Shown: positions 1-64,000 of the stretch, piece by piece
Layout: every line of letters begins with the position of its first letter
Numbering within the stretch: the stretch's first letter is position 1
Origin: Pseudacidovorax intermedius
Lineage (GTDB): Bacteria; Pseudomonadota; Gammaproteobacteria; Burkholderiales; Burkholderiaceae_C
Assembly (NCBI RefSeq): GCF_003350475.1
Contig: NZ_QQAV01000007.1
Coordinates: 1 to 64,000, forward strand
Reading direction: 5' to 3'
DNA length: 64,000 bases
Notes under the pieces: generated by a model
Told to the model about the DNA's origin: nothing
The model's input: the letters and a program-made list of their open reading frames with translations, nothing else
The model's database searches: none
Made by a program: the position numbers and the translations under genes

Positions 1-345
1 GAGGACATGATTGCCGAGCACCGCAAGGAACTGGGCATCACGCCGCGCAAGATCAGCGACGAGGAGATCGTGCAGCGCCTGGTGTATTCGCTGGTCAACG
101 AGGGCGCGCACATCCTGGAGGACGGCATCGCCAGCAAGGCCAGCGACATCGATATGGTCTACATCACGGGCTACGGCTTCCCGATCTTCCGCGGTGGCCC
201 GATGCACTACGCGAGCCAGCAGGGCCTGTTCAATGTGGTGCAGGCGATGCAGCGCTTCGGGCGCAACCCCAACGACGATGGGACGTTCTGGGAGCCGGCA
301 AAGCTGATCCGCCAGCGCGTGGCCGAGGGCCGGGGATTCGCCTGA
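1..345 (+). CDS. 3-hydroxyacyl-CoA dehydrogenase (FadB/FadJ type), C-terminal fragment
   Basis: The reading frame is open from the first base and ends at the TGA at 343-345, so only the last 114 residues are present. They match the second C-terminal dehydrogenase domain of multifunctional beta-oxidation proteins, including a GFPIFRGGPMHYA segment near the end, which is a family hallmark. The enzyme oxidises 3-hydroxyacyl-CoA with NAD in the cytoplasm; a hydratase domain is expected upstream, outside the window. With the acyl-CoA dehydrogenases and ligase at 9349-13503 it fits a local acyl-CoA degradation locus, although the two blocks are separated. Which paralogue (FadB, FadJ or a dedicated one) cannot be told from the fragment. 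Confidence 0.9.
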   Translation, partial: EDMIAEHRKELGITPRKISDEEIVQRLVYSLVNEGAHILEDGIASKASDIDMVYITGYGFPIFRGGPMHYASQQGLFNVVQAMQRFGRNPNDDGTFWEPAKLIRQRVAEGRGFA

Positions 346-371
346 ATGGGACGGCTGGCCGTGGCGCCGGC

Positions 372-1082
372 TCAGTCGCAGCGCAGCCTCAGGCCGCCGG
401 CCATCCAGTGGCCGGCCGGCAGGCGTCCCAGCGCGCGCTGGTGGCTCCAGCGTGACAGCAGGCCCGCCTCGGCGGGCCGCATGCGCAGGCCGTCGATGCC
501 GGCGTCGGCCTGCTCCTGTGCCGGCAGGAAGCACAGCGTGCCACAGGGGGTGGCCACGGCGGGCAGGCCGTCCTGACGCACGATCGGCAGGCCGAGCAGG
601 CGGCCCCAATGCGCGGCCACCCGTTCCGGCGCCCGCACGCGCAGTTCGATGGCGGCGAGCGAGTGCGGGCCCGGGCCGGGCCGGCCTTCGGACGTGAGGG
701 TCGGCGGGGCGCACCGGCCCTCCATCCGCTCGCTGAACTCCAGCGTGCAGCCCCCCGTCTCCCCCGCGGCCAGTTGCAGGGCGCTGCCGGGGCCGAGCAG
801 CCCGCCGTCCGTGACGCTGAGGCCCTGGCGATGGCAGTGCCGCTGCCAGTCGAGCAGATCGGGCACCTGCCAGCCCAGAAGGTCGGGGGCGCCCGTGGTG
901 GCGGGTGGATCGGTGGGTGTCGACACCTCCACGCTGAGCCCGGGTCCATGGAAGGCCAGCCGATCCGGCGCGTGGGCGGGGGCCCAGCCCAGCAGGTCGG
1001 CGAACAGTGCGCGGGCCACGGCGGGATCGGTCATGCGCAGCCGCGCGAATCGAAGCCGGGGCAGGTGGCGGGCGGTGTCCAT
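372..1082 (-). CDS. VOC (glyoxalase-like) family protein
   Basis: A 236-residue protein with two weakly similar halves (about 9-115 and 140-225), the layout of a duplicated vicinal-oxygen-chelate fold. Phrases such as ARLRMTDPAVARALFADLLG and the later RVAAHWGRLLGLP are typical of the first beta-alpha unit of each VOC module. VOC proteins include glyoxalases, extradiol dioxygenases and resistance proteins; I cannot pick a reaction, and no clear metal-ligand set is visible. The gene ends 26 bases after the convergent fadB-like gene and lies 14 bases downstream of the phosphotransferase gene, so these two are probably one transcript. Confidence 0.65.
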   Translation of the reverse strand: MDTARHLPRLRFARLRMTDPAVARALFADLLGWAPAHAPDRLAFHGPGLSVEVSTPTDPPATTGAPDLLGWQVPDLLDWQRHCHRQGLSVTDGGLLGPGSALQLAAGETGGCTLEFSERMEGRCAPPTLTSEGRPGPGPHSLAAIELRVRAPERVAAHWGRLLGLPIVRQDGLPAVATPCGTLCFLPAQEQADAGIDGLRMRPAEAGLLSRWSHQRALGRLPAGHWMAGGLRLRCD

Positions 1083-1096
1083 GCGCGGCGGGCGAC

Positions 1097-2218
1097 TCAG
1101 GCGCCCTGGCCGACGCCGTGCCAGCCAAGCTCGGCCAGCTGCCGGGCCTGGCGGCCGGCCTGCAGGGCTTCGCTGCTGGCCGCGTTGCCGGCCAGGGCCC
1201 GGCCCATGATGCCCTGGGCGATGGCCGCCGCGCGAAAGAGGTTGAAGGCCTCATAGAAGCGCCAGGTCTGCGCGTCGACGCGGGGCAGGGCGCGGCGCTC
1301 GCAGTAGCGCGCCAGGTAGGCCGCCACCGTCGGGATGCCGGCCGCCTGCAGCTGCGCCGCGTCCAGGTCGCCGAGCCCGCGCACCGAGGGCGGCAGCCGC
1401 CAGGCCATGCAGTGGTAGGCGAAGTCGACCATGGGGTCGCCCAGCGTCGACAGCTCCCAGTCCAGCACCGCCACGACGCGCGGCGCATCCTGCGCGAAGA
1501 CCAGGTTGTCCAGTCGGAAGTCGCCATGGACCAGGCGCGTGCCCGTGTCGGCAGGCTGATGGCGCGGCAGCCAGGCGATCAACTGCTCCATCGCCTCGAT
1601 CGGCTCGGTCTCGCTGGCGCGGTACTGGCGGGTCCAGCGGTCCAACTGCCGGGCGATGTAGCCGCCGGTGCGTCCGTAGTCGGCCAGGCCGACCGCCGCC
1701 ACATCCACCTCGTGCAGGGCGGCGAGGGTGCGGTTCATGTCGTCGTAGAGCGCGGCGCGCTCCCTGCTGGCCATGCCGGGCAGGTGCGGGTCCCAGAGGA
1801 TGCGGCCGGGCACGCAGTCCATCACGTAGAACATGGTGCCGATCACCGCCGCGTCGGTGCACAGCGCATGCACCCGCGGCACAGGGACCCCGCTGCCGGC
1901 CAGCGCCCGCATGACGCGGAACTCGCGGTCCACCGCATGGGCCGAGGGCAGCAGCGTGCCGGCGGGCTTGCGCCGCAGCACATAGCGGCCGTCGGGTGTC
2001 TCGACCAGGAAGGTGGGGTTGGACTGGCCGCCCTTGAACTGCGCCAGGCCGAAGCGCTGGCGGGCGCTGCTGTCGACATGGTCGATCCACCATTCGCGCA
2101 GGGCCTGCTCGTCCAGGCGGTGGCCGGGTCGCACCGCGGTGGTGTCTGCAGAGGTGTCGGTCTGGGGCAAGGGGCTGTCTCCGGAGGGCATGCAGGGCGC
2201 CCCGCTTGCGGGCATCAT
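1097..2218 (-). CDS. Phosphotransferase family protein (ACAD10/11 N-domain-like, APH fold)
   Basis: A 373-residue aminoglycoside-phosphotransferase-fold protein. It shows a candidate ATP lysine at 84, the catalytic loop HGD at 231-233 (in LVHGDFRLDN) and the metal-binding DWE at 253-255 followed by STLGDPMVDFAY. This version resembles the kinase-like domain of ACAD10/ACAD11, which in mammals phosphorylates 4-hydroxyacyl-CoA, and free-standing bacterial copies usually sit beside acyl-CoA dehydrogenases, as here. It is transcribed divergently from the LysR gene at 2292 with 73 bases between them. The start is uncertain: ATG at 2218 gives the longest form, but ATG at 2191 would remove a poorly conserved leader. 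Confidence 0.85.
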   Translation of the reverse strand: MMPASGAPCMPSGDSPLPQTDTSADTTAVRPGHRLDEQALREWWIDHVDSSARQRFGLAQFKGGQSNPTFLVETPDGRYVLRRKPAGTLLPSAHAVDREFRVMRALAGSGVPVPRVHALCTDAAVIGTMFYVMDCVPGRILWDPHLPGMASRERAALYDDMNRTLAALHEVDVAAVGLADYGRTGGYIARQLDRWTRQYRASETEPIEAMEQLIAWLPRHQPADTGTRLVHGDFRLDNLVFAQDAPRVVAVLDWELSTLGDPMVDFAYHCMAWRLPPSVRGLGDLDAAQLQAAGIPTVAAYLARYCERRALPRVDAQTWRFYEAFNLFRAAAIAQGIMGRALAGNAASSEALQAGRQARQLAELGWHGVGQGA

Positions 2219-2291
2219 CGGGGGCCGCCAAGGCTAAGCGCCCCGGCCCGTGCTGCCCAATGAAAGCGCGGCATGCCCGCCGATACAGTCC

Positions 2292-3194
2292 ATGCATATT
2301 TCGAGGGTCGATCTCAACCTGCTGGTCGTGCTGGACACGATCTACACCGAGGGCGGCATCACCAAGGCTGCCGACAAGCTGCACCTGACGCAGCCGGCGA
2401 TCAGCCATGCGCTGGCGCGGTTGCGCGACCTGTTCAACGACCCGCTGTTCGAACGCCAGGGCCACCGCATGGTGCCCACGGCACTGACCAAGCGCATCAT
2501 CGATCCGCTGCGCGGCTCGCTGCAGTCGCTGGGCTCGCTGCTGAACGACACCCAGAGCTTCGATGCGGCCACCAGCACCAAGCGCTTCGTGATCGGGCTG
2601 CGCGACTTCATGGAATCGACCGTGATGCCGCCGCTGATGCGCACGCTGGCCCGCGAGGCGCCAGGCGTCGAGGTGGCCAGCGTGCGTGCCAGCCGTCGCA
2701 GCCTCGAGGGTGAGCTGGCGGCCGGCACGCTGGACCTCGCCGTCGACGTGCTGCTGCCCGTGTCGGACGCCGTCAAGTTCACCCGCATCACGGTCGACGG
2801 CGCGGCCGTGGTCGCGCGGCAGGGTCACCCGGCCATCCAGGGCAGCGTGGACATCGACACCTACCTTGCGCAGCGGCATGTGCTGGTCACCACGCGGCGC
2901 CAGGGGCCGGGCTTCGAGGACATCGAGCTGCGCCGCCTGGGCATGCAGCGACAGGTGGCGCTGCGCTGCCAGTATTACTTCGCGGCCTGCCGCACCGTGT
3001 CGCAGACCGACCTGGTGCTCACCATGCCCGAGAGCTACGCCCACATGGTCAACAAGACCTTCGGCAACCAGGTGCTGCCCATGCCGGCGCCGCTGTCCTC
3101 CATGGACGCCTACCTGTACTGGCATGCCAGCGCCGACAACGACGCCGCCAACCGCTGGCTGCGCTCGGTGATGCTGAGCTGCTACGCCCGCTGA
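2292..3194 (+). CDS. LysR-family transcriptional regulator
   Basis: A 300-residue LysR-type regulator with an N-terminal winged helix-turn-helix (about 20-45, with GGITKAADKLHLTQPAISHA) and a C-terminal effector domain. I start it at the ATG at 2292 because MHISRVDLNLLVVLD is the usual LTTR N-terminus; the longer reading frame from 2250 adds an unrelated leader. It diverges from the phosphotransferase gene and precedes the transporter operon at 3369. It is therefore a candidate regulator of either; NodD/PcaQ-like LTTRs with this N-terminus often respond to aromatic or carboxylic acids. The effector is not predictable from the sequence. Confidence 0.9.
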   Translation: MHISRVDLNLLVVLDTIYTEGGITKAADKLHLTQPAISHALARLRDLFNDPLFERQGHRMVPTALTKRIIDPLRGSLQSLGSLLNDTQSFDAATSTKRFVIGLRDFMESTVMPPLMRTLAREAPGVEVASVRASRRSLEGELAAGTLDLAVDVLLPVSDAVKFTRITVDGAAVVARQGHPAIQGSVDIDTYLAQRHVLVTTRRQGPGFEDIELRRLGMQRQVALRCQYYFAACRTVSQTDLVLTMPESYAHMVNKTFGNQVLPMPAPLSSMDAYLYWHASADNDAANRWLRSVMLSCYAR

Positions 3195-3223
3195 GGGCGT
3201 CTTCGCCTCCTCGCACTTCCACC

Positions 3224-3244
3224 GCCGCGGCCAAGCGCCGCGGC
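3224..3244 (+). terminator. GC-rich hairpin after the LysR gene
   Basis: Two copies of GCCGCGGC (3224-3231 and 3237-3244) separated by 5 bases form a perfect 8-bp stem 30 bases after the LysR stop. No T-run follows, so it is only a candidate terminator. Confidence 0.35.
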
Positions 3245-3323
3245 TTCGCTTCGCCCGTTGCCGGCGACCCTTAGGGGTTAATGCCGGTGACAGCGCACGC
3301 ATGCATGCCCACCATCGCAAATC

Positions 3324-3333
3324 TGTTATAACA
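3324..3333 (+). promoter_or_regulatory. TGTTATAACA palindrome upstream of the binding-protein operon
   Basis: A perfect 10-bp palindrome lies in a locally AT-rich stretch 35 bases before the ATG at 3369. It contains TATAAC, a plausible -10 element, so it may be a promoter overlapped by an operator. The rest of the gap 3195-3368 is GC-rich apart from the hairpin at 3224-3244. Confidence 0.4.
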
Positions 3334-3368
3334 AATACGCCGACCCAAGGCGGAACTGGAGACATGCG

Positions 3369-4619
3369 ATGAAGACCGATCGACGTCACTTCCTTCAGGC
3401 GACTGCGGCGGCTGCCGTCCTCGGCAGCGTCGGGGTCCGTCCCGTGAGGGCCCAGGGCGGACCGATCCGCATCGGGCTGATGCTGCCCATGAGCGGCATC
3501 GGCGCCGAGGCGGGCGCCGCCTGGCTGGCCGGGGCCCGCGTGGCCGTGGCGCAGTGGAACGCCAAGGGCGGGGTGCTCAAGCGCCAGGTGGAGCTGGTGG
3601 TGCGCGACGACAAGTTCAGCAGTGCCGGCGCCGTCGCCGCGGCGCGCGAGCTGGCAGGCAGTGGCGTCAACCTGCTCATTGGCGGCTCGCAGTCGCCCAT
3701 GGCGCTGGCGACCGCGCCGATCCTGCCCGAACTCAAGGCGCTGATGGTGGCGCCTTGTCCCACCGTCATGTCGCTCACGCACGAGGGCTTCCAGCGCAAC
3801 TTCTTCCGCCTGTCCTGGAACGCCTACATCGCCTTCGCCGGCATCGGCAACATGCTGACCGACCGCTTCAAGGAGGTGCAGACCTGGTCGTGCATCGTGC
3901 CCGACAGCGAAAACGGCCGCGACATGGCGCGCTTCTTCAGCGTCGGCGTGCAGCGTGCGGCGCAGAAGGCCGGTCGCACGGTCAAGGTGCTCGACCCCGT
4001 CTTCGCCAGCCTCAACAAGGCCGACTACAAGGTGGAGATCAACAGCCTGATGAACGCGCCCTCGCAGGGGCTGTTCGTCGGCCTCACCGCGGCGCCCTGC
4101 ATCAGCCTGCTGCAGCAGGGCCGCGCGGTGGGCATGGACCGCAAGTTCAAGGTGATCGGCGATGCGGGTACCGAGCTGATGATCGCCAAGGCGATGCAGA
4201 AGTCGACGCCGGCCAACCTCTGGAGCATCAGCTACTGGGTGCCCGGCACCGAGGCCGGCCGCCGCCATGCGATGAGCAACGCGCTGTACGAGGACTACGT
4301 CAAGCTCACGGGCGACCGCAATCCGCCCAGCATCGTGCAGTCCAGCCACCGCTGCGCGCTGGCGCTGTTCAACGGCATCGAGAAGGCCGGCGGCACCGAC
4401 ACCGACGCCGTCATCGCCGCGCTCGAAGGCCTGGAGTTCGACACCGCGGTGGGCCGCTACCACATCCGCAAGGAAGACCACCAGGGCCTGGGCGAGGCCT
4501 ACATCGCCCAGGTGGGCGCCCGCGAGGCCGACCCCGGCTACGGCATCGTCGATGCCATCGCCTACCGCGAGGCCGACGTGGCCGAGCCGCCGAGCCCCGG
4601 CAAGCCGCTGTCGATGTGA
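3369..4619 (+). CDS. ABC transporter substrate-binding protein (Liv/HAAT type), paralogue 1
   Basis: A 416-residue periplasmic binding protein of the branched-chain amino acid (type I fold) family. It starts with a twin-arginine-like signal (DRRHFLQA, residues 4-11) and a cleavage site near residue 29 after RPVRAQ. It then reads RIGLMLPMSGIGAEAG, the usual first strand of the mature domain. It is followed 11 bases later by a close paralogue (4631-5884), then by the permease and two ATPases, so it is the first gene of a Liv-type import operon. Given the acyl-CoA genes downstream, the ligand is more likely a carboxylic or aromatic acid than an amino acid; this is inference from context. Confidence 0.9.
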   Translation: MKTDRRHFLQATAAAAVLGSVGVRPVRAQGGPIRIGLMLPMSGIGAEAGAAWLAGARVAVAQWNAKGGVLKRQVELVVRDDKFSSAGAVAAARELAGSGVNLLIGGSQSPMALATAPILPELKALMVAPCPTVMSLTHEGFQRNFFRLSWNAYIAFAGIGNMLTDRFKEVQTWSCIVPDSENGRDMARFFSVGVQRAAQKAGRTVKVLDPVFASLNKADYKVEINSLMNAPSQGLFVGLTAAPCISLLQQGRAVGMDRKFKVIGDAGTELMIAKAMQKSTPANLWSISYWVPGTEAGRRHAMSNALYEDYVKLTGDRNPPSIVQSSHRCALALFNGIEKAGGTDTDAVIAALEGLEFDTAVGRYHIRKEDHQGLGEAYIAQVGAREADPGYGIVDAIAYREADVAEPPSPGKPLSM

Positions 4620-4630
4620 GGAGCAGGACC

Positions 4631-5884
4631 ATGTCGCTGCGACGCAGAACCTTGATCCAGGGCGCCGGTGCAGGCGCCGTGCTGGCCGCGACGGCGGCGC
4701 CATGGGTGCGCGCCCAGCCCGGACCGCTGCGCATCGGTGCCATGCTGCCCATGAGCGGCATCGGCGCCGAGGCCGGTGCCAACTGGCTGGCCGGCATCCG
4801 TGCCGCCCAGATGCAATGGAACGACCAGGGCGGGCTCCTGGGTCGCCCGATCGAGATCGTGGTGCGCGACGACAAGTTCACCAGCGCGGGCGCGGTGGCG
4901 GCCGTGCGCGAGCTGGCGGGCGAAGGCGTCAACCTGTCGGTGGGTGCGGGCCAGTCGCCCATGGCCCTGGCCATCGCGCCGATCCTGGCCGAGCTCAAGG
5001 CGGTGGTGGCGGCGCCTGCGCCGACGGTGATGTCGGTCACGCACGAGAACTTCAGCCGCCACTTCTTCCGCGTGGCGTCCAACGCGCTGATGCTCTTCGG
5101 CGGCATCGGCAACATGCTGGCGACCAAGTTCCCGCAGGTGGGCAGCTGGGCGCTGATCCTGCCCGACAGCGAGAACGGCCGCGACATGGCGCGCTATTTC
5201 CGCCTGGGCGTGGAGCGGGCCGCCAAGGCCGGCGGCACCACGCCGAAGGTGCTGGAGCCGGTGTATGCCTCGCTCAACAAGGCCGACTACAAGGTCGAGA
5301 TCAACAGCCTGATGAATTCCGGCGCGGAAGGGCTCTTCGTGGGCCTGACGGCCGCGCCCTGCGTGAGCCTGCTGCAGCAGGGCCGCGCCGTCGGCATGGA
5401 CCGCCGCTTCAAGGTGATCGGCGAAGCCGGCACCGAGCTGATGATCGCCAAGGCCATGGGCCGCTCCACGCCGCAAAACCTGTGGGGCGTGAGCTTCTGG
5501 GCGCCCGAGCTGGAGCCCTTCAAGAGCCAGTATCCGCTCAGCCGCCAGTTGTCCGAGTACATCGTCAAGGTCACCGGCACGCCCCATGTGCCGGGCATTG
5601 TGCAGGCCTCGCACCGGTCGGCGCTGGCGCTGTTCAATGCGGTGAAGAAGGCGGGCAGCACCGAGACCGAGGCCGTGATCCCGGCGCTGGAGGGGCTGGC
5701 TTTCGACACGGCGGCGGGCCCCTACCGCATCCGCAAGGAGGATCACCAGGGCATCGGCTATGCCTACTTCGCGAAGATTGGCGCGCGCGAGGCGGCGCCC
5801 GGCTATGGCCTGGAGCAGGTGATCCGCCTGGACGAATCCGAGATCGTCGAGCCGCCGTCGCCCGGCCGCAAGTACGAGGCCTGA
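4631..5884 (+). CDS. ABC transporter substrate-binding protein (Liv/HAAT type), paralogue 2
   Basis: A 417-residue paralogue of the preceding protein, with the same architecture: RRRTLIQ twin-arginine-like signal, cleavage after about residue 29, and the shared blocks RIGAMLPMSGIGAEAG, DSENGRDMAR, NKADYKVEINSLMN and RAVGMDR. The pair is clearly a tandem duplication by eye, most conserved in the ligand-lobe core and divergent near the loop at about 290-310. The start at 4631 has a GGAG-containing leader and fits the signal peptide; the open frame upstream of it is antisense noise. It stops 4 bases before the permease gene. Confidence 0.9.
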   Translation: MSLRRRTLIQGAGAGAVLAATAAPWVRAQPGPLRIGAMLPMSGIGAEAGANWLAGIRAAQMQWNDQGGLLGRPIEIVVRDDKFTSAGAVAAVRELAGEGVNLSVGAGQSPMALAIAPILAELKAVVAAPAPTVMSVTHENFSRHFFRVASNALMLFGGIGNMLATKFPQVGSWALILPDSENGRDMARYFRLGVERAAKAGGTTPKVLEPVYASLNKADYKVEINSLMNSGAEGLFVGLTAAPCVSLLQQGRAVGMDRRFKVIGEAGTELMIAKAMGRSTPQNLWGVSFWAPELEPFKSQYPLSRQLSEYIVKVTGTPHVPGIVQASHRSALALFNAVKKAGSTETEAVIPALEGLAFDTAAGPYRIRKEDHQGIGYAYFAKIGAREAAPGYGLEQVIRLDESEIVEPPSPGRKYEA

Positions 5885-5888
5885 CGCG

Positions 5889-7862
5889 ATGGCCAACGAG
5901 ATCCTCTTTGCCTTCTTCAATGCCGCCGCCTTCGGCATGGCCATTTTCCTGGTGGCGGCCGGGCTGACGCTCATCTTTGGGTTGCTGCGGCTGCTCAACA
6001 TGGCGCAGGGCGGCTTCTTCATGATCGGCGCCTACACGGCCTATTCGGTCATGGGCCGCGACGTGCAGTCGCTGGGCATGTTCCTGCTGGCGGCCCTGGC
6101 GGGCGGCGTGGTGGTGGCGGTGCTGGGGCTGGTCACCGACCGGCTCGTGCTGCGGCGGCTGCGCCATGTCGATCCGCACTATGTGCTGATCGCCACCTTC
6201 GCGCTCATGATGGTGTGCACCGGCGTCACCAAGCTGGTGTGGGGGGTGGACTTCTTCTCCGTCAACCCGCCGCCGGGGCTGGATCAGCCGCTCAATCCCT
6301 TCGGGCTGTTCTTCTCGGCCTACCAGATCTTCGTGATCGCGGCCGGCCTGGTGATCTACGTGCTGCTCGAGATCGCCATCCACCGCATGTGGTTCGGCAA
6401 GCTCATGCAGGCGCTGGCGGCCGATCCGTGGATGTCGGGCGTGCTGGGGCTGAACGTGTCCTTCGGGGTGGCGCTCAGCGTGATGGCCAGCTTCATGCTC
6501 GCCGGCCTGGCGGGCGGGCTGCTGCTGCCCAACCAGAGCCTGTCGACCGGCCTGGGCGACTCCTACCTCATGTATGCCTTCTTCGCCGTCATCATCGGCG
6601 GGCTCGGCAACATCCGCGGTGCCTTCATCGGCTCGCTGGTGCTGGGGCTGGTGCAGAGCCTGAACACGGTGCTGCTCCCGCAGGTGCCGGGTCTGGCGGT
6701 GTACGTGGTGCTGGCGATCTTCCTGCTGTGCAGGCCCAGCGGCCTGTTCCCCGCGGTGGGCAGCCAGGACGCCGGCCACCACGAGGCCGGCAGTGGCGGC
6801 AGCCTGCACCGTCCGCAGGTGCCGCGCCGGGTCTGGCAGGCGCTGGGCACGGCCCTGGTGCTGCTGCTGGCCACGCTGCCCTGGTGGGTGGGCGCCGGCC
6901 CGCTCTATGTGGTGGGCACAGTGCTGATCCAGGTGGTGTTCGCGCTGTCGTGGAACATCCTCTTCGGCTACACCGGCCTGGTCTCCTTCGGCCATGCGGG
7001 CTTCTTCGCCATCGGCGCCTACCTGACGGCGCTGGCGCTGCGGCACGTGGCCGGCGTGCCCTTCCTGCTGGTGATGGGCGGCGCTGCGCTGCTGGGTGCG
7101 GCGGCGGCCTGGCTGGTCGGCGTGCTGGCACTGCGCCGCATGAGCGGCGTGTTCCTGGCGGTGCTGACCGTGGCGCTGGCCGAGGCCCTGCGGCTGGTCA
7201 TCGGCTTCAGCGCCTTCCTGGGGCGCGAGGACGGCATCACTGACATTCCGCGGCCGGTGCTCGACCTGCTGCTGCTGCGCGTGGACCTGGGCAGCTCCAA
7301 CGCCTACTACCTGTTCCTGCTGGCGACCTGCGTGCTGATCACCGGCGCCTTGTGGTGGCTGCTGCACAGCCGCTTCGGGCGCACGCTGCAGACCATCCGC
7401 CAGGACCCGGAGCGTGCGGCCTTCATGGGCACGCCCGTGGCCAGCTATCGGCTGGCCGCCTTCGTCATCTCCGGGGCCGTGGCCGCGGTGGCCGGCTGCC
7501 TGTACGCGCCCTGGTCGCGCATCGTGACGGTGGAAGAGGTGCACTGGCTGGCCTCGGCCCAGCCGATGCTCAACACGCTGCTGGGCGGCGTCAGCTCCTT
7601 CTGGGGACCGGTGGTGGGGGCGGGGCTGTTCGCCGCCATCGCCTATGCCACGCGCACCCTGGTCGGGCTGTCGGAGCTGATCGTGGGCTGCGGCCTGCTG
7701 GCCATCATCCTGCTGGCGCCGAACGGGGCGGTGGGCCTGTGGCGCAGCCTGGAGGCGCGGCTGTGGGGCGAGCGCGCCCGCACCCCCGCGCCGCCCGAGC
7801 CGCATTCACAGGCCGCGCCTCGGGCCGCCGGCCAGCCGCTGCGCGCGGGAGGCACGCCATGA
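5889..7862 (+). CDS. Fused LivH-LivM ABC transporter permease
   Basis: A 657-residue membrane protein joining the two permeases of a branched-chain-amino-acid-type ABC transporter. Residues about 1-290 are LivH-like (membrane segments, NMAQGGFFMIGAYTAY, VIIGGLGNIRGAF). Residues 291-318 form a glycine- and histidine-rich linker without hydrophobic segments. Residues about 319-630 are LivM-like (NILFGYTGLVSFGHAGFFAIGAYL, LGGVSSFWGPVVGAG). In most Liv operons these are separate genes of about 300 residues each. It overlaps the ATPase gene by 4 bases (ATGA at 7859-7862), implying translational coupling. Confidence 0.92.
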   Translation: MANEILFAFFNAAAFGMAIFLVAAGLTLIFGLLRLLNMAQGGFFMIGAYTAYSVMGRDVQSLGMFLLAALAGGVVVAVLGLVTDRLVLRRLRHVDPHYVLIATFALMMVCTGVTKLVWGVDFFSVNPPPGLDQPLNPFGLFFSAYQIFVIAAGLVIYVLLEIAIHRMWFGKLMQALAADPWMSGVLGLNVSFGVALSVMASFMLAGLAGGLLLPNQSLSTGLGDSYLMYAFFAVIIGGLGNIRGAFIGSLVLGLVQSLNTVLLPQVPGLAVYVVLAIFLLCRPSGLFPAVGSQDAGHHEAGSGGSLHRPQVPRRVWQALGTALVLLLATLPWWVGAGPLYVVGTVLIQVVFALSWNILFGYTGLVSFGHAGFFAIGAYLTALALRHVAGVPFLLVMGGAALLGAAAAWLVGVLALRRMSGVFLAVLTVALAEALRLVIGFSAFLGREDGITDIPRPVLDLLLLRVDLGSSNAYYLFLLATCVLITGALWWLLHSRFGRTLQTIRQDPERAAFMGTPVASYRLAAFVISGAVAAVAGCLYAPWSRIVTVEEVHWLASAQPMLNTLLGGVSSFWGPVVGAGLFAAIAYATRTLVGLSELIVGCGLLAIILLAPNGAVGLWRSLEARLWGERARTPAPPEPHSQAAPRAAGQPLRAGGTP

Positions 7863-8632
7863 GCACCGCACTGCTGGAAGTGAGCCAGGTCCGCAAGAAC
7901 TACGGCCCCATCGAAGTCCTGCGCGGCGTCAGCCTGGCGGTGGAGCCGGGCCAGGTGTTCGCCATCATCGGACCCAACGGCGCGGGCAAGACCACCATGT
8001 TCCGGGTGATGACCGGCGAGGTCGCCTGCAACGGCGGCAGCATCCGCTTCAAGGGCGAGGACGTCACCCGCCTGTCGTCGCATGAGCGGGTGCGCCGCGG
8101 CTTCGGCCGCACCTTCCAGGTGGCGCGCGTGTTCGCCGACTTCGATGTGCTGGACAACGTCGTCGTCGCCATCGAGGCGCGGCGGCGCCACACCGGCGAG
8201 CCGCTCGGCGCGTGGCGGCGCTGCGCACCGTCGCCCGACATCCGGGACGAGGCGATGGCGCTGCTGGCCGATCTGCGCCTCGCCGGGCATGCGCAGCAGG
8301 GCGCGCGCTTCCTGTCGCATGGCGACAAGAAGCGGCTGGAGTTCGCCATCGCCCTGGCGGGCCGGCCCGCCATCCTGATGCTGGACGAGCCCACCGCGGG
8401 CATGTCCCCGAGCGACCGCGCCGACGTGGCCGCGCTGATCGCCCGCATGCGGCGCGAGCGCGGCATCACGGTGGTGATGACCGAACACGACATGGACGTG
8501 GTCTTCGGCCTGGCCGACCGGATCATGGTGATGAACTATGGCGAGGTGGTCTCCACCGGCAGCGTCGAGGCCGTGCGCGCCGATCCGCGCGTGCGCGAGG
8601 TCTACCTCGGCAAGGAGATGGTCCATGCTTGA
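7859..8632 (+). CDS. livG: ABC transporter ATP-binding protein (LivG type)
   Basis: A 257-residue ATPase with Walker A GPNGAGKTT (38-46), Walker B ILMLDEPTAGM and the H-loop MTEHDMDVVF. The LivG-specific RTFQVARVFADFDVLDNV block is present. The signature motif reads LSHGDKK rather than the usual LSxGxQ, a common LivG variation. It couples through start/stop overlaps to the fused permease upstream and to LivF downstream (8-base overlap). It powers import at the inner membrane. Confidence 0.92.
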   Translation: MSTALLEVSQVRKNYGPIEVLRGVSLAVEPGQVFAIIGPNGAGKTTMFRVMTGEVACNGGSIRFKGEDVTRLSSHERVRRGFGRTFQVARVFADFDVLDNVVVAIEARRRHTGEPLGAWRRCAPSPDIRDEAMALLADLRLAGHAQQGARFLSHGDKKRLEFAIALAGRPAILMLDEPTAGMSPSDRADVAALIARMRRERGITVVMTEHDMDVVFGLADRIMVMNYGEVVSTGSVEAVRADPRVREVYLGKEMVHA

Positions 8633-9329
8633 CCTGCGCGACCTCGACGCCTTCTATGGCGACAGCCACATCCTCTTCGGCCTGCGGCTGTCGGTGGCGG
8701 CGGGCCAGCGCGTGGCGCTGCTGGGGCGCAACGGCGCCGGCAAGTCGACGCTGCTCAAGAGCATCATGAACGCTGGTCCGCGCGTGCGCGGCACGGTGCG
8801 CTTCGACGGCCAGGACCTGGCCGCGCTGCCCACGCACCGGCGCACCCGCCTGGGCCTGTCGCTGGTGCCCGAGGACCGCCGCATCTTCACCCACCTCACC
8901 GTGGCCGAGAACATCGCCATGGCCCGCTATGGAGCCGGACCGGGCCGCCCTGCGGTGCCCGTGGACGAGATCGTGCAGCGCTTTCCCATGCTGGCCAGCC
9001 TGCTGCAGCGTCATGGCGGCCAGCTCAGCGGCGGGCAGCAGCAGCTGCTGGCGGTGGCCCGGGCCATGGCGGCGCATCCGCGGCTGCTGCTGCTGGACGA
9101 ACCCACCGAGGGCCTGGCGCCCATCATCGTGGAGGAGATGGCCCACGACCTGGTCCGCAGCTGCACCGACAACGGCGTGGCCCTGCTGCTGTGCGAGCAG
9201 AACATCTGGTTCGCCCGCCGCTGCACCGACCACGTCTACGTCATCGACACCGGCCGCCTCGTCTTCGAGGGCGACTGGGCCGCCTTCGACCGCCATCCCG
9301 AGATCCAGCAGCGCTACCTGGCGCTGTGA
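8625..9329 (+). CDS. livF: ABC transporter ATP-binding protein (LivF type)
   Basis: A 234-residue ATPase with Walker A GRNGAGKST (34-42), signature QLSGGQQQLLAVARA and Walker B LLLLDEPTEGLAP, followed by the LivF-typical IIVEEMAHDL. The short length and the VPEDRRIFTHLTVAEN block identify the LivF side of the heterodimer. The ATG at 8625 lies inside the end of livG. The acyl-CoA dehydrogenase gene begins 19 bases after its stop, so transport and catabolism appear to be in one operon. Confidence 0.92.
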   Translation: MLDLRDLDAFYGDSHILFGLRLSVAAGQRVALLGRNGAGKSTLLKSIMNAGPRVRGTVRFDGQDLAALPTHRRTRLGLSLVPEDRRIFTHLTVAENIAMARYGAGPGRPAVPVDEIVQRFPMLASLLQRHGGQLSGGQQQLLAVARAMAAHPRLLLLDEPTEGLAPIIVEEMAHDLVRSCTDNGVALLLCEQNIWFARRCTDHVYVIDTGRLVFEGDWAAFDRHPEIQQRYLAL

Positions 9330-9348
9330 ATGCCAAGCGACACCGACC

Positions 9349-10485
9349 ATGGACCTGCAATACACCCCCGAACAACTCCAGCTGCGCGAAAGCGTGGAGC
9401 GCTTCGTGCGCGAGGCCTACGACTTCAGCCACCGGCGGCGCGTGGCGGCCAGCGACCTCGGCCATGACGCCGCCTGCTGGCGCCGCTATGCCGACTTCGG
9501 CTGGCTGGCGATTCCCTTCTCCGAGGCCGAGGGCGGCATCGGCGGCGATGCGGTGGACACCGGCATCGTCATGGAGGGCGTGGGCCGCGGCCTGCTGCTC
9601 GAGCCCTACCTGGCAAGCGTCGTGCTGGGCGGCGGCCTGCTCAGCCTGATCGGCAGCGAGGCGCAGAAGGCGGAGTGGCTGCAGCCCATGATGGCGGGCG
9701 AGCTGCGCCTGGCCCTGGCCTATGCCGAGCCGGCCTCGCGCTACGACCCCTTCCACATCGCCGCGACGGCACGCCAGGAAGGCGGCGTCTGGCGCCTGGA
9801 TGGCACCAAGACTCTGGTCTACGGCGGCGACTGCGCCGATGCGATCATGGTCGTTGCCCGCAGCGCCGGCGCGCCCGGGGAGCGCGCGGGGCTGCAGGCC
9901 TTCGTGGTCCCTGCGGATGCGCCGGGCCTGTCGCGCACGCCCTATGCCATGCACGACGGCCAGCGCGCGGCCGACCTGCGCCTGGACGGCGTGACGGTGG
10001 ATGCATCGCGCCGGCTGGTGCCGGCCGATGGCACGGAGGTGGGCGATGCGCTGGAGCGGGTGATCGACCATGGCATCGCGGCGCTGGCCGCCGAGGCGGT
10101 CGGCGCGATGGCGGTCCTGGTCGACACGACGCTGGACTACCTCAAGACCCGCCAGCAGTTCGGACGGCCCATCGGCACCAACCAGGCGCTGCAGCACCGC
10201 ATGGTCGACATGACCATCGCGCTGGACGAGGCCCGCTCCATGGCGCTGTATGCCGCGCTGATGCTGCGCGACGCCGACGCCCCGGCCCGCCGCCGCGCGC
10301 TGTCCGCCGCCAAGATGGAGATCGACCGCACGGCCCGGCTGGTCGGCCAGGAGGCGGTGCAGATGCACGGGGCGATGGGCGTGACCGAAGAGCTGGCCGT
10401 GGGGCACTACTTCAAGCGCCTGTCGATGATCCGCCTGGGCTTCGGCGACGCCGACTGGCATGCCGAGCGCTACATGGCGCAGTGA
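9349..10485 (+). CDS. Acyl-CoA dehydrogenase, PimD-like (small) subunit
   Basis: A 378-residue acyl-CoA dehydrogenase family member with the N-terminal helical domain, middle beta domain and C-terminal domain carrying the FAD-binding block RQQFGRPIGTNQALQHRMVDM. It ends with the family phrase QMHGAMGVTEELAVGHYFKRL. It is one of a pair with the next gene, arranged like the small/large pairs of pimeloyl-CoA dehydrogenase (PimD/PimC). Such pairs form heteromers acting on unusual or branched CoA thioesters. ATG at 9349 is the first in-frame start after the livF stop. Substrate is unknown. Confidence 0.88.
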   Translation: MDLQYTPEQLQLRESVERFVREAYDFSHRRRVAASDLGHDAACWRRYADFGWLAIPFSEAEGGIGGDAVDTGIVMEGVGRGLLLEPYLASVVLGGGLLSLIGSEAQKAEWLQPMMAGELRLALAYAEPASRYDPFHIAATARQEGGVWRLDGTKTLVYGGDCADAIMVVARSAGAPGERAGLQAFVVPADAPGLSRTPYAMHDGQRAADLRLDGVTVDASRRLVPADGTEVGDALERVIDHGIAALAAEAVGAMAVLVDTTLDYLKTRQQFGRPIGTNQALQHRMVDMTIALDEARSMALYAALMLRDADAPARRRALSAAKMEIDRTARLVGQEAVQMHGAMGVTEELAVGHYFKRLSMIRLGFGDADWHAERYMAQ

Positions 10486-10495
10486 GGCCCGCACG

Positions 10496-11695
10496 ATGGA
10501 CCTCCGCCTGAGCGACCAGGACCGTGCCTTCGAAGCCGAGGTGCGGGCCTTCATTGCCGCCGAACTGCCGGTGGACATCCGCGAGAAAGTGCGGCTGGAC
10601 CGCACCCTGGCGCGCGACGACTTCATGCGCTGGCAGCAGATCCTCGCCCGGCGCGGCTGGTTCACCGGCGCGTGGCCGCGGGCCCAGGGCGGCCTGGACT
10701 GGAGCGCCCTGCACACGTTGATCTTCAACCGCGTGGCCGGCGAGATGCACTGCCCCGAGCTGCAGGTCTTCGGCCCCGCGATGGTCGGGCCGGTGATCTA
10801 CACCTTCGGCACCGAGGCGCAGAAGGCGAAGCACCTGCCCGCCATCCGCGACTCCTCCGTGTGGTGGTGCCAGGGCTATTCGGAGCCGGGTGCCGGTTCG
10901 GACCTGGCCGCGCTCAAGACGCAGGCGCTGGATCGGGGCGATCACTTCCTCGTCAACGGCCAGAAGATCTGGACCTCGTACGCGCACTTCGCCGACTGGA
11001 TGTTCTGCCTGGTGCGCACCAGCACCGAAGGGCCGAAGCAGGCCGGCATCTCCTTCCTGCTGATCGACATGAAGACACCGGGCGTGCAGGTGCAGCCGAT
11101 CCGCATGATGGATGGCCGGCACTACCTCAACGCGGTCTTCTTCGACGACGTGCGCGTGCCGCGCGAGAACCTCATCGGCGAGGTCGACCGCGGCTGGACC
11201 TACGCCAAGTTCCTGCTCGCCCATGAGCGGGTGGAAAACGCGAACCTGCGCTTCATCACCCAGGAGCTCGCGCGCCTGCGCGAAGTGGCGGCCGAGGTGG
11301 GCAGCGGCGGCCGGCGACTGATCGACGAGCCCGCCTTCGCGCGCGAACTGGCGCAGGTGGAGGCGCAGTTCAAGGCGCTGGAGATCGGGCTGCTGCGCCT
11401 GCTCTCCGACGCGCAGGCGGGCCAGGCGGCGGCGCCGGGCACCTCGTCCTTCATCAAGATCCGCGGCACCGAGATCGCCCAGCGCATCACCGAGCTGAGG
11501 GTCATGGCCAGCGGACCCGATGCGCAGCGCTTCCAGCCCGACTGGCTGTTCGGCGATGGCGAGACGCCGCTGCTGGGGCCCGAGCATGCGCTGGGGCCGG
11601 TCGCGAGCTACCAGTTCTGCCGGGCCATGACCATCTACGGCGGCAGCACCGAAGTGCAGAAGAACATCATGGCCAAGCATGTGCTGGGCCTTTGA
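10496..11695 (+). CDS. Acyl-CoA dehydrogenase, PimC-like (large) subunit
   Basis: A 399-residue acyl-CoA dehydrogenase. Visible family motifs are CQGYSEPGAGSDLAALKTQA (substrate/FAD loop), NGQKIWTSYAH and a terminal YGGSTEVQKNIMAKHVLGL. The long middle region and the WFTGAWPRAQGG opening resemble the PimC-type large subunit. It starts 10 bases after its partner at 10496; the 12-residue longer frame has no support. Together they probably introduce the 2,3-double bond into the CoA ester made by the ligase at 11893. Confidence 0.88.
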   Translation: MDLRLSDQDRAFEAEVRAFIAAELPVDIREKVRLDRTLARDDFMRWQQILARRGWFTGAWPRAQGGLDWSALHTLIFNRVAGEMHCPELQVFGPAMVGPVIYTFGTEAQKAKHLPAIRDSSVWWCQGYSEPGAGSDLAALKTQALDRGDHFLVNGQKIWTSYAHFADWMFCLVRTSTEGPKQAGISFLLIDMKTPGVQVQPIRMMDGRHYLNAVFFDDVRVPRENLIGEVDRGWTYAKFLLAHERVENANLRFITQELARLREVAAEVGSGGRRLIDEPAFARELAQVEAQFKALEIGLLRLLSDAQAGQAAAPGTSSFIKIRGTEIAQRITELRVMASGPDAQRFQPDWLFGDGETPLLGPEHALGPVASYQFCRAMTIYGGSTEVQKNIMAKHVLGL

Positions 11696-11711
11696 AATGA
11701 AACCACCCCGT

Positions 11712-11794
11712 TTGGACTTCCTCACTGCGTGTGGAAGTCCAATCTCCCTCAAGGGGCGCACCCGGCGGCCGGGCCAAGCCCGTTCCGCGGGTGC
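11712..11794 (+). repeat. Structured intergenic element with two inverted repeats
   Basis: Within the 197-base gap 11696-11892 there are two perfect inverted repeats. TTGGACTTCC (11712-11721) pairs with GGAAGTCCAA (11733-11742). GCACCCG (11758-11764) pairs with CGGGTGC (11788-11794). The first starts 16 bases after the dehydrogenase stop and could terminate or attenuate, but no T-run follows. The element looks like the dispersed intergenic hairpins of Burkholderiales genomes, which is memory-based inference. The rest of the gap shows nothing recognisable. Confidence 0.45.
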
Positions 11795-11892
11795 ACTGGC
11801 ATGGCCTGCTCCGCGGCCCTTCGATCAGAAAAGCGGCGCCGGTTTCATGCCTCGCGTGTGGCGCGACAGCGCTATGGAAAGCTGACATCCTC

Positions 11893-13503
<1,611 letters not shown>

Positions 13504-13620
13504 GGCTGCCGGCAGAAGGTGCGCTGGTCAGCGCCCCCAAGCGAAGCACCAGCGGATGCCTGTCGCTACGCCGGTCTGCCGAAGTCTGCTGCCATCGAAT
13601 GGGCCGCGCGCACTTGCCGT

Positions 13621-13635
13621 TGCAACGCATTTGCA
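13621..13635 (+). promoter_or_regulatory. Inverted repeat before the toxin-antitoxin pair
   Basis: TGCAA (13621-13625) and TTGCA (13631-13635) form a 5-bp inverted repeat 13 bases before the antitoxin ATG, followed by CACAAT as a possible -10. Such a site would suit autoregulation by a ribbon-helix-helix antitoxin. Confidence 0.3.
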
Positions 13636-13648
13636 GCACAATTTTCGG

Positions 13649-13939
13649 ATGAAGTCAGCCATCCTTCCGCAGGTGCGCGTCGATCCCGAACTTCGCGCCG
13701 ACCTGGAATCCATGCTTCGCGAGGGCGAGTCCCTGTCCGGCTTCATCGAAGACAGCGTCCGCAGTGCCGTGGCATACCGGCGCGCCCAGGCGGAGTTCTA
13801 CGCGCGGGGGGAGGCGGCCTGGCAGGCGTATTCGCGCACGGGTGTGGCGCATCCTGCCGATGAGGTGATCGGCGAGATGCGTCAGCGTCTAGAAAGCAAG
13901 CGCAAGGAGTTGGGGGCTGGCCGAGCCAAAGCGCGATGA
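13649..13939 (+). CDS. Antitoxin-like protein (YlcI/YnfO, CopG-related)
   Basis: A 96-residue protein whose N-terminus (QVRVDPELRADLESMLREGESLSGFIEDSVR) has the strand-helix-helix pattern of ribbon-helix-helix DNA-binding proteins of the YlcI/YnfO group. The C-terminal part is a charged helix that would wrap the toxin. The ATG at 13649 is the natural start; the longer upstream frame is noise. It overlaps the toxin gene by 4 bases (ATGA), the standard arrangement for this module type, and presumably represses its own promoter through the repeat at 13621-13635. Confidence 0.75.
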   Translation: MKSAILPQVRVDPELRADLESMLREGESLSGFIEDSVRSAVAYRRAQAEFYARGEAAWQAYSRTGVAHPADEVIGEMRQRLESKRKELGAGRAKAR

Positions 13940-14253
13940 CCTTTGCCGTGGTGTTTGCGCCGCAGGCCCGCGCGGACTTGCTGAGACTCTTCGGATACCT
14001 GATCGATCAGGCTGAGACGGCGGCGGACCTCGATCTGGCAGAGCGCGCCATCGCGGCGGTCGAATCGGCTGCGCAACTGCACCTGTCCCGGACGCCCTTC
14101 ATCTACCGCAAGGCGGCCCAAGGCGGGGGGCTGCGTCGCGAGCTGATCGTTCCCTTTGGGGCCAGTGGCTATGTGCTTCTCTACGAAATCGCTGATGCCA
14201 CCACGGTCGTGATCCTGGCCGTGCGGCATCAGTTGGAGCAGGACTACCACTAG
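13936..14253 (+). CDS. ParE/RelE-family toxin
   Basis: A 105-residue protein with the ParE/RelE fold pattern: FAPQARADLLRLFGYLIDQ at the start, a mid-protein RTPFIYRKA segment, then RRELIVPFGASGYVLLYEI and VVILAVRHQLEQDY at the end. ParE toxins inhibit DNA gyrase and RelE toxins cleave mRNA on the ribosome; the sequence alone does not decide which applies. Translational coupling to the antitoxin is shown by the ATGA overlap at 13936-13939. The gene is convergent with the sugar-catabolism operon that follows. Confidence 0.8.
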   Translation: MTFAVVFAPQARADLLRLFGYLIDQAETAADLDLAERAIAAVESAAQLHLSRTPFIYRKAAQGGGLRRELIVPFGASGYVLLYEIADATTVVILAVRHQLEQDYH

Positions 14254-14287
14254 CCTCGGTGGTCCGGCGCCTTTCACGCCCGAACCT

Positions 14288-15214
14288 TCACCGCCCCCAG
14301 CGCAGCACCAGCGGATCCAGCCGCCGCGCGATGTCGATCAGCTCGCGGCGCGTGGCCGGGTGCATGGGCGGCAGCGGGTGTCGCGGCGCCTCGCAGGCGA
14401 TCACGCCGCCTTCCTTCATCAGTGCCTTGGCGGCCAGCATGCCGGCCTGGCGGTTCTCGTGGTTGATCAGGGGCAGCCAGCGCTGATAGAGCGCGAAGGC
14501 GCCGTCCATGTCCCCGCGGCGATGCGCCTCCAGGATGGGGCGGATGCCGTCCGGAAAGCCGCCACCCGTCATCGCGCCCGTGGCGCCGGCATGCAGGTCG
14601 GCCAGCAGGGTGATGGCCTCCTCGCCGTCCCACGGGCCTTCGATGGCATCGCCGCCCAGCTGGATCAGCTCGCGCAGCTTGTTGGCGGCGCCGGCGGTCT
14701 CCATCTTGAAGTACGACACATGGTCGATCTCGCGCGCCATGCGGGCCAGGAAGCTTGGGCTCAGCACCGTGCCGCTGGCCGGCGCGTCCTGGACCATGAT
14801 GGGGATGTCGATGGCGTCGGACACCTGCTGGTAGAAAGCCTGGATCTGCGCCTCGGGCACGCGGAAGGTGGCGCCATGGTAGGGCGGCATCACCATCACC
14901 ATGGCGGCGCCCATGTCCTGCGCGCGGCGGCTGCGCTCGGCGCAGATGCGCGTGGCGTAGTGCGAGGTGGTGACGATCACCGGCACGCGGCCGGCCACAT
15001 GCTCCAGCGCCGTGCGGGTGAGCACCTCGCGCTCCTGGTCCGACAGCGAGAACTGCTCCGAGAAGTTGGCCAGGATGGCCAGACCATCCACGCCGGCGTC
15101 GATCATGAAGTCGAGCGCGCGCTTCTGGCTGGGCAGGTCCAGCTCGCCGCTCTCGGTGAAGGTGGTGGGCACCACCGGGAAGATGCCGCGGTACGGGGTG
15201 GCGGGATGGGCCAT
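14288..15214 (-). CDS. DapA-superfamily 2-keto-3-deoxy sugar acid dehydratase/aldolase
   Basis: A 308-residue TIM-barrel protein of the dihydrodipicolinate synthase superfamily. The Schiff-base lysine is K170 (in SYFKMETAG) and the partner tyrosine Y112 (in MPPYHGATF). The N-terminal GIFPVVPTTFTESGELD is typical. It lies 38 bases downstream of the arabinonate-dehydratase-like gene in the same direction. It probably acts on 2-keto-3-deoxy-L-arabinonate, either dehydrating it to 2-oxoglutarate semialdehyde (AraD type) or cleaving it to pyruvate and glycolaldehyde. The dehydratase role is the better guess, but sequence alone does not separate the two. Confidence 0.85.
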   Translation of the reverse strand: MAHPATPYRGIFPVVPTTFTESGELDLPSQKRALDFMIDAGVDGLAILANFSEQFSLSDQEREVLTRTALEHVAGRVPVIVTTSHYATRICAERSRRAQDMGAAMVMVMPPYHGATFRVPEAQIQAFYQQVSDAIDIPIMVQDAPASGTVLSPSFLARMAREIDHVSYFKMETAGAANKLRELIQLGGDAIEGPWDGEEAITLLADLHAGATGAMTGGGFPDGIRPILEAHRRGDMDGAFALYQRWLPLINHENRQAGMLAAKALMKEGGVIACEAPRHPLPPMHPATRRELIDIARRLDPLVLRWGR

Positions 15215-15252
15215 GGGCGGGTCGCGTGTGGGCTGGTTTGAAGGGGGAAGAC

Positions 15253-16992
15253 TCAGTGCGAATGGCGCGGCACCGCGGCGCCGCGGCAGCCCACCAGGAA
15301 GTCCAGGTCGCAGCCCTCGTCCGCCTGCAGCACATGCTCCACGTACAGCTTGCGGTAGCCGCCGCCGGGGGGGGGCAGGCTCTTCTGCACGTCAGCCATG
15401 CGGCTCGCGTATTCCTCGTCGGAGATGTCCAGGTGCAGCCGGCCGGCGTCGCTGTCCAGCTCGATCCAGTCGCCATCGCGCACCATGGCCAGGGGCCCCC
15501 CGGCCGCGGCCTCCGGGGCCACGTGCAGCACCACGGTGCCGTAGGCGGTGCCGCTCATGCGGGCATCCGAGATGCGCACCATGTCCTTGATGCCCTGGCG
15601 CAGGAGCTTGGGCGGAAGGCCCATGTTGCCCACCTCGGCCATGCCGGGGTAGCCGCGCGGGCCGCAGTTCTTGAGCACCAGCACCGAGTCGGCGTCGACG
15701 TCCAGGTCTTCGTCGACGATGCGCTCCTTGTAGTGCTCCAGGTTCTCGAACACCACGGCGCGGCCGCGGTGCTTGAGCAGGGTGGGCGTGGCGGCCGAGG
15801 GCTTGAGCACGGCGCCGCGCGGCGACAGGTTGCCGCGCAGCACGCGGATGCTGCCGTCGGCGATGAGGGGCTTGTCCAGCGGGCGGATGACCTCGGGGTC
15901 GTGGATGGGCGCCTCCCGCACGTTGTCCCACAGGCTGTGGCCGTTCACCGTCAGGGCCTCGGGATGCGGCAGCAGCCCGGCCTCGCCCATGCGGCGCAGC
16001 ACGCCGGGCAGGCCGCCCGCGTAATAGAACTCCTCCATCAGGAAGCGGCCCGAAGGCATCAGGTCCACCAGTGTGGGCATGCCCTGGCCGACCCGCGTCC
16101 AGTCCTCCAGTTCCAGGTCCACGCCGATGCGTCCGGCGATGGCCTTGAGGTGGATCACTGCGTTGGTCGAGCCGCCGATGGCCGCGTTGGTGCGGATGGC
16201 GTTCTCGAAGGCCTGGCGGGTGAGGATCTTCGACAACGTGAGGTCGTCCTTGGCCATCTGCACGATGCGCTGGCCGGACAGGTGCGCCAGCACGTAGCGC
16301 CGCGCGTCCACGGCCGGAATGGCGGCGTTGTGCGGCAGCGTGACGCCCAGCGACTCGGCCATGCAGGCCATGGTCGAGGCCGTGCCCATGGTGTTGCAGG
16401 TGCCGGCCGAGCGCGACATGCCGGCTTCGGCCGAGAGGAACTTGTGCAGGTCGATCTCGCCCGCCTTGAGCGACTCGTGCAGCTGCCACACCGAGGTGCC
16501 CGAGCCGATGTTCTTGCCGTCGAGCTTGCCATTGAGCATGGGCCCGCCCGACACGACGATGGCCGGCACGTCGCAGCTGGCCGCGCCCATCAGCAGCGCG
16601 GGCGTGGTCTTGTCGCAGCCGGCCAGCAGCACCACCGCGTCGATGGGGTTGCCGCGGATGGCCTCTTCCACATCCATGGCCGCGAGGTTGCGGGTGAGCA
16701 TGGCGGTGGGCCGCAGGTTGGACTCGCCGTTGGAGAACACCGGGAACTCCACCGGAAAGCCGCCTGCCTCGTACACGCCGCGCCGCACATGCTCGGCGAT
16801 CTTGCGGAAGTGCGCATTGCAGGGCGTCAGCTCCGACCAGGTGTTGCAGATGCCGATCACCGGCCGGCCGTCGAACTCATGGTCGGGGAAGCCCTGGTTC
16901 TTCATCCAGCTGCGGTACATGAAGCCGTTCTTGTCGTTGTGGCCGAACCACTCGGTGGAGCGCAGCTTTTTCTTGGGGGTTGTGTCGGACAT
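15253..16992 (-). CDS. L-arabinonate dehydratase-like IlvD/Edd family protein
   Basis: A 579-residue IlvD/Edd dehydratase. The three cluster-binding cysteines of pentonate dehydratases are present at C58 (in SELTPCNAH), C126 (in AGCDKTT) and C199 (in AGTCNTMGT), the spacing I recall for the Rhizobium L-arabinonate dehydratase with its [2Fe-2S] cluster. It converts a sugar acid to the 2-keto-3-deoxy acid. Its position between the transporter genes and the DapA-like gene fits the non-phosphorylative pentose route. Near the C-terminus it contains a run of nine C on the coding strand (complement of 15367-15375) encoding PPP. Confidence 0.9.
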   Translation of the reverse strand: MSDTTPKKKLRSTEWFGHNDKNGFMYRSWMKNQGFPDHEFDGRPVIGICNTWSELTPCNAHFRKIAEHVRRGVYEAGGFPVEFPVFSNGESNLRPTAMLTRNLAAMDVEEAIRGNPIDAVVLLAGCDKTTPALLMGAASCDVPAIVVSGGPMLNGKLDGKNIGSGTSVWQLHESLKAGEIDLHKFLSAEAGMSRSAGTCNTMGTASTMACMAESLGVTLPHNAAIPAVDARRYVLAHLSGQRIVQMAKDDLTLSKILTRQAFENAIRTNAAIGGSTNAVIHLKAIAGRIGVDLELEDWTRVGQGMPTLVDLMPSGRFLMEEFYYAGGLPGVLRRMGEAGLLPHPEALTVNGHSLWDNVREAPIHDPEVIRPLDKPLIADGSIRVLRGNLSPRGAVLKPSAATPTLLKHRGRAVVFENLEHYKERIVDEDLDVDADSVLVLKNCGPRGYPGMAEVGNMGLPPKLLRQGIKDMVRISDARMSGTAYGTVVLHVAPEAAAGGPLAMVRDGDWIELDSDAGRLHLDISDEEYASRMADVQKSLPPPGGGYRKLYVEHVLQADEGCDLDFLVGCRGAAVPRHSH

Positions 16993-17037
16993 GGTGGCTT
17001 TCAGGAGGACGGAGGCGACGGTCGGAAAGGAATGGGT

Positions 17038-18069
17038 TCAACGGCGGCCGGCACGCAGCGACACCACGCGCTGCAGCAGGCAGAAGGCGAAGAGCAGCAG
17101 GCCGACGACGATGCGCGTCCACCACGAGCTCAGGGTGCCGTCGAAGGCGATGAGGGTCTGGATCACGCCCAGCATCAGCACGCCGAACAGCGTGCCGGCC
17201 ACATAGCCGACGCCGCCGCTCAGCAGCGTGCCGCCGATCACCACCGCGGCGATGGCGTCCAGCTCCAGCCCCACGGCATGAAGGCCGTAGCCGGAGAGCA
17301 TGTAGAAGGTGAACAGCACACCGGCCAGCGCCGAGCACAGGCCCGACAGCGCATAGACGCCGACGAGGGTGCGGCGCACCGGCAGTCCCATGAGGTGGGC
17401 CGAATGCTCGTTGCCGCCGATGGCGTACACCGTGCGGCCGAAGGGCGTGCAGTGGGCCACGTACATCGCCACCAGCAGCACCGCCACGCCGATCACGGCG
17501 CCGAGCGACAGCGACGTCTCCGCGAAGAAGGGCACACGCAGCTGGGCCAGCTCGGTGTAGGCCTCGCTGGTGATGCTGATCGAATCGATGCTGATCAGGT
17601 AGCACAGCCCGCGCGCCAGGAACATGCCGGCCAGCGTGACGATGAAGGGCTGAAGCCGGAAGCGCTCGATCAGGAGGCCCATGAAAGCACCGAAGGCCGT
17701 GCCCATCACCAGCACCACGGCGATGGCGGGTGCGGGGCTCCAGCCGTGTTGCTCCACCAGCGTGGCTAGCACCATGGTCGAGAAGGCAATCACCGAGCCC
17801 ACCGACAGGTCGATGCCGCCGGTGAGGATGACGAAGGTCATGCCCACCGCCACCACCAGCAGGAAGCTGTTGTCGATCAGCAGGTTCAAGAAGACCTGCA
17901 GCGAGAAGAAGCCGTCGTAGCGCAACGAGCCGGCCAGCACCACCGCCGCGAAGAGCGAGATGGTGGCGGCCAGGGGCAGGTACTTGGGGTCGAGCCGGCG
18001 GCGTGGTCGTGCCGGCGTCATGGACCTTGCCTTGTCGGCGGCGCGGGCGGTGGGCAACACGGCGCTCAT
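17038..18069 (-). CDS. yjfF: Sugar ABC transporter permease, YjfF-like
   Basis: A 343-residue permease of the ribose/galactofuranose class with about eight to ten hydrophobic segments. It resembles E. coli YjfF, notably [35 protein letters not shown], and VVIGGTLLSGGVGYVAGTLFGV with FDGTLSSWWT near the end. ATG at 18069 overlaps the YtfT-like gene stop by 4 bases; M17 is an alternative start. It is the last transporter gene before the dehydratase, in the E. coli order ytfR-ytfT-yjfF. Confidence 0.88.
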   Translation of the reverse strand: MSAVLPTARAADKARSMTPARPRRRLDPKYLPLAATISLFAAVVLAGSLRYDGFFSLQVFLNLLIDNSFLLVVAVGMTFVILTGGIDLSVGSVIAFSTMVLATLVEQHGWSPAPAIAVVLVMGTAFGAFMGLLIERFRLQPFIVTLAGMFLARGLCYLISIDSISITSEAYTELAQLRVPFFAETSLSLGAVIGVAVLLVAMYVAHCTPFGRTVYAIGGNEHSAHLMGLPVRRTLVGVYALSGLCSALAGVLFTFYMLSGYGLHAVGLELDAIAAVVIGGTLLSGGVGYVAGTLFGVLMLGVIQTLIAFDGTLSSWWTRIVVGLLLFAFCLLQRVVSLRAGRR

Positions 18070-19106
18070 CGCAGCTGCTCCCGCGGCGCCGGCCGCACCG
18101 CCAGGGTGCGCAACATGGCGCGGAATTCGGCGGACTGCAGCAGCATCACGACGAATACCACCGCCGCCTTGACCACCAGGTTGATCTCGGGCGGCACGCC
18201 CAGCGAGTAGATGGCATAGGTCAGCGTCTGGATGATCAGCGCACCGATGGCGCTGCCCACCAGGCTGAAGCGCCCGCCGGTGAGCAGCGTGCCGCCCAGC
18301 GTCACGGCCAGGATGGCGTCCAGCTCCATCAGCTGGCCGGCGTTGTTGCCGTCCGCGCTCTTGACGTTGGAGCTGATCAGCAGCCCCGCGATGCCGGCGC
18401 ACACCCCGCACACCGCATAGCAGCCGACGATCAGCCGCCGCGCCTTCACGCCCGCCACCCGCGCCGCCGTCGGGTTGATGCCCACGGCCTGGATGAACAG
18501 GCCCAGCGCCGTGCGGGTGCAGGCCAGGCCCAGCAGCGCGAGCACGGCCGCCGCCACGTACACCGAGAAAGGCAGGCCGAGCAGGTAGCCGCCGCCGATG
18601 AAGAAGAAGGGCTTGTAGTAGATGGTCAGGATCTGCCCGTCGGTGATCAGCTGCGCCAGGCCGCGGCCGGCCACCATCAGGATCAGCGTCGCAATGATGG
18701 GCTGCATGCCGATGGCGCCCACCAGCAGGCCGTTCCACAGCCCGCACAGCAGGGCCACGCCCAGGGCGCCGGCCACCGCCAGCGGCAGGCCGAAGCGGGC
18801 GTTCTGGCCATCGACCGCGCCGCCGATCAGCCAGGCAGCCACGGCCGCGCAGATGGCGACCACCGCGCCCACCGAGATGTCGATGCCCCGCGTGGCGATC
18901 ACCAGCGTCATGCCCAGCGACACCACCACCAGCGGCGCCGCGCGGTTGAGGATGTCGACCAGGCTGCCGTAGAGGTGGCCGTCGCGCCACTCCAGGTGCA
19001 GGAAGCCCGGGTTGAAGCCGGCGTTGACGGCCAGCAGCAGCGCCAGCGTGAGCAGCGGCCAGGCCAGGCGGTGCTGCATCAGTCGTGAGAGGAGGGAAGG
19101 AGGCAT
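18066..19106 (-). CDS. ytfT: Sugar ABC transporter permease, YtfT-like
   Basis: A 346-residue permease. The blocks LYGSLVDILNRAAPLVVVSL, GMTLVIATRGIDISVGAV, MQPIIATLILMVAGRGLAQL and ADGNNAGQLMELDAILAV match the YtfT galactofuranose permease. The start at 19106 lies 1 base after the stop of the ATPase gene; the longer frame upstream is out-of-frame ATPase sequence. It should form the membrane channel with the YjfF-like protein encoded next. Confidence 0.88.
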   Translation of the reverse strand: MPPSLLSRLMQHRLAWPLLTLALLLAVNAGFNPGFLHLEWRDGHLYGSLVDILNRAAPLVVVSLGMTLVIATRGIDISVGAVVAICAAVAAWLIGGAVDGQNARFGLPLAVAGALGVALLCGLWNGLLVGAIGMQPIIATLILMVAGRGLAQLITDGQILTIYYKPFFFIGGGYLLGLPFSVYVAAAVLALLGLACTRTALGLFIQAVGINPTAARVAGVKARRLIVGCYAVCGVCAGIAGLLISSNVKSADGNNAGQLMELDAILAVTLGGTLLTGGRFSLVGSAIGALIIQTLTYAIYSLGVPPEINLVVKAAVVFVVMLLQSAEFRAMLRTLAVRPAPREQLR

Positions 19107-19107
19107 G

Positions 19108-20649
<1,542 letters not shown>

Positions 20650-20653
20650 GGCT

Positions 20654-21865
20654 TCAGCGGTTCTTGTGCCAGACGTCGATGAACACGGCGGCCAGCAGCA
20701 CCAGCCCCTTGATCACCTGCTGGTAGTCGATGCCGATGCCCATGATCGACATGCCGTTGTTCATCACGCCCATGACGAAGGCGCCGATCACCGCGCCGGT
20801 GACCTTGCCCACGCCACCCGAGGCCGAGGCGCCGCCGATGAAGCAGGCGGCGATCACGTCCAGCTCGAAACCCAGGCCGGCCTTGGGCGTGGCCGTGTTC
20901 AGGCGCGCCGCGAACACCAGGCCGGCCAGCGCCGCCAGCACGCCCATGTTGACGAAGGCATAGAAGCTCAGCCGCCGCGTGTCGATGCCCGACAGCCGTG
21001 CCGCCTTCTCGTTGCCGCCGAGGGCGTACACGCGCCGGCCCAGCACCGTGCGGCGCGTGACGAAGTCGAACAGCACGATCAGCACTGCCATCACCACCAG
21101 CACATTGGGCAGGCCGCGGTACGAGGCCATCATCCAGGCGAAGCCGATCAGCAGGCCCGCAAAGATCAGCGTCTTGGCGGCGAAGAAGCCGGCCGGCTCG
21201 CCGGCGATGCCGTGCGCCTGCTGGCGCTGCCGCGCCCGCCAGCCGGCGATCGCGAAGGCCGCCGCCATGGCCGCGCCCAGTAGCACAGACGTCAGCCGCA
21301 GCCCCTGGTTGCCGAAGGCGTCGGGGATGAAGCCCGAACTCAGCCGCTGAAACGTGTCGGGAAAGGGCCCCACCGACTGGCCCTGCAGCAGCGCCAGCGC
21401 CAGGCCCTTGAACACCAGCATGCCGGCCAGCGTGACGATGAAGGAGGGAATGCGCGCATAGGCCACGAACCAGCCCTGCGCGGCCCCGATCAGCGCGCCG
21501 CCCACCAGGCAGGCCAGCGCGGCGGGGATCACCGGCCAGTCGTGGTTGACCATCAGCACCGCCGCCAGCGCGCCGATGAAGCCGCTGACCGAGCCGACCG
21601 ACAGGTCGATGTGGCCCGCCACGATCACCAGCAGCATGCCCAGCGCCATGATGACGATGTAGCTGTTCTGCAGCACCAGGTTGGTGAGGTTGAGCGGCTG
21701 CATCAGCGTGCCGTCGGTCAGCACCTGGAACAGCACCATGATCGCGACCAGGCACACCAGCATGCCGTACTCGCGGAAGTTGTGGCGCAGGAAGGCGGCG
21801 GTGGAAGGTGCCGGCGCGGCCACCGGTGCGGTGGCGCGGGGGAGGGAGGCGGCGTTGTCGGTCAT
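20654..21865 (-). CDS. gguB: Multiple-sugar ABC transporter permease, GguB/XylH-like
   Basis: A 403-residue permease, longer than the RbsC class and matching the XylH/GguB group. It has [19 protein letters not shown] near the start, [13 protein letters not shown], a cytoplasmic loop around ARQRQQAHG, and [24 protein letters not shown]. It overlaps the upstream ATPase gene by 4 bases (21862-21865). With ChvE- and GguA-like proteins it would import xylose, arabinose, galactose or glucose. Confidence 0.88.
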
Positions 21866-23427
21866 GCAAGGGCTTCCGTCTTGAGCGCCGGCCCGCGTGC
21901 GGCGGCATGGCCGCGCACGATGGCGCCCATGATCCGCTCCTGCGTGGCCTCGGCCGTGGGCATCTCGCCGACGAAGCGGCCTTCGTTCATCACGTAGATG
22001 CGGTCGGTGATGCCCAGCAGCTCGGGCATCTCGGAGGAAATGACGATCACGCAGCGGCCCTGGGCGGCCAACTCGGCGACGAGCGTGTAGATCTCGTACT
22101 TGGCGCCGACGTCGATGCCGCGCGTCGGCTCGTCGAGGATCAGCACCCGGGGCTCGGTGAACAGCCACTTGCCCAGCACCACCTTCTGCTGGTTGCCGCC
22201 CGACAGGTTGAGCGTTTTCTGCAGCACGTCGGGCGTGCGGATGCGCATGGCGCGGCGGAAGCGCTCGGCCACGGCCGTGTCCTGAAGCGGGTCGATCACG
22301 CCGGCGCGCGACACGCCCTTCAGGTGGGCGAGAGACGTGTTGAAGCGGATGCTCTCGTCCAGCACCAGGCCGGCGCCCTTGCGGTCCTCGGTCACATAGG
22401 CCAGACCCTGGGCGATGGCTCTGCCGACGGTGCTGACGTCGACCTCGCGGCCGTCGATGCGCACCGTGCCGGCGATGCGCTGGCCCCAGCTGCGGCCGAA
22501 CACGCTCATGGCGAACTCGGTGCGGCCGGCGCCCATCAGGCCGGCGATGCCCACCACCTCGCCGCGGCGCACATGCAGATTCAGTTCCTGCAGGAACGGG
22601 CGCTCGGGCCGCTGCGGATGGTGCGCATGCCAGTCGCGCACCTCGAAGCCCACGTCGCCGATGGTCGGCGTGCGCGGCGGATAGCGGTCGGCCATGGCGC
22701 GGCCGACCATGGCGCGGATCACCTCGTTCTCGTCCACCGGGCCGGCGCTGCAGTCGAGGGTCTGCACGCTGCTGCCGTCGCGCAGCACGGTCACCGCGTC
22801 GGCCACGCGGGCGATCTCATTGAGCTTGTGCGAGATCAGGATGCAGGTAATGCCCTGCGCGCGCAGCTCCATCAGCAGGTCCAGCAGGGCCTGGCTGTCG
22901 TTTTCGTTGAGGCTGGCGGTGGGTTCGTCCAGGATCAGCAGGCGCACCTGCTTGGCCAGGGCCTTGGCGATCTCCACCAGTTGCTGCTGGCCGATGCCCA
23001 GGTCGCCCACCGGCGTCTCCGGCGACATCCGCAGGCCCACCTTGGCCAGCAGCGCGCGGGTGCGGCGGTGCGCCTCGGTCCAGTCGATGATGCCGCCCCG
23101 TGCCACCTCGTTGCCCAGGAACAGGTTCTCCGCGATGGAGAGCATGGGCACCAGCGCCAGCTCCTGGTGGATGATGATGATGCCGGCGCGCTCGCTGTCG
23201 TGGATGCCGCCGAAGCGCTGCACCTGGCCGTCGTAGACGATGTCGCCCTCGTACTCGCCGTGCGGATAGACGCCGCTGAGCACCTTCATCAGCGTGGACT
23301 TGCCGGCGCCGTTCTCGCCGACCAGTGCGTGGATCTTTCCGGCTTCCACACCCAGCTCCACCCGGTCCAGGGCCACGACCCCGGGAAAGGTCTTGCGGAT
23401 GTGGCGCATCTCAAGCAGGAATGTCAT
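21862..23427 (-). CDS. gguA: Multiple-sugar ABC transporter ATP-binding protein, GguA-like
   Basis: A 521-residue double ATPase. Domain one has GENGAGKST and [15 protein letters not shown]; domain two has [28 protein letters not shown] and [18 protein letters not shown]. The internal YGRSW-type and DWHAHHP region is typical of the GguA/MmsA/XylG group. I start it at ATG 23427, where [14 protein letters not shown] is the family N-terminus. A GTG at 23472 would add 15 residues and overlap the chvE stop, but those codons form the hairpin at 23436-23461. Neither start has a strong ribosome-binding site. Confidence 0.9.
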
Positions 23428-23435
23428 GGCATGCG

Positions 23436-23461
23436 GCCGGTGCACGTCGCCGCGCACCGGC
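23436..23461 (-). other. Intercistronic hairpin between chvE- and gguA-like genes
   Basis: A perfect 8-bp inverted repeat (GCCGGTGC at 23436-23443, GCACCGGC at 23454-23461) with a 10-base loop lies in the 41-base gap between binding-protein and ATPase genes. Such stem-loops often protect the upstream transcript and lower expression downstream, giving an excess of binding protein. Confidence 0.5.
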
Positions 23462-23468
23462 GCCTGGG

Positions 23469-24539
23469 TCACTTGAACTGCGAGGCCTTGTAGTAGCCGC
23501 TGCCCACCAGCACCGACTCCCAGTTGCTCTTGTCCACGCTCACGGGTTTGAGCAGGTACGACGGCACCACCTTCACGCCGTTGTTGTAGGTCTTGGTGTC
23601 GTTGACCTGCGGCTGCTTGCCCGAGACGACGGCGTCCACCATGTCGGCCGTGACCTTGGCCAGCTCGCGCGTGTCCTTGAACACGCTAGAGGACTGCTCG
23701 CCGCGCAGGATCGACTTGACCGAGGGCACCTCGGCGTCCTGCCCGCTCACCACGGGGCAGGGCTGCTGCGCGGTGCAGTAGCCCACGCCCTTGAGCGAGG
23801 AGAGGATGCCGATGGACAGCCCGTCGTACGGCGAGAGCACGGCGTCGACGCGGGCGTTGCCGTAGAAGGCCGACAGCAGGTTGTCCATGCGGGCCTGCGC
23901 CACCGCGCCGTCCCAGCGCAGCGTGCCCACCTTGTCCATGCCCATCTGCTTGCTGCGCACCACCAGCTTGCCGCTGTCGATGTAGGGCTTGAGCACGCTC
24001 ATCGCCCCGTCGTAGAAGAAGAAGGCGTTGTTGTCGTCGGGCGAGCCGCCGAACAGCTCGATGTTGAAGGGGCCCTTGCCCTGCTTGAGGCCCAGCTTGT
24101 CGACGATGGAATTGGCCTGCAGCACGCCGACCTGGAAGTTGTCGAAGGTCGCGTAGTAGTCGACGTTCTTGCTGTTGCGGATCAACCGGTCGTAGGCGAT
24201 GACCTTGATGCCCCGGTCGGCCGCATTCTGCAGCGCCTTGCCGAGCGTGGTGCCGTCGATGGAGGCGATCACCAGCACCTTGGCGCCGCGGGTGATCATG
24301 TTCTCGATCTGCGCCAGCTGGTTGGGGATGTCGTCCTCGGCGTACTGCAGGTCGGTCTTGTAGCCCCGATCCTTCAGCACCTTGACCATGTTGTCGCCGT
24401 CGGCAATCCATCGGGCCGAGGACTTGGTCGGCATGGCGATGCCGACCAGGCCCTTGTCCTGGGCATGGGCGAAGGGTGTCAGCAAGGTGGTGGCCAGCGC
24501 TGCGCCGGCCATGATCGACTTGAGGAAGGTGCGCTTCAT
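23469..24539 (-). CDS. chvE: Periplasmic sugar-binding protein, ChvE/XylF-like
   Basis: A 356-residue periplasmic binding protein with a Sec signal (cleavage after about residue 26, FAHAQ). The mature sequence [22 protein letters not shown], and later [19 protein letters not shown], match ChvE/MmsB-type multiple-sugar receptors. ChvE of Agrobacterium binds several aldoses and also signals to a chemoreceptor and VirA; no signalling partner is seen here. It lies 21 bases after the YtfQ-like gene, with a GAGGGAG ribosome-binding site in the gap. Confidence 0.9.
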
Positions 24540-24560
24540 GTTGTTGTGCTCCCTCGGCGA

Positions 24561-25529
24561 TCAGTACTTGCGTTTCGGGAACTCGGCGGCGGCCGTTTCC
24601 ATGGGGAAGATGCCCTCTTCCGTCACGATGCGCTTGGCCACCGGCTTGCCTGCCACGATGTCCTTGACGGCCGTCATCAGCTGCGGGCCCAACAGCGGCG
24701 AGCACTCGACGGACACGTTGAGCTTGCCGGCCATCATGGCCTCGAAGGCGCCCTTGACCGCGTCGACCGAGATGATGGTGATGTCCTTGGCCGGCTTCAG
24801 GCCCGCCTCCTCGATGGCCTGGATGGCGCCGATGGCCATGTCGTCGTTGTGCGCGTAGAGCACGTTGATGCCGTTCTTGCCCTCGGCCTTCAGGAAGGCT
24901 TCCATCACCTCCTTGCCCTTGGCGCGGGTGAAGTCGCCGGTCTGCGAGCGCACGATCTTGAACTTGGGATCGGCCTTGATGATTTCCTCGAAGCCCTTCT
25001 TGCGGTCGATGGCGGGGGCCGAGCCCACGGTGCCCTGCAGCTCGACGATGCGCACCTCGCCCTTCTGGTCCTTCATCTTTTCCACCAGCCAGCGGCCGGC
25101 CTTGCGGCCTTCCTCGACGAAGTCGGAGCCCATGAAGGTGACGTAGAGCGAGGTGTCCTTGGTGTTGACGGCGCGGTCCGTCAGCACCACCGGGATCTTG
25201 GCGGCCTTGGCTTCGCGCAGCACGTTGTCCCAGCCGGTCTCGACCACGGGCGAGAAGGCGATCACGTCCACCTTCTGCGCGATGAAGGCGCGGATGGCCT
25301 TGATCTGGTTTTCCTGCTTCTGCTGCGCGTCGGAGAACTTGAGCTCGATGCCCGCGTCCTTGGCGGCCGACTTGATCGATTCCGTATTGGCGGTGCGCCA
25401 TTCGCTTTCGGCGCCCACCTGGCTGAAGCCGAGCACGATCTTCTTCTGGGCCCAGGCGGCGCTGGGCAGCGCCATGGCGAGGGGCAGGCCGGCGGCCAGG
25501 GCGACGATCTGACGACGGGAGGGGCGCAT
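24561..25529 (-). CDS. ytfQ: Periplasmic sugar-binding protein, YtfQ-like
   Basis: A 322-residue binding protein of the LacI/ribose-binding fold. A signal peptide ends near residue 27 (SAAWAQ), followed by KKIVLGFSQVGAESEWRTANT, the typical YtfQ opening; ELQGTVGSAPAIDRKKGFEE also matches. E. coli YtfQ binds galactofuranose and arabinofuranose-like sugars, in line with an arabinose locus. It is the first gene of the long leftward operon, with AGGAGA ahead of the ATG, and faces the GbpR-like regulator. Confidence 0.9.
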   Translation of the reverse strand: MRPSRRQIVALAAGLPLAMALPSAAWAQKKIVLGFSQVGAESEWRTANTESIKSAAKDAGIELKFSDAQQKQENQIKAIRAFIAQKVDVIAFSPVVETGWDNVLREAKAAKIPVVLTDRAVNTKDTSLYVTFMGSDFVEEGRKAGRWLVEKMKDQKGEVRIVELQGTVGSAPAIDRKKGFEEIIKADPKFKIVRSQTGDFTRAKGKEVMEAFLKAEGKNGINVLYAHNDDMAIGAIQAIEEAGLKPAKDITIISVDAVKGAFEAMMAGKLNVSVECSPLLGPQLMTAVKDIVAGKPVAKRIVTEEGIFPMETAAAEFPKRKY

Positions 25530-25624
25530 GGGTTGTCTCCTGATGAAGGAATCGATGGTGTTGTGGGCGCCGTGCGGCGCACCCGCACCGCATCGAACGT
25601 GTGGGCAGTGTATGAAGCAAAAAA

Positions 25625-25660
25625 ATATCCATCCAATGGTTTTTTGAAGAGAATGGATAT
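25625..25660. promoter_or_regulatory. Dyad operator in the ytfQ/gbpR divergent region
   Basis: ATATCCAT (25625-25632) and ATGGATAT (25653-25660) form a perfect 8-bp dyad with a 20-bp spacer, inside the only AT-rich patch of the 191-base divergent gap. It is a good candidate site for the adjacent LysR-type regulator and overlaps likely promoter sequence for both directions. Confidence 0.6.
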
Positions 25661-25720
25661 CAATCGGAGCATTCGCACAAACCCTCGCCGCCCGTCGGTG
25701 ACACCGCCATTCCTTCCTCG

Positions 25721-26683
25721 ATGACCAGCCCCTCGACGTCCAACCCGCACTGGTTCCTGCGCGCCCGCCTCAAGACGCGGCAGCTGCTGCTGCTCACGGC
25801 CCTGGCCGACGAGGGCAACATCCACGCCGCCGCCCGCGCGCTCAACATCACACAGCCCGCGGCCAGCAAGCTGCTCAAGGACCTGGAGGACGTGCTGGAG
25901 GTGCCGCTGTTCGAGCGCCTGCCCCGGGGCATGCGGCCCACCTGGTACGGCGAGACCATGATCCGCCACGCCCGTCAGGCGCTGGCCAGCCTCAACCAGG
26001 CGCATGAAGAGCTGATGTCGCTCAAGGCGGGCCGCTACGGCCAGGTGGGCGTGGGCGCGATCACCTCACCCGGCCTTGCGCTGCTGCCGCAGGCGGTGGC
26101 GGCCGTGAAGCGCGAGCAGCCGAGCCTGCGCGTGGTGCTGGAGATCGAGACCAGCCCGGTGCTGGTCGACTACCTGCGCCAGGGCCGGCTGGACATCCTG
26201 GTGGCGCGCATCTTTGCCGACGACGACAAGTCCAACCTGCGCTACGAGCCGCTGACGGGCGAGCCCGTATGTGCGGTGGCGCGGCCCGGCCATCCGCTGT
26301 CGAGCGCGGCCGGGCTCACGCTGGGCGACGTGGCGACCCGGCCGTGGATCGTGCCGCCCGCGGGCAGCGTGCTGCGGCACCGCTTCGACCTGATGTTCCA
26401 GGAGGCCGGCCTTGCCCCGCCCTTCGACGTGGTCGAGACCGCGGCCCTGCTGTTCATCACCCGCATGCTGCAGCAGAGCGACATGCTGTGCGTGATGGCC
26501 ACGGAAGTGGCGCGCTATTACGCGGGCCACGGCATCCTGAGCATCCTGCCGCTGGACATGCCCTGCCACATGGACGACTTCGGCCTCATCACCCGCACCG
26601 ACCGCCAGCTGTCGCCGGGCGCCACGCTGCTGATGCAGGCACTGCGCACCGCCTGCCGGCCCGTCTACGGCCTCAGTCCCTGA
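25721..26683 (+). CDS. gbpR: LysR-family regulator, GbpR-like
   Basis: A 320-residue LysR protein with the LKTRQLLLLTALADEGNIHAA opening and the helix-turn-helix ALNITQPAASKLLKDLED. This opening characterises the GbpR/CbbR-related branch; GbpR of Agrobacterium controls chvE in response to sugars. Here it diverges from the ytfQ-chvE operon, which supports the same role. The operator at 25625-25660 lies between them. Its stop is 6 bases from the convergent SDR gene. Confidence 0.85.
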   Translation: MTSPSTSNPHWFLRARLKTRQLLLLTALADEGNIHAAARALNITQPAASKLLKDLEDVLEVPLFERLPRGMRPTWYGETMIRHARQALASLNQAHEELMSLKAGRYGQVGVGAITSPGLALLPQAVAAVKREQPSLRVVLEIETSPVLVDYLRQGRLDILVARIFADDDKSNLRYEPLTGEPVCAVARPGHPLSSAAGLTLGDVATRPWIVPPAGSVLRHRFDLMFQEAGLAPPFDVVETAALLFITRMLQQSDMLCVMATEVARYYAGHGILSILPLDMPCHMDDFGLITRTDRQLSPGATLLMQALRTACRPVYGLSP

Positions 26684-26689
26684 AAGGGG

Positions 26690-27484
26690 TCAAACCCACC
26701 CCGCATCCACGGTGAACTCCTGCGCCGTGCACATGCGCCCCGCGTCGCTGGCCAGGAAGGCCACCATGTGCGCGATGTCCTGCGGCGCCAGGCGGTCGGG
26801 CAGGCACTGGTTGCGGGCGAGCTCCTTTTCGCCTTCGGCATCCAGCCACAGCGCGATCTGCCGCTCGGTCATCACCCAGCCCGGCGAGACGGTGTTGATG
26901 CGGATGCGGTCCTGCCCCAGCGTGCGGGCCAGCCCGCGCGTCAGGCCATTCACCGACGACTTGGCGATGGCATAGCAGGGATAGCCGCTGCCCTTGCCCT
27001 GCCAGCCGGTGGAGCCCAGGTTGATCACCGATCCGCCGCCCAGCCGGCGCATGCCGGGCACCACCGACTGGATCGCGAAGAAGGCCGGTCGCTCGTTGAT
27101 GGCCATGCGCTCGTCGTAGTACTGCGGCGTCACCGATTCGAGCGTGTGCCGGTCGTCGCTGGCCACGTTGTTGACGAGCACATGGAAGTCGCCCAGTGCC
27201 GTGGCGGCGTCGGCGATGGCGGCCTGCAGCGCGGGCACGTCGCGCACATCGCAGCGCCGCCACCAGGGCGTCGGCAGGCCTTCGGCGGCCAGCGCCTCCG
27301 CCACCGCCCGGCTCGGTGCCTCGGCGATGTCGACGAAAGCGACCTGCATGCCCTGGCGGGCCAGCTCGCCCACGATGGCGGCGCCGATGCCGCTGCCCCC
27401 GCCGGTAACGAAGGCGCGGCGGCCCTGAAGACCCGGGTAGCGAGCGGAAGCGGTGCCGGAGGTGTTCGATGATGGGATATTCAT
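26690..27484 (-). CDS. SDR-family sugar 1-dehydrogenase (probable)
   Basis: A 264-residue short-chain dehydrogenase: cofactor motif TGGGSGIG (27-34), catalytic S158, Y171 and K175, and C-terminal FTVDAGWV. The usual NNAG is NNVAS (105-109), a variant found in aldose dehydrogenases of this branch. Divergent transcription from the lactonase and epimerase genes suggests that it makes the sugar lactone from the aldose (arabinose, xylose or galactose). ATG at 27484 was chosen since the longer frame from 27517 runs into the divergent promoter area. Confidence 0.8.
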   Translation of the reverse strand: MNIPSSNTSGTASARYPGLQGRRAFVTGGGSGIGAAIVGELARQGMQVAFVDIAEAPSRAVAEALAAEGLPTPWWRRCDVRDVPALQAAIADAATALGDFHVLVNNVASDDRHTLESVTPQYYDERMAINERPAFFAIQSVVPGMRRLGGGSVINLGSTGWQGKGSGYPCYAIAKSSVNGLTRGLARTLGQDRIRINTVSPGWVMTERQIALWLDAEGEKELARNQCLPDRLAPQDIAHMVAFLASDAGRMCTAQEFTVDAGWV

Positions 27485-27595
27485 TGTTGTATCGAAGGAG
27501 GTCAATAAATCATGCAACGATCATCAATATGCCCGGCTAGCATCGATGGCGTCAAGACGAGACAAACACGAGACAACCATGGCAAGGCCCTGCGC

Positions 27596-28534
27596 ATGAC
27601 TTCCTCCTCCCTGTTGCCCGCCGCCCGCGGGCCGGCGCTGCATGCCGGCCCGGCGCGGTGCGTGCTCGATGCCCGCGCCCAATTGGGCGAGGGCGCGCTG
27701 TGGTCGCCGCGCCGGCAGGCGCTGTGGTGGGTCGACATCCTGTCGCATCGGCTCTTCAGCTGGCGCCCGTCCGATGGCGAGGCCCTGTGCTGGCAGTTCG
27801 ACGAAGAGGTCTCGGCCGTGGCCGAGCGGCGCGACGGCACCGGCCTGATGCTGGCGCTGCGCCGGGGCATGGCGCACTTCGATCCCGAGGCGCCGGGCAC
27901 GCAGCCGGTCTATCTGCATCAGCCCGCGGGCGAGCCGGCCGGCAACCGCTTCAACGACGGCCGCTGCGACCGGCATGGGCGCTTCTGGGCCGGCAGCATG
28001 GATTTCGACGCGCGCGAGCCCACTGGCCACCTGTACTGCTACGACGAGGCGGGCCGCTGCGACCGTCTGCTGCTGGGCTTGCGCGTGACCAACGGTCCGG
28101 CCTGGTCGCTGGACGGGCGGCGCATGTATGTGAACGACACGGTGGGCCGGCATGTGCTGGCCTGCGAGGTGGACCCCGTCAGCGGCCCGCGTGTGCCGCT
28201 TCGCCCCTGGTTGAGCTTCGGCGCTGGCGATGGCCATCCCGACGGCATGACGGTCGATGCGCAGGGGCGCCTGTGGATCGCGCACTGGGGCGGCGGCTGC
28301 GTCAGCGCCCACGACCCCGACACGGGCGAGGAACTGGACCGCATCGCCGTGCCCGCCAGCCAGGTCACGCACTGCGCCTTCGGCGGCGAGGACCTGCGCA
28401 CGCTCTACATCACGACCGCGCGCGTGGGCCTGGACGAGGTGGCACTGCATGCCGAGCCTCTGGCGGGTGGGCTCTTCGCCGTCTCCATGAACGTGGCCGG
28501 CCTGCCGGCCCATGCCTTTGGAGCTCCCGCATGA
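27596..28534 (+). CDS. SMP-30/gluconolactonase-family sugar lactonase
   Basis: A 312-residue beta-propeller lactonase. The metal ligands of the SMP-30 family are recognisable: E32 (LGEGALW), N120 (RFNDGRCD), N166 (VTNGPAW) and D216 (GHPDGMTVD). It hydrolyses the sugar lactone to the aldonic acid used by the dehydratase at 15253. A perfect AGGAGGT at 27497-27503 precedes an ATG at 27512 in frame. The 28 codons between 27512 and 27596 use triplets such as AGA, ATA, ACA and CGA that the rest of the gene avoids, so I start at 27596. Confidence 0.85.
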   Translation: MTSSSLLPAARGPALHAGPARCVLDARAQLGEGALWSPRRQALWWVDILSHRLFSWRPSDGEALCWQFDEEVSAVAERRDGTGLMLALRRGMAHFDPEAPGTQPVYLHQPAGEPAGNRFNDGRCDRHGRFWAGSMDFDAREPTGHLYCYDEAGRCDRLLLGLRVTNGPAWSLDGRRMYVNDTVGRHVLACEVDPVSGPRVPLRPWLSFGAGDGHPDGMTVDAQGRLWIAHWGGGCVSAHDPDTGEELDRIAVPASQVTHCAFGGEDLRTLYITTARVGLDEVALHAEPLAGGLFAVSMNVAGLPAHAFGAPA

Positions 28535-29514
28535 ACATCTCCGCGATCGCCGGTTCCTCGGCTGCAACTGCCGATTCGATCCACGGCGCCGGCCCGGGGC
28601 AGCTCATGCCCGACGCCGAAGGCCGCCACTGGCTGCAGCATGCCGGCCAGCGACTGGCGGTCGTTCCCACCCGCGGTGGCGCAGTGGCCGCCTGGCAGTG
28701 GCTGCCGCCGCAGGGCGCGCCGCTGGACCTCTGGCGGCCGTGGGACGGCAGCGACGACCTCTACCGCCAGGCCTCCTTCGCGATGGTGCCGTGGTCCAAC
28801 CGCATCGCGCAGGGCGGCTTCGAGGTGGCGGGGCGTTTTCATGCCATGCATCCCAACCGCGAGGGCGAGCCCTATCCGATCCATGGCGACGGCTGGCTGC
28901 AGCCCTGGCAGCTGCGGCAGACGGGGCCCGGCGAGATCGAGATGACGCTGCACTCCGGCGGCTTCGGTGGCAGCCCCTATCGCTTCAGCGCGCGCCAGGG
29001 GCTGCGCTTGCGCGAGGGCGGGCTCGACCAGTGGGTCGAGGTGCGTCACGAAGGCGCCGAGCCGCTGCCCTACGGCCTGGGTCTGCATCCGTGGTTCATG
29101 CGCGCGGCCGACACCCGCATCCACGCCGCGGTAAAGGGGGTATGGCTGAGCGGCGCCGATCCCATTCCCACCGGGCGCAGCGCCGTGCTGCCGCCCGACT
29201 GGAACCTGCCGGCCGGCATGCCCGCCCATGGCAGCTTCATCGACAACGCCTTCCACGGCTGGGACGGCGTGGCCACGGTGCGCTGGCCCTCGTGGGGTCT
29301 GCAGGTGCAGCTTCGGCAGATCGAGCCGGCAGTGCAGGGTGACGGCCACTGCCTGGTCTACCGGCCGCCGCACGGGGAGGCCTTCTGCCTGGAGCCGATC
29401 ACACACCCGATCGACGCCTTCCACCTGCCGGGCCAGGAGGGCCTGCGGCTGCTGGAGCGGGGTGGATCGATGCGGCTGTCCGTCGCGTGGAACGTGTTGC
29501 CGGACGGCGTCTGA
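28531..29514 (+). CDS. Aldose 1-epimerase family protein
   Basis: A 327-residue galactose-mutarotase-fold protein. Likely catalytic residues are H118 (in YPIHGDGW) and H186 (in GLGLHPWF), with a C-terminal glutamate in FCLEPITHP. It interconverts alpha and beta sugar anomers, helpful before stereospecific oxidation by the dehydrogenase. The ATG at 28531 overlaps the lactonase stop by 4 bases, so the two are co-translated. Family length is about 300-340 residues, so the gene is intact. Confidence 0.88.
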   Translation: MNISAIAGSSAATADSIHGAGPGQLMPDAEGRHWLQHAGQRLAVVPTRGGAVAAWQWLPPQGAPLDLWRPWDGSDDLYRQASFAMVPWSNRIAQGGFEVAGRFHAMHPNREGEPYPIHGDGWLQPWQLRQTGPGEIEMTLHSGGFGGSPYRFSARQGLRLREGGLDQWVEVRHEGAEPLPYGLGLHPWFMRAADTRIHAAVKGVWLSGADPIPTGRSAVLPPDWNLPAGMPAHGSFIDNAFHGWDGVATVRWPSWGLQVQLRQIEPAVQGDGHCLVYRPPHGEAFCLEPITHPIDAFHLPGQEGLRLLERGGSMRLSVAWNVLPDGV

Positions 29515-29526
29515 CAAACGCGCGAC

Positions 29527-29542
29527 GGCGGGACGCCCCGCC
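29527..29542 (+). terminator. Hairpin after the epimerase gene
   Basis: GGCGGG (29527-29532) and CCCGCC (29537-29542) form a 6-bp stem with a 4-base loop, 12 bases after the stop. No T-run follows, so termination is only plausible. Confidence 0.4.
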
Positions 29543-29689
29543 GGCGATGCGTCGTGCTTCTCGGCTGATCGCTCTGATACACGGGGCCTTTTGGTGATCT
29601 TGTCCGATGCCGGCCGTTGAACTTGGCCGACCCGGCCGCCGGACGTCGCCTCTATGCTGCCGCCGCAAGAGTCACCATCGCCGCGCACC

Positions 29690-30013
29690 ATGACGACACA
29701 TCGCCTCCTCGCCTGCCTCGTCGGCAGCCTGCTCATCGCCCCCACGCTCGCGCTGGCCGATCCACCGCACGGCCGCGGCCACGGCAAGGGCCACGGCCCC
29801 GGCCACAAAGAGACCTACTGGGACGGCCCCTGCAAGATCGAGCGCAAGTGGAAGAAGAACGGCGACTTCGACGAGAAGCGCAAATGCAAGGACGGCGGGC
29901 CGGTCGGGTACGCGCCCGTGCCGGCGCCGGCCTATGTGCCCGTGCCGGTCCCCGTCTACCCGGTGCAGCGCGAGCCGGGCGTGGTCATCCAGGGCACGGT
30001 GCGACTGCCCTGA
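29690..30013 (+). CDS. Small secreted protein, Gly/His-rich then Pro/Val-rich
   Basis: A 107-residue protein of unknown function. A clear signal peptide (residues 1-22, ending TLALAD) is followed by a glycine/histidine stretch (about 24-38), a charged middle with two cysteines (WDGPCKIERKWKK and KRKCKDGG), and a proline/valine repeat (PVPAPAYVPVPVPVYPV). It resembles small periplasmic proteins common in Comamonadaceae. The two cysteines may form a disulphide and the histidines may bind metal; both are guesses. It stands alone between convergent and co-directional neighbours. Confidence 0.75.
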   Translation: MTTHRLLACLVGSLLIAPTLALADPPHGRGHGKGHGPGHKETYWDGPCKIERKWKKNGDFDEKRKCKDGGPVGYAPVPAPAYVPVPVPVYPVQREPGVVIQGTVRLP

Positions 30014-30045
30014 TCGCTGTCAGCAGCGCTATGTAGCGCCAGGCT

Positions 30046-30732
30046 TCAGACGGTGCCCGGCGTGCGGCTGAGCCGGGCCTTGCCGTAGCTGCGGTAGCGG
30101 TCGCGCACCGTCGCCATCTCCGCAGCATCCAGCACCACCGGTGTGCCCAGCTGGGCGCTCATCCAATACTGCCGCGCCAGCGTCTCCAGCTTGGCCGCAT
30201 TGGCAACGGCCTTCTCGAGGGAGAGGGCGTGGCAGATCATGCCGTGGTTGGCCAAGAGGCAGGCCGTGTGCCCGGCCAGTGCCTCGACGGCCGACGCCGC
30301 CAGCGCATCCGTGCCGAAAGTCGCATAGGCGGCGCAGGGCACCTCGTCGCCACCGAAGCCCGCCAGCATGTAGTGGAAGGCCGGAATGGGGCGGCGCTGG
30401 GCCGACACGGCCACGCAGGCATCCGAGTGGGTGTGGACCACCGCCATCGCTTGCGGAAAGTGCCGGTAGATGGCCGTGTGCATGGACCATTCGCTCGACG
30501 GGATCCCCGGCGAGCGGTTCTCGCCGTCCATGGTGATCGACACGATGGCCTGAGCGTCGATGTTGTGGGCGTCGGCGCCTGCGGGGCTGATCAGCGCACC
30601 GCCATCGAAGCGGCAGCTGATGTTGCCGGCGCTGCCTGTGTTGAGGCCCAGGTCGGCCAGCCGGCGGTAGCTGTCGGCCAGCGCCTGGCGAAGGGTGTCC
30701 TCGGAAATCGGGGCAGGGGTGGAAGTCGTCAT
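30046..30732 (-). CDS. otnC: 3-oxo-tetronate 4-phosphate decarboxylase (OtnC-like class II aldolase)
   Basis: A 228-residue class II aldolase/adducin-fold protein. The metal and catalytic residues are E81 (PSSEWSMH), H100 and H102 (VHTHSDA) and H163 (ANHGM). Members next to an OtnK kinase decarboxylate 3-oxo-tetronate 4-phosphate to dihydroxyacetone phosphate in four-carbon acid-sugar catabolism. It lies 52 bases downstream of otnK on the same strand. The third usual enzyme, a tetronate dehydrogenase, is absent from the window. Confidence 0.87.
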   Translation of the reverse strand: MTTSTPAPISEDTLRQALADSYRRLADLGLNTGSAGNISCRFDGGALISPAGADAHNIDAQAIVSITMDGENRSPGIPSSEWSMHTAIYRHFPQAMAVVHTHSDACVAVSAQRRPIPAFHYMLAGFGGDEVPCAAYATFGTDALAASAVEALAGHTACLLANHGMICHALSLEKAVANAAKLETLARQYWMSAQLGTPVVLDAAEMATVRDRYRSYGKARLSRTPGTV

Positions 30733-30784
30733 CGGTCGGCTTTCTGATGAGAGGTGAGGTTGCAGCAGGGGGCGGAGACTTCCG

Positions 30785-32068
30785 CTACCCGCCGTGGGCC
30801 ATGCTCTGGAGCATGGGCAGCAGCATGTCGGCGGGGCCGAGCTTGCCGGACTTGAGGCACAGCGCGAGGCGGGCTTCGCGCGCGTCGTCGGTCACGGCGC
30901 GGGCCACGCCCGGGCCTTCATAGGCGCCCACGACCAGGCGGTTCACATCCAGGTGGCGGAGCACCGCGCCGGAGGTCTCTCCGCCGGAAATGACGAATCG
31001 CCGCACGCCTGCGTCGCGCAGGCGCAGGGCCAGGCGTCCCAGCACCTCCTCGGCCAGGGCGGCGGCGCCCAGCTTGCCGGCGCGGGCCTGTACGCGCTCG
31101 ACCTCGGCGGCATCGGCGGACGTGGCGATGGCGACCGGCCCCGCCTCGAGCAGGGGCAGCGCCCAGGCAAGGGCCTCGCCCACCACGTCGGCGCCTTCGA
31201 GCGCGCGGACCATGTCGAGCCAGAGCACCGGCCGGTGCAGGGCGAAGGCGCGCAACTGCTCGATGGAGCGGCCGGCGCAGCTGCCGGCCAGCACGACGGC
31301 GGGGCCTGCCACGGGTGGCAGCGCCTGGTCGGCCGGCGCTTGCGCCAGCCAGCCGTTGCGCCGCCAGTGCGCCGGGTAGTAGGCGCCGATGGAGGAATTG
31401 CCGGTCATGAGCGGCCAATCCCAGGTGAGGGCCGCAAGCGCCGCGAGATCGTCCGGTTCGGCCGCATCGGCAATGGCAAAGCCCACGCCCGCCGCCTGGA
31501 GCTGGGCGACGTGCGTGCGCATGGCCTGCACGCCGGCATGCACCACCTGCTGGGGCAGCAGCCCCACTCGGGTCGCCGTCTGGCGCTGCAGCGTGCGCAC
31601 GAGGTTGGGGTCGAGCATGGGCGTCAGCGGATCGAATCGCTTGGGCGACTCGGAGATCAGCATGTCGTCCGCGAACAGATGCCCCTGGAAGACGCGGCGC
31701 CCCGCCTCCGGAAAAGAAGGGCAGAAGGCCGTGAAGCGGGCGCCCGTCATCTCGCGCAGCACGTCGGCGCAGGGGCCGATGTTGCCGGCGTCCGTCGAGT
31801 CGAAGGTGGCGCAGTACTTGAAGAAGAGCTGGCGCACGCCCCGCGCCTGCAGCGCCCGGGCGCCCTCGGCAAAGGCCTGCACGGCCTCGTGCGCCGGCAC
31901 CACGCGGGTCTTGCCGGCGATGACGGCGGCCTCGATGTCGCGGGGCAGGGCGTCCAGCGCCGAGGGATGCGTCACGAAGCCGCAGCGCACCCCCTGGGCC
32001 ACGAGCATGGCGGCGAGTTCCATGCCGCCGGTCAGGTCATCGGCGAGGGCGCCGAAGAGAAGGGCCAT
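30785..32068 (-). CDS. otnK: 3-oxo-tetronate kinase (OtnK, four-carbon acid sugar kinase)
   Basis: A 427-residue kinase of the family once called DUF1537. It has an N-terminal sugar-acid binding domain (opening FGALADDLTGGMELAAML) and a C-terminal nucleotide-binding domain with RRFVISGGETSGAV. It phosphorylates 3-oxo-tetronate (from erythronate or threonate) at O4, giving the substrate of OtnC. It is transcribed divergently from the aminotransferase-like gene at 32181 with 112 bases between them, so the two operons may share control. Confidence 0.9.
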   Translation of the reverse strand: MALLFGALADDLTGGMELAAMLVAQGVRCGFVTHPSALDALPRDIEAAVIAGKTRVVPAHEAVQAFAEGARALQARGVRQLFFKYCATFDSTDAGNIGPCADVLREMTGARFTAFCPSFPEAGRRVFQGHLFADDMLISESPKRFDPLTPMLDPNLVRTLQRQTATRVGLLPQQVVHAGVQAMRTHVAQLQAAGVGFAIADAAEPDDLAALAALTWDWPLMTGNSSIGAYYPAHWRRNGWLAQAPADQALPPVAGPAVVLAGSCAGRSIEQLRAFALHRPVLWLDMVRALEGADVVGEALAWALPLLEAGPVAIATSADAAEVERVQARAGKLGAAALAEEVLGRLALRLRDAGVRRFVISGGETSGAVLRHLDVNRLVVGAYEGPGVARAVTDDAREARLALCLKSGKLGPADMLLPMLQSMAHGG

Positions 32069-32119
32069 TCAAGTCTCCTTGCGTTGGAAAAAAAGCGCCC
32101 GCGGCATCCAAGGGCTATT

Positions 32120-32145
32120 GCGTTACATAAAACATGATATATCCT
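32120..32145. promoter_or_regulatory. AT-rich divergent promoter region with GATATATC
   Basis: A conspicuously AT-rich island in the otnK/aminotransferase gap contains the perfect palindrome GATATATC (32136-32143) preceded by TTACATAAAACAT. It is the obvious place for promoters of both operons, and a candidate site for the GntR regulator encoded at 37576. Confidence 0.4.
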
Positions 32146-32180
32146 ACGGCCGAAATCGACGACCACCAAGGCTTCTTCCC

Positions 32181-33434
32181 ATGTCTTCCGAAACTTCCAG
32201 CGCCGGTGCCGGCGAGCGGGACCACCTTCTGCGCCAGCGCGCCCTCAAGGTGGTGCCGGGCGGCATGACCGGGCATCTGAACGCGGCCCAGCTGCCCGCG
32301 GGCTATCCGCAGTACTTCGCCCGCGGGCAGGGCTGCCGCGTGTGGGACGTCGATGGCCGCGAGTACATCGACTTCATGTGCAGCTGGGGCCCCAACCTGC
32401 TGGGCCATGCCCATCCGCAGGTGGACGAGGCGGCCCGCCGCCAGCAGGCGCTGGGCGATTGCCTCAACGGCCCGACCGAGCGCTTCGTCGAGTTGGCCGA
32501 GCGCTTCGTGGCCCGCACCGCCCATGCGGACTGGGCGCTGTTCCAGAAGAACGGCACCGATGCCACCACCATCTGCCTGATGGTGGCCCGTGCCGCCACC
32601 GGCAAGCGCAAGGTGCTGGTGGCCACCAAGGCCTATCACGGCGCCGACCCGTGGTGCACGCCGGTACCGGTGGGCATCACCGCCGAGGACCGGGCGCATC
32701 TCATCTACTACACCTACAACGACACGGCGAGCCTGGACGCCGCCGTGGCCAAGGCCGGCGACGACCTGGCCGCCATCGTGTGCGCGGCCTTCAAGCACGA
32801 CCTGGGTGTCGACCAGGAGCTGCCCACCGCCGCGTTCGCCCGCCACGCCCGCCAGCTGTGCGACAAGGCCGGGGCAGCCCTGATCGTGGACGAGGTGCGT
32901 GCGGGCATGCGCGTGCATGCTGGTGGCAGCTGGGAAACGGTGGGCGTGCGGCCCGACCTGTGCGCCTGGAGCAAGTCCATCGCCAACGGCTACGCCCTGG
33001 CGGCCGTCACCGGCGTGGACAGCCTGCGCGATGCCGCCACCCGCATCTATGCGACGGGCTCCTTCTGGTCGGGCGGCGTGGCCATGGCGGCCAGCCTGGC
33101 CACGCTGGACGTGGCCGATGCGCAGGACGTGGTCGGCCATGTACAGGCCATGGGCCAGCGTCTGCGCGACGGCATCGCCGCCCAGGCCGCCAGCCACGGC
33201 ATGCCGGTGCGCCAGACCGGCCCGGCCGCGCTGCCGCTGATCCTGTTCGAGGACGATCCGGCCTTCGAGAAGGGCTCGGCCTTCACCGTCGAGGCCCTGC
33301 GCCGCGGGGTCTACCTGCATCCCCGGCACAACATGTTCCTGTCGCTCGCGCACACCGAGGCCGACATCGACCAGGCACTCGAAGCCACCGACGCCGCCTT
33401 CGCCGCCGTGTCCCGGCGCTACGGGTCCCGATGA
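32181..33434 (+). CDS. Class III aminotransferase / glutamate-1-semialdehyde aminomutase-like protein
   Basis: A 417-residue PLP enzyme of fold type I. PLP-binding D237 (ALIVDEVRAGMR) and Schiff-base K265 (AWSKSIANGYA) are present, with FQKNGTDATT as phosphate-binding segment. The opening RALKVVPGGMTGHLN resembles glutamate-1-semialdehyde 2,1-aminomutase, but the genome neighbourhood is catabolic, so it is unlikely to be HemL. It probably transfers or shifts an amino group on the imported compound. It is the first gene of the operon and overlaps a possible start of the next one. Confidence 0.85.
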   Translation: MSSETSSAGAGERDHLLRQRALKVVPGGMTGHLNAAQLPAGYPQYFARGQGCRVWDVDGREYIDFMCSWGPNLLGHAHPQVDEAARRQQALGDCLNGPTERFVELAERFVARTAHADWALFQKNGTDATTICLMVARAATGKRKVLVATKAYHGADPWCTPVPVGITAEDRAHLIYYTYNDTASLDAAVAKAGDDLAAIVCAAFKHDLGVDQELPTAAFARHARQLCDKAGAALIVDEVRAGMRVHAGGSWETVGVRPDLCAWSKSIANGYALAAVTGVDSLRDAATRIYATGSFWSGGVAMAASLATLDVADAQDVVGHVQAMGQRLRDGIAAQAASHGMPVRQTGPAALPLILFEDDPAFEKGSAFTVEALRRGVYLHPRHNMFLSLAHTEADIDQALEATDAAFAAVSRRYGSR

Positions 33435-33469
33435 CGTTGCCGGACTCCATGATTGAAGGAGAGATGCAC

Positions 33470-34612
33470 ATGGCATCCGCCCCCCGTCCCACGCCCGCCG
33501 GCGCGGCCGACCCTGTCGGCGGCGCCTCCATCGAGATCACGCGGCTGGCCAAGCGCTTCGGTGCCGTCCGCGCCGTGGACGATGTCTCGCTGCATGTCCG
33601 GCCGGGCGAGTTCCTGGCGCTGCTGGGCCCCAGCGGCTCCGGCAAGACCTCCATCCTCATGAGCATCGCCGGCTTCGAGCTGCCCGATGCCGGTCAGATC
33701 GCCATCGACGGTCGCGACGTGACCTACCTGCCGGCCAACCATCGCAACCTGGGCATGGTCTTCCAGAAGTACACGCTGTTCCCGCACCTGACGGTGCTGG
33801 ACAACGTGGCCTTCGGCCTCAAGATGCGCGGCGTGGCCAAAGGCGAGCGCCATCGCCTGGCCGAGCAGGCACTGGCCACCGTGCGACTCGCCGGCCTGGG
33901 CGCGCGCATGCCGGCCCAACTGTCGGGCGGGCAGCAGCAGCGCGTGGCCCTGGCCCGGGCCATCGTCTACCGGCCGAAGGTGCTGCTGATGGACGAGCCA
34001 CTCAGCGCCCTCGACAAGAACCTGCGCGAGGAGATGCAACTGGAGATCAAGCGCCTGCAGTCGCAGCTGGGCATCACCGTCGTCTTCGTGACCCACGATC
34101 AGGGGGAGGCGCTGACCATGGCCGACCGCGTCGCCATCCTCAACCAGGGCCGCATCCAGCAGCTGGACGAGCCCAAGGCGCTGTACGAACGGCCGCGCAA
34201 CCGCTTCGTCGCCGGCTTCATCGGCGAGACCAACTTCATCCCCGTCGGCGTGGGGCCGTTGCGGGGCGATGCGGCCACGGTGCAGCTGCCCGGCGGCGCG
34301 CACCACTGCGAGGTGGGTGCGCAGGCGCTGGTGGGCCTGGACGCTGCGGGCGGCCGGGGCGTGGCGGCGCTGCGGCCGGAGCAGATCGCGCTGGTGAATC
34401 CCGAAGACCCGTCCGCACTGCGCGCCCGCGTGGCCGGCGTGATCTACAGCGGCTCCACCGTGCTGTGCATCGCCAACCTGGACGACGGCACCGAGCTGCG
34501 TGCCCGCCTGTCCGATCCGAGCCGGGTGAACGTGCAGGCCGGTGACCAGGTCGGCCTGCGCTGGTCGCCCGAGGCGCTGCGCGTCTATGGCGAAGAGGCG
34601 GCCACGGCATGA
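33470..34612 (+). CDS. ABC transporter ATP-binding protein (PotA/spermidine-type)
   Basis: A 380-residue ATPase of the polyamine/opine/iron importer class. It has Walker A GPSGSGKTS (53-61), signature QLSGGQQQRVALARA, Walker B LLMDEPLSALDKNLREEM, and a C-terminal TOBE-like region of about 120 residues. ATG at 33470 has GGAG at 33458-33461 with an 8-base spacing. An ATG at 33431, overlapping the previous stop, would add 13 residues but lacks a ribosome-binding site. Confidence 0.88.
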   Translation: MASAPRPTPAGAADPVGGASIEITRLAKRFGAVRAVDDVSLHVRPGEFLALLGPSGSGKTSILMSIAGFELPDAGQIAIDGRDVTYLPANHRNLGMVFQKYTLFPHLTVLDNVAFGLKMRGVAKGERHRLAEQALATVRLAGLGARMPAQLSGGQQQRVALARAIVYRPKVLLMDEPLSALDKNLREEMQLEIKRLQSQLGITVVFVTHDQGEALTMADRVAILNQGRIQQLDEPKALYERPRNRFVAGFIGETNFIPVGVGPLRGDAATVQLPGGAHHCEVGAQALVGLDAAGGRGVAALRPEQIALVNPEDPSALRARVAGVIYSGSTVLCIANLDDGTELRARLSDPSRVNVQAGDQVGLRWSPEALRVYGEEAATA

Positions 34613-35523
34613 GCGCCGTCGCCCCTCCCGTGGCGGCATCGGCCCTGGCGCCACCGTCGCCGCTGCGTCGGCTCTGGCTGGGCGGCCGGCAGCTCAGTGG
34701 TGGCTGGACGGCCTTGCTGCTCGCGCCTTTCTTTGCGCTGCTGCTGATCGTGTTCCTGTATCCGCTGCTGAGCCTGCTGTCGCTCAGCGTGCTGGAGCCG
34801 CACCCCACGCTGGACAACTACGCCCGCGTGTTCGACAACCCCGTCTATCTGCGGGTGATGGTGCGCACCGGCTGGATCAGCCTGCTCACCACCGTGCTGG
34901 CGTTGGTGCTGGGCTTTCCCATCGCCTACATGATGACGCGCGTGAAGGGCGCCGTTGCCCTGCTGCTGACGGCCTGTGTGCTGCTGCCGCTGTGGTCCAG
35001 CGTGCTGGTGCGCACCGCGGCGTGGATCGTGCTGCTGCGCCGTGACGGCATCGTCAACAACGCCCTGCAGTGGCTGGGCCTGACGGGCGAGCCCATGAAG
35101 CTGCTCTACACCGAGGGCGCCGTCGTGCTGGCCATGGCCCATGTGCTGCTGCCCTTCCTGATCCTGCCGATCTACTCGGCGCTCAAGAACATTCCTGACG
35201 ACTACATGCGGGCGGCCGCCATGCTGGGCGCCAACCGTCGGCGCGCCTTCTTCGAGGTGCTGCTGCCCATGAGCCGGGCCGGCATCTGGAGCGGCTGCCT
35301 GATGGTCTTCCTCTCGGCGCTGGGCTTCTTCGTCACGCCCGCGCTGGTGGGCAGCCCGCAGGAACTGATGATCGCCACGCTGGTGTCGCAGCAGGTGCGC
35401 GAGATGCTCGACTGGCCTTTTGCGGCCGCGCTGATCGGCGTGCTGATGGTGGTCGTGGCCACCCTGACGATGGTCTTCAACAAGGCCGTGAGCTTCAACC
35501 GTCTGATGGGAGGCGGCGCATGA
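34609..35523 (+). CDS. ABC transporter permease (PotB type)
   Basis: A 304-residue inner-membrane permease with about six hydrophobic segments. Its binding-protein-dependent transport motif reads AAAMLGANRRRAFFEVLLPMSRAGI, placing it in the PotB/spermidine-type group. It overlaps the ATPase gene by 4 bases and the PotC-type gene by 4 bases, so the three are translated together. Confidence 0.88.
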   Translation: MSAVAPPVAASALAPPSPLRRLWLGGRQLSGGWTALLLAPFFALLLIVFLYPLLSLLSLSVLEPHPTLDNYARVFDNPVYLRVMVRTGWISLLTTVLALVLGFPIAYMMTRVKGAVALLLTACVLLPLWSSVLVRTAAWIVLLRRDGIVNNALQWLGLTGEPMKLLYTEGAVVLAMAHVLLPFLILPIYSALKNIPDDYMRAAAMLGANRRRAFFEVLLPMSRAGIWSGCLMVFLSALGFFVTPALVGSPQELMIATLVSQQVREMLDWPFAAALIGVLMVVVATLTMVFNKAVSFNRLMGGGA

Positions 35524-36359
35524 CCGACACCCCGAGCGCCCTGCCGGCCCCCCGCAACAAGGCCCGCTTCGACCTGGGCAGCCTTTCCCTGCGCGTCTAT
35601 GTGTGGCTGGTGGTGCTGTTCATCATGCTGCCCACGCTGATCATCGTGCCGATGTCCTTCAGCCCGGCGGACTATCTCGAGTTCCCGCCGCGCGGCTTCA
35701 CGCTGCACTGGTACGAGGAGTTCTTCGCCGATCCGCAATGGCAGCGCGCCACGCTGCTGAGCCTGCGCGTGGCGGCGCTCACCATGGTCTGCTCGGTCGT
35801 GATCGGCACCATGGTGGCGTACGCCATCGTGCGCGGCGCCGCCCGCCTGCGTCCGGCCACGCAGCTCATGGTCATCGGTCCGGTGATCGCGCCGCACATC
35901 GCGGTGGCGGTGGCCTGCTACCTGTTCTACCAGCGCCTGGGCGTGGTGGGCACGATGACCGGCTTCGTCGCGGCGCACACCGTGCTGGCGCTGCCCTTCG
36001 TCGTCTTCACCGTCTCGGCTGCGCTGTCGCGCGTGGACCCCGACCTGGAGTCGGCCGCCATGAGCTGCGGCGCCAGCCGGCTGCGCGCCTTCTTCCTGGT
36101 GACGCTGCCGCTGATCGTGCCGGGCCTGCTGAGCGGTGCGCTCTTCGCGTTCATCATTTCCTTCGATGAGCCGGTGGTGTCCTTCTTCGTCTCCAGCGTG
36201 CGTCAGCGCACGCTGCCGCGCCGGATGTTCGAGGACATCGAGCAGAACCTCACGCCGGTCATTCCCGCCATCGCGACGCTGCTGACCCTGCTGTCGATCG
36301 CGGTGCTCGTCGCCGCCGCGCTGTTGCGCGTCATGGAGGCCCGGCGGCGCAGCCGCTGA
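35520..36359 (+). CDS. ABC transporter permease (PotC type)
   Basis: A 279-residue permease with six predicted membrane segments. The EAA-type loop is ESAAMSCGASRLRAFFLVTLP, followed by IVPGLLSGALFAFIISFDEPVV, typical of PotC. It pairs with the preceding permease. 51 bases separate it from the binding-protein gene, with an AAGGAG ribosome-binding site in the gap. Confidence 0.88.
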   Translation: MTDTPSALPAPRNKARFDLGSLSLRVYVWLVVLFIMLPTLIIVPMSFSPADYLEFPPRGFTLHWYEEFFADPQWQRATLLSLRVAALTMVCSVVIGTMVAYAIVRGAARLRPATQLMVIGPVIAPHIAVAVACYLFYQRLGVVGTMTGFVAAHTVLALPFVVFTVSAALSRVDPDLESAAMSCGASRLRAFFLVTLPLIVPGLLSGALFAFIISFDEPVVSFFVSSVRQRTLPRRMFEDIEQNLTPVIPAIATLLTLLSIAVLVAAALLRVMEARRRSR

Positions 36360-36410
36360 GCCCTCTGCCTTCTCTCCCTATCCCTGGTCTTCACTCGCAA
36401 GGAGTTCGTG

Positions 36411-37490
36411 ATGATGAATTGGCTCGATCCACGCAAGGGCGCCCGCGCGCTCGTCCTCGGCGGCGCGGCGCTGCTCGGTGCCGCTGGCGCCTCGGCCCAG
36501 GCCCTCGAGAAGGAGCTGGTGATCGCCACCACCGGCGGTCTGATCGAGAAGGCGCTGGTGCAGTCCTTCTACACGCCGTTCTCCAAGGCCAAGGGCGTCG
36601 AGGTGATCCCCGCCGCCATCGAGGTGCCCGACCAGTGGGCCAAGGTGCAGGCCATGTCGCGCAGCGGCGGCATGGAGTTCGACATCGTCACCGCCACGCC
36701 GCCCGACCTGGTGCAGAAGAAGGACCTGCTGCAGCCCATCGACTGCAGCAAGCTGCCCAGCGTGACGGCCAACGGCGTCAAGGGCGCCTGCACGCCCTAC
36801 GGCGTGATGCGCACCGTGGGCGGCATGCAGATCGGCTACAACACCGACGTCTTCAAGGACGGCAAGGGCCCCAAGACCTGGGCCGACTTCTGGGACACCG
36901 CCAAGTTCCCCGGCCCGCGTGGGCTGCCCGACACCGGCGACCGCGAATGGTGGGTGCCCGTGGCCGCCCTGCTGGCCGATGGCGTCGCGCCCGACAAGCT
37001 CTTCCCGCTCGACCTGGACCGCGCCTACAAGAAGCTCGACAAGCTGCGCCCCAGCATCGCCGTCTGGTGGAAGAGCGGCGATCAGCTCCAGCAGACCATG
37101 CGCAGCAAGGAGGTGGTCATGACCATGGGCTACTCGGGCCGCCTCATCTCGCTGATCAATGCCAAGGTGCCGCTGGCCGTGTCGTGGGACGGCGCCATCC
37201 GCGACGTGGGCTACATGGCCATCCCCAAGGGGGCGCCGCACCCCAAGGCCGCCATGGCCTACCTGGACTTCTTCTACAGCCTGCCGCCGGAGCAGCACGT
37301 GAAGTTCGTCGATGCCGTCAGCTACGACACCGGCAACGCCAAGACCGCCAGCCTGTTCCCGCCCGAACGGCGGGCCATGCTGGCCACCTCGGCCGAGAAC
37401 TTCGACAAGCTGATCGTGGCCGACTACGAGTGGATCGGCAACAACCGCCAGATGCTGCGCGACCGCTGGATCGCCTGGCTGGGCCGCTGA
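36411..37490 (+). CDS. ABC transporter substrate-binding protein (PotD-like, type II fold)
   Basis: A 359-residue binding protein with a signal peptide ending near residue 29 (GAAGASAQ). The mature protein opens ELVIATTGGLIEKALVQSFY and later has GYNTDVFKDGKGPKTWADFWD, the usual lobe-crossing block of the spermidine/putrescine and thiamine-type receptors. Real ligands of this family vary widely, so a polyamine should not be assumed. ATG at 36411 follows AAGGAG by 6 bases. It is followed by a double hairpin before the regulator gene. Confidence 0.88.
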   Translation: MMNWLDPRKGARALVLGGAALLGAAGASAQALEKELVIATTGGLIEKALVQSFYTPFSKAKGVEVIPAAIEVPDQWAKVQAMSRSGGMEFDIVTATPPDLVQKKDLLQPIDCSKLPSVTANGVKGACTPYGVMRTVGGMQIGYNTDVFKDGKGPKTWADFWDTAKFPGPRGLPDTGDREWWVPVAALLADGVAPDKLFPLDLDRAYKKLDKLRPSIAVWWKSGDQLQQTMRSKEVVMTMGYSGRLISLINAKVPLAVSWDGAIRDVGYMAIPKGAPHPKAAMAYLDFFYSLPPEQHVKFVDAVSYDTGNAKTASLFPPERRAMLATSAENFDKLIVADYEWIGNNRQMLRDRWIAWLGR

Positions 37491-37512
37491 GCCGGAAGGC
37501 CGGGCAGGCGGT

Positions 37513-37554
37513 GCGCAGCGGCCCCGATACTCGCTGCGCCGCCGCCCCGGCGGC
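37513..37554 (+). terminator. Double hairpin after the PotD-like gene
   Basis: GCGCAGCG (37513-37520) pairs with CGCTGCGC (37532-37539), and the overlapping GCCGCC (37538-37543) pairs with GGCGGC (37549-37554), followed by TTCCTT. The two stems are mutually exclusive at their junction. This is a candidate attenuator between the transporter genes and the regulator. Confidence 0.4.
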
Positions 37555-37575
37555 TTCCTTCGCAGCCCCACAGAG

Positions 37576-38325
37576 ATGAACATGTCCACCCCTGGTCTCA
37601 ACGTCGTCGGCCGAACCAACCTCGCCAGCCAGATCTACGAAAGCCTGCGCGAGAAGCTCATGTCCGCGGTCTTCCAGCCCGGGCAGCGGCTCAAGATCCG
37701 CGAGCTGGCCAAGGAGATCGGCACCAGCGAGACGCCCGTGCGCGAGGCCCTCATCCAGCTGGTGCGCGACCGCGCCCTGGAGATGAAGGAGGGCTACTTC
37801 ATCCGCGTGCGGCAGCTGAGCCTGGCCGAATACCTGGAGTTGCGCGACATCCGGCTGGCGCTGGAGCCGCTGGCGGCCGAGCGGGCGATCCCGCTGCTCG
37901 ACGACGCGGCGATCCGGCAGTTGACCGAGTCGCACCGCCTGCTGATGCGGGCGGAGAAGACGCGCGACTACCGCGCCGCGCTTCAGCACAACTTCGACTT
38001 CCACTTCGGCATCTATCGCCGCTCGGGCATGCCGCAGCTCACCGAGTTGCTCGACCGCATTTGGGTGCAGGTGGGGCCGATGCTCAACTTCCTGTACCCG
38101 CACGGCCATCCCAGCTACGACGCCGAGCACCAGCACATGAACGTCCTCAAGGGCCTGCAGGCGCGCGACGTAGCCGTGGTCACCCAGGCCATCCGCGACG
38201 ACCTGGTCGAAGGCGGACGCAACTTCGTGAAGGTGCTCACCGAGATCGACCACAACCCCGAGCGCGCGGCAGAGCTGCTGGCGCTTCGCAACCAGCCGGC
38301 GCCCCCCGGCAAGACACCGCCCTGA
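37576..38325 (+). CDS. GntR-family regulator (FadR/FCD subfamily)
   Basis: A 249-residue regulator. Its N-terminal winged helix holds LKIRELAKEIGTSETPVREALIQL, and its helical FCD effector domain (about 85-225) contains the metal/ligand-type residues HNFDFHFGIYRRSG and H-rich DAEHQHMNVL. FCD regulators usually repress catabolic operons until a small carboxylate binds. It sits within the operon, 3 bases before the dimethylformamidase-like small subunit gene, so it is probably autoregulated with it. Confidence 0.9.
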   Translation: MNMSTPGLNVVGRTNLASQIYESLREKLMSAVFQPGQRLKIRELAKEIGTSETPVREALIQLVRDRALEMKEGYFIRVRQLSLAEYLELRDIRLALEPLAAERAIPLLDDAAIRQLTESHRLLMRAEKTRDYRAALQHNFDFHFGIYRRSGMPQLTELLDRIWVQVGPMLNFLYPHGHPSYDAEHQHMNVLKGLQARDVAVVTQAIRDDLVEGGRNFVKVLTEIDHNPERAAELLALRNQPAPPGKTPP

Positions 38326-38327
38326 CC

Positions 38328-38666
38328 ATGATGGACCACACCAGCGACCCCCAGGCCGCGCGCTATGTGCTGGACCCGAGCCGCACCGAGCTCGCCAGCG
38401 AGTTCCGCCGCAACATCCGAGGCCCCCACAGCGAAGAGCTGCGCAAGCTGCTGCACCGCATGCGCTGGGGCGCCTTTCCGGGTCGCTACCTGCTGCTGAC
38501 GGTCGAGCCCGGCCGCCGCTGGGCGCTGGCGCAGATGCCCGATGAGCGGGGGCAGAAGGTGAAGGTCTTCCACGACGTGGTCTTCGAGTCGCTGGACGAG
38601 GCCGAATGGCATGTCTTCAAGCTGCGCTGGCAGGCGCTCGCCGGCACCCCGCTGGACATCGACTGA
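38328..38666 (+). CDS. N,N-dimethylformamidase-like small (alpha) subunit
   Basis: A 112-residue soluble protein. Its second half (FPGRYLLLTVEPGRRWALAQ, then DVVFESLDEAEWHVFKLRW) lines up by eye with the C-terminal half of the dimethylformamidase small subunit, which has a GKYYIYTE/YRIA pattern and an EEAMHAVF helix. That subunit is about 130 residues and packs against the large catalytic subunit, whose homologue is encoded 29 bases downstream. Nothing else in the operon explains the gene. Taken alone it would look hypothetical; the pairing gives the call. Confidence 0.75.
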   Translation: MMDHTSDPQAARYVLDPSRTELASEFRRNIRGPHSEELRKLLHRMRWGAFPGRYLLLTVEPGRRWALAQMPDERGQKVKVFHDVVFESLDEAEWHVFKLRWQALAGTPLDID

Positions 38667-38695
38667 GCCTCACGCACGCACCGCATTCCTCCACC

Positions 38696-40963
38696 ATGAC
38701 CTTTCCCATCGAGACCAACGCCTTCGTCGGCTACCCCGACCAACTCAGCGTGCGCGCGGGCGAGCGCATCCGCTTCCACCTCAGCAGCGCGCAGCAGACA
38801 CAGGCCGACGTGAAGTTCGTGCGCGTGCGCTGCGCCGATGCCGACGCCACCGGCCCGGGCATCAAGTACCAGGAGATGGCGTCGCCGCTCGACGGCCTGC
38901 ATGCGGTGGCGCACCGCGAGGTGCCCTGCGGCTCCTTCCTGCATGTGCCGGAGGATGCGCGTCTGGCGCCCGCCGGGGCCTTCACCTTCGGCGCCTACAT
39001 CTGGCCCACCCGCCTGACCGACACGCCGCAGACCGTGATGGCACGCTGGTGCGACGACACGGGCCGGGGCTATGCGCTGCAGGTGAGCCGGGCCGGCGTG
39101 GCGCTGCGCGTGGGCAGCGATGCCGGAAACGCCGAGCTGGGGACGGGCGTGGCCTTGGAGCAGCGACGCTGGTACTGGGTGCAGGCCAGCCTGGACCCGG
39201 CCACGGGCGAGATGCACGTGCTGCAGTGCCGCCTGGCCGAGGGCGTGCTGCCCGAGCAGCGCCACGAGGCGCGGCGCACGGCGCCGGGCCCGTGGCAGAT
39301 CGACGCCCGATGCGGGTTGACGGTGGGCGCACATCTGCGCACCCGCACGGAGGTCCGCTGCGCCGGCCACTACGACGGCAAGATCGAAGGTCCGCGGATC
39401 GTGCTGGGAATCATGGAGGCCGACGCACTGCGCCGCTGCGACGAGGCGCCGCGGCCCGGCCAGGCCGATCCACAGCTGGTGGCCTGCTGGGACTTCTCGC
39501 AGGGCATCGAGACGCTCGACGTGCTCGACCTCTCGGCCAACCGCCTGCACGGCCGCCTGCACCAGTTGCCCTGCCGCGCCATGACCGGCGTGCGCTGGAC
39601 GGGCGACGTGCACGACTGGCGCGCCGCGCCGCAGCAGTACGGCGCCATCCATTTCCACAGCGACGACATCTACGACTGCGAATGGCCGGCGACGCTGGAG
39701 CTGGACGTGCCGCGCACATGGAAGTCCGGCTTCTACGCCCTGCGCCTGCGCCCTCCGGGCGAGGGCGGGGCGCGCGCCGCGGACGATGCCGAGACCTTCA
39801 TCACCTTCTTCATCACGCCCGCGGCCGATGCGGCACGAGCACCGCTGGCGGTGCTGGCGGCCAGCATGACCTACATGGCCTATGCCAACAGTGCGCTGCG
39901 GCTGCATGCCGTGCACTTCGAGGTGCTGACCGAGCGGCTGCTGATGCTGACCGGCGACGACGTCTACCTGCAGGAGCATCCGGAAGTCGGTCAGTCCACC
40001 TACGACCACCACATCGACGGCAGTGGTCGCGCCTACAGCTCCTGGCTGCGGCCGGTGCTGAACATGCGGCCCCGCTCCACGCCCGGCAACCTGGCCATCG
40101 ACAGCCACTTCCTGGACTGGCTGGAGGAGAAGGGCATCGACTACGACGTCATCACCGACGTCGAGCTGGACCGCCAGGGCCCGGGCGCGCTGGCCGGCTA
40201 CCGCACGCTTGCCACGCTGTCCCATCCCGAGTACTACAGCGAGGCCATGATGAACGGCATCATGGCCTTCCAGAACGCGGGCGGCCGCCACCTGGCCCTG
40301 GGCGCCAACGGCTTCTACTGGCGCTGCGCCTTCCATCCGCAGGCCCCTGCGGCGGTGGAAGTGCGCCGCGGCATGGCCGGCACCCGCACCTGGGAATCGC
40401 AGCCCGGCGAGGTGCACCTGGCCGGCACTGGCGAGCCGGGGGCGCTGTGGCGCCACAGCGGCTTCGCGCCGCAAAAGCTGATCGGCGTGGGCTTCGCGGC
40501 CATGGTCTACGACCATGCCGGCTACTACCTGCTGACGCCCGAGGCGGCCAACCCGCGGGTGGCCTTCGCCGTCGAGGGCATCGCGCCCGGCGAGCGCATC
40601 GGCGACTACGGTGTGCGCATCGGCGGTGCCGTAGGCATCGAGATCGACCGCTTCGACGTCGGCCTGGGCTCCCCGCCGCATGCGGTGATGCTGGCCACTT
40701 CGCACGGCCTCGGGCCGGGCGCGCTGCCCACGCCGGAGGAATACCGCACCACGGTGCACGGCCTGGATGGCGAGCAGAACGCGCTGGTGCGTGCGGACAT
40801 GGTGTTCTTCGAGACGGCCAACGGCGGCGCGGTCTTTGCGACGGGCTCGATCTCGTACGTGCTTTCGCTCAGCCACAACGGCTACGACAACAACATCAGC
40901 CGCATCACGGGCAATGTGCTGCAGCGCTTCCTGGACCCGACGCCTTTCGAGGTGCCGGCATGA
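38696..40963 (+). CDS. N,N-dimethylformamidase-like large (beta) subunit
   Basis: A 755-residue protein close to the family length (about 760). The N-terminal third contains a LamG/concanavalin-like sandwich (around 95-220, GAFTFGAYIWPT onwards), and the rest is the dimethylformamidase catalytic region. Published structures place one iron bound by Tyr, His and Glu in a Tyr...His-x-Glu arrangement. Here H510 and E512 (LSHPEYYS) fit that pair, with Y436 or Y447 as candidate tyrosine. Family members hydrolyse small amides, releasing an amine and a carboxylate; the substrate here is unknown. The stop overlaps the next start by 4 bases. Confidence 0.85.
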   Translation: MTFPIETNAFVGYPDQLSVRAGERIRFHLSSAQQTQADVKFVRVRCADADATGPGIKYQEMASPLDGLHAVAHREVPCGSFLHVPEDARLAPAGAFTFGAYIWPTRLTDTPQTVMARWCDDTGRGYALQVSRAGVALRVGSDAGNAELGTGVALEQRRWYWVQASLDPATGEMHVLQCRLAEGVLPEQRHEARRTAPGPWQIDARCGLTVGAHLRTRTEVRCAGHYDGKIEGPRIVLGIMEADALRRCDEAPRPGQADPQLVACWDFSQGIETLDVLDLSANRLHGRLHQLPCRAMTGVRWTGDVHDWRAAPQQYGAIHFHSDDIYDCEWPATLELDVPRTWKSGFYALRLRPPGEGGARAADDAETFITFFITPAADAARAPLAVLAASMTYMAYANSALRLHAVHFEVLTERLLMLTGDDVYLQEHPEVGQSTYDHHIDGSGRAYSSWLRPVLNMRPRSTPGNLAIDSHFLDWLEEKGIDYDVITDVELDRQGPGALAGYRTLATLSHPEYYSEAMMNGIMAFQNAGGRHLALGANGFYWRCAFHPQAPAAVEVRRGMAGTRTWESQPGEVHLAGTGEPGALWRHSGFAPQKLIGVGFAAMVYDHAGYYLLTPEAANPRVAFAVEGIAPGERIGDYGVRIGGAVGIEIDRFDVGLGSPPHAVMLATSHGLGPGALPTPEEYRTTVHGLDGEQNALVRADMVFFETANGGAVFATGSISYVLSLSHNGYDNNISRITGNVLQRFLDPTPFEVPA

Positions 40964-41889
40964 GCGCCGGCTCCGTCTTGGCGGAGGGCGTCCCTGACGC
41001 CGGTGACGCCGCACCACGCCCTGTGGCGACCGGTGCCGATCCGCGCTGGCAGGCGGCAGGCCGCCTGGCCCTGCCGACCTCCGAGTTGCGCGAGGTGGCC
41101 CGCATGCTGCGCCGCCAGGTGGTGCAGTTGGTGCGCCGCCACGGCCAGGGCTACGTGCAGCAGGGCCTGGGTGCCGCCGAGCTGTTCGCGAGCCTCTACT
41201 TCCACGAGGCGACCATCGATCCGGCCGACCCGCGCTGGTCGCGGCGTGACCGCTGCATCCTCTCGACCGCCCACAACTCGGCGCTCTTCCATGCGGCATT
41301 GGCGCTGCGCGGGATGATTCCCGAGGCCGATCTGGCCGGCTACGTCGTGGACGGCTCCGCGCTGGAGATCAATGTCTCCGAGCGCCTGGGGCCCGTGGTC
41401 GAAGGCACCTTCGGCTCGCTGGGGCAGGGCGTCTCGGCCGCCGCCGGCATGGCCCTGGCCTCGCGGCTGTCGGGTGAGGACTGGCGGGTCAACGTCATCC
41501 TCGGCGACGGCGAGCTCGAAGAGGGCCAGGTGTGGGAGGCCGCGATGTTCGCGGGCTCGCAGAAGCTGGGCAACCTCTGCGTGATCCTGGACCTGAACTG
41601 GATGCAGGTGGAGGGCCACACCGACCAGGTGCTGAAGCTCGCGCCCATCGCCGACAAGTGGCGGGCCTTCGGCTGGCAGGCCATCGAGGTCGACGGCCAT
41701 GATCTGGATGCCCTGGTCGCGGCCTTCGGCCTGGCCCGGGCCAACCGGGCGCAGCCCACCATCCTCATCGCCACCACCGTGCCGGGCAAGGGCGTGCGGG
41801 CGCTGGAGGGGGTGATCAGCCACAACGCCAAGCTGCCCGCCGATCTGGCCGATGCGGCCCTGGCCGAACTGGAGGCCCCCCATGCGTGA
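40960..41889 (+). CDS. Transketolase-like N-terminal subunit
   Basis: A 309-residue protein holding the thiamin-diphosphate domain of a split transketolase. It shows the GDGELEEG motif at 182-189, followed by NLCVILDLNWMQVEG, with LSTAHNSALFHAAL earlier. The partner pyrimidine domain is the next gene, overlapping by 8 bases. Split transketolases like this are frequent in dedicated pathways for unusual sugars. An N-terminal tail of about 35 residues is extra compared with the family. It is co-translated with the dimethylformamidase-like gene (ATGA). Confidence 0.88.
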   Translation: MSAGSVLAEGVPDAGDAAPRPVATGADPRWQAAGRLALPTSELREVARMLRRQVVQLVRRHGQGYVQQGLGAAELFASLYFHEATIDPADPRWSRRDRCILSTAHNSALFHAALALRGMIPEADLAGYVVDGSALEINVSERLGPVVEGTFGSLGQGVSAAAGMALASRLSGEDWRVNVILGDGELEEGQVWEAAMFAGSQKLGNLCVILDLNWMQVEGHTDQVLKLAPIADKWRAFGWQAIEVDGHDLDALVAAFGLARANRAQPTILIATTVPGKGVRALEGVISHNAKLPADLADAALAELEAPHA

Positions 41890-42940
41890 TGCCACCCTTT
41901 TCCCGTCGGTGCAGGCGGATGCCGTCGTCGTCGACGACTTCACCCAGGGCGGCGCCCATGCCGTCGCGCCGGCCGCGGGCGCATCGGCCGCCAGCCCCGC
42001 CGCCGTGCCACGCTATTACGGAGAGACGCTGCTGGCCCTGGCGCGCGAGCGCGGCCACATCGTGGCGCTGTCGGCCGACCTGAGCAGCTCCACCGAGACC
42101 GACCTGTTCCGCGATGCGCTGCCCGAGCGCTTCATCAACGCCGGCATTGCCGAGGCCAACATGGTCGGCGTGGCGGGCGGACTGGCGCGCAGCGGCATGC
42201 AGGCCTGGGTCCACACCTTCTGCGTCTTCGCCACCCGGCGGCCTTACGACCAGGTGGCCATGCAGGTGGCCTACCCCAAGGCCGACGTGAAGATCGTGGG
42301 CTTCCTGCCCGGGCTCGCCACCATCCTCGGCGTGAGCCACCAGGCCATCGACGACGTGGCGCTGATGCGGGCCCTGCCGAACATGACGGTGATCGAGCCC
42401 GCGGGCCCGGCGCAGGTGCCCGCCGCCGTGCGAGCGGCGGCCGACCACAAGGGGCCCGTCTACCTGCGCCTGCTGCGCGCCAGCCAGGCCTTGCCCGCGG
42501 GCACGCCCTGGATGCCGGTGCGCATCGGAGAGATCCAGCCGCTGGAAGCCGCCGAAGGCGAGGTGCTGCTGATCGCCAGCGGCCTGATGGTCGAGGTGGC
42601 GCTGGCCGCCGCGGCCCGCCTGCGGGCCCAGGGGTTGGGCGTGGCCGTGGCCAACGCCCACACGCTCAAGCCTTTCGACGACGACTTCGTGCGTGCACAG
42701 GCCCGCCAGCGCCGGCTGATCGTCACGCTGGAGAACCATTCGGTGATCGGCGGACTGGGCTCGGCCGTCGCCGAGGCGATGGCCGAAGCCGGGGGCGGCG
42801 CGCGCCTGCTGCGCCTGGGCGTGCGCGACCGGTTCGCGCAGGGCGCCTCGATGCCCTGGCTGTTCGAGCGCCACGGCCTCACGCCGCCGGCCGTGGCCGA
42901 GGCGGTCGGCCGCGCGCTGGCTGCCGGAGACGCGCGTTGA
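41882..42940 (+). CDS. Transketolase-like C-terminal subunit
   Basis: A 352-residue protein with the transketolase pyrimidine-binding and C-terminal domains. Visible blocks are LSADLSSSTETDLFRDALPERFINAGIAEANMVG, split by residue changes from classical enzymes, and the invariant glutamate in AGIAEANM. The C-terminal domain has VANAHTLKPFDDDFV. It carries an extra N-terminal tail rich in alanine (residues 1-40). It joins the N-terminal subunit to transfer a two-carbon unit between a ketose-like donor and an aldehyde acceptor. Confidence 0.87.
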   Translation: MRDATLFPSVQADAVVVDDFTQGGAHAVAPAAGASAASPAAVPRYYGETLLALARERGHIVALSADLSSSTETDLFRDALPERFINAGIAEANMVGVAGGLARSGMQAWVHTFCVFATRRPYDQVAMQVAYPKADVKIVGFLPGLATILGVSHQAIDDVALMRALPNMTVIEPAGPAQVPAAVRAAADHKGPVYLRLLRASQALPAGTPWMPVRIGEIQPLEAAEGEVLLIASGLMVEVALAAAARLRAQGLGVAVANAHTLKPFDDDFVRAQARQRRLIVTLENHSVIGGLGSAVAEAMAEAGGGARLLRLGVRDRFAQGASMPWLFERHGLTPPAVAEAVGRALAAGDAR

Positions 42941-43743
42941 GCGCCGAGCAGCGCATCACCGGCCGCACCGGAATCCTGTTCATCCTGGCCGATCCGGTCG
43001 CGCATGTGGTCGGCTCGGACCGGCTCAACGCGCGCTTCGCGGCCGAGGGGCTGGACATGGCGGTGTCGCCGCTGCATGTGCAGCCGAAGGACCTGGCGGC
43101 CGTCATTGGCACGTTGCGCCTGCTGCAGAACGTGCGGGGCTTCGGCGTGACCATCCCGCACAAGATCGCGGTGATGCCGCTGCTGGATGCGGTCACGCCG
43201 CGTGCGCGCCTGATCGGCGCGGTCAACTTCGTCCGCCGCAATCCCGGAGGCCGCCTCACGGGCGACAACCTCGACGGTCAGGGCTTCGTGGACGGACTGG
43301 CGGCCAGCGGCATCGGCCTGGCCGGCCGCCGCGTGCTGCAGCTGGGCGCGGGCGGTGCAGGCCGTGCGGTGGCCTTCGCCGTCGCCGAGGCGGGCGCGAG
43401 CGCGCTCTTCATCCACAACCGCACGGCGGCGCGCGCGCAGGCGCTGGCCGAGGCGGTGGGCGCGGCCTGGCCGGGCTGTGCGGCCGCGTCGGGGCCGGAC
43501 GATCCGCGTGGATTCGACGTGGTGATCAACACCACCTCGATGGGCATGCACGAGGGCGATCCGCTGCCCATGGACGTCGGTCGGCTCGCCGCTTCCACCG
43601 ATGTGGCAGAAATCATCATGACGCCCGCGCTCACGCCGCTGCTGGTGGCGGCGCAGGCCCGCGGCTGCCGGATCTCGCTCGGCACCTCGATGCTCGATGC
43701 GCAGTACGGGCTGGTGAAGCAGTTGCTGGGCATTCCGAGCTGA
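42937..43743 (+). CDS. Shikimate dehydrogenase (AroE)-like protein with altered substrate motif
   Basis: A 268-residue AroE-family protein. The catalytic lysine is in VTIPHKIAVM and the paired aspartate in TGDNLDGQGF; the nucleotide motif is LGAGGAGRAV. The usual shikimate-binding SxS motif near residue 15 is replaced: the sequence reads DPVAHVVGSDRLNARF. This argues against a shikimate pathway role. It starts at TTG 42937, overlapping the transketolase stop (TTGA); no ATG or GTG fits. As the last gene of the operon it may reduce or oxidise a pathway keto or hydroxy acid. Confidence 0.82.
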   Translation: MSAEQRITGRTGILFILADPVAHVVGSDRLNARFAAEGLDMAVSPLHVQPKDLAAVIGTLRLLQNVRGFGVTIPHKIAVMPLLDAVTPRARLIGAVNFVRRNPGGRLTGDNLDGQGFVDGLAASGIGLAGRRVLQLGAGGAGRAVAFAVAEAGASALFIHNRTAARAQALAEAVGAAWPGCAAASGPDDPRGFDVVINTTSMGMHEGDPLPMDVGRLAASTDVAEIIMTPALTPLLVAAQARGCRISLGTSMLDAQYGLVKQLLGIPS

Positions 43744-43748
43744 GCCGA

Positions 43749-43795
43749 ATGGGGTAGCGGCTCGATCAATGGGGTAACGACGACGCAACTACCCC
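43749..43795. repeat. GGGGTA direct repeats and inverted copy
   Basis: AATGGGGTA occurs twice, 20 bp apart, and CTACCCC (43789-43795) is the inverse of GGGGTAG (43751-43757). The spacing is like the multiple end repeats of IS21-type elements, but no transposase is present, so this is at most a remnant. Confidence 0.3.
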
Positions 43796-43805
43796 GATGC
43801 CAGGC

Positions 43806-43831
43806 CGCGAGCGAGCGGGCCGCCGCTCGCG
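43806..43831. terminator. Bidirectional hairpin between convergent genes
   Basis: CGCGAGCG (43806-43813) and CGCTCGCG (43824-43831) form a perfect 8-bp stem with a 10-base loop between the AroE-like gene and the convergent SDR gene. No T-run is present on either side. Confidence 0.45.
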
Positions 43832-43850
43832 CCGAGCGCCTGGGCGGCCG

Positions 43851-44549
43851 TCAGACCCGACCGCTGACCGGGATCGCCGCGCCGTGGATCGCGCGCGCCG
43901 CGTCGGAGGCCAGGAAGGCGATCACCTCCGCCAGGGCCTGTGGCGCCACCCAGCGTGCGAAGTCGGCATCGGGCATCGACTGCCGGTTGTCCGGCGTGTC
44001 GATGATCGAGGGCAGCACGCAATTGACGCGGATGCCCTGGTCTTTCAGTTCCGCCGACATCGATTCGGTCAGGCGGATCAGCGCGCTCTTGGACGCACTG
44101 TAGGCACCCATCTGCGCACCGCCGCGGGCGGCAGCGCCGGCGCCCACCGTCACGATCTGGCCGCCGCCCTGCTCGAGCAGCAGCGGCACGGTGGCCGCGG
44201 CCACGTGCAGCAGCGAGCGGGCGTTGAGGTCCATCAGGAGGTCCCAGGTCGCGGCGCTGGTCTCGTGCACCGCCTCGCCCATGCGGAAGCCGCCGGCGAT
44301 GTGGCAGACCGTGTGCAGGCCGCCCATCTGCGCGGTGGCCTCGCCGATGCGCTGCACGACCTGCGCGCGGTCGGCAAGGTCCGCCGTCACATGGCGCAGG
44401 TCCTTGCCATCGGGCAGCTCGCCGCGGTGACGGTCCAGCAGGATGAGCCGCGCGCCCTGGTCGAGGAAGGCCTGCGCGACGGCGCGGCCCAACTGGCCGG
44501 AAGCACCAGTGATCAGCACGATCTTCCGGGTGGGGAATGGCGTCGTCAT
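43851..44549 (-). CDS. SDR with dihydropteridine reductase (QDPR) signature
   Basis: A 232-residue short-chain dehydrogenase with GASGQLG (15-21), HIAGGF (83-88) and Y150/K154. Residues 184-197, DTPDNRQSMPDADF, closely match the DTPMNRKSMPEADF block I recall from human quinonoid dihydropteridine reductase. The catalytic serine is missing (TVGAGAAARG), as in that enzyme. It lies 14 bases after phhA in the same operon. It most likely reduces quinonoid dihydropterin with NADH, restoring the cofactor of PhhA. A generic SDR is the alternative. Confidence 0.75.
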   Translation of the reverse strand: MTTPFPTRKIVLITGASGQLGRAVAQAFLDQGARLILLDRHRGELPDGKDLRHVTADLADRAQVVQRIGEATAQMGGLHTVCHIAGGFRMGEAVHETSAATWDLLMDLNARSLLHVAAATVPLLLEQGGGQIVTVGAGAAARGGAQMGAYSASKSALIRLTESMSAELKDQGIRVNCVLPSIIDTPDNRQSMPDADFARWVAPQALAEVIAFLASDAARAIHGAAIPVSGRV

Positions 44550-44563
44550 GGATTAGCGTTCCT

Positions 44564-45466
44564 TCAGGCCGTGCCCGCGTTGCGGCGCGCCGCGTGGTAG
44601 TGGCCGCTGCCGCGGGTGAGCACCGCGTCGCCGGGCAGCACGTCGCCCGGCTCATGCTCGGGCGCACCGGCCAGGCGCTGGTAGAGCGGTGCGAAGTCGA
44701 TGCGGGCCAGCTCCAGCAGTTCGTCCAGGTGACCCAGCACGAAGTAGGTCTCCTGGAAGTCGTCGATGCGGTAGTGCGTCTGCATCACCCGCGCAAGCTC
44801 GAAGCGGACGCGGTTGGGCGATTCGTCCTCGACCGCGAAGCGCGTCTCGCTGAAGGATGACGCGATGCCCGCGCCATAGATGCGAAGGCCGTCGCTCTGC
44901 TGCACCAGGCCGAACTCCACCGTGTACCAGTACACCCGGGCCAGCTTCTCCAGCATGCCCAGGCGGTTGGCCTTGAGGCCGCCTTCGCCGTAGGCCTGTA
45001 TGTAGTCGGCGATCACCGGGTTCATCAGCATCGGCACGTGGCCGAACACGTCATGGAAGACGTCGGGCTCTTCCAGGTAGTCCAGCTCGTGCGGCTTGCG
45101 GATGAACTGGCCGGCCGGAAAGCGGCGGTTGGCCAGGTGCTCGAAGAACACGTCGTCGGGCACCAGGCCGGGCACGGCCACCACCTCCCAGCCGGTGCGC
45201 TGGCGCAGCACCTTGGACATCTGTTCGAAGTCGGGAATTTGCTCGGGGCCGATGGGCAGGTCCTGCATGCCGCGAATGAATTCGTCGCAGGCGCGGCCGG
45301 GCAGCAGCCGGCTCTGGCGCTCGAAGAGCGTGCGCCACACGCCGTGCTCCTCGGCGGTGTAGCGTCCCCAGTCCTGGTCGATGGTCCAGTCGGGTCGGGC
45401 CGGGGCGTGGCCCGTCCCCGCCGCCAGGCCATGCTTGGCCGGCGCGGTGTTGGAGGTCTGCAGCAT
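44564..45466 (-). CDS. phhA: Phenylalanine 4-monooxygenase
   Basis: A 300-residue single-domain pterin-dependent aromatic hydroxylase. Iron ligands H138, H143 (DVFHDVFGHVPM) and E184 (YWYTVEFGL) are in place, and TAEEHGVWRTLFERQ opens the catalytic domain. It hydroxylates phenylalanine to tyrosine using tetrahydropterin, oxygen and ferrous iron. It lacks the regulatory ACT domain, as bacterial enzymes do, and is preceded by phhB by 9 bases. Length is normal for the Chromobacterium/Burkholderia type. Confidence 0.96.
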   Translation of the reverse strand: MLQTSNTAPAKHGLAAGTGHAPARPDWTIDQDWGRYTAEEHGVWRTLFERQSRLLPGRACDEFIRGMQDLPIGPEQIPDFEQMSKVLRQRTGWEVVAVPGLVPDDVFFEHLANRRFPAGQFIRKPHELDYLEEPDVFHDVFGHVPMLMNPVIADYIQAYGEGGLKANRLGMLEKLARVYWYTVEFGLVQQSDGLRIYGAGIASSFSETRFAVEDESPNRVRFELARVMQTHYRIDDFQETYFVLGHLDELLELARIDFAPLYQRLAGAPEHEPGDVLPGDAVLTRGSGHYHAARRNAGTA

Positions 45467-45475
45467 GGAGGGCTC

Positions 45476-45811
45476 CTAGGTGGAGGAGGCGGGGGCGCGT
45501 GCGCCCAGGGCAGTGGCCAGCCGGTCCATCAGGCCGGCCATCTCGATGTCCTTGGCCGACAGGCCGTTGGCATCGTGGGTGGTCAGGGTGACCTGCACGC
45601 GGTTGTAGACGTTGAACCACTCGGGATGGTGGTTCATGCGCTCCGCATGCAGGGCCGCCTGGGCCATGAAGCCGAAGGCGGCCACGAAATCGGCGAAGAC
45701 GAATTCGCGCACGATCAGGCCGCCGCGATCCGGCGCATGGCGCCAGTGCGGCAGCGCCTGGAGCTGCGCGGTCAATGCCTCGCCGTCGAGCCGAGCGGGC
45801 GCTGCGCTCAC
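45476..45811 (-). CDS. phhB: 4a-hydroxytetrahydrobiopterin dehydratase
   Basis: A 111-residue pterin-4a-carbinolamine dehydratase. The active-site histidines H61 and H62 lie in [13 protein letters not shown], and the C-terminal [16 protein letters not shown] is characteristic. It dehydrates the carbinolamine released by PhhA to quinonoid dihydropterin. The start is GTG at 45811, overlapping the hpd stop by 4 bases (GTGA); no in-frame ATG fits the family N-terminus. Confidence 0.93.
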
Positions 45812-46917
45812 GCGGCTTCCTTCTCGGCGGCCTTGTCGTCCACCTTCAGCACGCCGCGGTTGATCTGGTCGCGCTCCAGCGACTCGAACAGGGCCTTGAA
45901 GTTGCCCTCGCCGAAGCCTTCGCGGTAGTCGCCCTTGCGTTCGATGAATTCGAAGAAGACCGGGCCCAGCGTGGGCTCCGAGAAGATTTGGAGCAGGAGG
46001 CGCGGCTGGCCGCCTTCCGTGGTGCCGTCCAGCAGGATGCCGCGGGCCTGCAGTTCGCCGACGGGCTGGCCGTGACCGGGCAGGCGCTTGTCCAGGTTCT
46101 GGTAGTAGATGTCGTTGGGCGCCGTGAGCAGCGGCACGCCGGCCATCTGCAGCCGGTCGATGGAGTCGAGCAGGTTGTCCGTCAGCAGGGCGATGTGCTG
46201 GATGCCCTCGCCGTTGAACTGCATCAGGAACTCCTCGATCTGGCCGCCGCCCTGGCGCGATTCCTCGTTCAGCGGAATGCGCACCAGGCCGTCGGGCGCG
46301 GTCATGGCCTTGGAGGTGAGGCCGGTGTACTCGCCGCTGATGTCGAAGTAGCGGATCTCGCGGAAGTTGAAGAGCTTGCTGTAGAAGTCCGCCCAGTAGG
46401 TCATGCGGCCGCGGTAGACGTTGTGCGTCAGGTGGTCCACCACCTGGAAGCCGTGGCCTTGCGGATGGCGCTCGACGCCGGGCAGGAACTCGAAGTCGAT
46501 GTCGTAGATGGACTTGCCGTCCTCGTAGCGGTCGATCAGGTACAGCGGCGCGCCGCCGATGCCCTTGATGGCCGGCAGGCGCAGCTCCATGGGACCGGTG
46601 GCGATCTCGACGGGCTGGGCGCCCAGCTCCAGGGCGCGCTTGTAGGCCTGGTGCGAGTCCTTCACGCGGAAGGCGAGGCCGCAGGCCGAGGGGCCGTGCT
46701 CGGCGGCGAAGTAGGCGGCCGGGCTGCGCGGCTCGCGATTGACGATGAAGTTGATGCCGCCCTGGCGGTAGAGCAGCACGTCCTTGGAGCGGTGCCTGGC
46801 CACCAGCGTGAAGCCCATCTTCTCGAACAGCGGCTCCAGGACGTTCGGCGTGGGCGAGGCGAATTCGACGAATTCGAAGCCGCACAGGCCCATGGGGTTG
46901 TCGAAGAGGTCGGACAT
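45808..46917 (-). CDS. hpd: 4-hydroxyphenylpyruvate dioxygenase
   Basis: A 369-residue two-domain VOC dioxygenase. Iron ligands H162 (VVDHLTHNV), H241 (GIQHIALL) and E323 ([11 protein letters not shown]) are present. It converts 4-hydroxyphenylpyruvate to homogentisate. As first gene of hpd-phhB-phhA-SDR it links phenylalanine and tyrosine degradation; the tyrosine aminotransferase and homogentisate dioxygenase are not in the window. The upstream dyad at 46992-47014 is a likely control site. No regulator gene is adjacent, although an Lrp-type regulator often accompanies hpd. Confidence 0.96.
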
Positions 46918-46991
46918 CGTTGGCTCCAGAGTCGTAGGGATGGTCGTAAAGGCTCTACTGTAGGCAGAGGGCCGCGCACATATCCTGCAAC

Positions 46992-47014
46992 TTCTGGATC
47001 GATTTCGACCAGAA
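46992..47014. promoter_or_regulatory. Dyad upstream of hpd
   Basis: TTCTGG (46992-46997) and CCAGAA (47009-47014) flank a nested TCGA...TCGA, giving an almost perfect dyad 75 bases upstream of the hpd ATG. It lies within the 210-base gap 46918-47127, which has no gene. It is a plausible operator of Lrp/AsnC- or LysR-type. Confidence 0.5.
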
Positions 47015-47127
47015 TCAACGATTTCCTGCGGATGTTGAGGTAGGGATGCGTGTATGGAGCGTGATTGGCCTTTGTTGTGCAGGGAAAACGCTCAGGCGGC
47101 CAGGCCGCCTGCACGCGCCCGCGCCCG

Positions 47128-47958
47128 TCAGCCGCCGCGCGCGCGCCGCCCCGTGTCCGCCGCGTCCAGCCACTGGCGGGCCCGGATCAGCACGGGCTGG
47201 TCGACCATCCTGCCGTCCACGCGCACGGCGCTGCCGCCGCTGGCGGCCATGGCCTCGACCACGCGCCGGGCCCACGCCTGTTCGGCCGGTGTGGGCGCCC
47301 AGGCGGCATGCACGGTGCCCACCTGCTTCGGATGGATGCACAGCCGGCCCCCGAAGCCCAGGGCGCGCGAGCGGCGACTGTCGGCGTCCAGCACGGTGGC
47401 GTCGTCCAGCGCCGTGCAGACGCCGTCCACGGGCGGCGGCAGGCCTGCCAGCCGCGAAGCCAGCACCAGCATGCTGCGAAACGGCAGCAGGCCTTCCTCG
47501 CTCTCGATGCCGAGGTCGGCCTGGAAGTCGATGCTGCCGAAGGCCAGCCGTGCCACGCCCGGCGCGCGGGCGATCTCCTGGGCCAGGGCGATGCCACGGG
47601 CCGTCTCCACCAGGGCGAGCAGCGGGCAGTCGGCCGCCGTGGCCGCGGCGAGCAGGGCGGGCGGAAGCACCTCGGCCTTGGGCACCATCAGCCCCGCCAG
47701 ACCCGGCCGGCCGATGAGCTGCAGGTCGCCCGCGAAGGCCGCCGTGTCGCAGGCATTGATGCGCACCCACACCGGTCGCTCGGCCGACAGCCAGCCGGCC
47801 ACCGCCGCCCGGGCGGCGTCCTTGTCGTGCGGCGCGACGGCGTCCTCCAGGTCGAGGATGACGGCGTCGGCGTCGCTGTCCCAGGCCTTGGCGAAGCGCT
47901 CGGGCCGGTCGCCCGGCACGAAGAGGTAGCTGCGCGGCGGACGGTGCGGGGCGGCCAT
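47128..47958 (-). CDS. HpcH/HpaI aldolase/citrate lyase family protein (CitE-like)
   Basis: A 276-residue TIM barrel of the CitE branch. Visible motifs are VILDLEDAVAPHDK, the CoA/acid-binding R67 (VWVRINAC), E118 (ALVETARGIAL) and metal-binding D144/D148 (FGSIDFQADLG). Free-standing CitE-like proteins cleave malyl-, citramalyl- or methylmalyl-CoA. Together with the CoA-transferase at 49325 this suggests use of a C4-C6 hydroxy-dicarboxylate through its CoA ester. The ATG overlaps the stop of a tiny upstream frame (TGATG at 47956-47960). Confidence 0.88.
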   Translation of the reverse strand: MAAPHRPPRSYLFVPGDRPERFAKAWDSDADAVILDLEDAVAPHDKDAARAAVAGWLSAERPVWVRINACDTAAFAGDLQLIGRPGLAGLMVPKAEVLPPALLAAATAADCPLLALVETARGIALAQEIARAPGVARLAFGSIDFQADLGIESEEGLLPFRSMLVLASRLAGLPPPVDGVCTALDDATVLDADSRRSRALGFGGRLCIHPKQVGTVHAAWAPTPAEQAWARRVVEAMAASGGSAVRVDGRMVDQPVLIRARQWLDAADTGRRARGG

Positions 47959-48053
47959 CAGACGGTGCGCCCGCCGTCCACTGGCGACGGCACGGATGGC
48001 AGGGGAGCGTGCGTCGCGCCCGTTCGCGGGCAGCCAATGAATCTCTGTCGCAT
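47958..48053 (-). pseudogene. Short frame with an SDR-like C-terminus, probable gene remnant
   Basis: A 31-codon frame begins at ATG 48053 behind a perfect AGGAGG (complement of 48060-48065, 6-base spacing). It ends in PSPVDGGRTV at the stop that overlaps the CitE start. The VDGG tail is the C-terminal hallmark of short-chain dehydrogenases, while the middle of such a protein is missing. The simplest reading is an internal deletion that fused a start region to the last few codons of an SDR gene. It could still act as a leader peptide coupling translation into the CitE gene. Confidence 0.5.
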
Positions 48054-48184
48054 GTCGGGCCTCCTCTGGTGCATGGAACGTCGTGCAATGTAGGCAGCAC
48101 GGCCGCAGCCGTGAATTGGAAAGCGATCAACGCCGCCTTGCACGAACGGCAAGACAAGCCGGTAGGGCGGCAGAATCGGCCGCC

Positions 48185-49093
48185 ATGCTCCCGGACATCG
48201 ATTCCCTGGCCCTCTTCGTGCGCGCGGCCGAGCTGCGCAACCTCACCCGCGCGGCCGAGGCCAGCCACATCACCGTGCCGGCGGCCAGTCGCCGGCTCAC
48301 GCAGCTGGAGCACCAGTTCAATGCCACGCTCTTCGCGCGCCATTCGCGCGGCCTGGAGCTCACGCCGGCCGGCGAGCACCTGCTGCGCCTGGCGCGCAAC
48401 GTGATCGCCGACGTCCAGCACATGCGCGCCGAGATGGTCAACTACGCGGCCGGCAACTTCGCGGTGCTGCGGGTGCACGGCAACACCTCGGCCATGTCGC
48501 AGTTCCTGCCCGGCGACGTGGCGCGCTTCCAGGGCGACCATGCCGGGGCGCGCATCGTGCTGGAGGAATGCTGGAGCGACGAGGCCGCCCGCCGCGTGCG
48601 CGCCGGCGAGGCCGACGTGGGCGTGGTGGTGGAAGGCTGCGACGTGTCGGGCCTGTGGGTGCGGCCCTACCGCAGCGACCGGCTGGCCGCCGTCACCCGC
48701 GAAGCCGATGCGCCGGTGGGCGAGACGGTGGCCTTCGCCGACCTGCTGGACCGCGACCTTGTGGGCCTGGAGGGCAGCAGCACGCTCACGCGCCTCATCA
48801 CCGCCCAGGCCTCGGCGCAGAGCCGGCCGATGGCGCTGCGGGTGCAGGTGCGCAGCTTCGAGGCCGTGTGCCGCGCAGTGCAGGCCGGCCTGGGCGTCGG
48901 CATCCTGCCCCTGGCGGCGGCGGGCAGCTTCGCGCATGCGCTGCAGCTCAAGGTGCTGCCGCTCGCCGACGACTGGGCGGTGCGCCGCATGCAGCTGTGC
49001 ACGCGCGCCCAGCCGGCCGCGCAGACGCCGCTGGACACGCTGCTGGCGCACCTGGAGGCCTGCGCGGCGACGCCCCAGGAGCGGGGCGGCTGA
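48185..49093 (+). CDS. LysR-family transcriptional regulator
   Basis: A 302-residue LysR protein opening MLPDIDSLALFVRAAELRNLTRAAEA, with helix-turn-helix ASHITVPAASRRLTQLE and a LysR substrate domain. ATG at 48185 is supported by the family N-terminus; the upstream extension is unrelated. It diverges from the CitE-like gene with about 130 bases to the remnant start, so it probably controls that gene, and it is followed co-directionally by the CoA-transferase gene after 231 bases. Confidence 0.9.
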   Translation: MLPDIDSLALFVRAAELRNLTRAAEASHITVPAASRRLTQLEHQFNATLFARHSRGLELTPAGEHLLRLARNVIADVQHMRAEMVNYAAGNFAVLRVHGNTSAMSQFLPGDVARFQGDHAGARIVLEECWSDEAARRVRAGEADVGVVVEGCDVSGLWVRPYRSDRLAAVTREADAPVGETVAFADLLDRDLVGLEGSSTLTRLITAQASAQSRPMALRVQVRSFEAVCRAVQAGLGVGILPLAAAGSFAHALQLKVLPLADDWAVRRMQLCTRAQPAAQTPLDTLLAHLEACAATPQERGG

Positions 49094-49096
49094 GGG

Positions 49097-49118
49097 GTGC
49101 CCGCAGGCGCAGGGGCAC
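49097..49118 (+). terminator. Hairpin after the LysR gene
   Basis: GTGCCC (49097-49102) and GGGCAC (49113-49118) form a 6-bp stem with a 10-base loop starting 4 bases after the stop, followed by only two T. This is a candidate weak terminator. Confidence 0.35.
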
Positions 49119-49265
49119 TTCAGCGGTCAACTGCGCGGGCTCACCCCGTTCTCGCTCTGCAGGGCCGGCACCCGCTCGAACGCCGACACCTTGTCGGTGC
49201 CCATGCAGCCGGCCAGATACCGGCTCGTCCCGCTTTGGGGAAGGGCTGCCTTGCCTGCCCCGCAA

Positions 49266-49323
49266 GGCTGGATTTGCACGAAAGCAATTCCGGCGCAGGG
49301 CGGCGCGCTTCCAGAATCCAGCC
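49266..49323 (+). promoter_or_regulatory. Structured leader abutting the CoA-transferase start
   Basis: GGCTGGATT (49266-49274) and AATCCAGCC (49315-49323) form a perfect 9-bp stem enclosing 40 bases, with an inner TTGC/GCAA hairpin. It ends 1 base before the ATG and no ribosome-binding site is visible. Another hairpin, CCGACA/TGTCGG, lies at 49183-49197. I recognise no known riboswitch. The gap 49094-49324 otherwise holds no clear gene. Confidence 0.35.
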
Positions 49324-49324
49324 C

Positions 49325-50563
49325 ATGACGACCCATGACCAAGCCCCGGACCCGACTTCCTCCCGCGCCGCCGACCGCCGGCCCGCCGGCCCGCTGGAGG
49401 GCGTCCTCGTGGTGGCCCTGGAACAGGCCGTGGCCGCGCCCTACTGCAGCAGCCGCCTGGCCGATGCCGGCGCCCGGGTCATCAAGATCGAACGCAGCGA
49501 GGGCGACTTCGCCCGCGGCTACGACCGCACCGTGGGCGGCGAATCGTCGTACTGGGTGTGGATCAACCGGGGCAAGGAATCCATCGCGCTCGACGTCAAG
49601 AAGGCCGACGACCTGGCCCTGCTGAAGCGCCTGCTCGCCCGCGCCGACGTGTTCATCCAGAACCTGGCGCCCGGCGCCACGGAGCGCCTGGGCATCGGCT
49701 CGGCCACGCTGCGCGAGCGCCACCCGCGCCTCATCACCTGCGACATCACCGGCTACGGCGACGAGGGCGCGCTGCGCGAGCTCAAGGCCTACGACCTGCT
49801 GGTGCAGGCCGAGAGCGGCCTGGTGTCGGTGAGCGGTGCGCCGGGCGAATGGGGCCGCATCGGCGTGTCGCTGTGCGACATCGCGGCGGGCATGAATGCG
49901 CTGATCGGCATTCATCAGGCGCTGATGCAGCGCGAGCGCACCGGGGAGGGCGCGGCGGTGAAGGTGTCGCTGTTCGGCTCGGCCGCCGAGCTGATGAGCG
50001 TGCCCTACCTGCAGACCCGCTACGGCGGCAGCGCGCCCCAGCGGGTGGGCCTCAGGCATCCGACCATTGCGCCCTATGGTGCCTTCCGCTGTGCCGATGG
50101 CCGCGACATCGTGCTGTCGATCCAGAACGAGCGCGAGTGGGCCGACTTCTGCCGCACCGTGCTGCAGCGGCCCGAGCTGCTGCAGGACCCGCGCTGCGCC
50201 GGCAACGCGGTGCGCGTGGCCAACCGGGCCTATGTGGACGGCGCGGTGGCCGAGGTGTTCGCCGCCCAGACCAGCGAGGAGATGCGCCGGCGCCTGAGGC
50301 AGGCCCAGACCGCCTACGGCAGCATCAATTCGGTGGACGACCTGATCGCCCACCCCCAGCTGAAGACGCGGCCCATGGCCGTCAACGGCATGACGGCCCA
50401 GGTGCCCGCATCGCCCTGGTCGGTGCCGTGGGAGTCCGCCGAGTTCGCGCCTGCACCCGCGCTGGATGCGCAGGGCAGTGCGATCCGCCGCGAGTTCGGG
50501 AACGCCGCTGCGACTGTGGACGCCTCGCCCGTCTCAGCCGGCGGCCGGGGCGCCATCGTCTGA
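49325..50563 (+). CDS. CaiB/BaiF-family CoA-transferase
   Basis: A 412-residue class III CoA-transferase. The catalytic aspartate is D157 (ELKAYDLLVQAESGL), and the family opening GPLEGVLVVALEQAVAAPYCS is clear. These enzymes move CoA from a donor acyl-CoA to an acid through an aspartyl intermediate. The residues around the active site resemble the mesaconyl/citramalyl-type branch, which would suit the CitE-like lyase at 47128. The last 30 bases overlap the end of the convergent GntR gene. Confidence 0.87.
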   Translation: MTTHDQAPDPTSSRAADRRPAGPLEGVLVVALEQAVAAPYCSSRLADAGARVIKIERSEGDFARGYDRTVGGESSYWVWINRGKESIALDVKKADDLALLKRLLARADVFIQNLAPGATERLGIGSATLRERHPRLITCDITGYGDEGALRELKAYDLLVQAESGLVSVSGAPGEWGRIGVSLCDIAAGMNALIGIHQALMQRERTGEGAAVKVSLFGSAAELMSVPYLQTRYGGSAPQRVGLRHPTIAPYGAFRCADGRDIVLSIQNEREWADFCRTVLQRPELLQDPRCAGNAVRVANRAYVDGAVAEVFAAQTSEEMRRRLRQAQTAYGSINSVDDLIAHPQLKTRPMAVNGMTAQVPASPWSVPWESAEFAPAPALDAQGSAIRREFGNAAATVDASPVSAGGRGAIV

Positions 50564-51265
50564 ACGGCGCGAAGGGCGCAGCCCCGGCGCGTCCTTGCCG
50601 GCGTCGAGCAACGCCTCGTAGTTGCGACGGAGGATGAGGCCGGCGTAGTAGACGTGCTCGCGCATCAGCAGCTCGGCACGCGCGGCGTCGCCGCCGATCA
50701 CTGCCTCGACGATGCGGTGATGGTCGCCGTGCGAGCGCAGGATGATCGGATGGTCGTCCCACAGGATGATGCGGTCCGACGCGAAAGGGATGTTCTGCGC
50801 CTGCTCGGCGAAGCGGCAGACCCAGTCGTTGCCCGAGGCCTCGAGCAGCGTGTCGTGGATCTCGACATTCATCCGCTGGTAGGGCTCGTGGTCCGCCGGC
50901 TCCAACCGGCCCTTGGCCAGGATCGCGTCGCCGATGGCCAGGTTCTCGCGCAGGCGCCCGACCTGTGCGGCGTCCAGACCGCGCTGGGCCGCATTGCGGC
51001 AGGCCAGCCCCTCCAGCACCGACCGCACCTCGTAGGCCGCCGCGATCGCCTCCAGGTCGAAGCCGCGCACCACATAGCCGCGCTTGGGCTGGTGGTCGAT
51101 GAGGCCTTCGCTGGCGAGCGTGGCCAGTGCCGCGCGCACGGGCGTGCGCGACACCTGCAGCTGCTGTGCAAGCGGCAGTTCCTCCAGCCGGGTCAGGGGC
51201 TTGAACTGGCCATGGAGGATCCAGTCGCGGAGCGTGTCCGTGACGTTCTGAGCCAGCGTCTTCAT
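50534..51265 (-). CDS. GntR-family regulator (FCD subfamily)
   Basis: A 243-residue regulator with helix-turn-helix LPLAQQLQVSRTPVRAALATL and the FCD domain (about 80-215; conserved RMNVEIHDTLLEASGN and H-rich SHGDHHRIVEA). ATG 51265 is preceded by AGAGGG; the longer frame from 51328 crosses the operator region. It diverges from the SDR-Liv operon at 51403 and most likely represses it and itself through the repeats at 51297-51367. Confidence 0.9.
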   Translation of the reverse strand: MKTLAQNVTDTLRDWILHGQFKPLTRLEELPLAQQLQVSRTPVRAALATLASEGLIDHQPKRGYVVRGFDLEAIAAAYEVRSVLEGLACRNAAQRGLDAAQVGRLRENLAIGDAILAKGRLEPADHEPYQRMNVEIHDTLLEASGNDWVCRFAEQAQNIPFASDRIILWDDHPIILRSHGDHHRIVEAVIGGDAARAELLMREHVYYAGLILRRNYEALLDAGKDAPGLRPSRRSDDGAPAAG

Positions 51266-51296
51266 CGGAATACCCTCTGTTCCTAGTCGGCATTGA

Positions 51297-51367
51297 GTAT
51301 ACATGTAAGGCCTAAAACGCCGATTCAACGGGTTAACCCGGACGTTTTATTCGTATCAGGTATACAT
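51297..51367. promoter_or_regulatory. Divergent operator region with repeated GTATACAT and nested palindromes
   Basis: GTATACAT occurs at 51297-51304 and 51360-51367, 63 bp apart, about six helical turns. Between them are the 12-bp perfect palindrome CGGGTTAACCCG (51329-51340) and the inverted pair TAAAACG (51313-51319) / CGTTTTA (51343-51349). This is the likely binding region of the divergent GntR regulator. Confidence 0.6.
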
Positions 51368-51402
51368 AATCCGCCGCCTGTGACGAACCGACGGAGACAA
51401 CG

Positions 51403-52254
51403 TTGAACGATTCCCCGGCCGCTGGCCCGAATTGGCTTGGCCTGACCGACCGCGTCTGCGTGGTGACCGGCGCCGCTGGCGGCATCGGCACCGAGGTGGC
51501 GCGGCAGCTGCTGGGCGCCGGCGCGCGCGTGGCCCTGCTCGACCTCGACGGTGCCCAGGCGGCCCGCGCGCTGGACACGCTGGGCGCCCCCGCCGGCCGC
51601 GCCATCGCGCTGGCCTGCGACGTGAGCCGGGAAGCCAGCGTGCAGGCCGCGGCCGAGGCCGTGCACCGCCAGCTCGGGCCCGCGCAGGTGCTGGTCAACA
51701 ACGCCGGTGCGCTGTACGCGGGCGCGTTGCTGGACCTGCCCATCGATCGGTGGAACCAGCTGCTGGCCGTCAACCTGGGCGGCTATCTGCTGTGCGCCCA
51801 GCAGTTCGGCCGCCAGATGCGCGAGCAGGGCGGCGGGGCGATGGTGCATGTGGGCTCCATATCCGGCAGCGTGCCCCAGCCCTTCAGCGGTGCCTACAGC
51901 GTCAGCAAGGCCGGTGTGGCCATGCTGTCGCGCCTGCTGGCGGTGGAGCTGGCCGAAAGCCGCATCCGCAGCAACCTCGTCAGCCCCGCCATGATCCGCA
52001 CCCCCATGAGCGAGGGCATCTATGCCCAGGACGCCGTGCGCACGCTGCGCGAGCGCATCGTGCCGGCCGGCCGCATCGGCACGCCCGCAGACATCGCCCA
52101 GGCGGTGCTGTTCCTGGCGAGCGACCAGGCCGCCTATGTCAACGGCCAGGAGATCCTGGTCGACGGCGGCCTCACCCAGACCTGGCTGGGGCTGATCCCC
52201 CGGCCCGGATTCCAGAAAGAGGACGCCGCAGCGCCTGCCGCCGTGCAGGCCTGA
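51403..52254 (+). CDS. SDR-family oxidoreductase
   Basis: A 283-residue classical short-chain dehydrogenase with TGAAGGIG (22-29), NNAG (99-102) and the triad S152, Y165, K169. It starts at TTG 51403, 6 bases after GGAG (51393-51396); no ATG exists in the conserved N-terminal region. It carries an unusual 25-residue tail after ILVDGG. As first gene of the operon controlled by the GntR regulator it probably oxidises a hydroxyl on the imported compound. Confidence 0.87.
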   Translation: MNDSPAAGPNWLGLTDRVCVVTGAAGGIGTEVARQLLGAGARVALLDLDGAQAARALDTLGAPAGRAIALACDVSREASVQAAAEAVHRQLGPAQVLVNNAGALYAGALLDLPIDRWNQLLAVNLGGYLLCAQQFGRQMREQGGGAMVHVGSISGSVPQPFSGAYSVSKAGVAMLSRLLAVELAESRIRSNLVSPAMIRTPMSEGIYAQDAVRTLRERIVPAGRIGTPADIAQAVLFLASDQAAYVNGQEILVDGGLTQTWLGLIPRPGFQKEDAAAPAAVQA

Positions 52255-52292
52255 CGCCGCGTTCCGCCCCCATCCATCCCAAGGAGACACGC

Positions 52293-53501
52293 ATGACCCC
52301 CCTGTTCAAGAGACTGCTTGCCGCCGCGCTCACGGCCGCGGCCTTCGGCGCCCAGGCGCAGGCCGAGCCCGGCCTGACCGACAAGACCATCCGCATCGGC
52401 ATGTTCGGCCCGCTCTCGGGCAACTCGATGGCCTACGGCTTCGACGTGATCAACGCCGCCAAGATGTACTACGACAAGGTCAACAAGGAAGGCGGCATCC
52501 ACGGCCGGCAGATCGAGCTGGTGGTCGAGGACGACCGCTGCAATGCCAACGACCTGCTGGCCGCGGTCAAGAAGCTGACCGAACAGGACAAGGTCTTCCT
52601 GCTCAATGGCGGCTCGTGCTCGGGCCCGGTGGTGGGCGCGCGCGAGTACGTGGAGCGCTCGCAGATCCCGATGGTGATGCTCAACGCCTCGGGCGACGGC
52701 GCGCTGTATCCGCCGTCCAAGTACATCTACGGCGCCTTCTCGATCTCCCAGCGTGCGGTGGGCGGCTCCATGGTGCAGTTCGCGGCCGAGCACCTCAAGG
52801 CCAAGAAGATCGGCTACCTCAACCATGACGACGCCTACGGCGGCTGGAACCTGGAGGCCGCCGAATTCCAGGCCAAGAAGGTGGGCGCCACGCTGCAGGT
52901 GCAGTCCATCAATCCCAACATCACCGACGTAACGGCGCCGATGCTCAAGATCCGCGCCGCCAACCCCGACGTGCTGCTGGTCACCACCTACGCCCGTCCC
53001 GTGAGCCTGCTGGTCAAGAAGGCGCAGGAGCTGGGCTGGAACAAGCCCATCGTGATCGCCGTCAACGGCACGGCCGACCTCAAGCAGCTGGTCGAGAACG
53101 TGGGCAGCAAGGACGCCTTCAAGAACGTCTACCTGCAGGAGGTGATGCTGGACGTGGCCGGGGGCGACAAGCTCAAGTGGGTGTACGACATGTACAAGCA
53201 GTACTACCCCGAGCTGGCCGCCAAGCCCGGCTATCCGCAGACCTACATGCCCTACGGCATCCCCTCGGCGATGGCGGTGGTCAATGCGCTGAAGGCCGCC
53301 GGCCCGCAGCCCACGCGCGAGAAGTTCCTGGACGCCATGTCGAAGACCAACTTCGACTCCAAGGTGATGGCCGGCCCCATCGTCTTCACGCCGTCGGACC
53401 ATGCGGCGCAGAAGTCCGCCATCTACCTGAAGTTCGACGGCGAGAACAAGACGGTCGTGCCCGGCAGCTATGCCAGCGCCTGGACCTACCAGCCCAAGTG
53501 A
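52293..53501 (+). CDS. ABC transporter substrate-binding protein (LivK type)
   Basis: A 402-residue type I binding protein. A signal peptide ends near residue 24 (FGAQAQA), followed by KTIRIGMFGPLSGNSMAYGFDV. An AAGGAG ribosome-binding site precedes the ATG by 7 bases. The internal NGGSCSGPVVGAREYVERSQIP block is typical of receptors in aromatic-acid or amide Liv clusters rather than true leucine receptors. It is followed by a GC-rich palindrome at 53525-53540 and then by the permease genes. Confidence 0.9.
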   Translation: MTPLFKRLLAAALTAAAFGAQAQAEPGLTDKTIRIGMFGPLSGNSMAYGFDVINAAKMYYDKVNKEGGIHGRQIELVVEDDRCNANDLLAAVKKLTEQDKVFLLNGGSCSGPVVGAREYVERSQIPMVMLNASGDGALYPPSKYIYGAFSISQRAVGGSMVQFAAEHLKAKKIGYLNHDDAYGGWNLEAAEFQAKKVGATLQVQSINPNITDVTAPMLKIRAANPDVLLVTTYARPVSLLVKKAQELGWNKPIVIAVNGTADLKQLVENVGSKDAFKNVYLQEVMLDVAGGDKLKWVYDMYKQYYPELAAKPGYPQTYMPYGIPSAMAVVNALKAAGPQPTREKFLDAMSKTNFDSKVMAGPIVFTPSDHAAQKSAIYLKFDGENKTVVPGSYASAWTYQPK

Positions 53502-53524
53502 GCGCCCCGCATCGCCACCACCGG

Positions 53525-53540
53525 CCGCCCCGCGGGGCGG
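53525..53540 (+). other. Intercistronic palindrome between livK- and livH-type genes
   Basis: A perfect 16-bp palindrome (CCGCCCCGCGGGGCGG) lies in the 70-base gap after the binding-protein gene. It may stabilise the upstream message or reduce read-through into the permease genes. Confidence 0.45.
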
Positions 53541-53571
53541 TCCCCTTGCCACCGACGAACAGGGTCCGTGC

Positions 53572-54474
53572 ATGAGCCTCGATGAAGTCTGGCTGTTCCT
53601 CCAGCAGGGTCTGCTGTCGGGCCTGGTGACCGGCAGCGTGTACGCGCTGCTGGCGCTGGCCATCGTCGCCATCTTCAAGACCACCGACGTGCCCAACTTC
53701 GCCCAGGGCGAGATGTTGATGATGGCGGGCTACGTCGCCCTCAGCCTGCTGCTGCTGGTCAAGCTGCCCTATGCCGCGGTGATCCCCATCACGCTGGTCG
53801 CCATGGCCGTGGGCGGGGCGCTGTTCCAGCGCGTGGTGATGGAACGCGTCACCCGCTCGCGCGGCGTCGGCGTGCAACTGGTCATCGCGACGCTGGGCCT
53901 GGCCTACCTGCTCAAGGGCCTGGTGCGGCAGACCGGCCTGGGCGACACGCCCCGGTCGCTGCCGTCCCTGGTCTCCAACGACACGGTGATGATCGGCGAC
54001 GCTGCGCTCACGCACCTGGACATCGCCATCTTCGGCGTGGCCGTGGCGGTGATGCTGCTGATCTACTTCATGTTCACGCACACCCGCATCGGCAAGGCCA
54101 TGCGCGCGGTGGGCATGAACCCCAAGGCGGCGCAGATCGTGGGCATCCGGCTGTCGAGCATCCGCATGATGGTGTGGGCGCTCGCGGGCCTGATCGCCGG
54201 CATTGCCGCGCTGCTGATCACGCCGAAAGTGCTGGTCACGCCCGACATCGCGCACATCGCCATCCTGGCTTATGCGGCGGCCATCGTGGGCGGCTTCACC
54301 AGCCTGCCGGGCGCCGTGCTGGGTGGCCTGCTGATCGGCGTGGTCGAGAACATGGTGGGCCTGTTCATCTCGACGAACGCCATCGTGGTCGCGCCCTTCC
54401 TGGCGATCCTCGTGACGCTGATCGTGCGGCCCCAGGGCCTGCTCGGCGGCAAGGTGCAGGTGAAGAAAGTATGA
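53572..54474 (+). CDS. livH: Branched-chain amino acid-type ABC permease (LivH)
   Basis: A 300-residue membrane protein with about eight hydrophobic segments. NFAQGEMLMMAGYVAL is the LivH hallmark, and AAIVGGFTSLPGAVLGGLLIG with a terminal VRPQGLLGG closes it. ATG 53572 gives the usual LivH N-terminus (SLDEVWLFLQQGLLSGL). It overlaps livM by 4 bases. Confidence 0.92.
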   Translation: MSLDEVWLFLQQGLLSGLVTGSVYALLALAIVAIFKTTDVPNFAQGEMLMMAGYVALSLLLLVKLPYAAVIPITLVAMAVGGALFQRVVMERVTRSRGVGVQLVIATLGLAYLLKGLVRQTGLGDTPRSLPSLVSNDTVMIGDAALTHLDIAIFGVAVAVMLLIYFMFTHTRIGKAMRAVGMNPKAAQIVGIRLSSIRMMVWALAGLIAGIAALLITPKVLVTPDIAHIAILAYAAAIVGGFTSLPGAVLGGLLIGVVENMVGLFISTNAIVVAPFLAILVTLIVRPQGLLGGKVQVKKV

Positions 54475-55463
54475 CGACCCCCACCCGACGTTTCCCCCTG
54501 GACGCCTGGGCCCTGGCCGTGCTGGCCGCGGTGCTCTGTGCGATTCCCTTCTTCGCCAGCGGCTACGTGCTGTACGTGGTGAACCTGCTGATGGTCTTCG
54601 TGATCCTGGCGCTGGGCATGCACGTGGTGATCGGCGAGGCCGGACAGTTCGCCCTTTCGCACACGGCCTTCTACGGCATCGGCATCTATGTCGCCGGGCT
54701 CATCAACACGCACTGGCATCCGCCCTTCGTGCTGTCGATCCTGGCGGGCGGTCTGGTCTCGGCGGCCCTGGGCTACGTGATCGGTCTGCTGGCGCTGCGC
54801 ATGCGCGACATCTACCTCGCGCTGGCCACCTTCGCCTTCGGCGAGGCCATGCAGTGGGTATTCCTCAACTGGGAGTCGGTGACGGGCGGCTCCAACGGCA
54901 TGCGCATGCAGCCGGCGCAGATGCTGGGCCTCACGCTCACCAACGACCTGCAGGCCTACCCCTTCGTGGTGGGCATCGCGGCCTTGATGCTGGGCGTGAC
55001 GGTGTGGCTGTCGCGCTCGCAGTTCGGCTCGGCCCTGCGCGCGGTGCGCGAAAGCGACGTTGCTGCGATGGCCATGGGCATCGATGCGCGGGCGATGAAG
55101 CAGTCGGCCTTCGCGGTGTCGGCCGCCTTCGCCGGCATCGCGGGCGGCACCTACACGCTGTTCATCTCCTTCATCCATCCGGAAAGCCTGGGCTTCCAGA
55201 CCACGATCCTCATCCTCACGATGGTGGTGGTCGGCGGCATCGGCTCGGTGCGCGGCGCGGTGGCGGGCGCGCTGGCCTTCGGCATCATCTCCGAGATGCT
55301 GCGCCAGGCACTGTCGATCCAGGAGATCCTGTACGGCGCCATCCTGCTGGGCTTCATGATGTTCAGGCCGCGCGGGCTCTTCGCCGATGCGAAGAAGCGC
55401 ATTGCACGTTCGCACGGGCAGGCGGCCGCCGGCGCCGCCGCACTCAAGGGCGGTGCCGCATGA
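54471..55463 (+). CDS. livM: Branched-chain amino acid-type ABC permease (LivM)
   Basis: A 330-residue permease partner. The LivM pattern VVIGEAGQFALSHTAFYGIGIY is intact and VVVGGIGSVRGAVAGA precedes FRPRGLFADAKKR. An alanine/glycine-rich cytoplasmic tail of about 15 residues follows. Start and stop overlap the flanking genes by 4 bases each. Confidence 0.92.
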   Translation: MTTPTRRFPLDAWALAVLAAVLCAIPFFASGYVLYVVNLLMVFVILALGMHVVIGEAGQFALSHTAFYGIGIYVAGLINTHWHPPFVLSILAGGLVSAALGYVIGLLALRMRDIYLALATFAFGEAMQWVFLNWESVTGGSNGMRMQPAQMLGLTLTNDLQAYPFVVGIAALMLGVTVWLSRSQFGSALRAVRESDVAAMAMGIDARAMKQSAFAVSAAFAGIAGGTYTLFISFIHPESLGFQTTILILTMVVVGGIGSVRGAVAGALAFGIISEMLRQALSIQEILYGAILLGFMMFRPRGLFADAKKRIARSHGQAAAGAAALKGGAA

Positions 55464-56285
55464 ACGCCCTGGTCATGGACGCCGGGCTGCAGGCCCAGGC
55501 CCCCACGCGGGCCGCTGGCGCACAGATGGCGACGACGACGCCCTTCCTCGATGTGCGCGGCATCACCGTGCGCTTCGGCGGCCTGACGGCAGTGAACAAC
55601 CTGTCCTTCCAGGTGGCGCAGGGCACGGTGCATGCACTGATCGGCCCCAACGGCGCCGGCAAGTCGACCACCTTCAACTGCATCTCGCGCTACTACCAGC
55701 CCACCGAGGGTGCCATCGTGCTCGATGGCGTGGACGTGAGCCGGGCACGGCCCCATCAGATGGCCGGCATGGGCGTGGCCCGCACCTTCCAGAACCTGGA
55801 GCTGTTCGGCGAGCTGAGCGTGTACGAGAACGTGCTGCTGGGCTGCCATTCGCACAGTGCCCGCGGTCCGCGCGCGTTGCTGCGCCGCGCCACGGGCGAG
55901 ACGCGCGACCTGGTCGACAGCCTGATCGAGCGCGTGGGCCTGAGCCACGACCGCGACACCGTGGCGCGCGAACTCGACTTCGGCCACCAGAAACTGCTGG
56001 AGCTGGCCCGGGCGCTGGCGCTCAAGCCGCGCCTGCTGCTGCTGGACGAGCCGGCCGCAGGCCTGCGCAACCGCGACATCGAGAGCCTGGACCACCTGCT
56101 GTCCGACCTGGCGCGCCGTGACGGAATCACGGTGCTGCTGGTGGAGCATGTGATGCAGCTGGTGATGTCGATCTCCGACCGCATCACCGTCATGTCCTTC
56201 GGCGAGAAGATCGCCGAAGGCACGCCGGCCGAGATCGGCCGCAACGAGCGCGTGATCGAGGCCTACCTCGGCAAGGGAGCGGCGA

Positions 56286-56293
<8 letters not shown>
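55460..56293 (+). CDS. livG: ABC transporter ATP-binding protein (LivG)
   Basis: A 277-residue ATPase with Walker A GPNGAGKST at 62-70 and LLLLDEPAAGLRNRD; the signature is LDFGHQKLLELARA. It has an N-terminal extension of about 25 residues before the ATPase core, and M23 could be an alternative start. It overlaps livM (ATGA) and livF (8 bases). Confidence 0.92.
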
Positions 56294-57005
<712 letters not shown>

Positions 57006-57042
57006 GGGCCCGGGCGTCTCTTCATCCAACAACGACAACGAC

Positions 57043-57795
57043 ATGGACCTTCTCGACGACAAGCTCGCCCTCATCACGGGCGGCGGGGGCGGCCTGGGCC
57101 GCGCCATGGCCCTGGGCTTTGCGCGCCACGGTGCCCGCGTGGTGGTGGCCGATCTCGACCTGCCGCGCGCCGAAGCCGTGGCGGCGGAGATCCGCGCGGC
57201 CGGCGGCACCGCCTGGGCCGAGGCCCTCGACGTGACCGACCGGGCCGCGACGGCCGCGCTGGCGCAGGCGCTGGAGGCCCGCGTCGGCCCCATCGACGTG
57301 CTGGTCAACAACGCCGGCATCTCCGGCCGCGCGCGCATCGACGACCCGCAGGCCGCCGATGTGTGGGACCGGCTCATCGACGTCAACCTGCAGGGCCTGT
57401 TCAACGTCACGCATGCCTTCGTGCCGGCGCTCAAGAAGACGCGAGGCTGCATCGTCAACCTGTCGTCCATCGTCGCCTTCGTCAGTGGCATCTCCTCCGC
57501 GGGCTACATCGCCTCCAAGGGCGCGGTGCGCTCCTTCACCCAGGCGCTGGCGCGCGACCTGGCGCCGCACGGCGTGCGCGCCAATGCCGTGGCGCCCGGC
57601 CTGATGCTGACCGAGATGGTGCGGCCCCAGCTGGAGGTGCCGGGCGGCACCGACTGGTACATGGACCGCGTGCCCATGAAGCGCGGCGGCGAGCCGGAGG
57701 AGATCGTGGGCCCGGTGGTCTTCCTGGCCTCCTCCATGGCCAGCTATGTCAATGGTGCCGTACTGCCGGTGGACGGCGGCTTTCTTTCGGCATGA
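57043..57795 (+). CDS. SDR-family oxidoreductase
   Basis: A 250-residue classical SDR with TGGGGGLG (12-19), NNAG (89-92) and S142, Y155, K159, ending in PVDGGFLSA. The start at 57043 removes a non-conserved leader of 19 residues. It probably oxidises or reduces a ring or side-chain hydroxyl in the same pathway as the neighbouring SDRs. It overlaps an alternative start of the next gene. Confidence 0.88.
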   Translation: MDLLDDKLALITGGGGGLGRAMALGFARHGARVVVADLDLPRAEAVAAEIRAAGGTAWAEALDVTDRAATAALAQALEARVGPIDVLVNNAGISGRARIDDPQAADVWDRLIDVNLQGLFNVTHAFVPALKKTRGCIVNLSSIVAFVSGISSAGYIASKGAVRSFTQALARDLAPHGVRANAVAPGLMLTEMVRPQLEVPGGTDWYMDRVPMKRGGEPEEIVGPVVFLASSMASYVNGAVLPVDGGFLSA

Positions 57796-57809
57796 GCAGG
57801 AGTGCATCG

Positions 57810-58547
57810 ATGAGCGACGACCGACTTCCCCTGGCCCTGGTCACCGGCGGTGCCAGCGGAATGGGCCTGGCCACCGTGGAGCGGCTGGCCCGTGACGGAT
57901 TCCGGGTGGTGATGGTGGACCGCGCGGCCGAGCTGGTGGCGCAGGAGGCGGGCCGTCTGGCCGCCGAGGGACTGGCCGTGGAGGGCCGGGTGCTGGACCT
58001 GACCGACGAGCCGGCCGTGCGTGCGCTGGTGCAGTCGCTGGGACCGATCACGGCGCTGGTCAACAACGCGGGCGTGTTCGACGAGCGCAAGTTCGCCGAG
58101 GTGAGCAGTGACGACTTCCGCCGTGCTTACGAAGTGAACCTGATTGCGGCCGCCACGCTCACGCAGGAGGTGGCACGCACCATGCCGGAGGGCGGCCGCA
58201 TCGTGAACATCGCCTCGCGCGCCTACCTGGGCGCGCGCAACCATCCGCACTACGTGGCCTCCAAGGCCGCCATCGTGGGCTACACCCGGGCCAGCGCCAT
58301 GGAGCTGGCGCCGCGCGGCATCCTGGTCAATGCCATCGCACCGGGGCTGATCGACACGCCCATCCTGCGGGCACTCACGCCCGAGCGGCTGGCCGCGCAG
58401 CTGGCGCTGCAGCCCACCGGCAAGGCCGGCCGGCCCGAGGACATCGCCCAGGCCGTGTCCTTCCTCGTCTCGCCGCAGACCGGCTTCATCACCGGCCAGG
58501 TGCTGTTCGTCGACGGCGGCAAGTCGCTCGGAGGGTCCGGCGCATGA
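57810..58547 (+). CDS. SDR-family oxidoreductase
   Basis: A 245-residue SDR: TGGASGMG (12-19), NNAG (85-88), S136, Y148 and K152, and FVDGGKSLGG at the end. I chose ATG 57810 because AGGAG (57797-57801) precedes it by 8 bases. An ATG at 57792 overlaps the previous stop and would add six residues. It is the third SDR in this operon, pointing to several successive alcohol/ketone steps. Confidence 0.87.
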   Translation: MSDDRLPLALVTGGASGMGLATVERLARDGFRVVMVDRAAELVAQEAGRLAAEGLAVEGRVLDLTDEPAVRALVQSLGPITALVNNAGVFDERKFAEVSSDDFRRAYEVNLIAAATLTQEVARTMPEGGRIVNIASRAYLGARNHPHYVASKAAIVGYTRASAMELAPRGILVNAIAPGLIDTPILRALTPERLAAQLALQPTGKAGRPEDIAQAVSFLVSPQTGFITGQVLFVDGGKSLGGSGA

Positions 58548-60271
58548 GCGGCGTCACTGCACCCGCGTGGGACGAAGAGGTCGATGTGCTCGTCATCGGC
58601 AGCGGCGCCGCGGGCATGAGTGCGGCGCTGGGCGCCAGCGTGGGCGGCTGCCGCGTGCTGCTGGTCGAGAAGACCGACCGCATTGGTGGCTCCACCGCGG
58701 TGTCGGGCGGGGCCGTGTGGGCGCCGCTCAACAGCCAGAGCGCGGGTGCGGGCCATCCGGACGACTTCGACAAGGTGTGGACGTACATGCGCCACACGGT
58801 GGGCGACGCCGCGCCGGAAGAGATGCAGCAGGCCTTCCTGCGCGCGGCCGGCCCGGTGATGGACGCGCTGGCGCAGCACACGCAGGTGCGGCTGGTGGCG
58901 CGCACCCATTCGCCCGACTACTACCCCGACCGGCCTGGCGCGGCGATGGGCGGACGCTCGCTCGACCCGCTGATGTTCGACGGCCGCACCCTCGGCGCCC
59001 ACTTCAAGGAGCTGCGCGATCCGCTGCCCGAGTTCATGGTGCTGGGCGGCATGATGGTGACGATGACCGACGTGAAGTACCTGCTGGCCGTCACCCGCTC
59101 GTTCGCGGCCTGGAAGGAGGGCGTCAAGCTCGTCCTGCGCTACGTCGGTGACCGGCTTCGTGGCTACCACCGCGGCACGCGCTTGGTGCTGGGCAATGCA
59201 CTGGCCGGGCGCCTCTTCCGCTCGGTGCTGGACCGCGGCATTCCCTACTGGCTGCGTGCGCCGCTGGTCTCGCTGCAGGTGGAGGACGGCCGCGTGACGG
59301 GCGCCTGCATCGAGCGCGACGGACGGCCCACCTGGGTGCGGGCGTGCCGGGGTGTGGTGGTGGCGACCGGCGGCTTCCCCTGGAACGCGGCGCTGCGCGA
59401 GCGGCTGTATCCCTCGCCCACCGGGCCCTGGTCCATGGCACCGGCGGGCAATGCCGGGGATGGCATCACGCTGGCCCAGGCGGCCGGCGCCGCCATGGGG
59501 ACGGGGCATTTCAGCCCGGCCTTCTGGGCGCCGGTGTCGATCCTCAACCGGTCGGATGGCACGCAGGTGCGCTATCCCCACCTGGTGTGGGACCGCGCCA
59601 AGCCGGGGCTCATGGCGGTGAACAGTGCAGGTCGGCGCTTCGTCAACGAATCGACCTCGTACCACGAGTTCGTGCTGGCCATGTACCGCTCGCATGCCGA
59701 GGTGCCGAGCCTGCCGGCCTACCTGGTCTGCGACAGCGACTTCATGGAGCGCTGGGGCCTGGGCCTGGCGCTGCCGGGCGGGCGACCGCGTGACCACCTC
59801 GTGCGCGCGGGCTACCTGGCCAAGGCAGACACGCTGGAGGCACTGGCCGTGCAGATCAAGGTCGACCCCGCCGCGTTGCGCGCCTCGGCCGAGGCCTTCG
59901 ACCAGGCCGGTGTGAATGGGGTGGATCCGGGATTCGGCAAGGGCAGCACCGCCTACAACCGCTACCTGGGTGACGCGGAGCACCAGCCCAACCCGTGTCT
60001 GGGCCGGTTGCGCCAGGCACCGTTCTACGCCGTGGCCGTGGTGGCCGGCGACATCGGCACAGCCTGCGGCATCCGCTGCGACGCCAACGCACAGGCCCTG
60101 TCGGCCGATGGCACGCCAGTGTCCGGCCTGCACGTGGTCGGCAACGACATGCACTCGGTGATGGGCGGGCAGTATCCTGCGCCCGGCATCACGCTCGGCC
60201 CGGCGCTGACCTTCGGCTGGCTGGCCGGCCAGCACCTGGCCCACACCCCAAGCGCGGAGTCCCATCCATGA
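58544..60271 (+). CDS. FAD-dependent oxidoreductase, 3-ketosteroid dehydrogenase/fumarate reductase-like
   Basis: A 575-residue flavoprotein. The FAD motif GSGAAGMSAAL (from residue 19) is followed by VEKTDRIGGSTAVSGGAVWAP, and the C-terminus has GQYPAPGITLGPALTFGWLAGQH. This is the pattern of KstD-type dehydrogenases that introduce a double bond next to a carbonyl. No steroid-specific neighbours are seen, so the substrate may be a cyclic ketone or enoate. Overlaps of 4 bases at both ends couple it to the flanking genes. Confidence 0.88.
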   Translation: MSGVTAPAWDEEVDVLVIGSGAAGMSAALGASVGGCRVLLVEKTDRIGGSTAVSGGAVWAPLNSQSAGAGHPDDFDKVWTYMRHTVGDAAPEEMQQAFLRAAGPVMDALAQHTQVRLVARTHSPDYYPDRPGAAMGGRSLDPLMFDGRTLGAHFKELRDPLPEFMVLGGMMVTMTDVKYLLAVTRSFAAWKEGVKLVLRYVGDRLRGYHRGTRLVLGNALAGRLFRSVLDRGIPYWLRAPLVSLQVEDGRVTGACIERDGRPTWVRACRGVVVATGGFPWNAALRERLYPSPTGPWSMAPAGNAGDGITLAQAAGAAMGTGHFSPAFWAPVSILNRSDGTQVRYPHLVWDRAKPGLMAVNSAGRRFVNESTSYHEFVLAMYRSHAEVPSLPAYLVCDSDFMERWGLGLALPGGRPRDHLVRAGYLAKADTLEALAVQIKVDPAALRASAEAFDQAGVNGVDPGFGKGSTAYNRYLGDAEHQPNPCLGRLRQAPFYAVAVVAGDIGTACGIRCDANAQALSADGTPVSGLHVVGNDMHSVMGGQYPAPGITLGPALTFGWLAGQHLAHTPSAESHP

Positions 60272-60873
60272 AGATCCTGTTCTCGCCCTTCTCCCCCTAT
60301 GTGCGCAAATGCCTGGTCACCGCGCACGAACTCGGCCTGGATGGGAAGATCCAGCTGCTGCCCTCCAATGCGCATCCCGTCCAGCGCGACCAGGCCATCA
60401 TCGGCCACAACCCGCTCGGCAAGGTGCCGACCTTCTTCACCGACGACGGTCAGGTGCTCTACGACAGCCGCGTGATCTGCGAGTACCTGGATGTGCAGGC
60501 AGGCGGTCGCCTGATCCCTGCCTCGGGCGCTTCACGCTGGACCACGCTGACCTTGCAGTCGTTGGGTGACGGCATGCTGGACGCGGCACTGCTCGCGCGC
60601 TATGAAGACGTGGCGCGGCCCGAACCGATCCGCTGGCCGGAATGGCGAGCCGCACAGCTCGACAAGATCGAAACCTCACTGGCCCACCTCGATGCCCATC
60701 CGGACCTGCTCGCCGGCCGCGTGGACCTGGGTGCGCTGACCATCGGCTGTGCGCTGTGGTACCTCGATTTGCGCTTTCCGGATCTCGGCTGGCGCGAGCG
60801 CCATGCGCCAACGGCCAGCTGGTACGAAGGCTTCCGCCAGCGTCCCAGCATGGCAGCGAGCTGGTCGTTGTGA
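60268..60873 (+). CDS. Glutathione S-transferase family protein
   Basis: A 201-residue protein with an N-terminal thioredoxin-like domain (ILFSPFSPYVRKC, with S9 as possible catalytic residue; NPLGKVPTFF; glutathione-binding DSRVICEYL) and an all-helical C-terminal domain. It may conjugate or isomerise a pathway intermediate, as GSTs in aromatic operons do, or protect against an electrophilic product. It is the last gene of the operon. Confidence 0.87.
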   Translation: MKILFSPFSPYVRKCLVTAHELGLDGKIQLLPSNAHPVQRDQAIIGHNPLGKVPTFFTDDGQVLYDSRVICEYLDVQAGGRLIPASGASRWTTLTLQSLGDGMLDAALLARYEDVARPEPIRWPEWRAAQLDKIETSLAHLDAHPDLLAGRVDLGALTIGCALWYLDLRFPDLGWRERHAPTASWYEGFRQRPSMAASWSL

Positions 60874-60910
60874 CGCAGGAGGCGGGCGGCATCGCTCCGC
60901 AGGCGGGCAC

Positions 60911-61258
60911 TCAGTGCCGCATGGGATCGTGTCCCCAGTTCATCAACGACTGGCGCCACGGCGTGTCGCGCACCGACCCGTCGGGGCGCTGCGCCAGGTG
61001 CCGCTTCACATAGCCCACCACCTTGCGCATGTGCGCCAGGTCGCCCGCGGTCAGGTCGTCCGTCTTCTTTTGCAGTAGTCGCACGATGCGGCGACCGGAG
61101 CGGTGGCCCACGGATTCGCCCCCTGCGGCTCCCTTGAATCCGACGGTCTTCGACGCTTCCGTCTCCAGCCACTTCTCCAGCTGGGCCGGCGCCATGTTCA
61201 CGGCATGCTTGAACGCACGCACGATTCCCGACACGTCATCGCTCTTCGGCTGCGACAT
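60911..61258 (-). CDS. DUF3140 domain-containing protein
   Basis: A 115-residue basic cytoplasmic protein. The segments PAQLEKWLETEASKTVG, HRSGRRIVRLLQKK and MRKVVGYVKRHLAQRP correspond to the DUF3140 family, of unknown function. It begins 4 bases after the DUF2945-type gene ends, and the two families are often adjacent, suggesting a joint role. It converges on the GST gene. Confidence 0.8.
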   Translation of the reverse strand: MSQPKSDDVSGIVRAFKHAVNMAPAQLEKWLETEASKTVGFKGAAGGESVGHRSGRRIVRLLQKKTDDLTAGDLAHMRKVVGYVKRHLAQRPDGSVRDTPWRQSLMNWGHDPMRH

Positions 61259-61262
61259 CGGA

Positions 61263-61472
61263 TCAGGCCTTCTTCAGCGCATCGGCATGGTGGATCGCCT
61301 TCTTGCCGGTCTTGCTGCTCTTGACCTCGTACTGAGGGTGGGCCGGCGAGGCCTTGGCTTCGTGCCCGGCCACATGGGCGGTGTGCGTGACCTTGCGCAC
61401 CACCTTGCCGGTGGTCTGCCCCTGGGAGGTGTCCCACTTCACCTTGTCGCCCGTCTTGAGGCTGGATGTCAT
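61263..61472 (-). CDS. DUF2945 domain-containing protein
   Basis: A 69-residue protein opening SLKTGDKVKWDTSQGQTTGKVVRK, with HPQYEVKSSKTGKKAIHH later. This is the small SH3/Tudor-like barrel of DUF2945 (hypervirulence-associated protein family). The ATG at 61472 follows AGGAG; the longer frame from 61505 is leader. It is small and highly basic, so nucleic-acid binding is possible but unproven. Confidence 0.8.
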   Translation of the reverse strand: MTSSLKTGDKVKWDTSQGQTTGKVVRKVTHTAHVAGHEAKASPAHPQYEVKSSKTGKKAIHHADALKKA

Positions 61473-61597
61473 CGTGCCGCTCCTGAAGTGCTGATTGGCG
61501 CTCAAGCTATCAGCGACGCTGCACCCTGGTGTAGGCCGGCGCGCCGAGCGCGCGGCGGGTCAGATGGGCGGCAGGCCGCGGCCGCTAAAGTGGCCGC

Positions 61598-62257
61598 ATG
61601 CGACGGCACTTTCGACATGTCAATGGCACGCAGCGTCTGACTTACGGCGCCCTGGCCGGCGTCGCCGTCGCGGGCCTGTGCACCGCGGGCGGCATGGCCG
61701 CGCGGCCGGCCGGTCTGCTGGGCTGGTGCGCCGCGGTCGCCGCCTACCTGGGCTGGGCCGTCTGGCAGGCGCGCATCTTCGACGCGGCGCAGGTCAAGGC
61801 CCGGTCCCGATCGCTCGATCCACCGGGGCCGATCATCCTGGCCATCGTCTCGGCCGCCATCGTCAGCAGCGTGATCGCCATCGGCCTGCTGCTGCAGCAG
61901 GTCAAGCAACTCGGTGGCGTGGAGCGGGGCGCGCACATCGTGCTGGGCATGGTGGCGCTGGCCGGTTCGTGGCTGATGATCCACACCGTCTACGCCTTCC
62001 ACTACGCGCACCGCTACTACCGCGACGACGGCACGCCCGACGAGGGCGGGCTGGACTTTCCGGGGAAGGCCGAGCCCGACTACGGCGACTTCATGTACTA
62101 CGCCTTCGTGGTCGGCATGACCTCGCAGGTGTCCGACGTGCAGGTCACCACGCGCGAGATGCGGCGGCTGACGCTGCTGCACAGCGTGCTCTCCTTCGGC
62201 TTCAACATGGTGGTGCTGGCGCTGTCGATCAATGTGGCGGCGGGGGTGATCCAGTAG
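61598..62257 (+). CDS. DUF1345 family membrane protein
   Basis: A 219-residue inner-membrane protein with five to six hydrophobic segments. The DUF1345 signature YAFHYAHRYYRDD, then GLDFPGKAEPDYGDFMYYAFVVGMTSQVSDV, is unmistakable. Its function is unknown. It diverges from the DUF2945 gene over 125 bases and precedes the two-component system by 39 bases. Confidence 0.88.
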   Translation: MRRHFRHVNGTQRLTYGALAGVAVAGLCTAGGMAARPAGLLGWCAAVAAYLGWAVWQARIFDAAQVKARSRSLDPPGPIILAIVSAAIVSSVIAIGLLLQQVKQLGGVERGAHIVLGMVALAGSWLMIHTVYAFHYAHRYYRDDGTPDEGGLDFPGKAEPDYGDFMYYAFVVGMTSQVSDVQVTTREMRRLTLLHSVLSFGFNMVVLALSINVAAGVIQ

Positions 62258-62296
62258 GGCCTGCGCCTGGACAATGGCAACTTCGAGAGGGCAAGC

Positions 62297-62974
62297 ATGA
62301 AGTTGTTGTTGGCAGAGGACGAGACGGCGCTGGCCGACTGGATGGTGCGCGCGCTCACGCAGAGCGGCAGTGCGGTGGACTGGGTGGCCGACGGGCGGCT
62401 GGTCTCACGCGCGCTGCGCGCCGAGCGCTATGACGCGCTGATCCTCGACCTGGGCCTGCCCGGGCTGGACGGCGAGGATGTGCTGGCCAATCTGCGCGAG
62501 GACGACGAGGCACTGCCGGTGCTGGTGCTCACGGCGCGGGACACGCTGGCCCAGCGGGTCTCCACGCTGCGCGGTGGCGCCGACGACTTCATGGCCAAGC
62601 CCTTCGAGATCGAGGAGCTGGAAGCGCGCCTGCTGGCGCTGGTGCGCCGGGCGCGCAGCCGCGAGCCGGCGCGGCCGAGCTGCGGCTCGCTCAGCTTCGA
62701 CCCGGCCGCCAAACGCTTTCAGCTGGGTGCGGAGTCCCTGACCCTGACACCGCGCGAACACGCACTGCTGAGCGTGCTGATCCGTGCGCCGGGTCAGCCG
62801 GTGGGCAAGGCCGAGCTGATGCAGCAGGTGTTCCCTGGCGACGCCGAGGTCAATCCGGAAGCCGTGGAGGTGGCCATCCACCGGCTGCGCAAGCGCCTGC
62901 TCGGCAGCGATGTGCAGGTGACGACGATGCGCGGACTGGGCTACGTGCTGGAGGCAGTCGGCCATGCGCCTTGA
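62297..62974 (+). CDS. OmpR-family response regulator (TctD/QseB-like)
   Basis: A 225-residue response regulator. The receiver domain has acidic pocket E7/D8, phosphoacceptor D51 (LILDLGLPGLDG) and the conserved lysine in MAKPFE. The winged-helix effector domain ends in VEVAIHRLRKRLLGSDV and TMRGLGYVLE. It overlaps the kinase gene by 11 bases. This sub-branch often controls tricarboxylate transport (TctD) or quorum-linked genes (QseB); no target operon is visible here. Confidence 0.92.
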   Translation: MKLLLAEDETALADWMVRALTQSGSAVDWVADGRLVSRALRAERYDALILDLGLPGLDGEDVLANLREDDEALPVLVLTARDTLAQRVSTLRGGADDFMAKPFEIEELEARLLALVRRARSREPARPSCGSLSFDPAAKRFQLGAESLTLTPREHALLSVLIRAPGQPVGKAELMQQVFPGDAEVNPEAVEVAIHRLRKRLLGSDVQVTTMRGLGYVLEAVGHAP

Positions 62975-64000
62975 TGGGCTGCACCGCACCAGCCTGCGCC
63001 GCACGCTGACCGTGGTGCTGCTGGCGGGCGTGCTGGCCGGCAGCGTGCTGCAGGTGCTGGCCACCTGGCGCACGGCCGATGCGGCGGTGAATGCGGCCTT
63101 CGACCGCTCGCTGTACGGCGCCATCCGCGCCATCGACGCAAGCATCTCCACCGAGAGCGGCGGCATTGGCGTCGAGCTGCCCTACGTGCTGCTGGAGTTC
63201 TTCGAACTGACGGCCAGCGGCCCGGTGCACTACCGGGTGGCCACCGAGGACGGGCTGGTGGAGATCGGCAGCCCCGACATTCCCATGCCGGACGAGCCTA
63301 CGGCGCTGCGCATGCCGCATTTCCAGACGGTGGACTACGTGGATGGTCCCGCGCGCGTGGGTACCTACGTGCGGCCGCTCGGCGAGCCGGCCAGCGGCAA
63401 CATCGTCATCCAGGTGGCAGAGTCGCTGGACTCGCGCATCGAGTTCAGCCGGCAGTTCATCCTGCAGGCCGTGGTGCGGGATGCGCTGCTCGCGGTGCTG
63501 GCCGCCGCCATGGTGGCCATGGCCGTGAGCTGGTCGCTGCGGCCGCTCAAGCAGCTGCGCGAAGGCGTGCAGGCCCGTCAGGCCGACGACCTTTCGCCCA
63601 TCGACACCGCCCGGGTGCCGGTGGATGTGCTCCCCCTGGTGCAGGCGACCAACGACCACCTGGGCCGCTACCGCACGCTGCTTGCCACGCAGCGGCGCTT
63701 TCTGGACGATGCCTCGCACCAGCTGCGCACGCCATTGACCACCCTGCTGACCCAGGCCGGTTATGCGCTACGGGAGCCGGACGACCGGCGCGTGCGCGAA
63801 ACCATGGAGGCCATGCGCGCCCAGCTGCGGGCCATGATCCGGCGCGTCAACCAGCTGCTGGTGCTGGCACGCGCAGACACCTCGCCGCTGCAGTCCGAGC
63901 GGATCGACCTGGCGTCAGTGGCAGGCGAGGTGGTGCGCCGGCTGTGGCCTGTCGCACGCCGCAAGCCGGTGGACTTGGGGCTGGAGCACGACGGTGCGCC
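62964..64000 (+). CDS. Sensor histidine kinase (TctE/QseC-like), N-terminal part
   Basis: The frame from ATG 62964 stays open to the window edge, giving 345 residues. It has a first membrane helix (about 15-33), a periplasmic domain (about 34-168) of the TctE-type sensor class, a second helix (about 172-191), a HAMP-like linker and the phosphoacceptor H252 (DDASHQLRTPLTTL). The ATP-binding domain lies beyond the edge. It phosphorylates the regulator encoded just upstream; the signal is unknown. Confidence 0.92.
   Translation, partial: MRLDGLHRTSLRRTLTVVLLAGVLAGSVLQVLATWRTADAAVNAAFDRSLYGAIRAIDASISTESGGIGVELPYVLLEFFELTASGPVHYRVATEDGLVEIGSPDIPMPDEPTALRMPHFQTVDYVDGPARVGTYVRPLGEPASGNIVIQVAESLDSRIEFSRQFILQAVVRDALLAVLAAAMVAMAVSWSLRPLKQLREGVQARQADDLSPIDTARVPVDVLPLVQATNDHLGRYRTLLATQRRFLDDASHQLRTPLTTLLTQAGYALREPDDRRVRETMEAMRAQLRAMIRRVNQLLVLARADTSPLQSERIDLASVAGEVVRRLWPVARRKPVDLGLEHDGA

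What the first reader, a model, noticed from the sequence alone, without database searches (positions are those of the whole stretch)
30785..43743. Unrecognised catabolic locus: amidase of dimethylformamidase type, split transketolase, AroE-like dehydrogenase and PotABCD-type importer, facing otnK/otnC
Seen: a co-directional series of ten genes with many 4- or 8-base overlaps from 32181 to 43743, encoding a class III aminotransferase-like protein, importer, GntR regulator, two-subunit DMFase-like enzyme, transketolase halves and an AroE-like protein, with OtnK/OtnC diverging. Known: each family separately. Inferred: an imported nitrogen compound is deaminated or transaminated, an amide or imide is hydrolysed, a two-carbon unit is moved, and a C4 acid may end as dihydroxyacetone phosphate through OtnK/OtnC. 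I know no described pathway with this set.
Basis: partly seen in the sequence, partly recalled or inferred. Interest (0 to 1): 0.75.

Follow-up and report, generated by a model that had tools for sequence, protein, structure and literature searches.

The report
Conserved operon for breaking down amido-polyols
Soil and plant-associated bacteria share a co-regulated set of genes that probably imports a nitrogen-containing, sugar-alcohol-like amide, cuts off its acyl group, removes the nitrogen and splits the carbon chain; no description of this pathway was found, and it gives a likely natural setting for two enzyme types known so far mainly from breaking down a solvent and a mould toxin.

Summary
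The genes are real and correctly placed (eleven co-directional, not ten, facing otnK and a class II aldolase gene). The unit is conserved: all 13 genes also stand together, in other orders, in Bradyrhizobium stylosanthis and Bosea sp. OK403; large subsets occur in Roseomonas-type genomes and in Chachezhania. A palindromic site, TGATATATCA, found once in the window between otnK and the aminotransferase, lies upstream of otnK, potA, gntR, aminotransferase, E1 or transketolase genes in relatives and is rare in control loci, so OtnK/aldolase probably belong to the same regulon. The aminotransferase is of the FumI type (fumonisin aminopentol aminotransferase). Around it partners swap by function: amidase (DMFase-like, PF01425), thiamine enzyme (split transketolase, fused E1), kinase (OtnK, PfkB) with class II aldolase; one Bosea locus has a sphingosine-1-phosphate-lyase-like set instead. 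Best reading: import of an N-acyl-2-amino-1,3-diol, deacylation by an iron amidase, transamination to a ketose-like 2-keto-diol, then transketolase cleavage and/or phosphorylation plus aldolase cleavage. Chemistry is inferred; the substrate is unknown. No printed pathway with this set was found in the library searched.

The parts
30046..30732 (-). class II aldolase (called otnC; FucA/OtnC family), 228 aa
   Evidence: L-fuculose-P aldolase 195.6 of 264 bits, OtnC model 107.6 of 250; residues typical of class II aldolases (SSEW, HxH, NHG) conserved in 14 of 14 aligned rows (roles recalled)
30785..32068 (-). otnK, DUF1537-type kinase, 427 aa
   Evidence: NCBIfam 3-oxo-tetronate kinase 395.2 bits, cut-off 350
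32135..32143 (.). operator-like site TGATATATC in the otnK/AT3 divergent intergenic region (32069-32180)
   Evidence: only site in the window; 38 of 40 sites in 19 module loci lie within 300 bp upstream of a module gene
32181..33434 (+). FumI-type class III aminotransferase (AT3), 417 aa
   Evidence: best solved structure aminopentol aminotransferase 6hbs, E 1.8e-129, next 3.3e-48
33431..34612 (+). potA-like ABC ATPase, 393 aa
   Evidence: TIGR01187 potA 357.2 bits, cut-off 355.6
34609..35523 (+). potB-like permease, 304 aa
   Evidence: BPD_transp_1
35520..36359 (+). potC-like permease, 279 aa
   Evidence: reading frame; homologues in the same position of relatives; not scanned against Pfam
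36411..37490 (+). PotD-like solute receptor (opine/GABA subgroup), 359 aa; GTG start at 36408 possible
   Evidence: mannopine receptor 5l9s E 3.6e-55; E. coli-type PotD entries about 3e-13
37576..38325 (+). GntR/FCD regulator, 249 aa
   Evidence: GntR and FCD domains
38328..38666 (+). dmfA, small subunit of the DMFase-like amidase, 112 aa
   Evidence: profile of 37 homologues finds DMFase small subunit 6lvb_B, E 2.5e-7; the single sequence and a 7-sequence profile did not
38696..40963 (+). dmfB, large subunit of the DMFase-like iron amidase, 755 aa
   Evidence: DMFase 6lvb E 4.3e-135, N-acetyl-(R)-beta-phenylalanine acylase 8huy E 9.3e-121; iron ligands and catalytic residues kept
40960..41889 (+). 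tkN, N-terminal half of split transketolase, 309 aa
   Evidence: Transketolase_N 1.7e-39
41882..42940 (+). tkC, C-terminal half of split transketolase, 352 aa
   Evidence: Transket_pyr and Transketolase_C; split transketolase of Carboxydothermus 6yaj E 7e-62
42937..43743 (+). AroE-like dehydrogenase, 268 aa, TTG start
   Evidence: below every NCBIfam shikimate dehydrogenase cut-off listed; motifs

Best explanation
It is a catabolic regulon, probably GntR-controlled, for a soluble N-acylated 2-amino-1,3-diol or -triol (a sphingoid-head-like amino-polyol). Steps: (1) the PotABCD importer with an opine-type receptor takes it up; (2) DmfAB, an Fe(III) amidase, removes the N-acyl group; (3) the FumI-type aminotransferase turns CH-NH2 into C=O, giving HOCH2-CO-CH(OH)-R, a ketose-like compound; (4) the split transketolase takes the two-carbon end off, passes it to an aldose (phosphate) and releases R-CHO, and/or (5) the OtnK-family kinase phosphorylates the CH2OH next to the ketone and the class II aldolase splits the product to DHAP and an aldehyde (or decarboxylates it if R is COOH); (6) the AroE-like enzyme oxidises or reduces a neighbouring hydroxyl. 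Shown: the gene set, its conservation, the shared operator-like site, the family placements and conserved catalytic residues. Inferred: substrate class, order of steps, that the GntR protein binds the site, and that TK and kinase/aldolase are parallel outlets of one intermediate.
For: All 13 genes recur in B. stylosanthis L059 and Bosea L068 in different orders. In Chachezhania (Rhodobacterales) locus L211 has AT3, potABCD, gntR, a DmfB2-type gene and weakly similar tk halves (35-37%). One site links otnK, potA, gntR, AT3, E1 and tkN: 40 sites in 19 module loci (417 kb), 38 within 300 bp upstream of a module gene; 30 of 32 in the 16 loci not used to find the motif; against 5 sites in the 63 other dmfB loci (1166 kb), 5 in 13 split-TK controls (240 kb), 0 in 11 lone-AT3 loci, none upstream of a module gene. 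AT3 is FumI-type; FumI converts hydrolysed fumonisin B1, a 2-amino-3-ol, to the 2-keto compound with pyruvate (PMC2933618, Background read). Function slots around AT3 are filled by unrelated proteins: amidase by DmfAB, DmfB2-type or PF01425; TPP enzyme by TK halves or fused E1; kinase by OtnK or PfkB next to a class II aldolase. AT3 directly precedes tkN-tkC on one strand in L150, L176, L180, and diverges from a kinase-aldolase pair in L152, L153, L185, L192, L193, L194, in both deep clades of AT3. tkC at 50% identity or more occurs in 2 of 299 phylum genomes, both beside AT3; of 13 other split TKs (38-46%) none has an AT3, dmf or otn hit. Four genomes without AT3 near dmf (L063, L064, L065, L069) have it elsewhere at 59-66%, in L065's genome (L210) with the site 127 bp upstream. 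The Bosea locus L126, whose PotD nests among the others, has an S1P-lyase-like gene (1.1e-79), APH-type kinase and a second class III aminotransferase, and no FumI-type AT3 in its genome.
Against: No substrate is known and nothing was assayed. tk halves are in 4 and aroE in 6 of the 17 nearest dmfB loci, so neither is obligatory. Eleven of 22 Bradyrhizobium AT3 loci examined stand without amidase, TPP enzyme, kinase/aldolase or site (several have an unrelated-looking ABC importer about 10 kb away); of all 48 AT3-anchored loci only 10 show a TPP enzyme or kinase/aldolase pair and 30 an amidase. Of the distant AT3 copies in L063, L064 and L065 genomes none has module genes beside it (L208-L210; L209 is only 5 kb). 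The genome of L066 has dmfAB but no AT3. The 25 loci of the G465 family lack the site upstream of AT3 (1 site elsewhere). Among the split-TK controls, L201 has potABCD-like genes (25-43%) and an aroE hit (37%), L198 an E1 hit (36%) and L197 a PF01425 hit (33%). No random-gene control was made for the PF01425 amidase. FumI's known substrate has CH3, not CH2OH, at C1, so the kinase/aldolase step rests on slot logic only. L126 is a single example and its PotD branch is long.
Confidence: 0.5

Rival explanations
1. C4-acid route: the aminotransferase makes 3-oxo-tetronate (from 3-amino-2,4-dihydroxybutanoate or the like), which OtnK and OtnC turn into DHAP, or the transketolase splits into glyoxylate and a two-carbon unit. 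A special case of the same logic with R = COOH, and the nearest to the first reader.
For: OtnK passes the NCBIfam 3-oxo-tetronate kinase cut-off; the class II aldolase family includes the OtnC decarboxylases; both outlets would use one intermediate.
Against: OtnC cut-off missed (107.6 of 250); PfkB-type kinases stand in for OtnK in five loci of the G465 family (two checked by Pfam; three by similarity); AroE-like proteins lack the HSxSP-type serines in 7 of 7 aligned rows (role recalled); an S1P-lyase-type replacement in L126 does not suit an acid.
Confidence: 0.2
2. Opine-type catabolism: the substrate is a sugar-amine conjugate such as a mannityl opine or its amide; DmfAB and AT3 release and deaminate the amine part, TK and aldolase process the sugar part.
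For: PotD nearest to mannopine, agropine and GABA receptors among solved structures; SBP_bac_5-type receptors adjacent in L061, L064, L067, L068, L070 and L147.
Against: No opine oxidoreductase or deconjugase among the 13 genes; FumI acts on a primary amine of an alkyl polyol.
Confidence: 0.12
3. Breakdown of a complex antibiotic, xenobiotic or fungal metabolite (fumonisin-like, chloramphenicol-like or linear aminopolyol such as zwittermicin).
For: FumI family; several different amidases in the loci; TonB receptors in loci of the G465 family; these substances carry 2-amino-1,3-diol or 2-amino-3-ol ends (recalled).
Against: No carboxylesterase or ring-cleaving gene among the 13; broad distribution suggests a common natural substrate; structures recalled, not searched.
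Confidence: 0.1
4. Neighbourhood without function: genes of separate pathways parked together.
For: Order differs between genera and several genes are optional.
Against: Rearranged yet together, with a common site in front of the separate transcription units.
Confidence: 0.03

Closest known systems
N,N-dimethylformamidase (Paracoccus; PMC7686228)
   Same: two subunits; iron ligands Y399, Y440, E521 and active-site H519, N547, E657 all kept (window Y396, Y436, E512, H510, N538, E649), in 81 of 81 aligned rows
   Different: only distantly similar; the genomic setting points to another, larger amide; no DMF metabolism genes recognised beside it
N-acetyl-(R)-beta-phenylalanine acylase (PDB 8huy)
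   Same: same large-subunit family, named as an N-acyl hydrolase
   Different: different setting; its small subunit and neighbours were not examined
FumI, aminopentol aminotransferase of fumonisin catabolism (PDB 6hbs)
   Same: closest solved relative of AT3 by far (435 bits against 168)
   Different: window AT3 is in the other deep clade of the family; no carboxylesterase like FumD among the 13 genes
OtnK/OtnC tetronate pathway
   Same: OtnK passes its curated cut-off
   Different: aldolase misses the OtnC cut-off; no tetronate dehydrogenase of the usual type among the 13 genes (usual type recalled); regulon includes amidase and transaminase
Split transketolases, e.g. Carboxydothermus (PDB 6yaj); apulose-4-phosphate transketolase (recalled)
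   Same: two-gene transketolase
   Different: copies at 50% identity or more were seen only beside FumI-type AT3 or in loci of this module
Sphingosine-1-phosphate lyase route of sphingoid base breakdown
   Same: an alternative set in Bosea L126 next to homologous dmfAB and potABCD
   Different: absent from the window's 13 genes

Membership tests
DMFase-type iron amidase | large-subunit family DMFA2_C | tested here: met
   PF20254, 299.1 bits, cut-off 27
DMFase-type iron amidase | 2-Tyr-1-Glu iron site and catalytic His/Asn/Glu | tested here: met
DMFase-type iron amidase | cognate small subunit | tested here: met
   profile of 37 rows to 6lvb_B, E 2.5e-7
DMFase-type iron amidase | hydrolysis of dimethylformamide | not testable with these tools
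   needs an assay
FumI-type aminotransferase | closest solved relative is FumI, clearly ahead of GSAM | tested here: met
FumI-type aminotransferase | deaminates hydrolysed fumonisin B1 | not testable with these tools
   needs an assay
3-oxo-tetronate kinase OtnK | curated NCBIfam cut-off | tested here: met
   395.2 of 350 bits
3-oxo-tetronate 4-phosphate decarboxylase OtnC | curated NCBIfam cut-off | tested here: not met
   107.6 of 250 bits
Shikimate dehydrogenase AroE | curated NCBIfam cut-off | tested here: not met
   TIGR00507 153.2 of 200.2; the other listed models also missed
Shikimate dehydrogenase AroE | N-terminal HSxSP-type serines (substrate carboxylate; role recalled) | tested here: not met
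   HVVGS, HIIGT, HIIGS or HVRAS in 7 of 7 rows; HSLSP in 2egg
Transketolase | TPP-binding, pyrimidine-binding and C-terminal domains | tested here: met
   split over tkN and tkC
Transketolase | curated full-length transketolase cut-offs | tested here: not met
   each half alone scores below the full-length models; the halves were not scored joined
Spermidine/putrescine importer PotABCD | PotD receptor equivalog | tested here: not met
   46.7 of 582 bits; opine/GABA receptors nearer
Spermidine/putrescine importer PotABCD | PotA ATPase subfamily cut-off | tested here: met
   TIGR01187 357.2 of 355.6; the stricter PotA equivalog PRK09452 is missed, 355.5 of 482

The most novel reading that the evidence does not exclude
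FumI-type aminotransferases are the core of a widespread, undescribed bacterial pathway for N-acylated sphingoid-like amino-polyols: amidase, transaminase, then transketolase or kinase/aldolase cleavage, a counterpart to the sphingosine-1-phosphate lyase route, which replaces it in one Bosea locus. Fumonisin breakdown would be an offshoot of it.
Probability: 0.25. Interest if true: 0.85.

Novelty: new variant of a known kind. Interest (0 to 1): 0.63.

Why it matters
It offers a natural context for DMFase-like iron amidases and for FumI-type aminotransferases, both known mainly from man-made or mycotoxin substrates, and a short list of enzymes that can be tested one by one. If the substrate class is right, bacteria remove the head of N-acyl amino-polyols by transaminase plus transketolase or aldolase chemistry. 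A defined operator-like site and a solute receptor make the substrate directly searchable.

Tried and rejected
A plain polyamine substrate was set aside because the receptor is far below the PotD cut-off and nearer to opine/GABA receptors. Ordinary shikimate metabolism was rejected for the AroE-like gene. A phage or plasmid origin was not examined. Literature: no paper was found holding dimethylformamidase with transketolase and shikimate dehydrogenase, with gene cluster and aminotransferase, or with large subunit and N-acyl; 3-oxo-tetronate with transketolase gave 1 paper, by its title on a probiotic strain; others (95 papers, 10 listed; 548, 10 listed; 25, 10 listed; 46, 15 listed; 9 listed) showed no title or abstract start with such a set. 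'Not in print' means only that, in this library. PMC9858248 was seen as outline and section 3.1. A recalled acetolactate-synthase gene of the Sphingopyxis fumonisin cluster could not be confirmed. The three other TGATATATC sites of the window's genome had no hit to the module queries in the stretches fetched. An AlphaFold model of dmfA (mean pLDDT 88.7) was made but not searched, since one search had answered the question. The site count left out L057, L069 and L127-L136, counted L060 and L155 (one locus) twice and lacked the gene table of the TK controls; one search is the full recount and replaces it.
Full report
Observation. The eleven co-directional genes from 32181 to 43743 and the two diverging genes from 30046 to 32068 are intact reading frames in the stated families. 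Overlaps of four or eight bases join AT3-potA-potB-potC and dmfB-tkN-tkC-aroE.

Conservation. tblastn of the 13 window genes on these 80 (counts at 40% identity and half coverage) shows that the 17 nearest carry dmfA 16, potA 12, potB/C/D 12 each, AT3 10, gntR 10, aroE 6, otnK 6, otnC 6, tkN and tkC 4, against 26, 8, 1, 1, 0, 0, 1, 0 and 0 of the other 63. The cut at 17 was made after seeing the data. All 13 occur in L059 (B. stylosanthis) and L068 (Bosea OK403), with changed order and strand. Several of the 17 are short stretches or close relatives, so counts understate presence and overstate independence. In sampled genomes of the phylum, dmfB relatives at E 1e-15 are in 11 of 398.

A second anchor. 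AT3 found FumI-like relatives in 9 of 396 phylum genomes at E 1e-70, the window's own included, in 37 of 117 Bradyrhizobium and 54 of 149 genomes of the family of G465 at E 1e-100. Of the 48: dmfAB 7, DmfB2-type without dmfAB 6, PF01425 amidase 18 (one shared with DmfB2), together 30; TPP enzyme 4 (TK halves in L150, L176, L180; fused E1 in L147); kinase plus class II aldolase 7 (OtnK in L147, L194; PfkB in L152, L153, L185, L192, L193), together 10; none of these in 13: 11 lone Bradyrhizobium loci (of 22) and L175, L183 (coordinates). In an AT3 tree of 60 rows (quick method, midpoint root) TK and OtnK/aldolase partners occur on both sides of the deepest split; L194 and L147 are long branches.

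A third anchor. tkC at 50% identity or more was found in 2 of 299 phylum genomes, the window and G465, both beside AT3; G831 and G887 have it at 55% beside AT3. Thirteen other split transketolases (38-46%) have no AT3, dmf or otn hit; one stretch is 6 kb and one 15 kb long, and three carry weak aroE/pot, E1 or PF01425 hits.

Missing partners. For ten dmfB loci I searched the whole genomes: L063, L064, L065 and L069 have AT3 elsewhere (66, 66, 61 and 59%; the L064 copy has a stop inside the match); L061, L062, L067 and L072 have it near dmfB; L066 and L126 have none at E 1e-80. Around the distant copies, L208-L210 show no module gene (L209 is 5 kb), but L210 has the operator-like site 127 bp upstream of AT3; L211, in L069's genome (Chachezhania, Rhodobacterales), carries potABCD, gntR, a DmfB2-type gene and tk-like halves at 35-37%. 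OtnK relatives (34-51%) are in 10 of 10 and aroE relatives (38-59%) in 6 of 10 of these genomes, so their mere presence says little. L126 carries an S1P-lyase-like enzyme, a Dak1 protein, and an APH-type kinase and class III aminotransferase that match the two ends of NCBIfam PRK06148 below its full-length cut-off (the link to phospholyases is recalled) beside dmfAB and potABCD; its PotD nests within the group (95/98 support, but on a long branch).

Common control. A palindromic AT-rich site, TGATATATCA, occurs once in the window, at 32135-32143, between otnK and AT3. In 19 module loci (417 kb) there are 40 sites, 38 within 300 bp upstream of otnK, potA, gntR, AT3, E1 or tkN; the other two lie before, or in L061 near the start of, SBP_bac_5-type genes. 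The motif was found by reading the window, L039, L059 and L068; in the 16 module loci other than the window, L059 and L068 it is 30 of 32. Controls: 63 other dmfB loci 5 sites in 1166 kb, 13 split-TK loci 5 in 240 kb, 25 G465-family AT3 loci 1, 11 lone AT3 loci 0; none upstream of a module gene. Among the 17 nearest dmfB loci, 25 of 30 sites are upstream; L064, L066 and L069 have one stray site each; L063, L067, L071, L073 have none. The window's genome has four sites in all, its reversed-pattern control none. That the GntR protein is the binder is inference.

Enzymes. DmfB: all six active-site residues named in the DMFase paper (PMC7686228, passages read) are kept in the window and in 81 of 81 aligned rows, so they mark the family, not this subgroup. 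AT3: nearest solved structure is FumI, whose reaction is 2-amino to 2-keto on hydrolysed fumonisin with pyruvate as acceptor (PMC2933618, Background and Discussion read). AroE-like: catalytic-type Lys and Asp motifs kept, the HSxSP-type serines lost; a 5-ketofructose reductase is third among its solved relatives. Aldolase: class II residues kept in 14 rows. Roles of AroE and aldolase residues are recalled.

Mechanism. The recurring slots are amidase, FumI-type aminotransferase, and a way of breaking the carbon chain next to a new ketone: transketolase or E1-type TPP enzyme, kinase plus class II aldolase. Flavin monooxygenase genes stand near AT3 in L067, L172, L213 and L214 and could be a further way. 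Unrelated proteins filling the same slot limit the chemistry better than any one family name. The common denominator is R-CH(OH)-CH(NH-acyl)-CH2OH to R-CH(OH)-CO-CH2OH; an S1P-lyase route as in L126 would need the same motif. The receptor type argues for a water-soluble compound. I hold the unity of the locus at about 0.95, the substrate class at about 0.5, true sphingoid lipids much lower.

Noticed in passing
L126:8281-16267: Bosea locus with dmfAB and potABCD homologues plus S1P-lyase-like, Dak1, APH-type kinase and second class III aminotransferase genes: a possible bacterial sphingoid-type degradation operon.
   Followed up: partly
L061:12401-14566, L070:11742-14447, L147:12418-14679: Fused E1-alpha/E1-beta-like TPP enzyme in the place of the transketolase halves; no search for an E2 gene was made.
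   Followed up: partly
L067, L172, L213, L214: Flavin monooxygenase and PF01425 amidase genes near FumI-type aminotransferase.
   Followed up: no
L061:16021-17934, L064:12225-13793, L067:8006-9589, L068:14769-16358, L070:17703-19268, L147:10766-12367: SBP_bac_5-type (peptide/opine) solute receptors beside the module (L061 and L070 by similarity only); those of L061 and L070 have the operator-like motif at their start.
   Followed up: partly
L148, L149, L156, L157, L163-L168, L170: Lone FumI-type aminotransferase in a conserved Bradyrhizobium neighbourhood (in those checked: acyl-CoA dehydrogenase, TctC-type receptor, alcohol dehydrogenase), without the site: probably another role.
   Followed up: no
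L011 and L054 (G000:C1 847458-849530): A second, distant DMFase-like large subunit (30%) in the window's genome, with a weakly similar class III aminotransferase (25%) nearby.
   Followed up: no
L039:11072-12775, L059:12329-14002: A second-type DMFase C-domain protein (DmfB2) follows dmfB in Bradyrhizobium; relatives stand near AT3 without dmfAB in L150, L152, L185, L188, L192 and L193.
   Followed up: partly
window 59958-60043: tRNA-Thr (CGT), the only tRNA found in the window.
   Followed up: no
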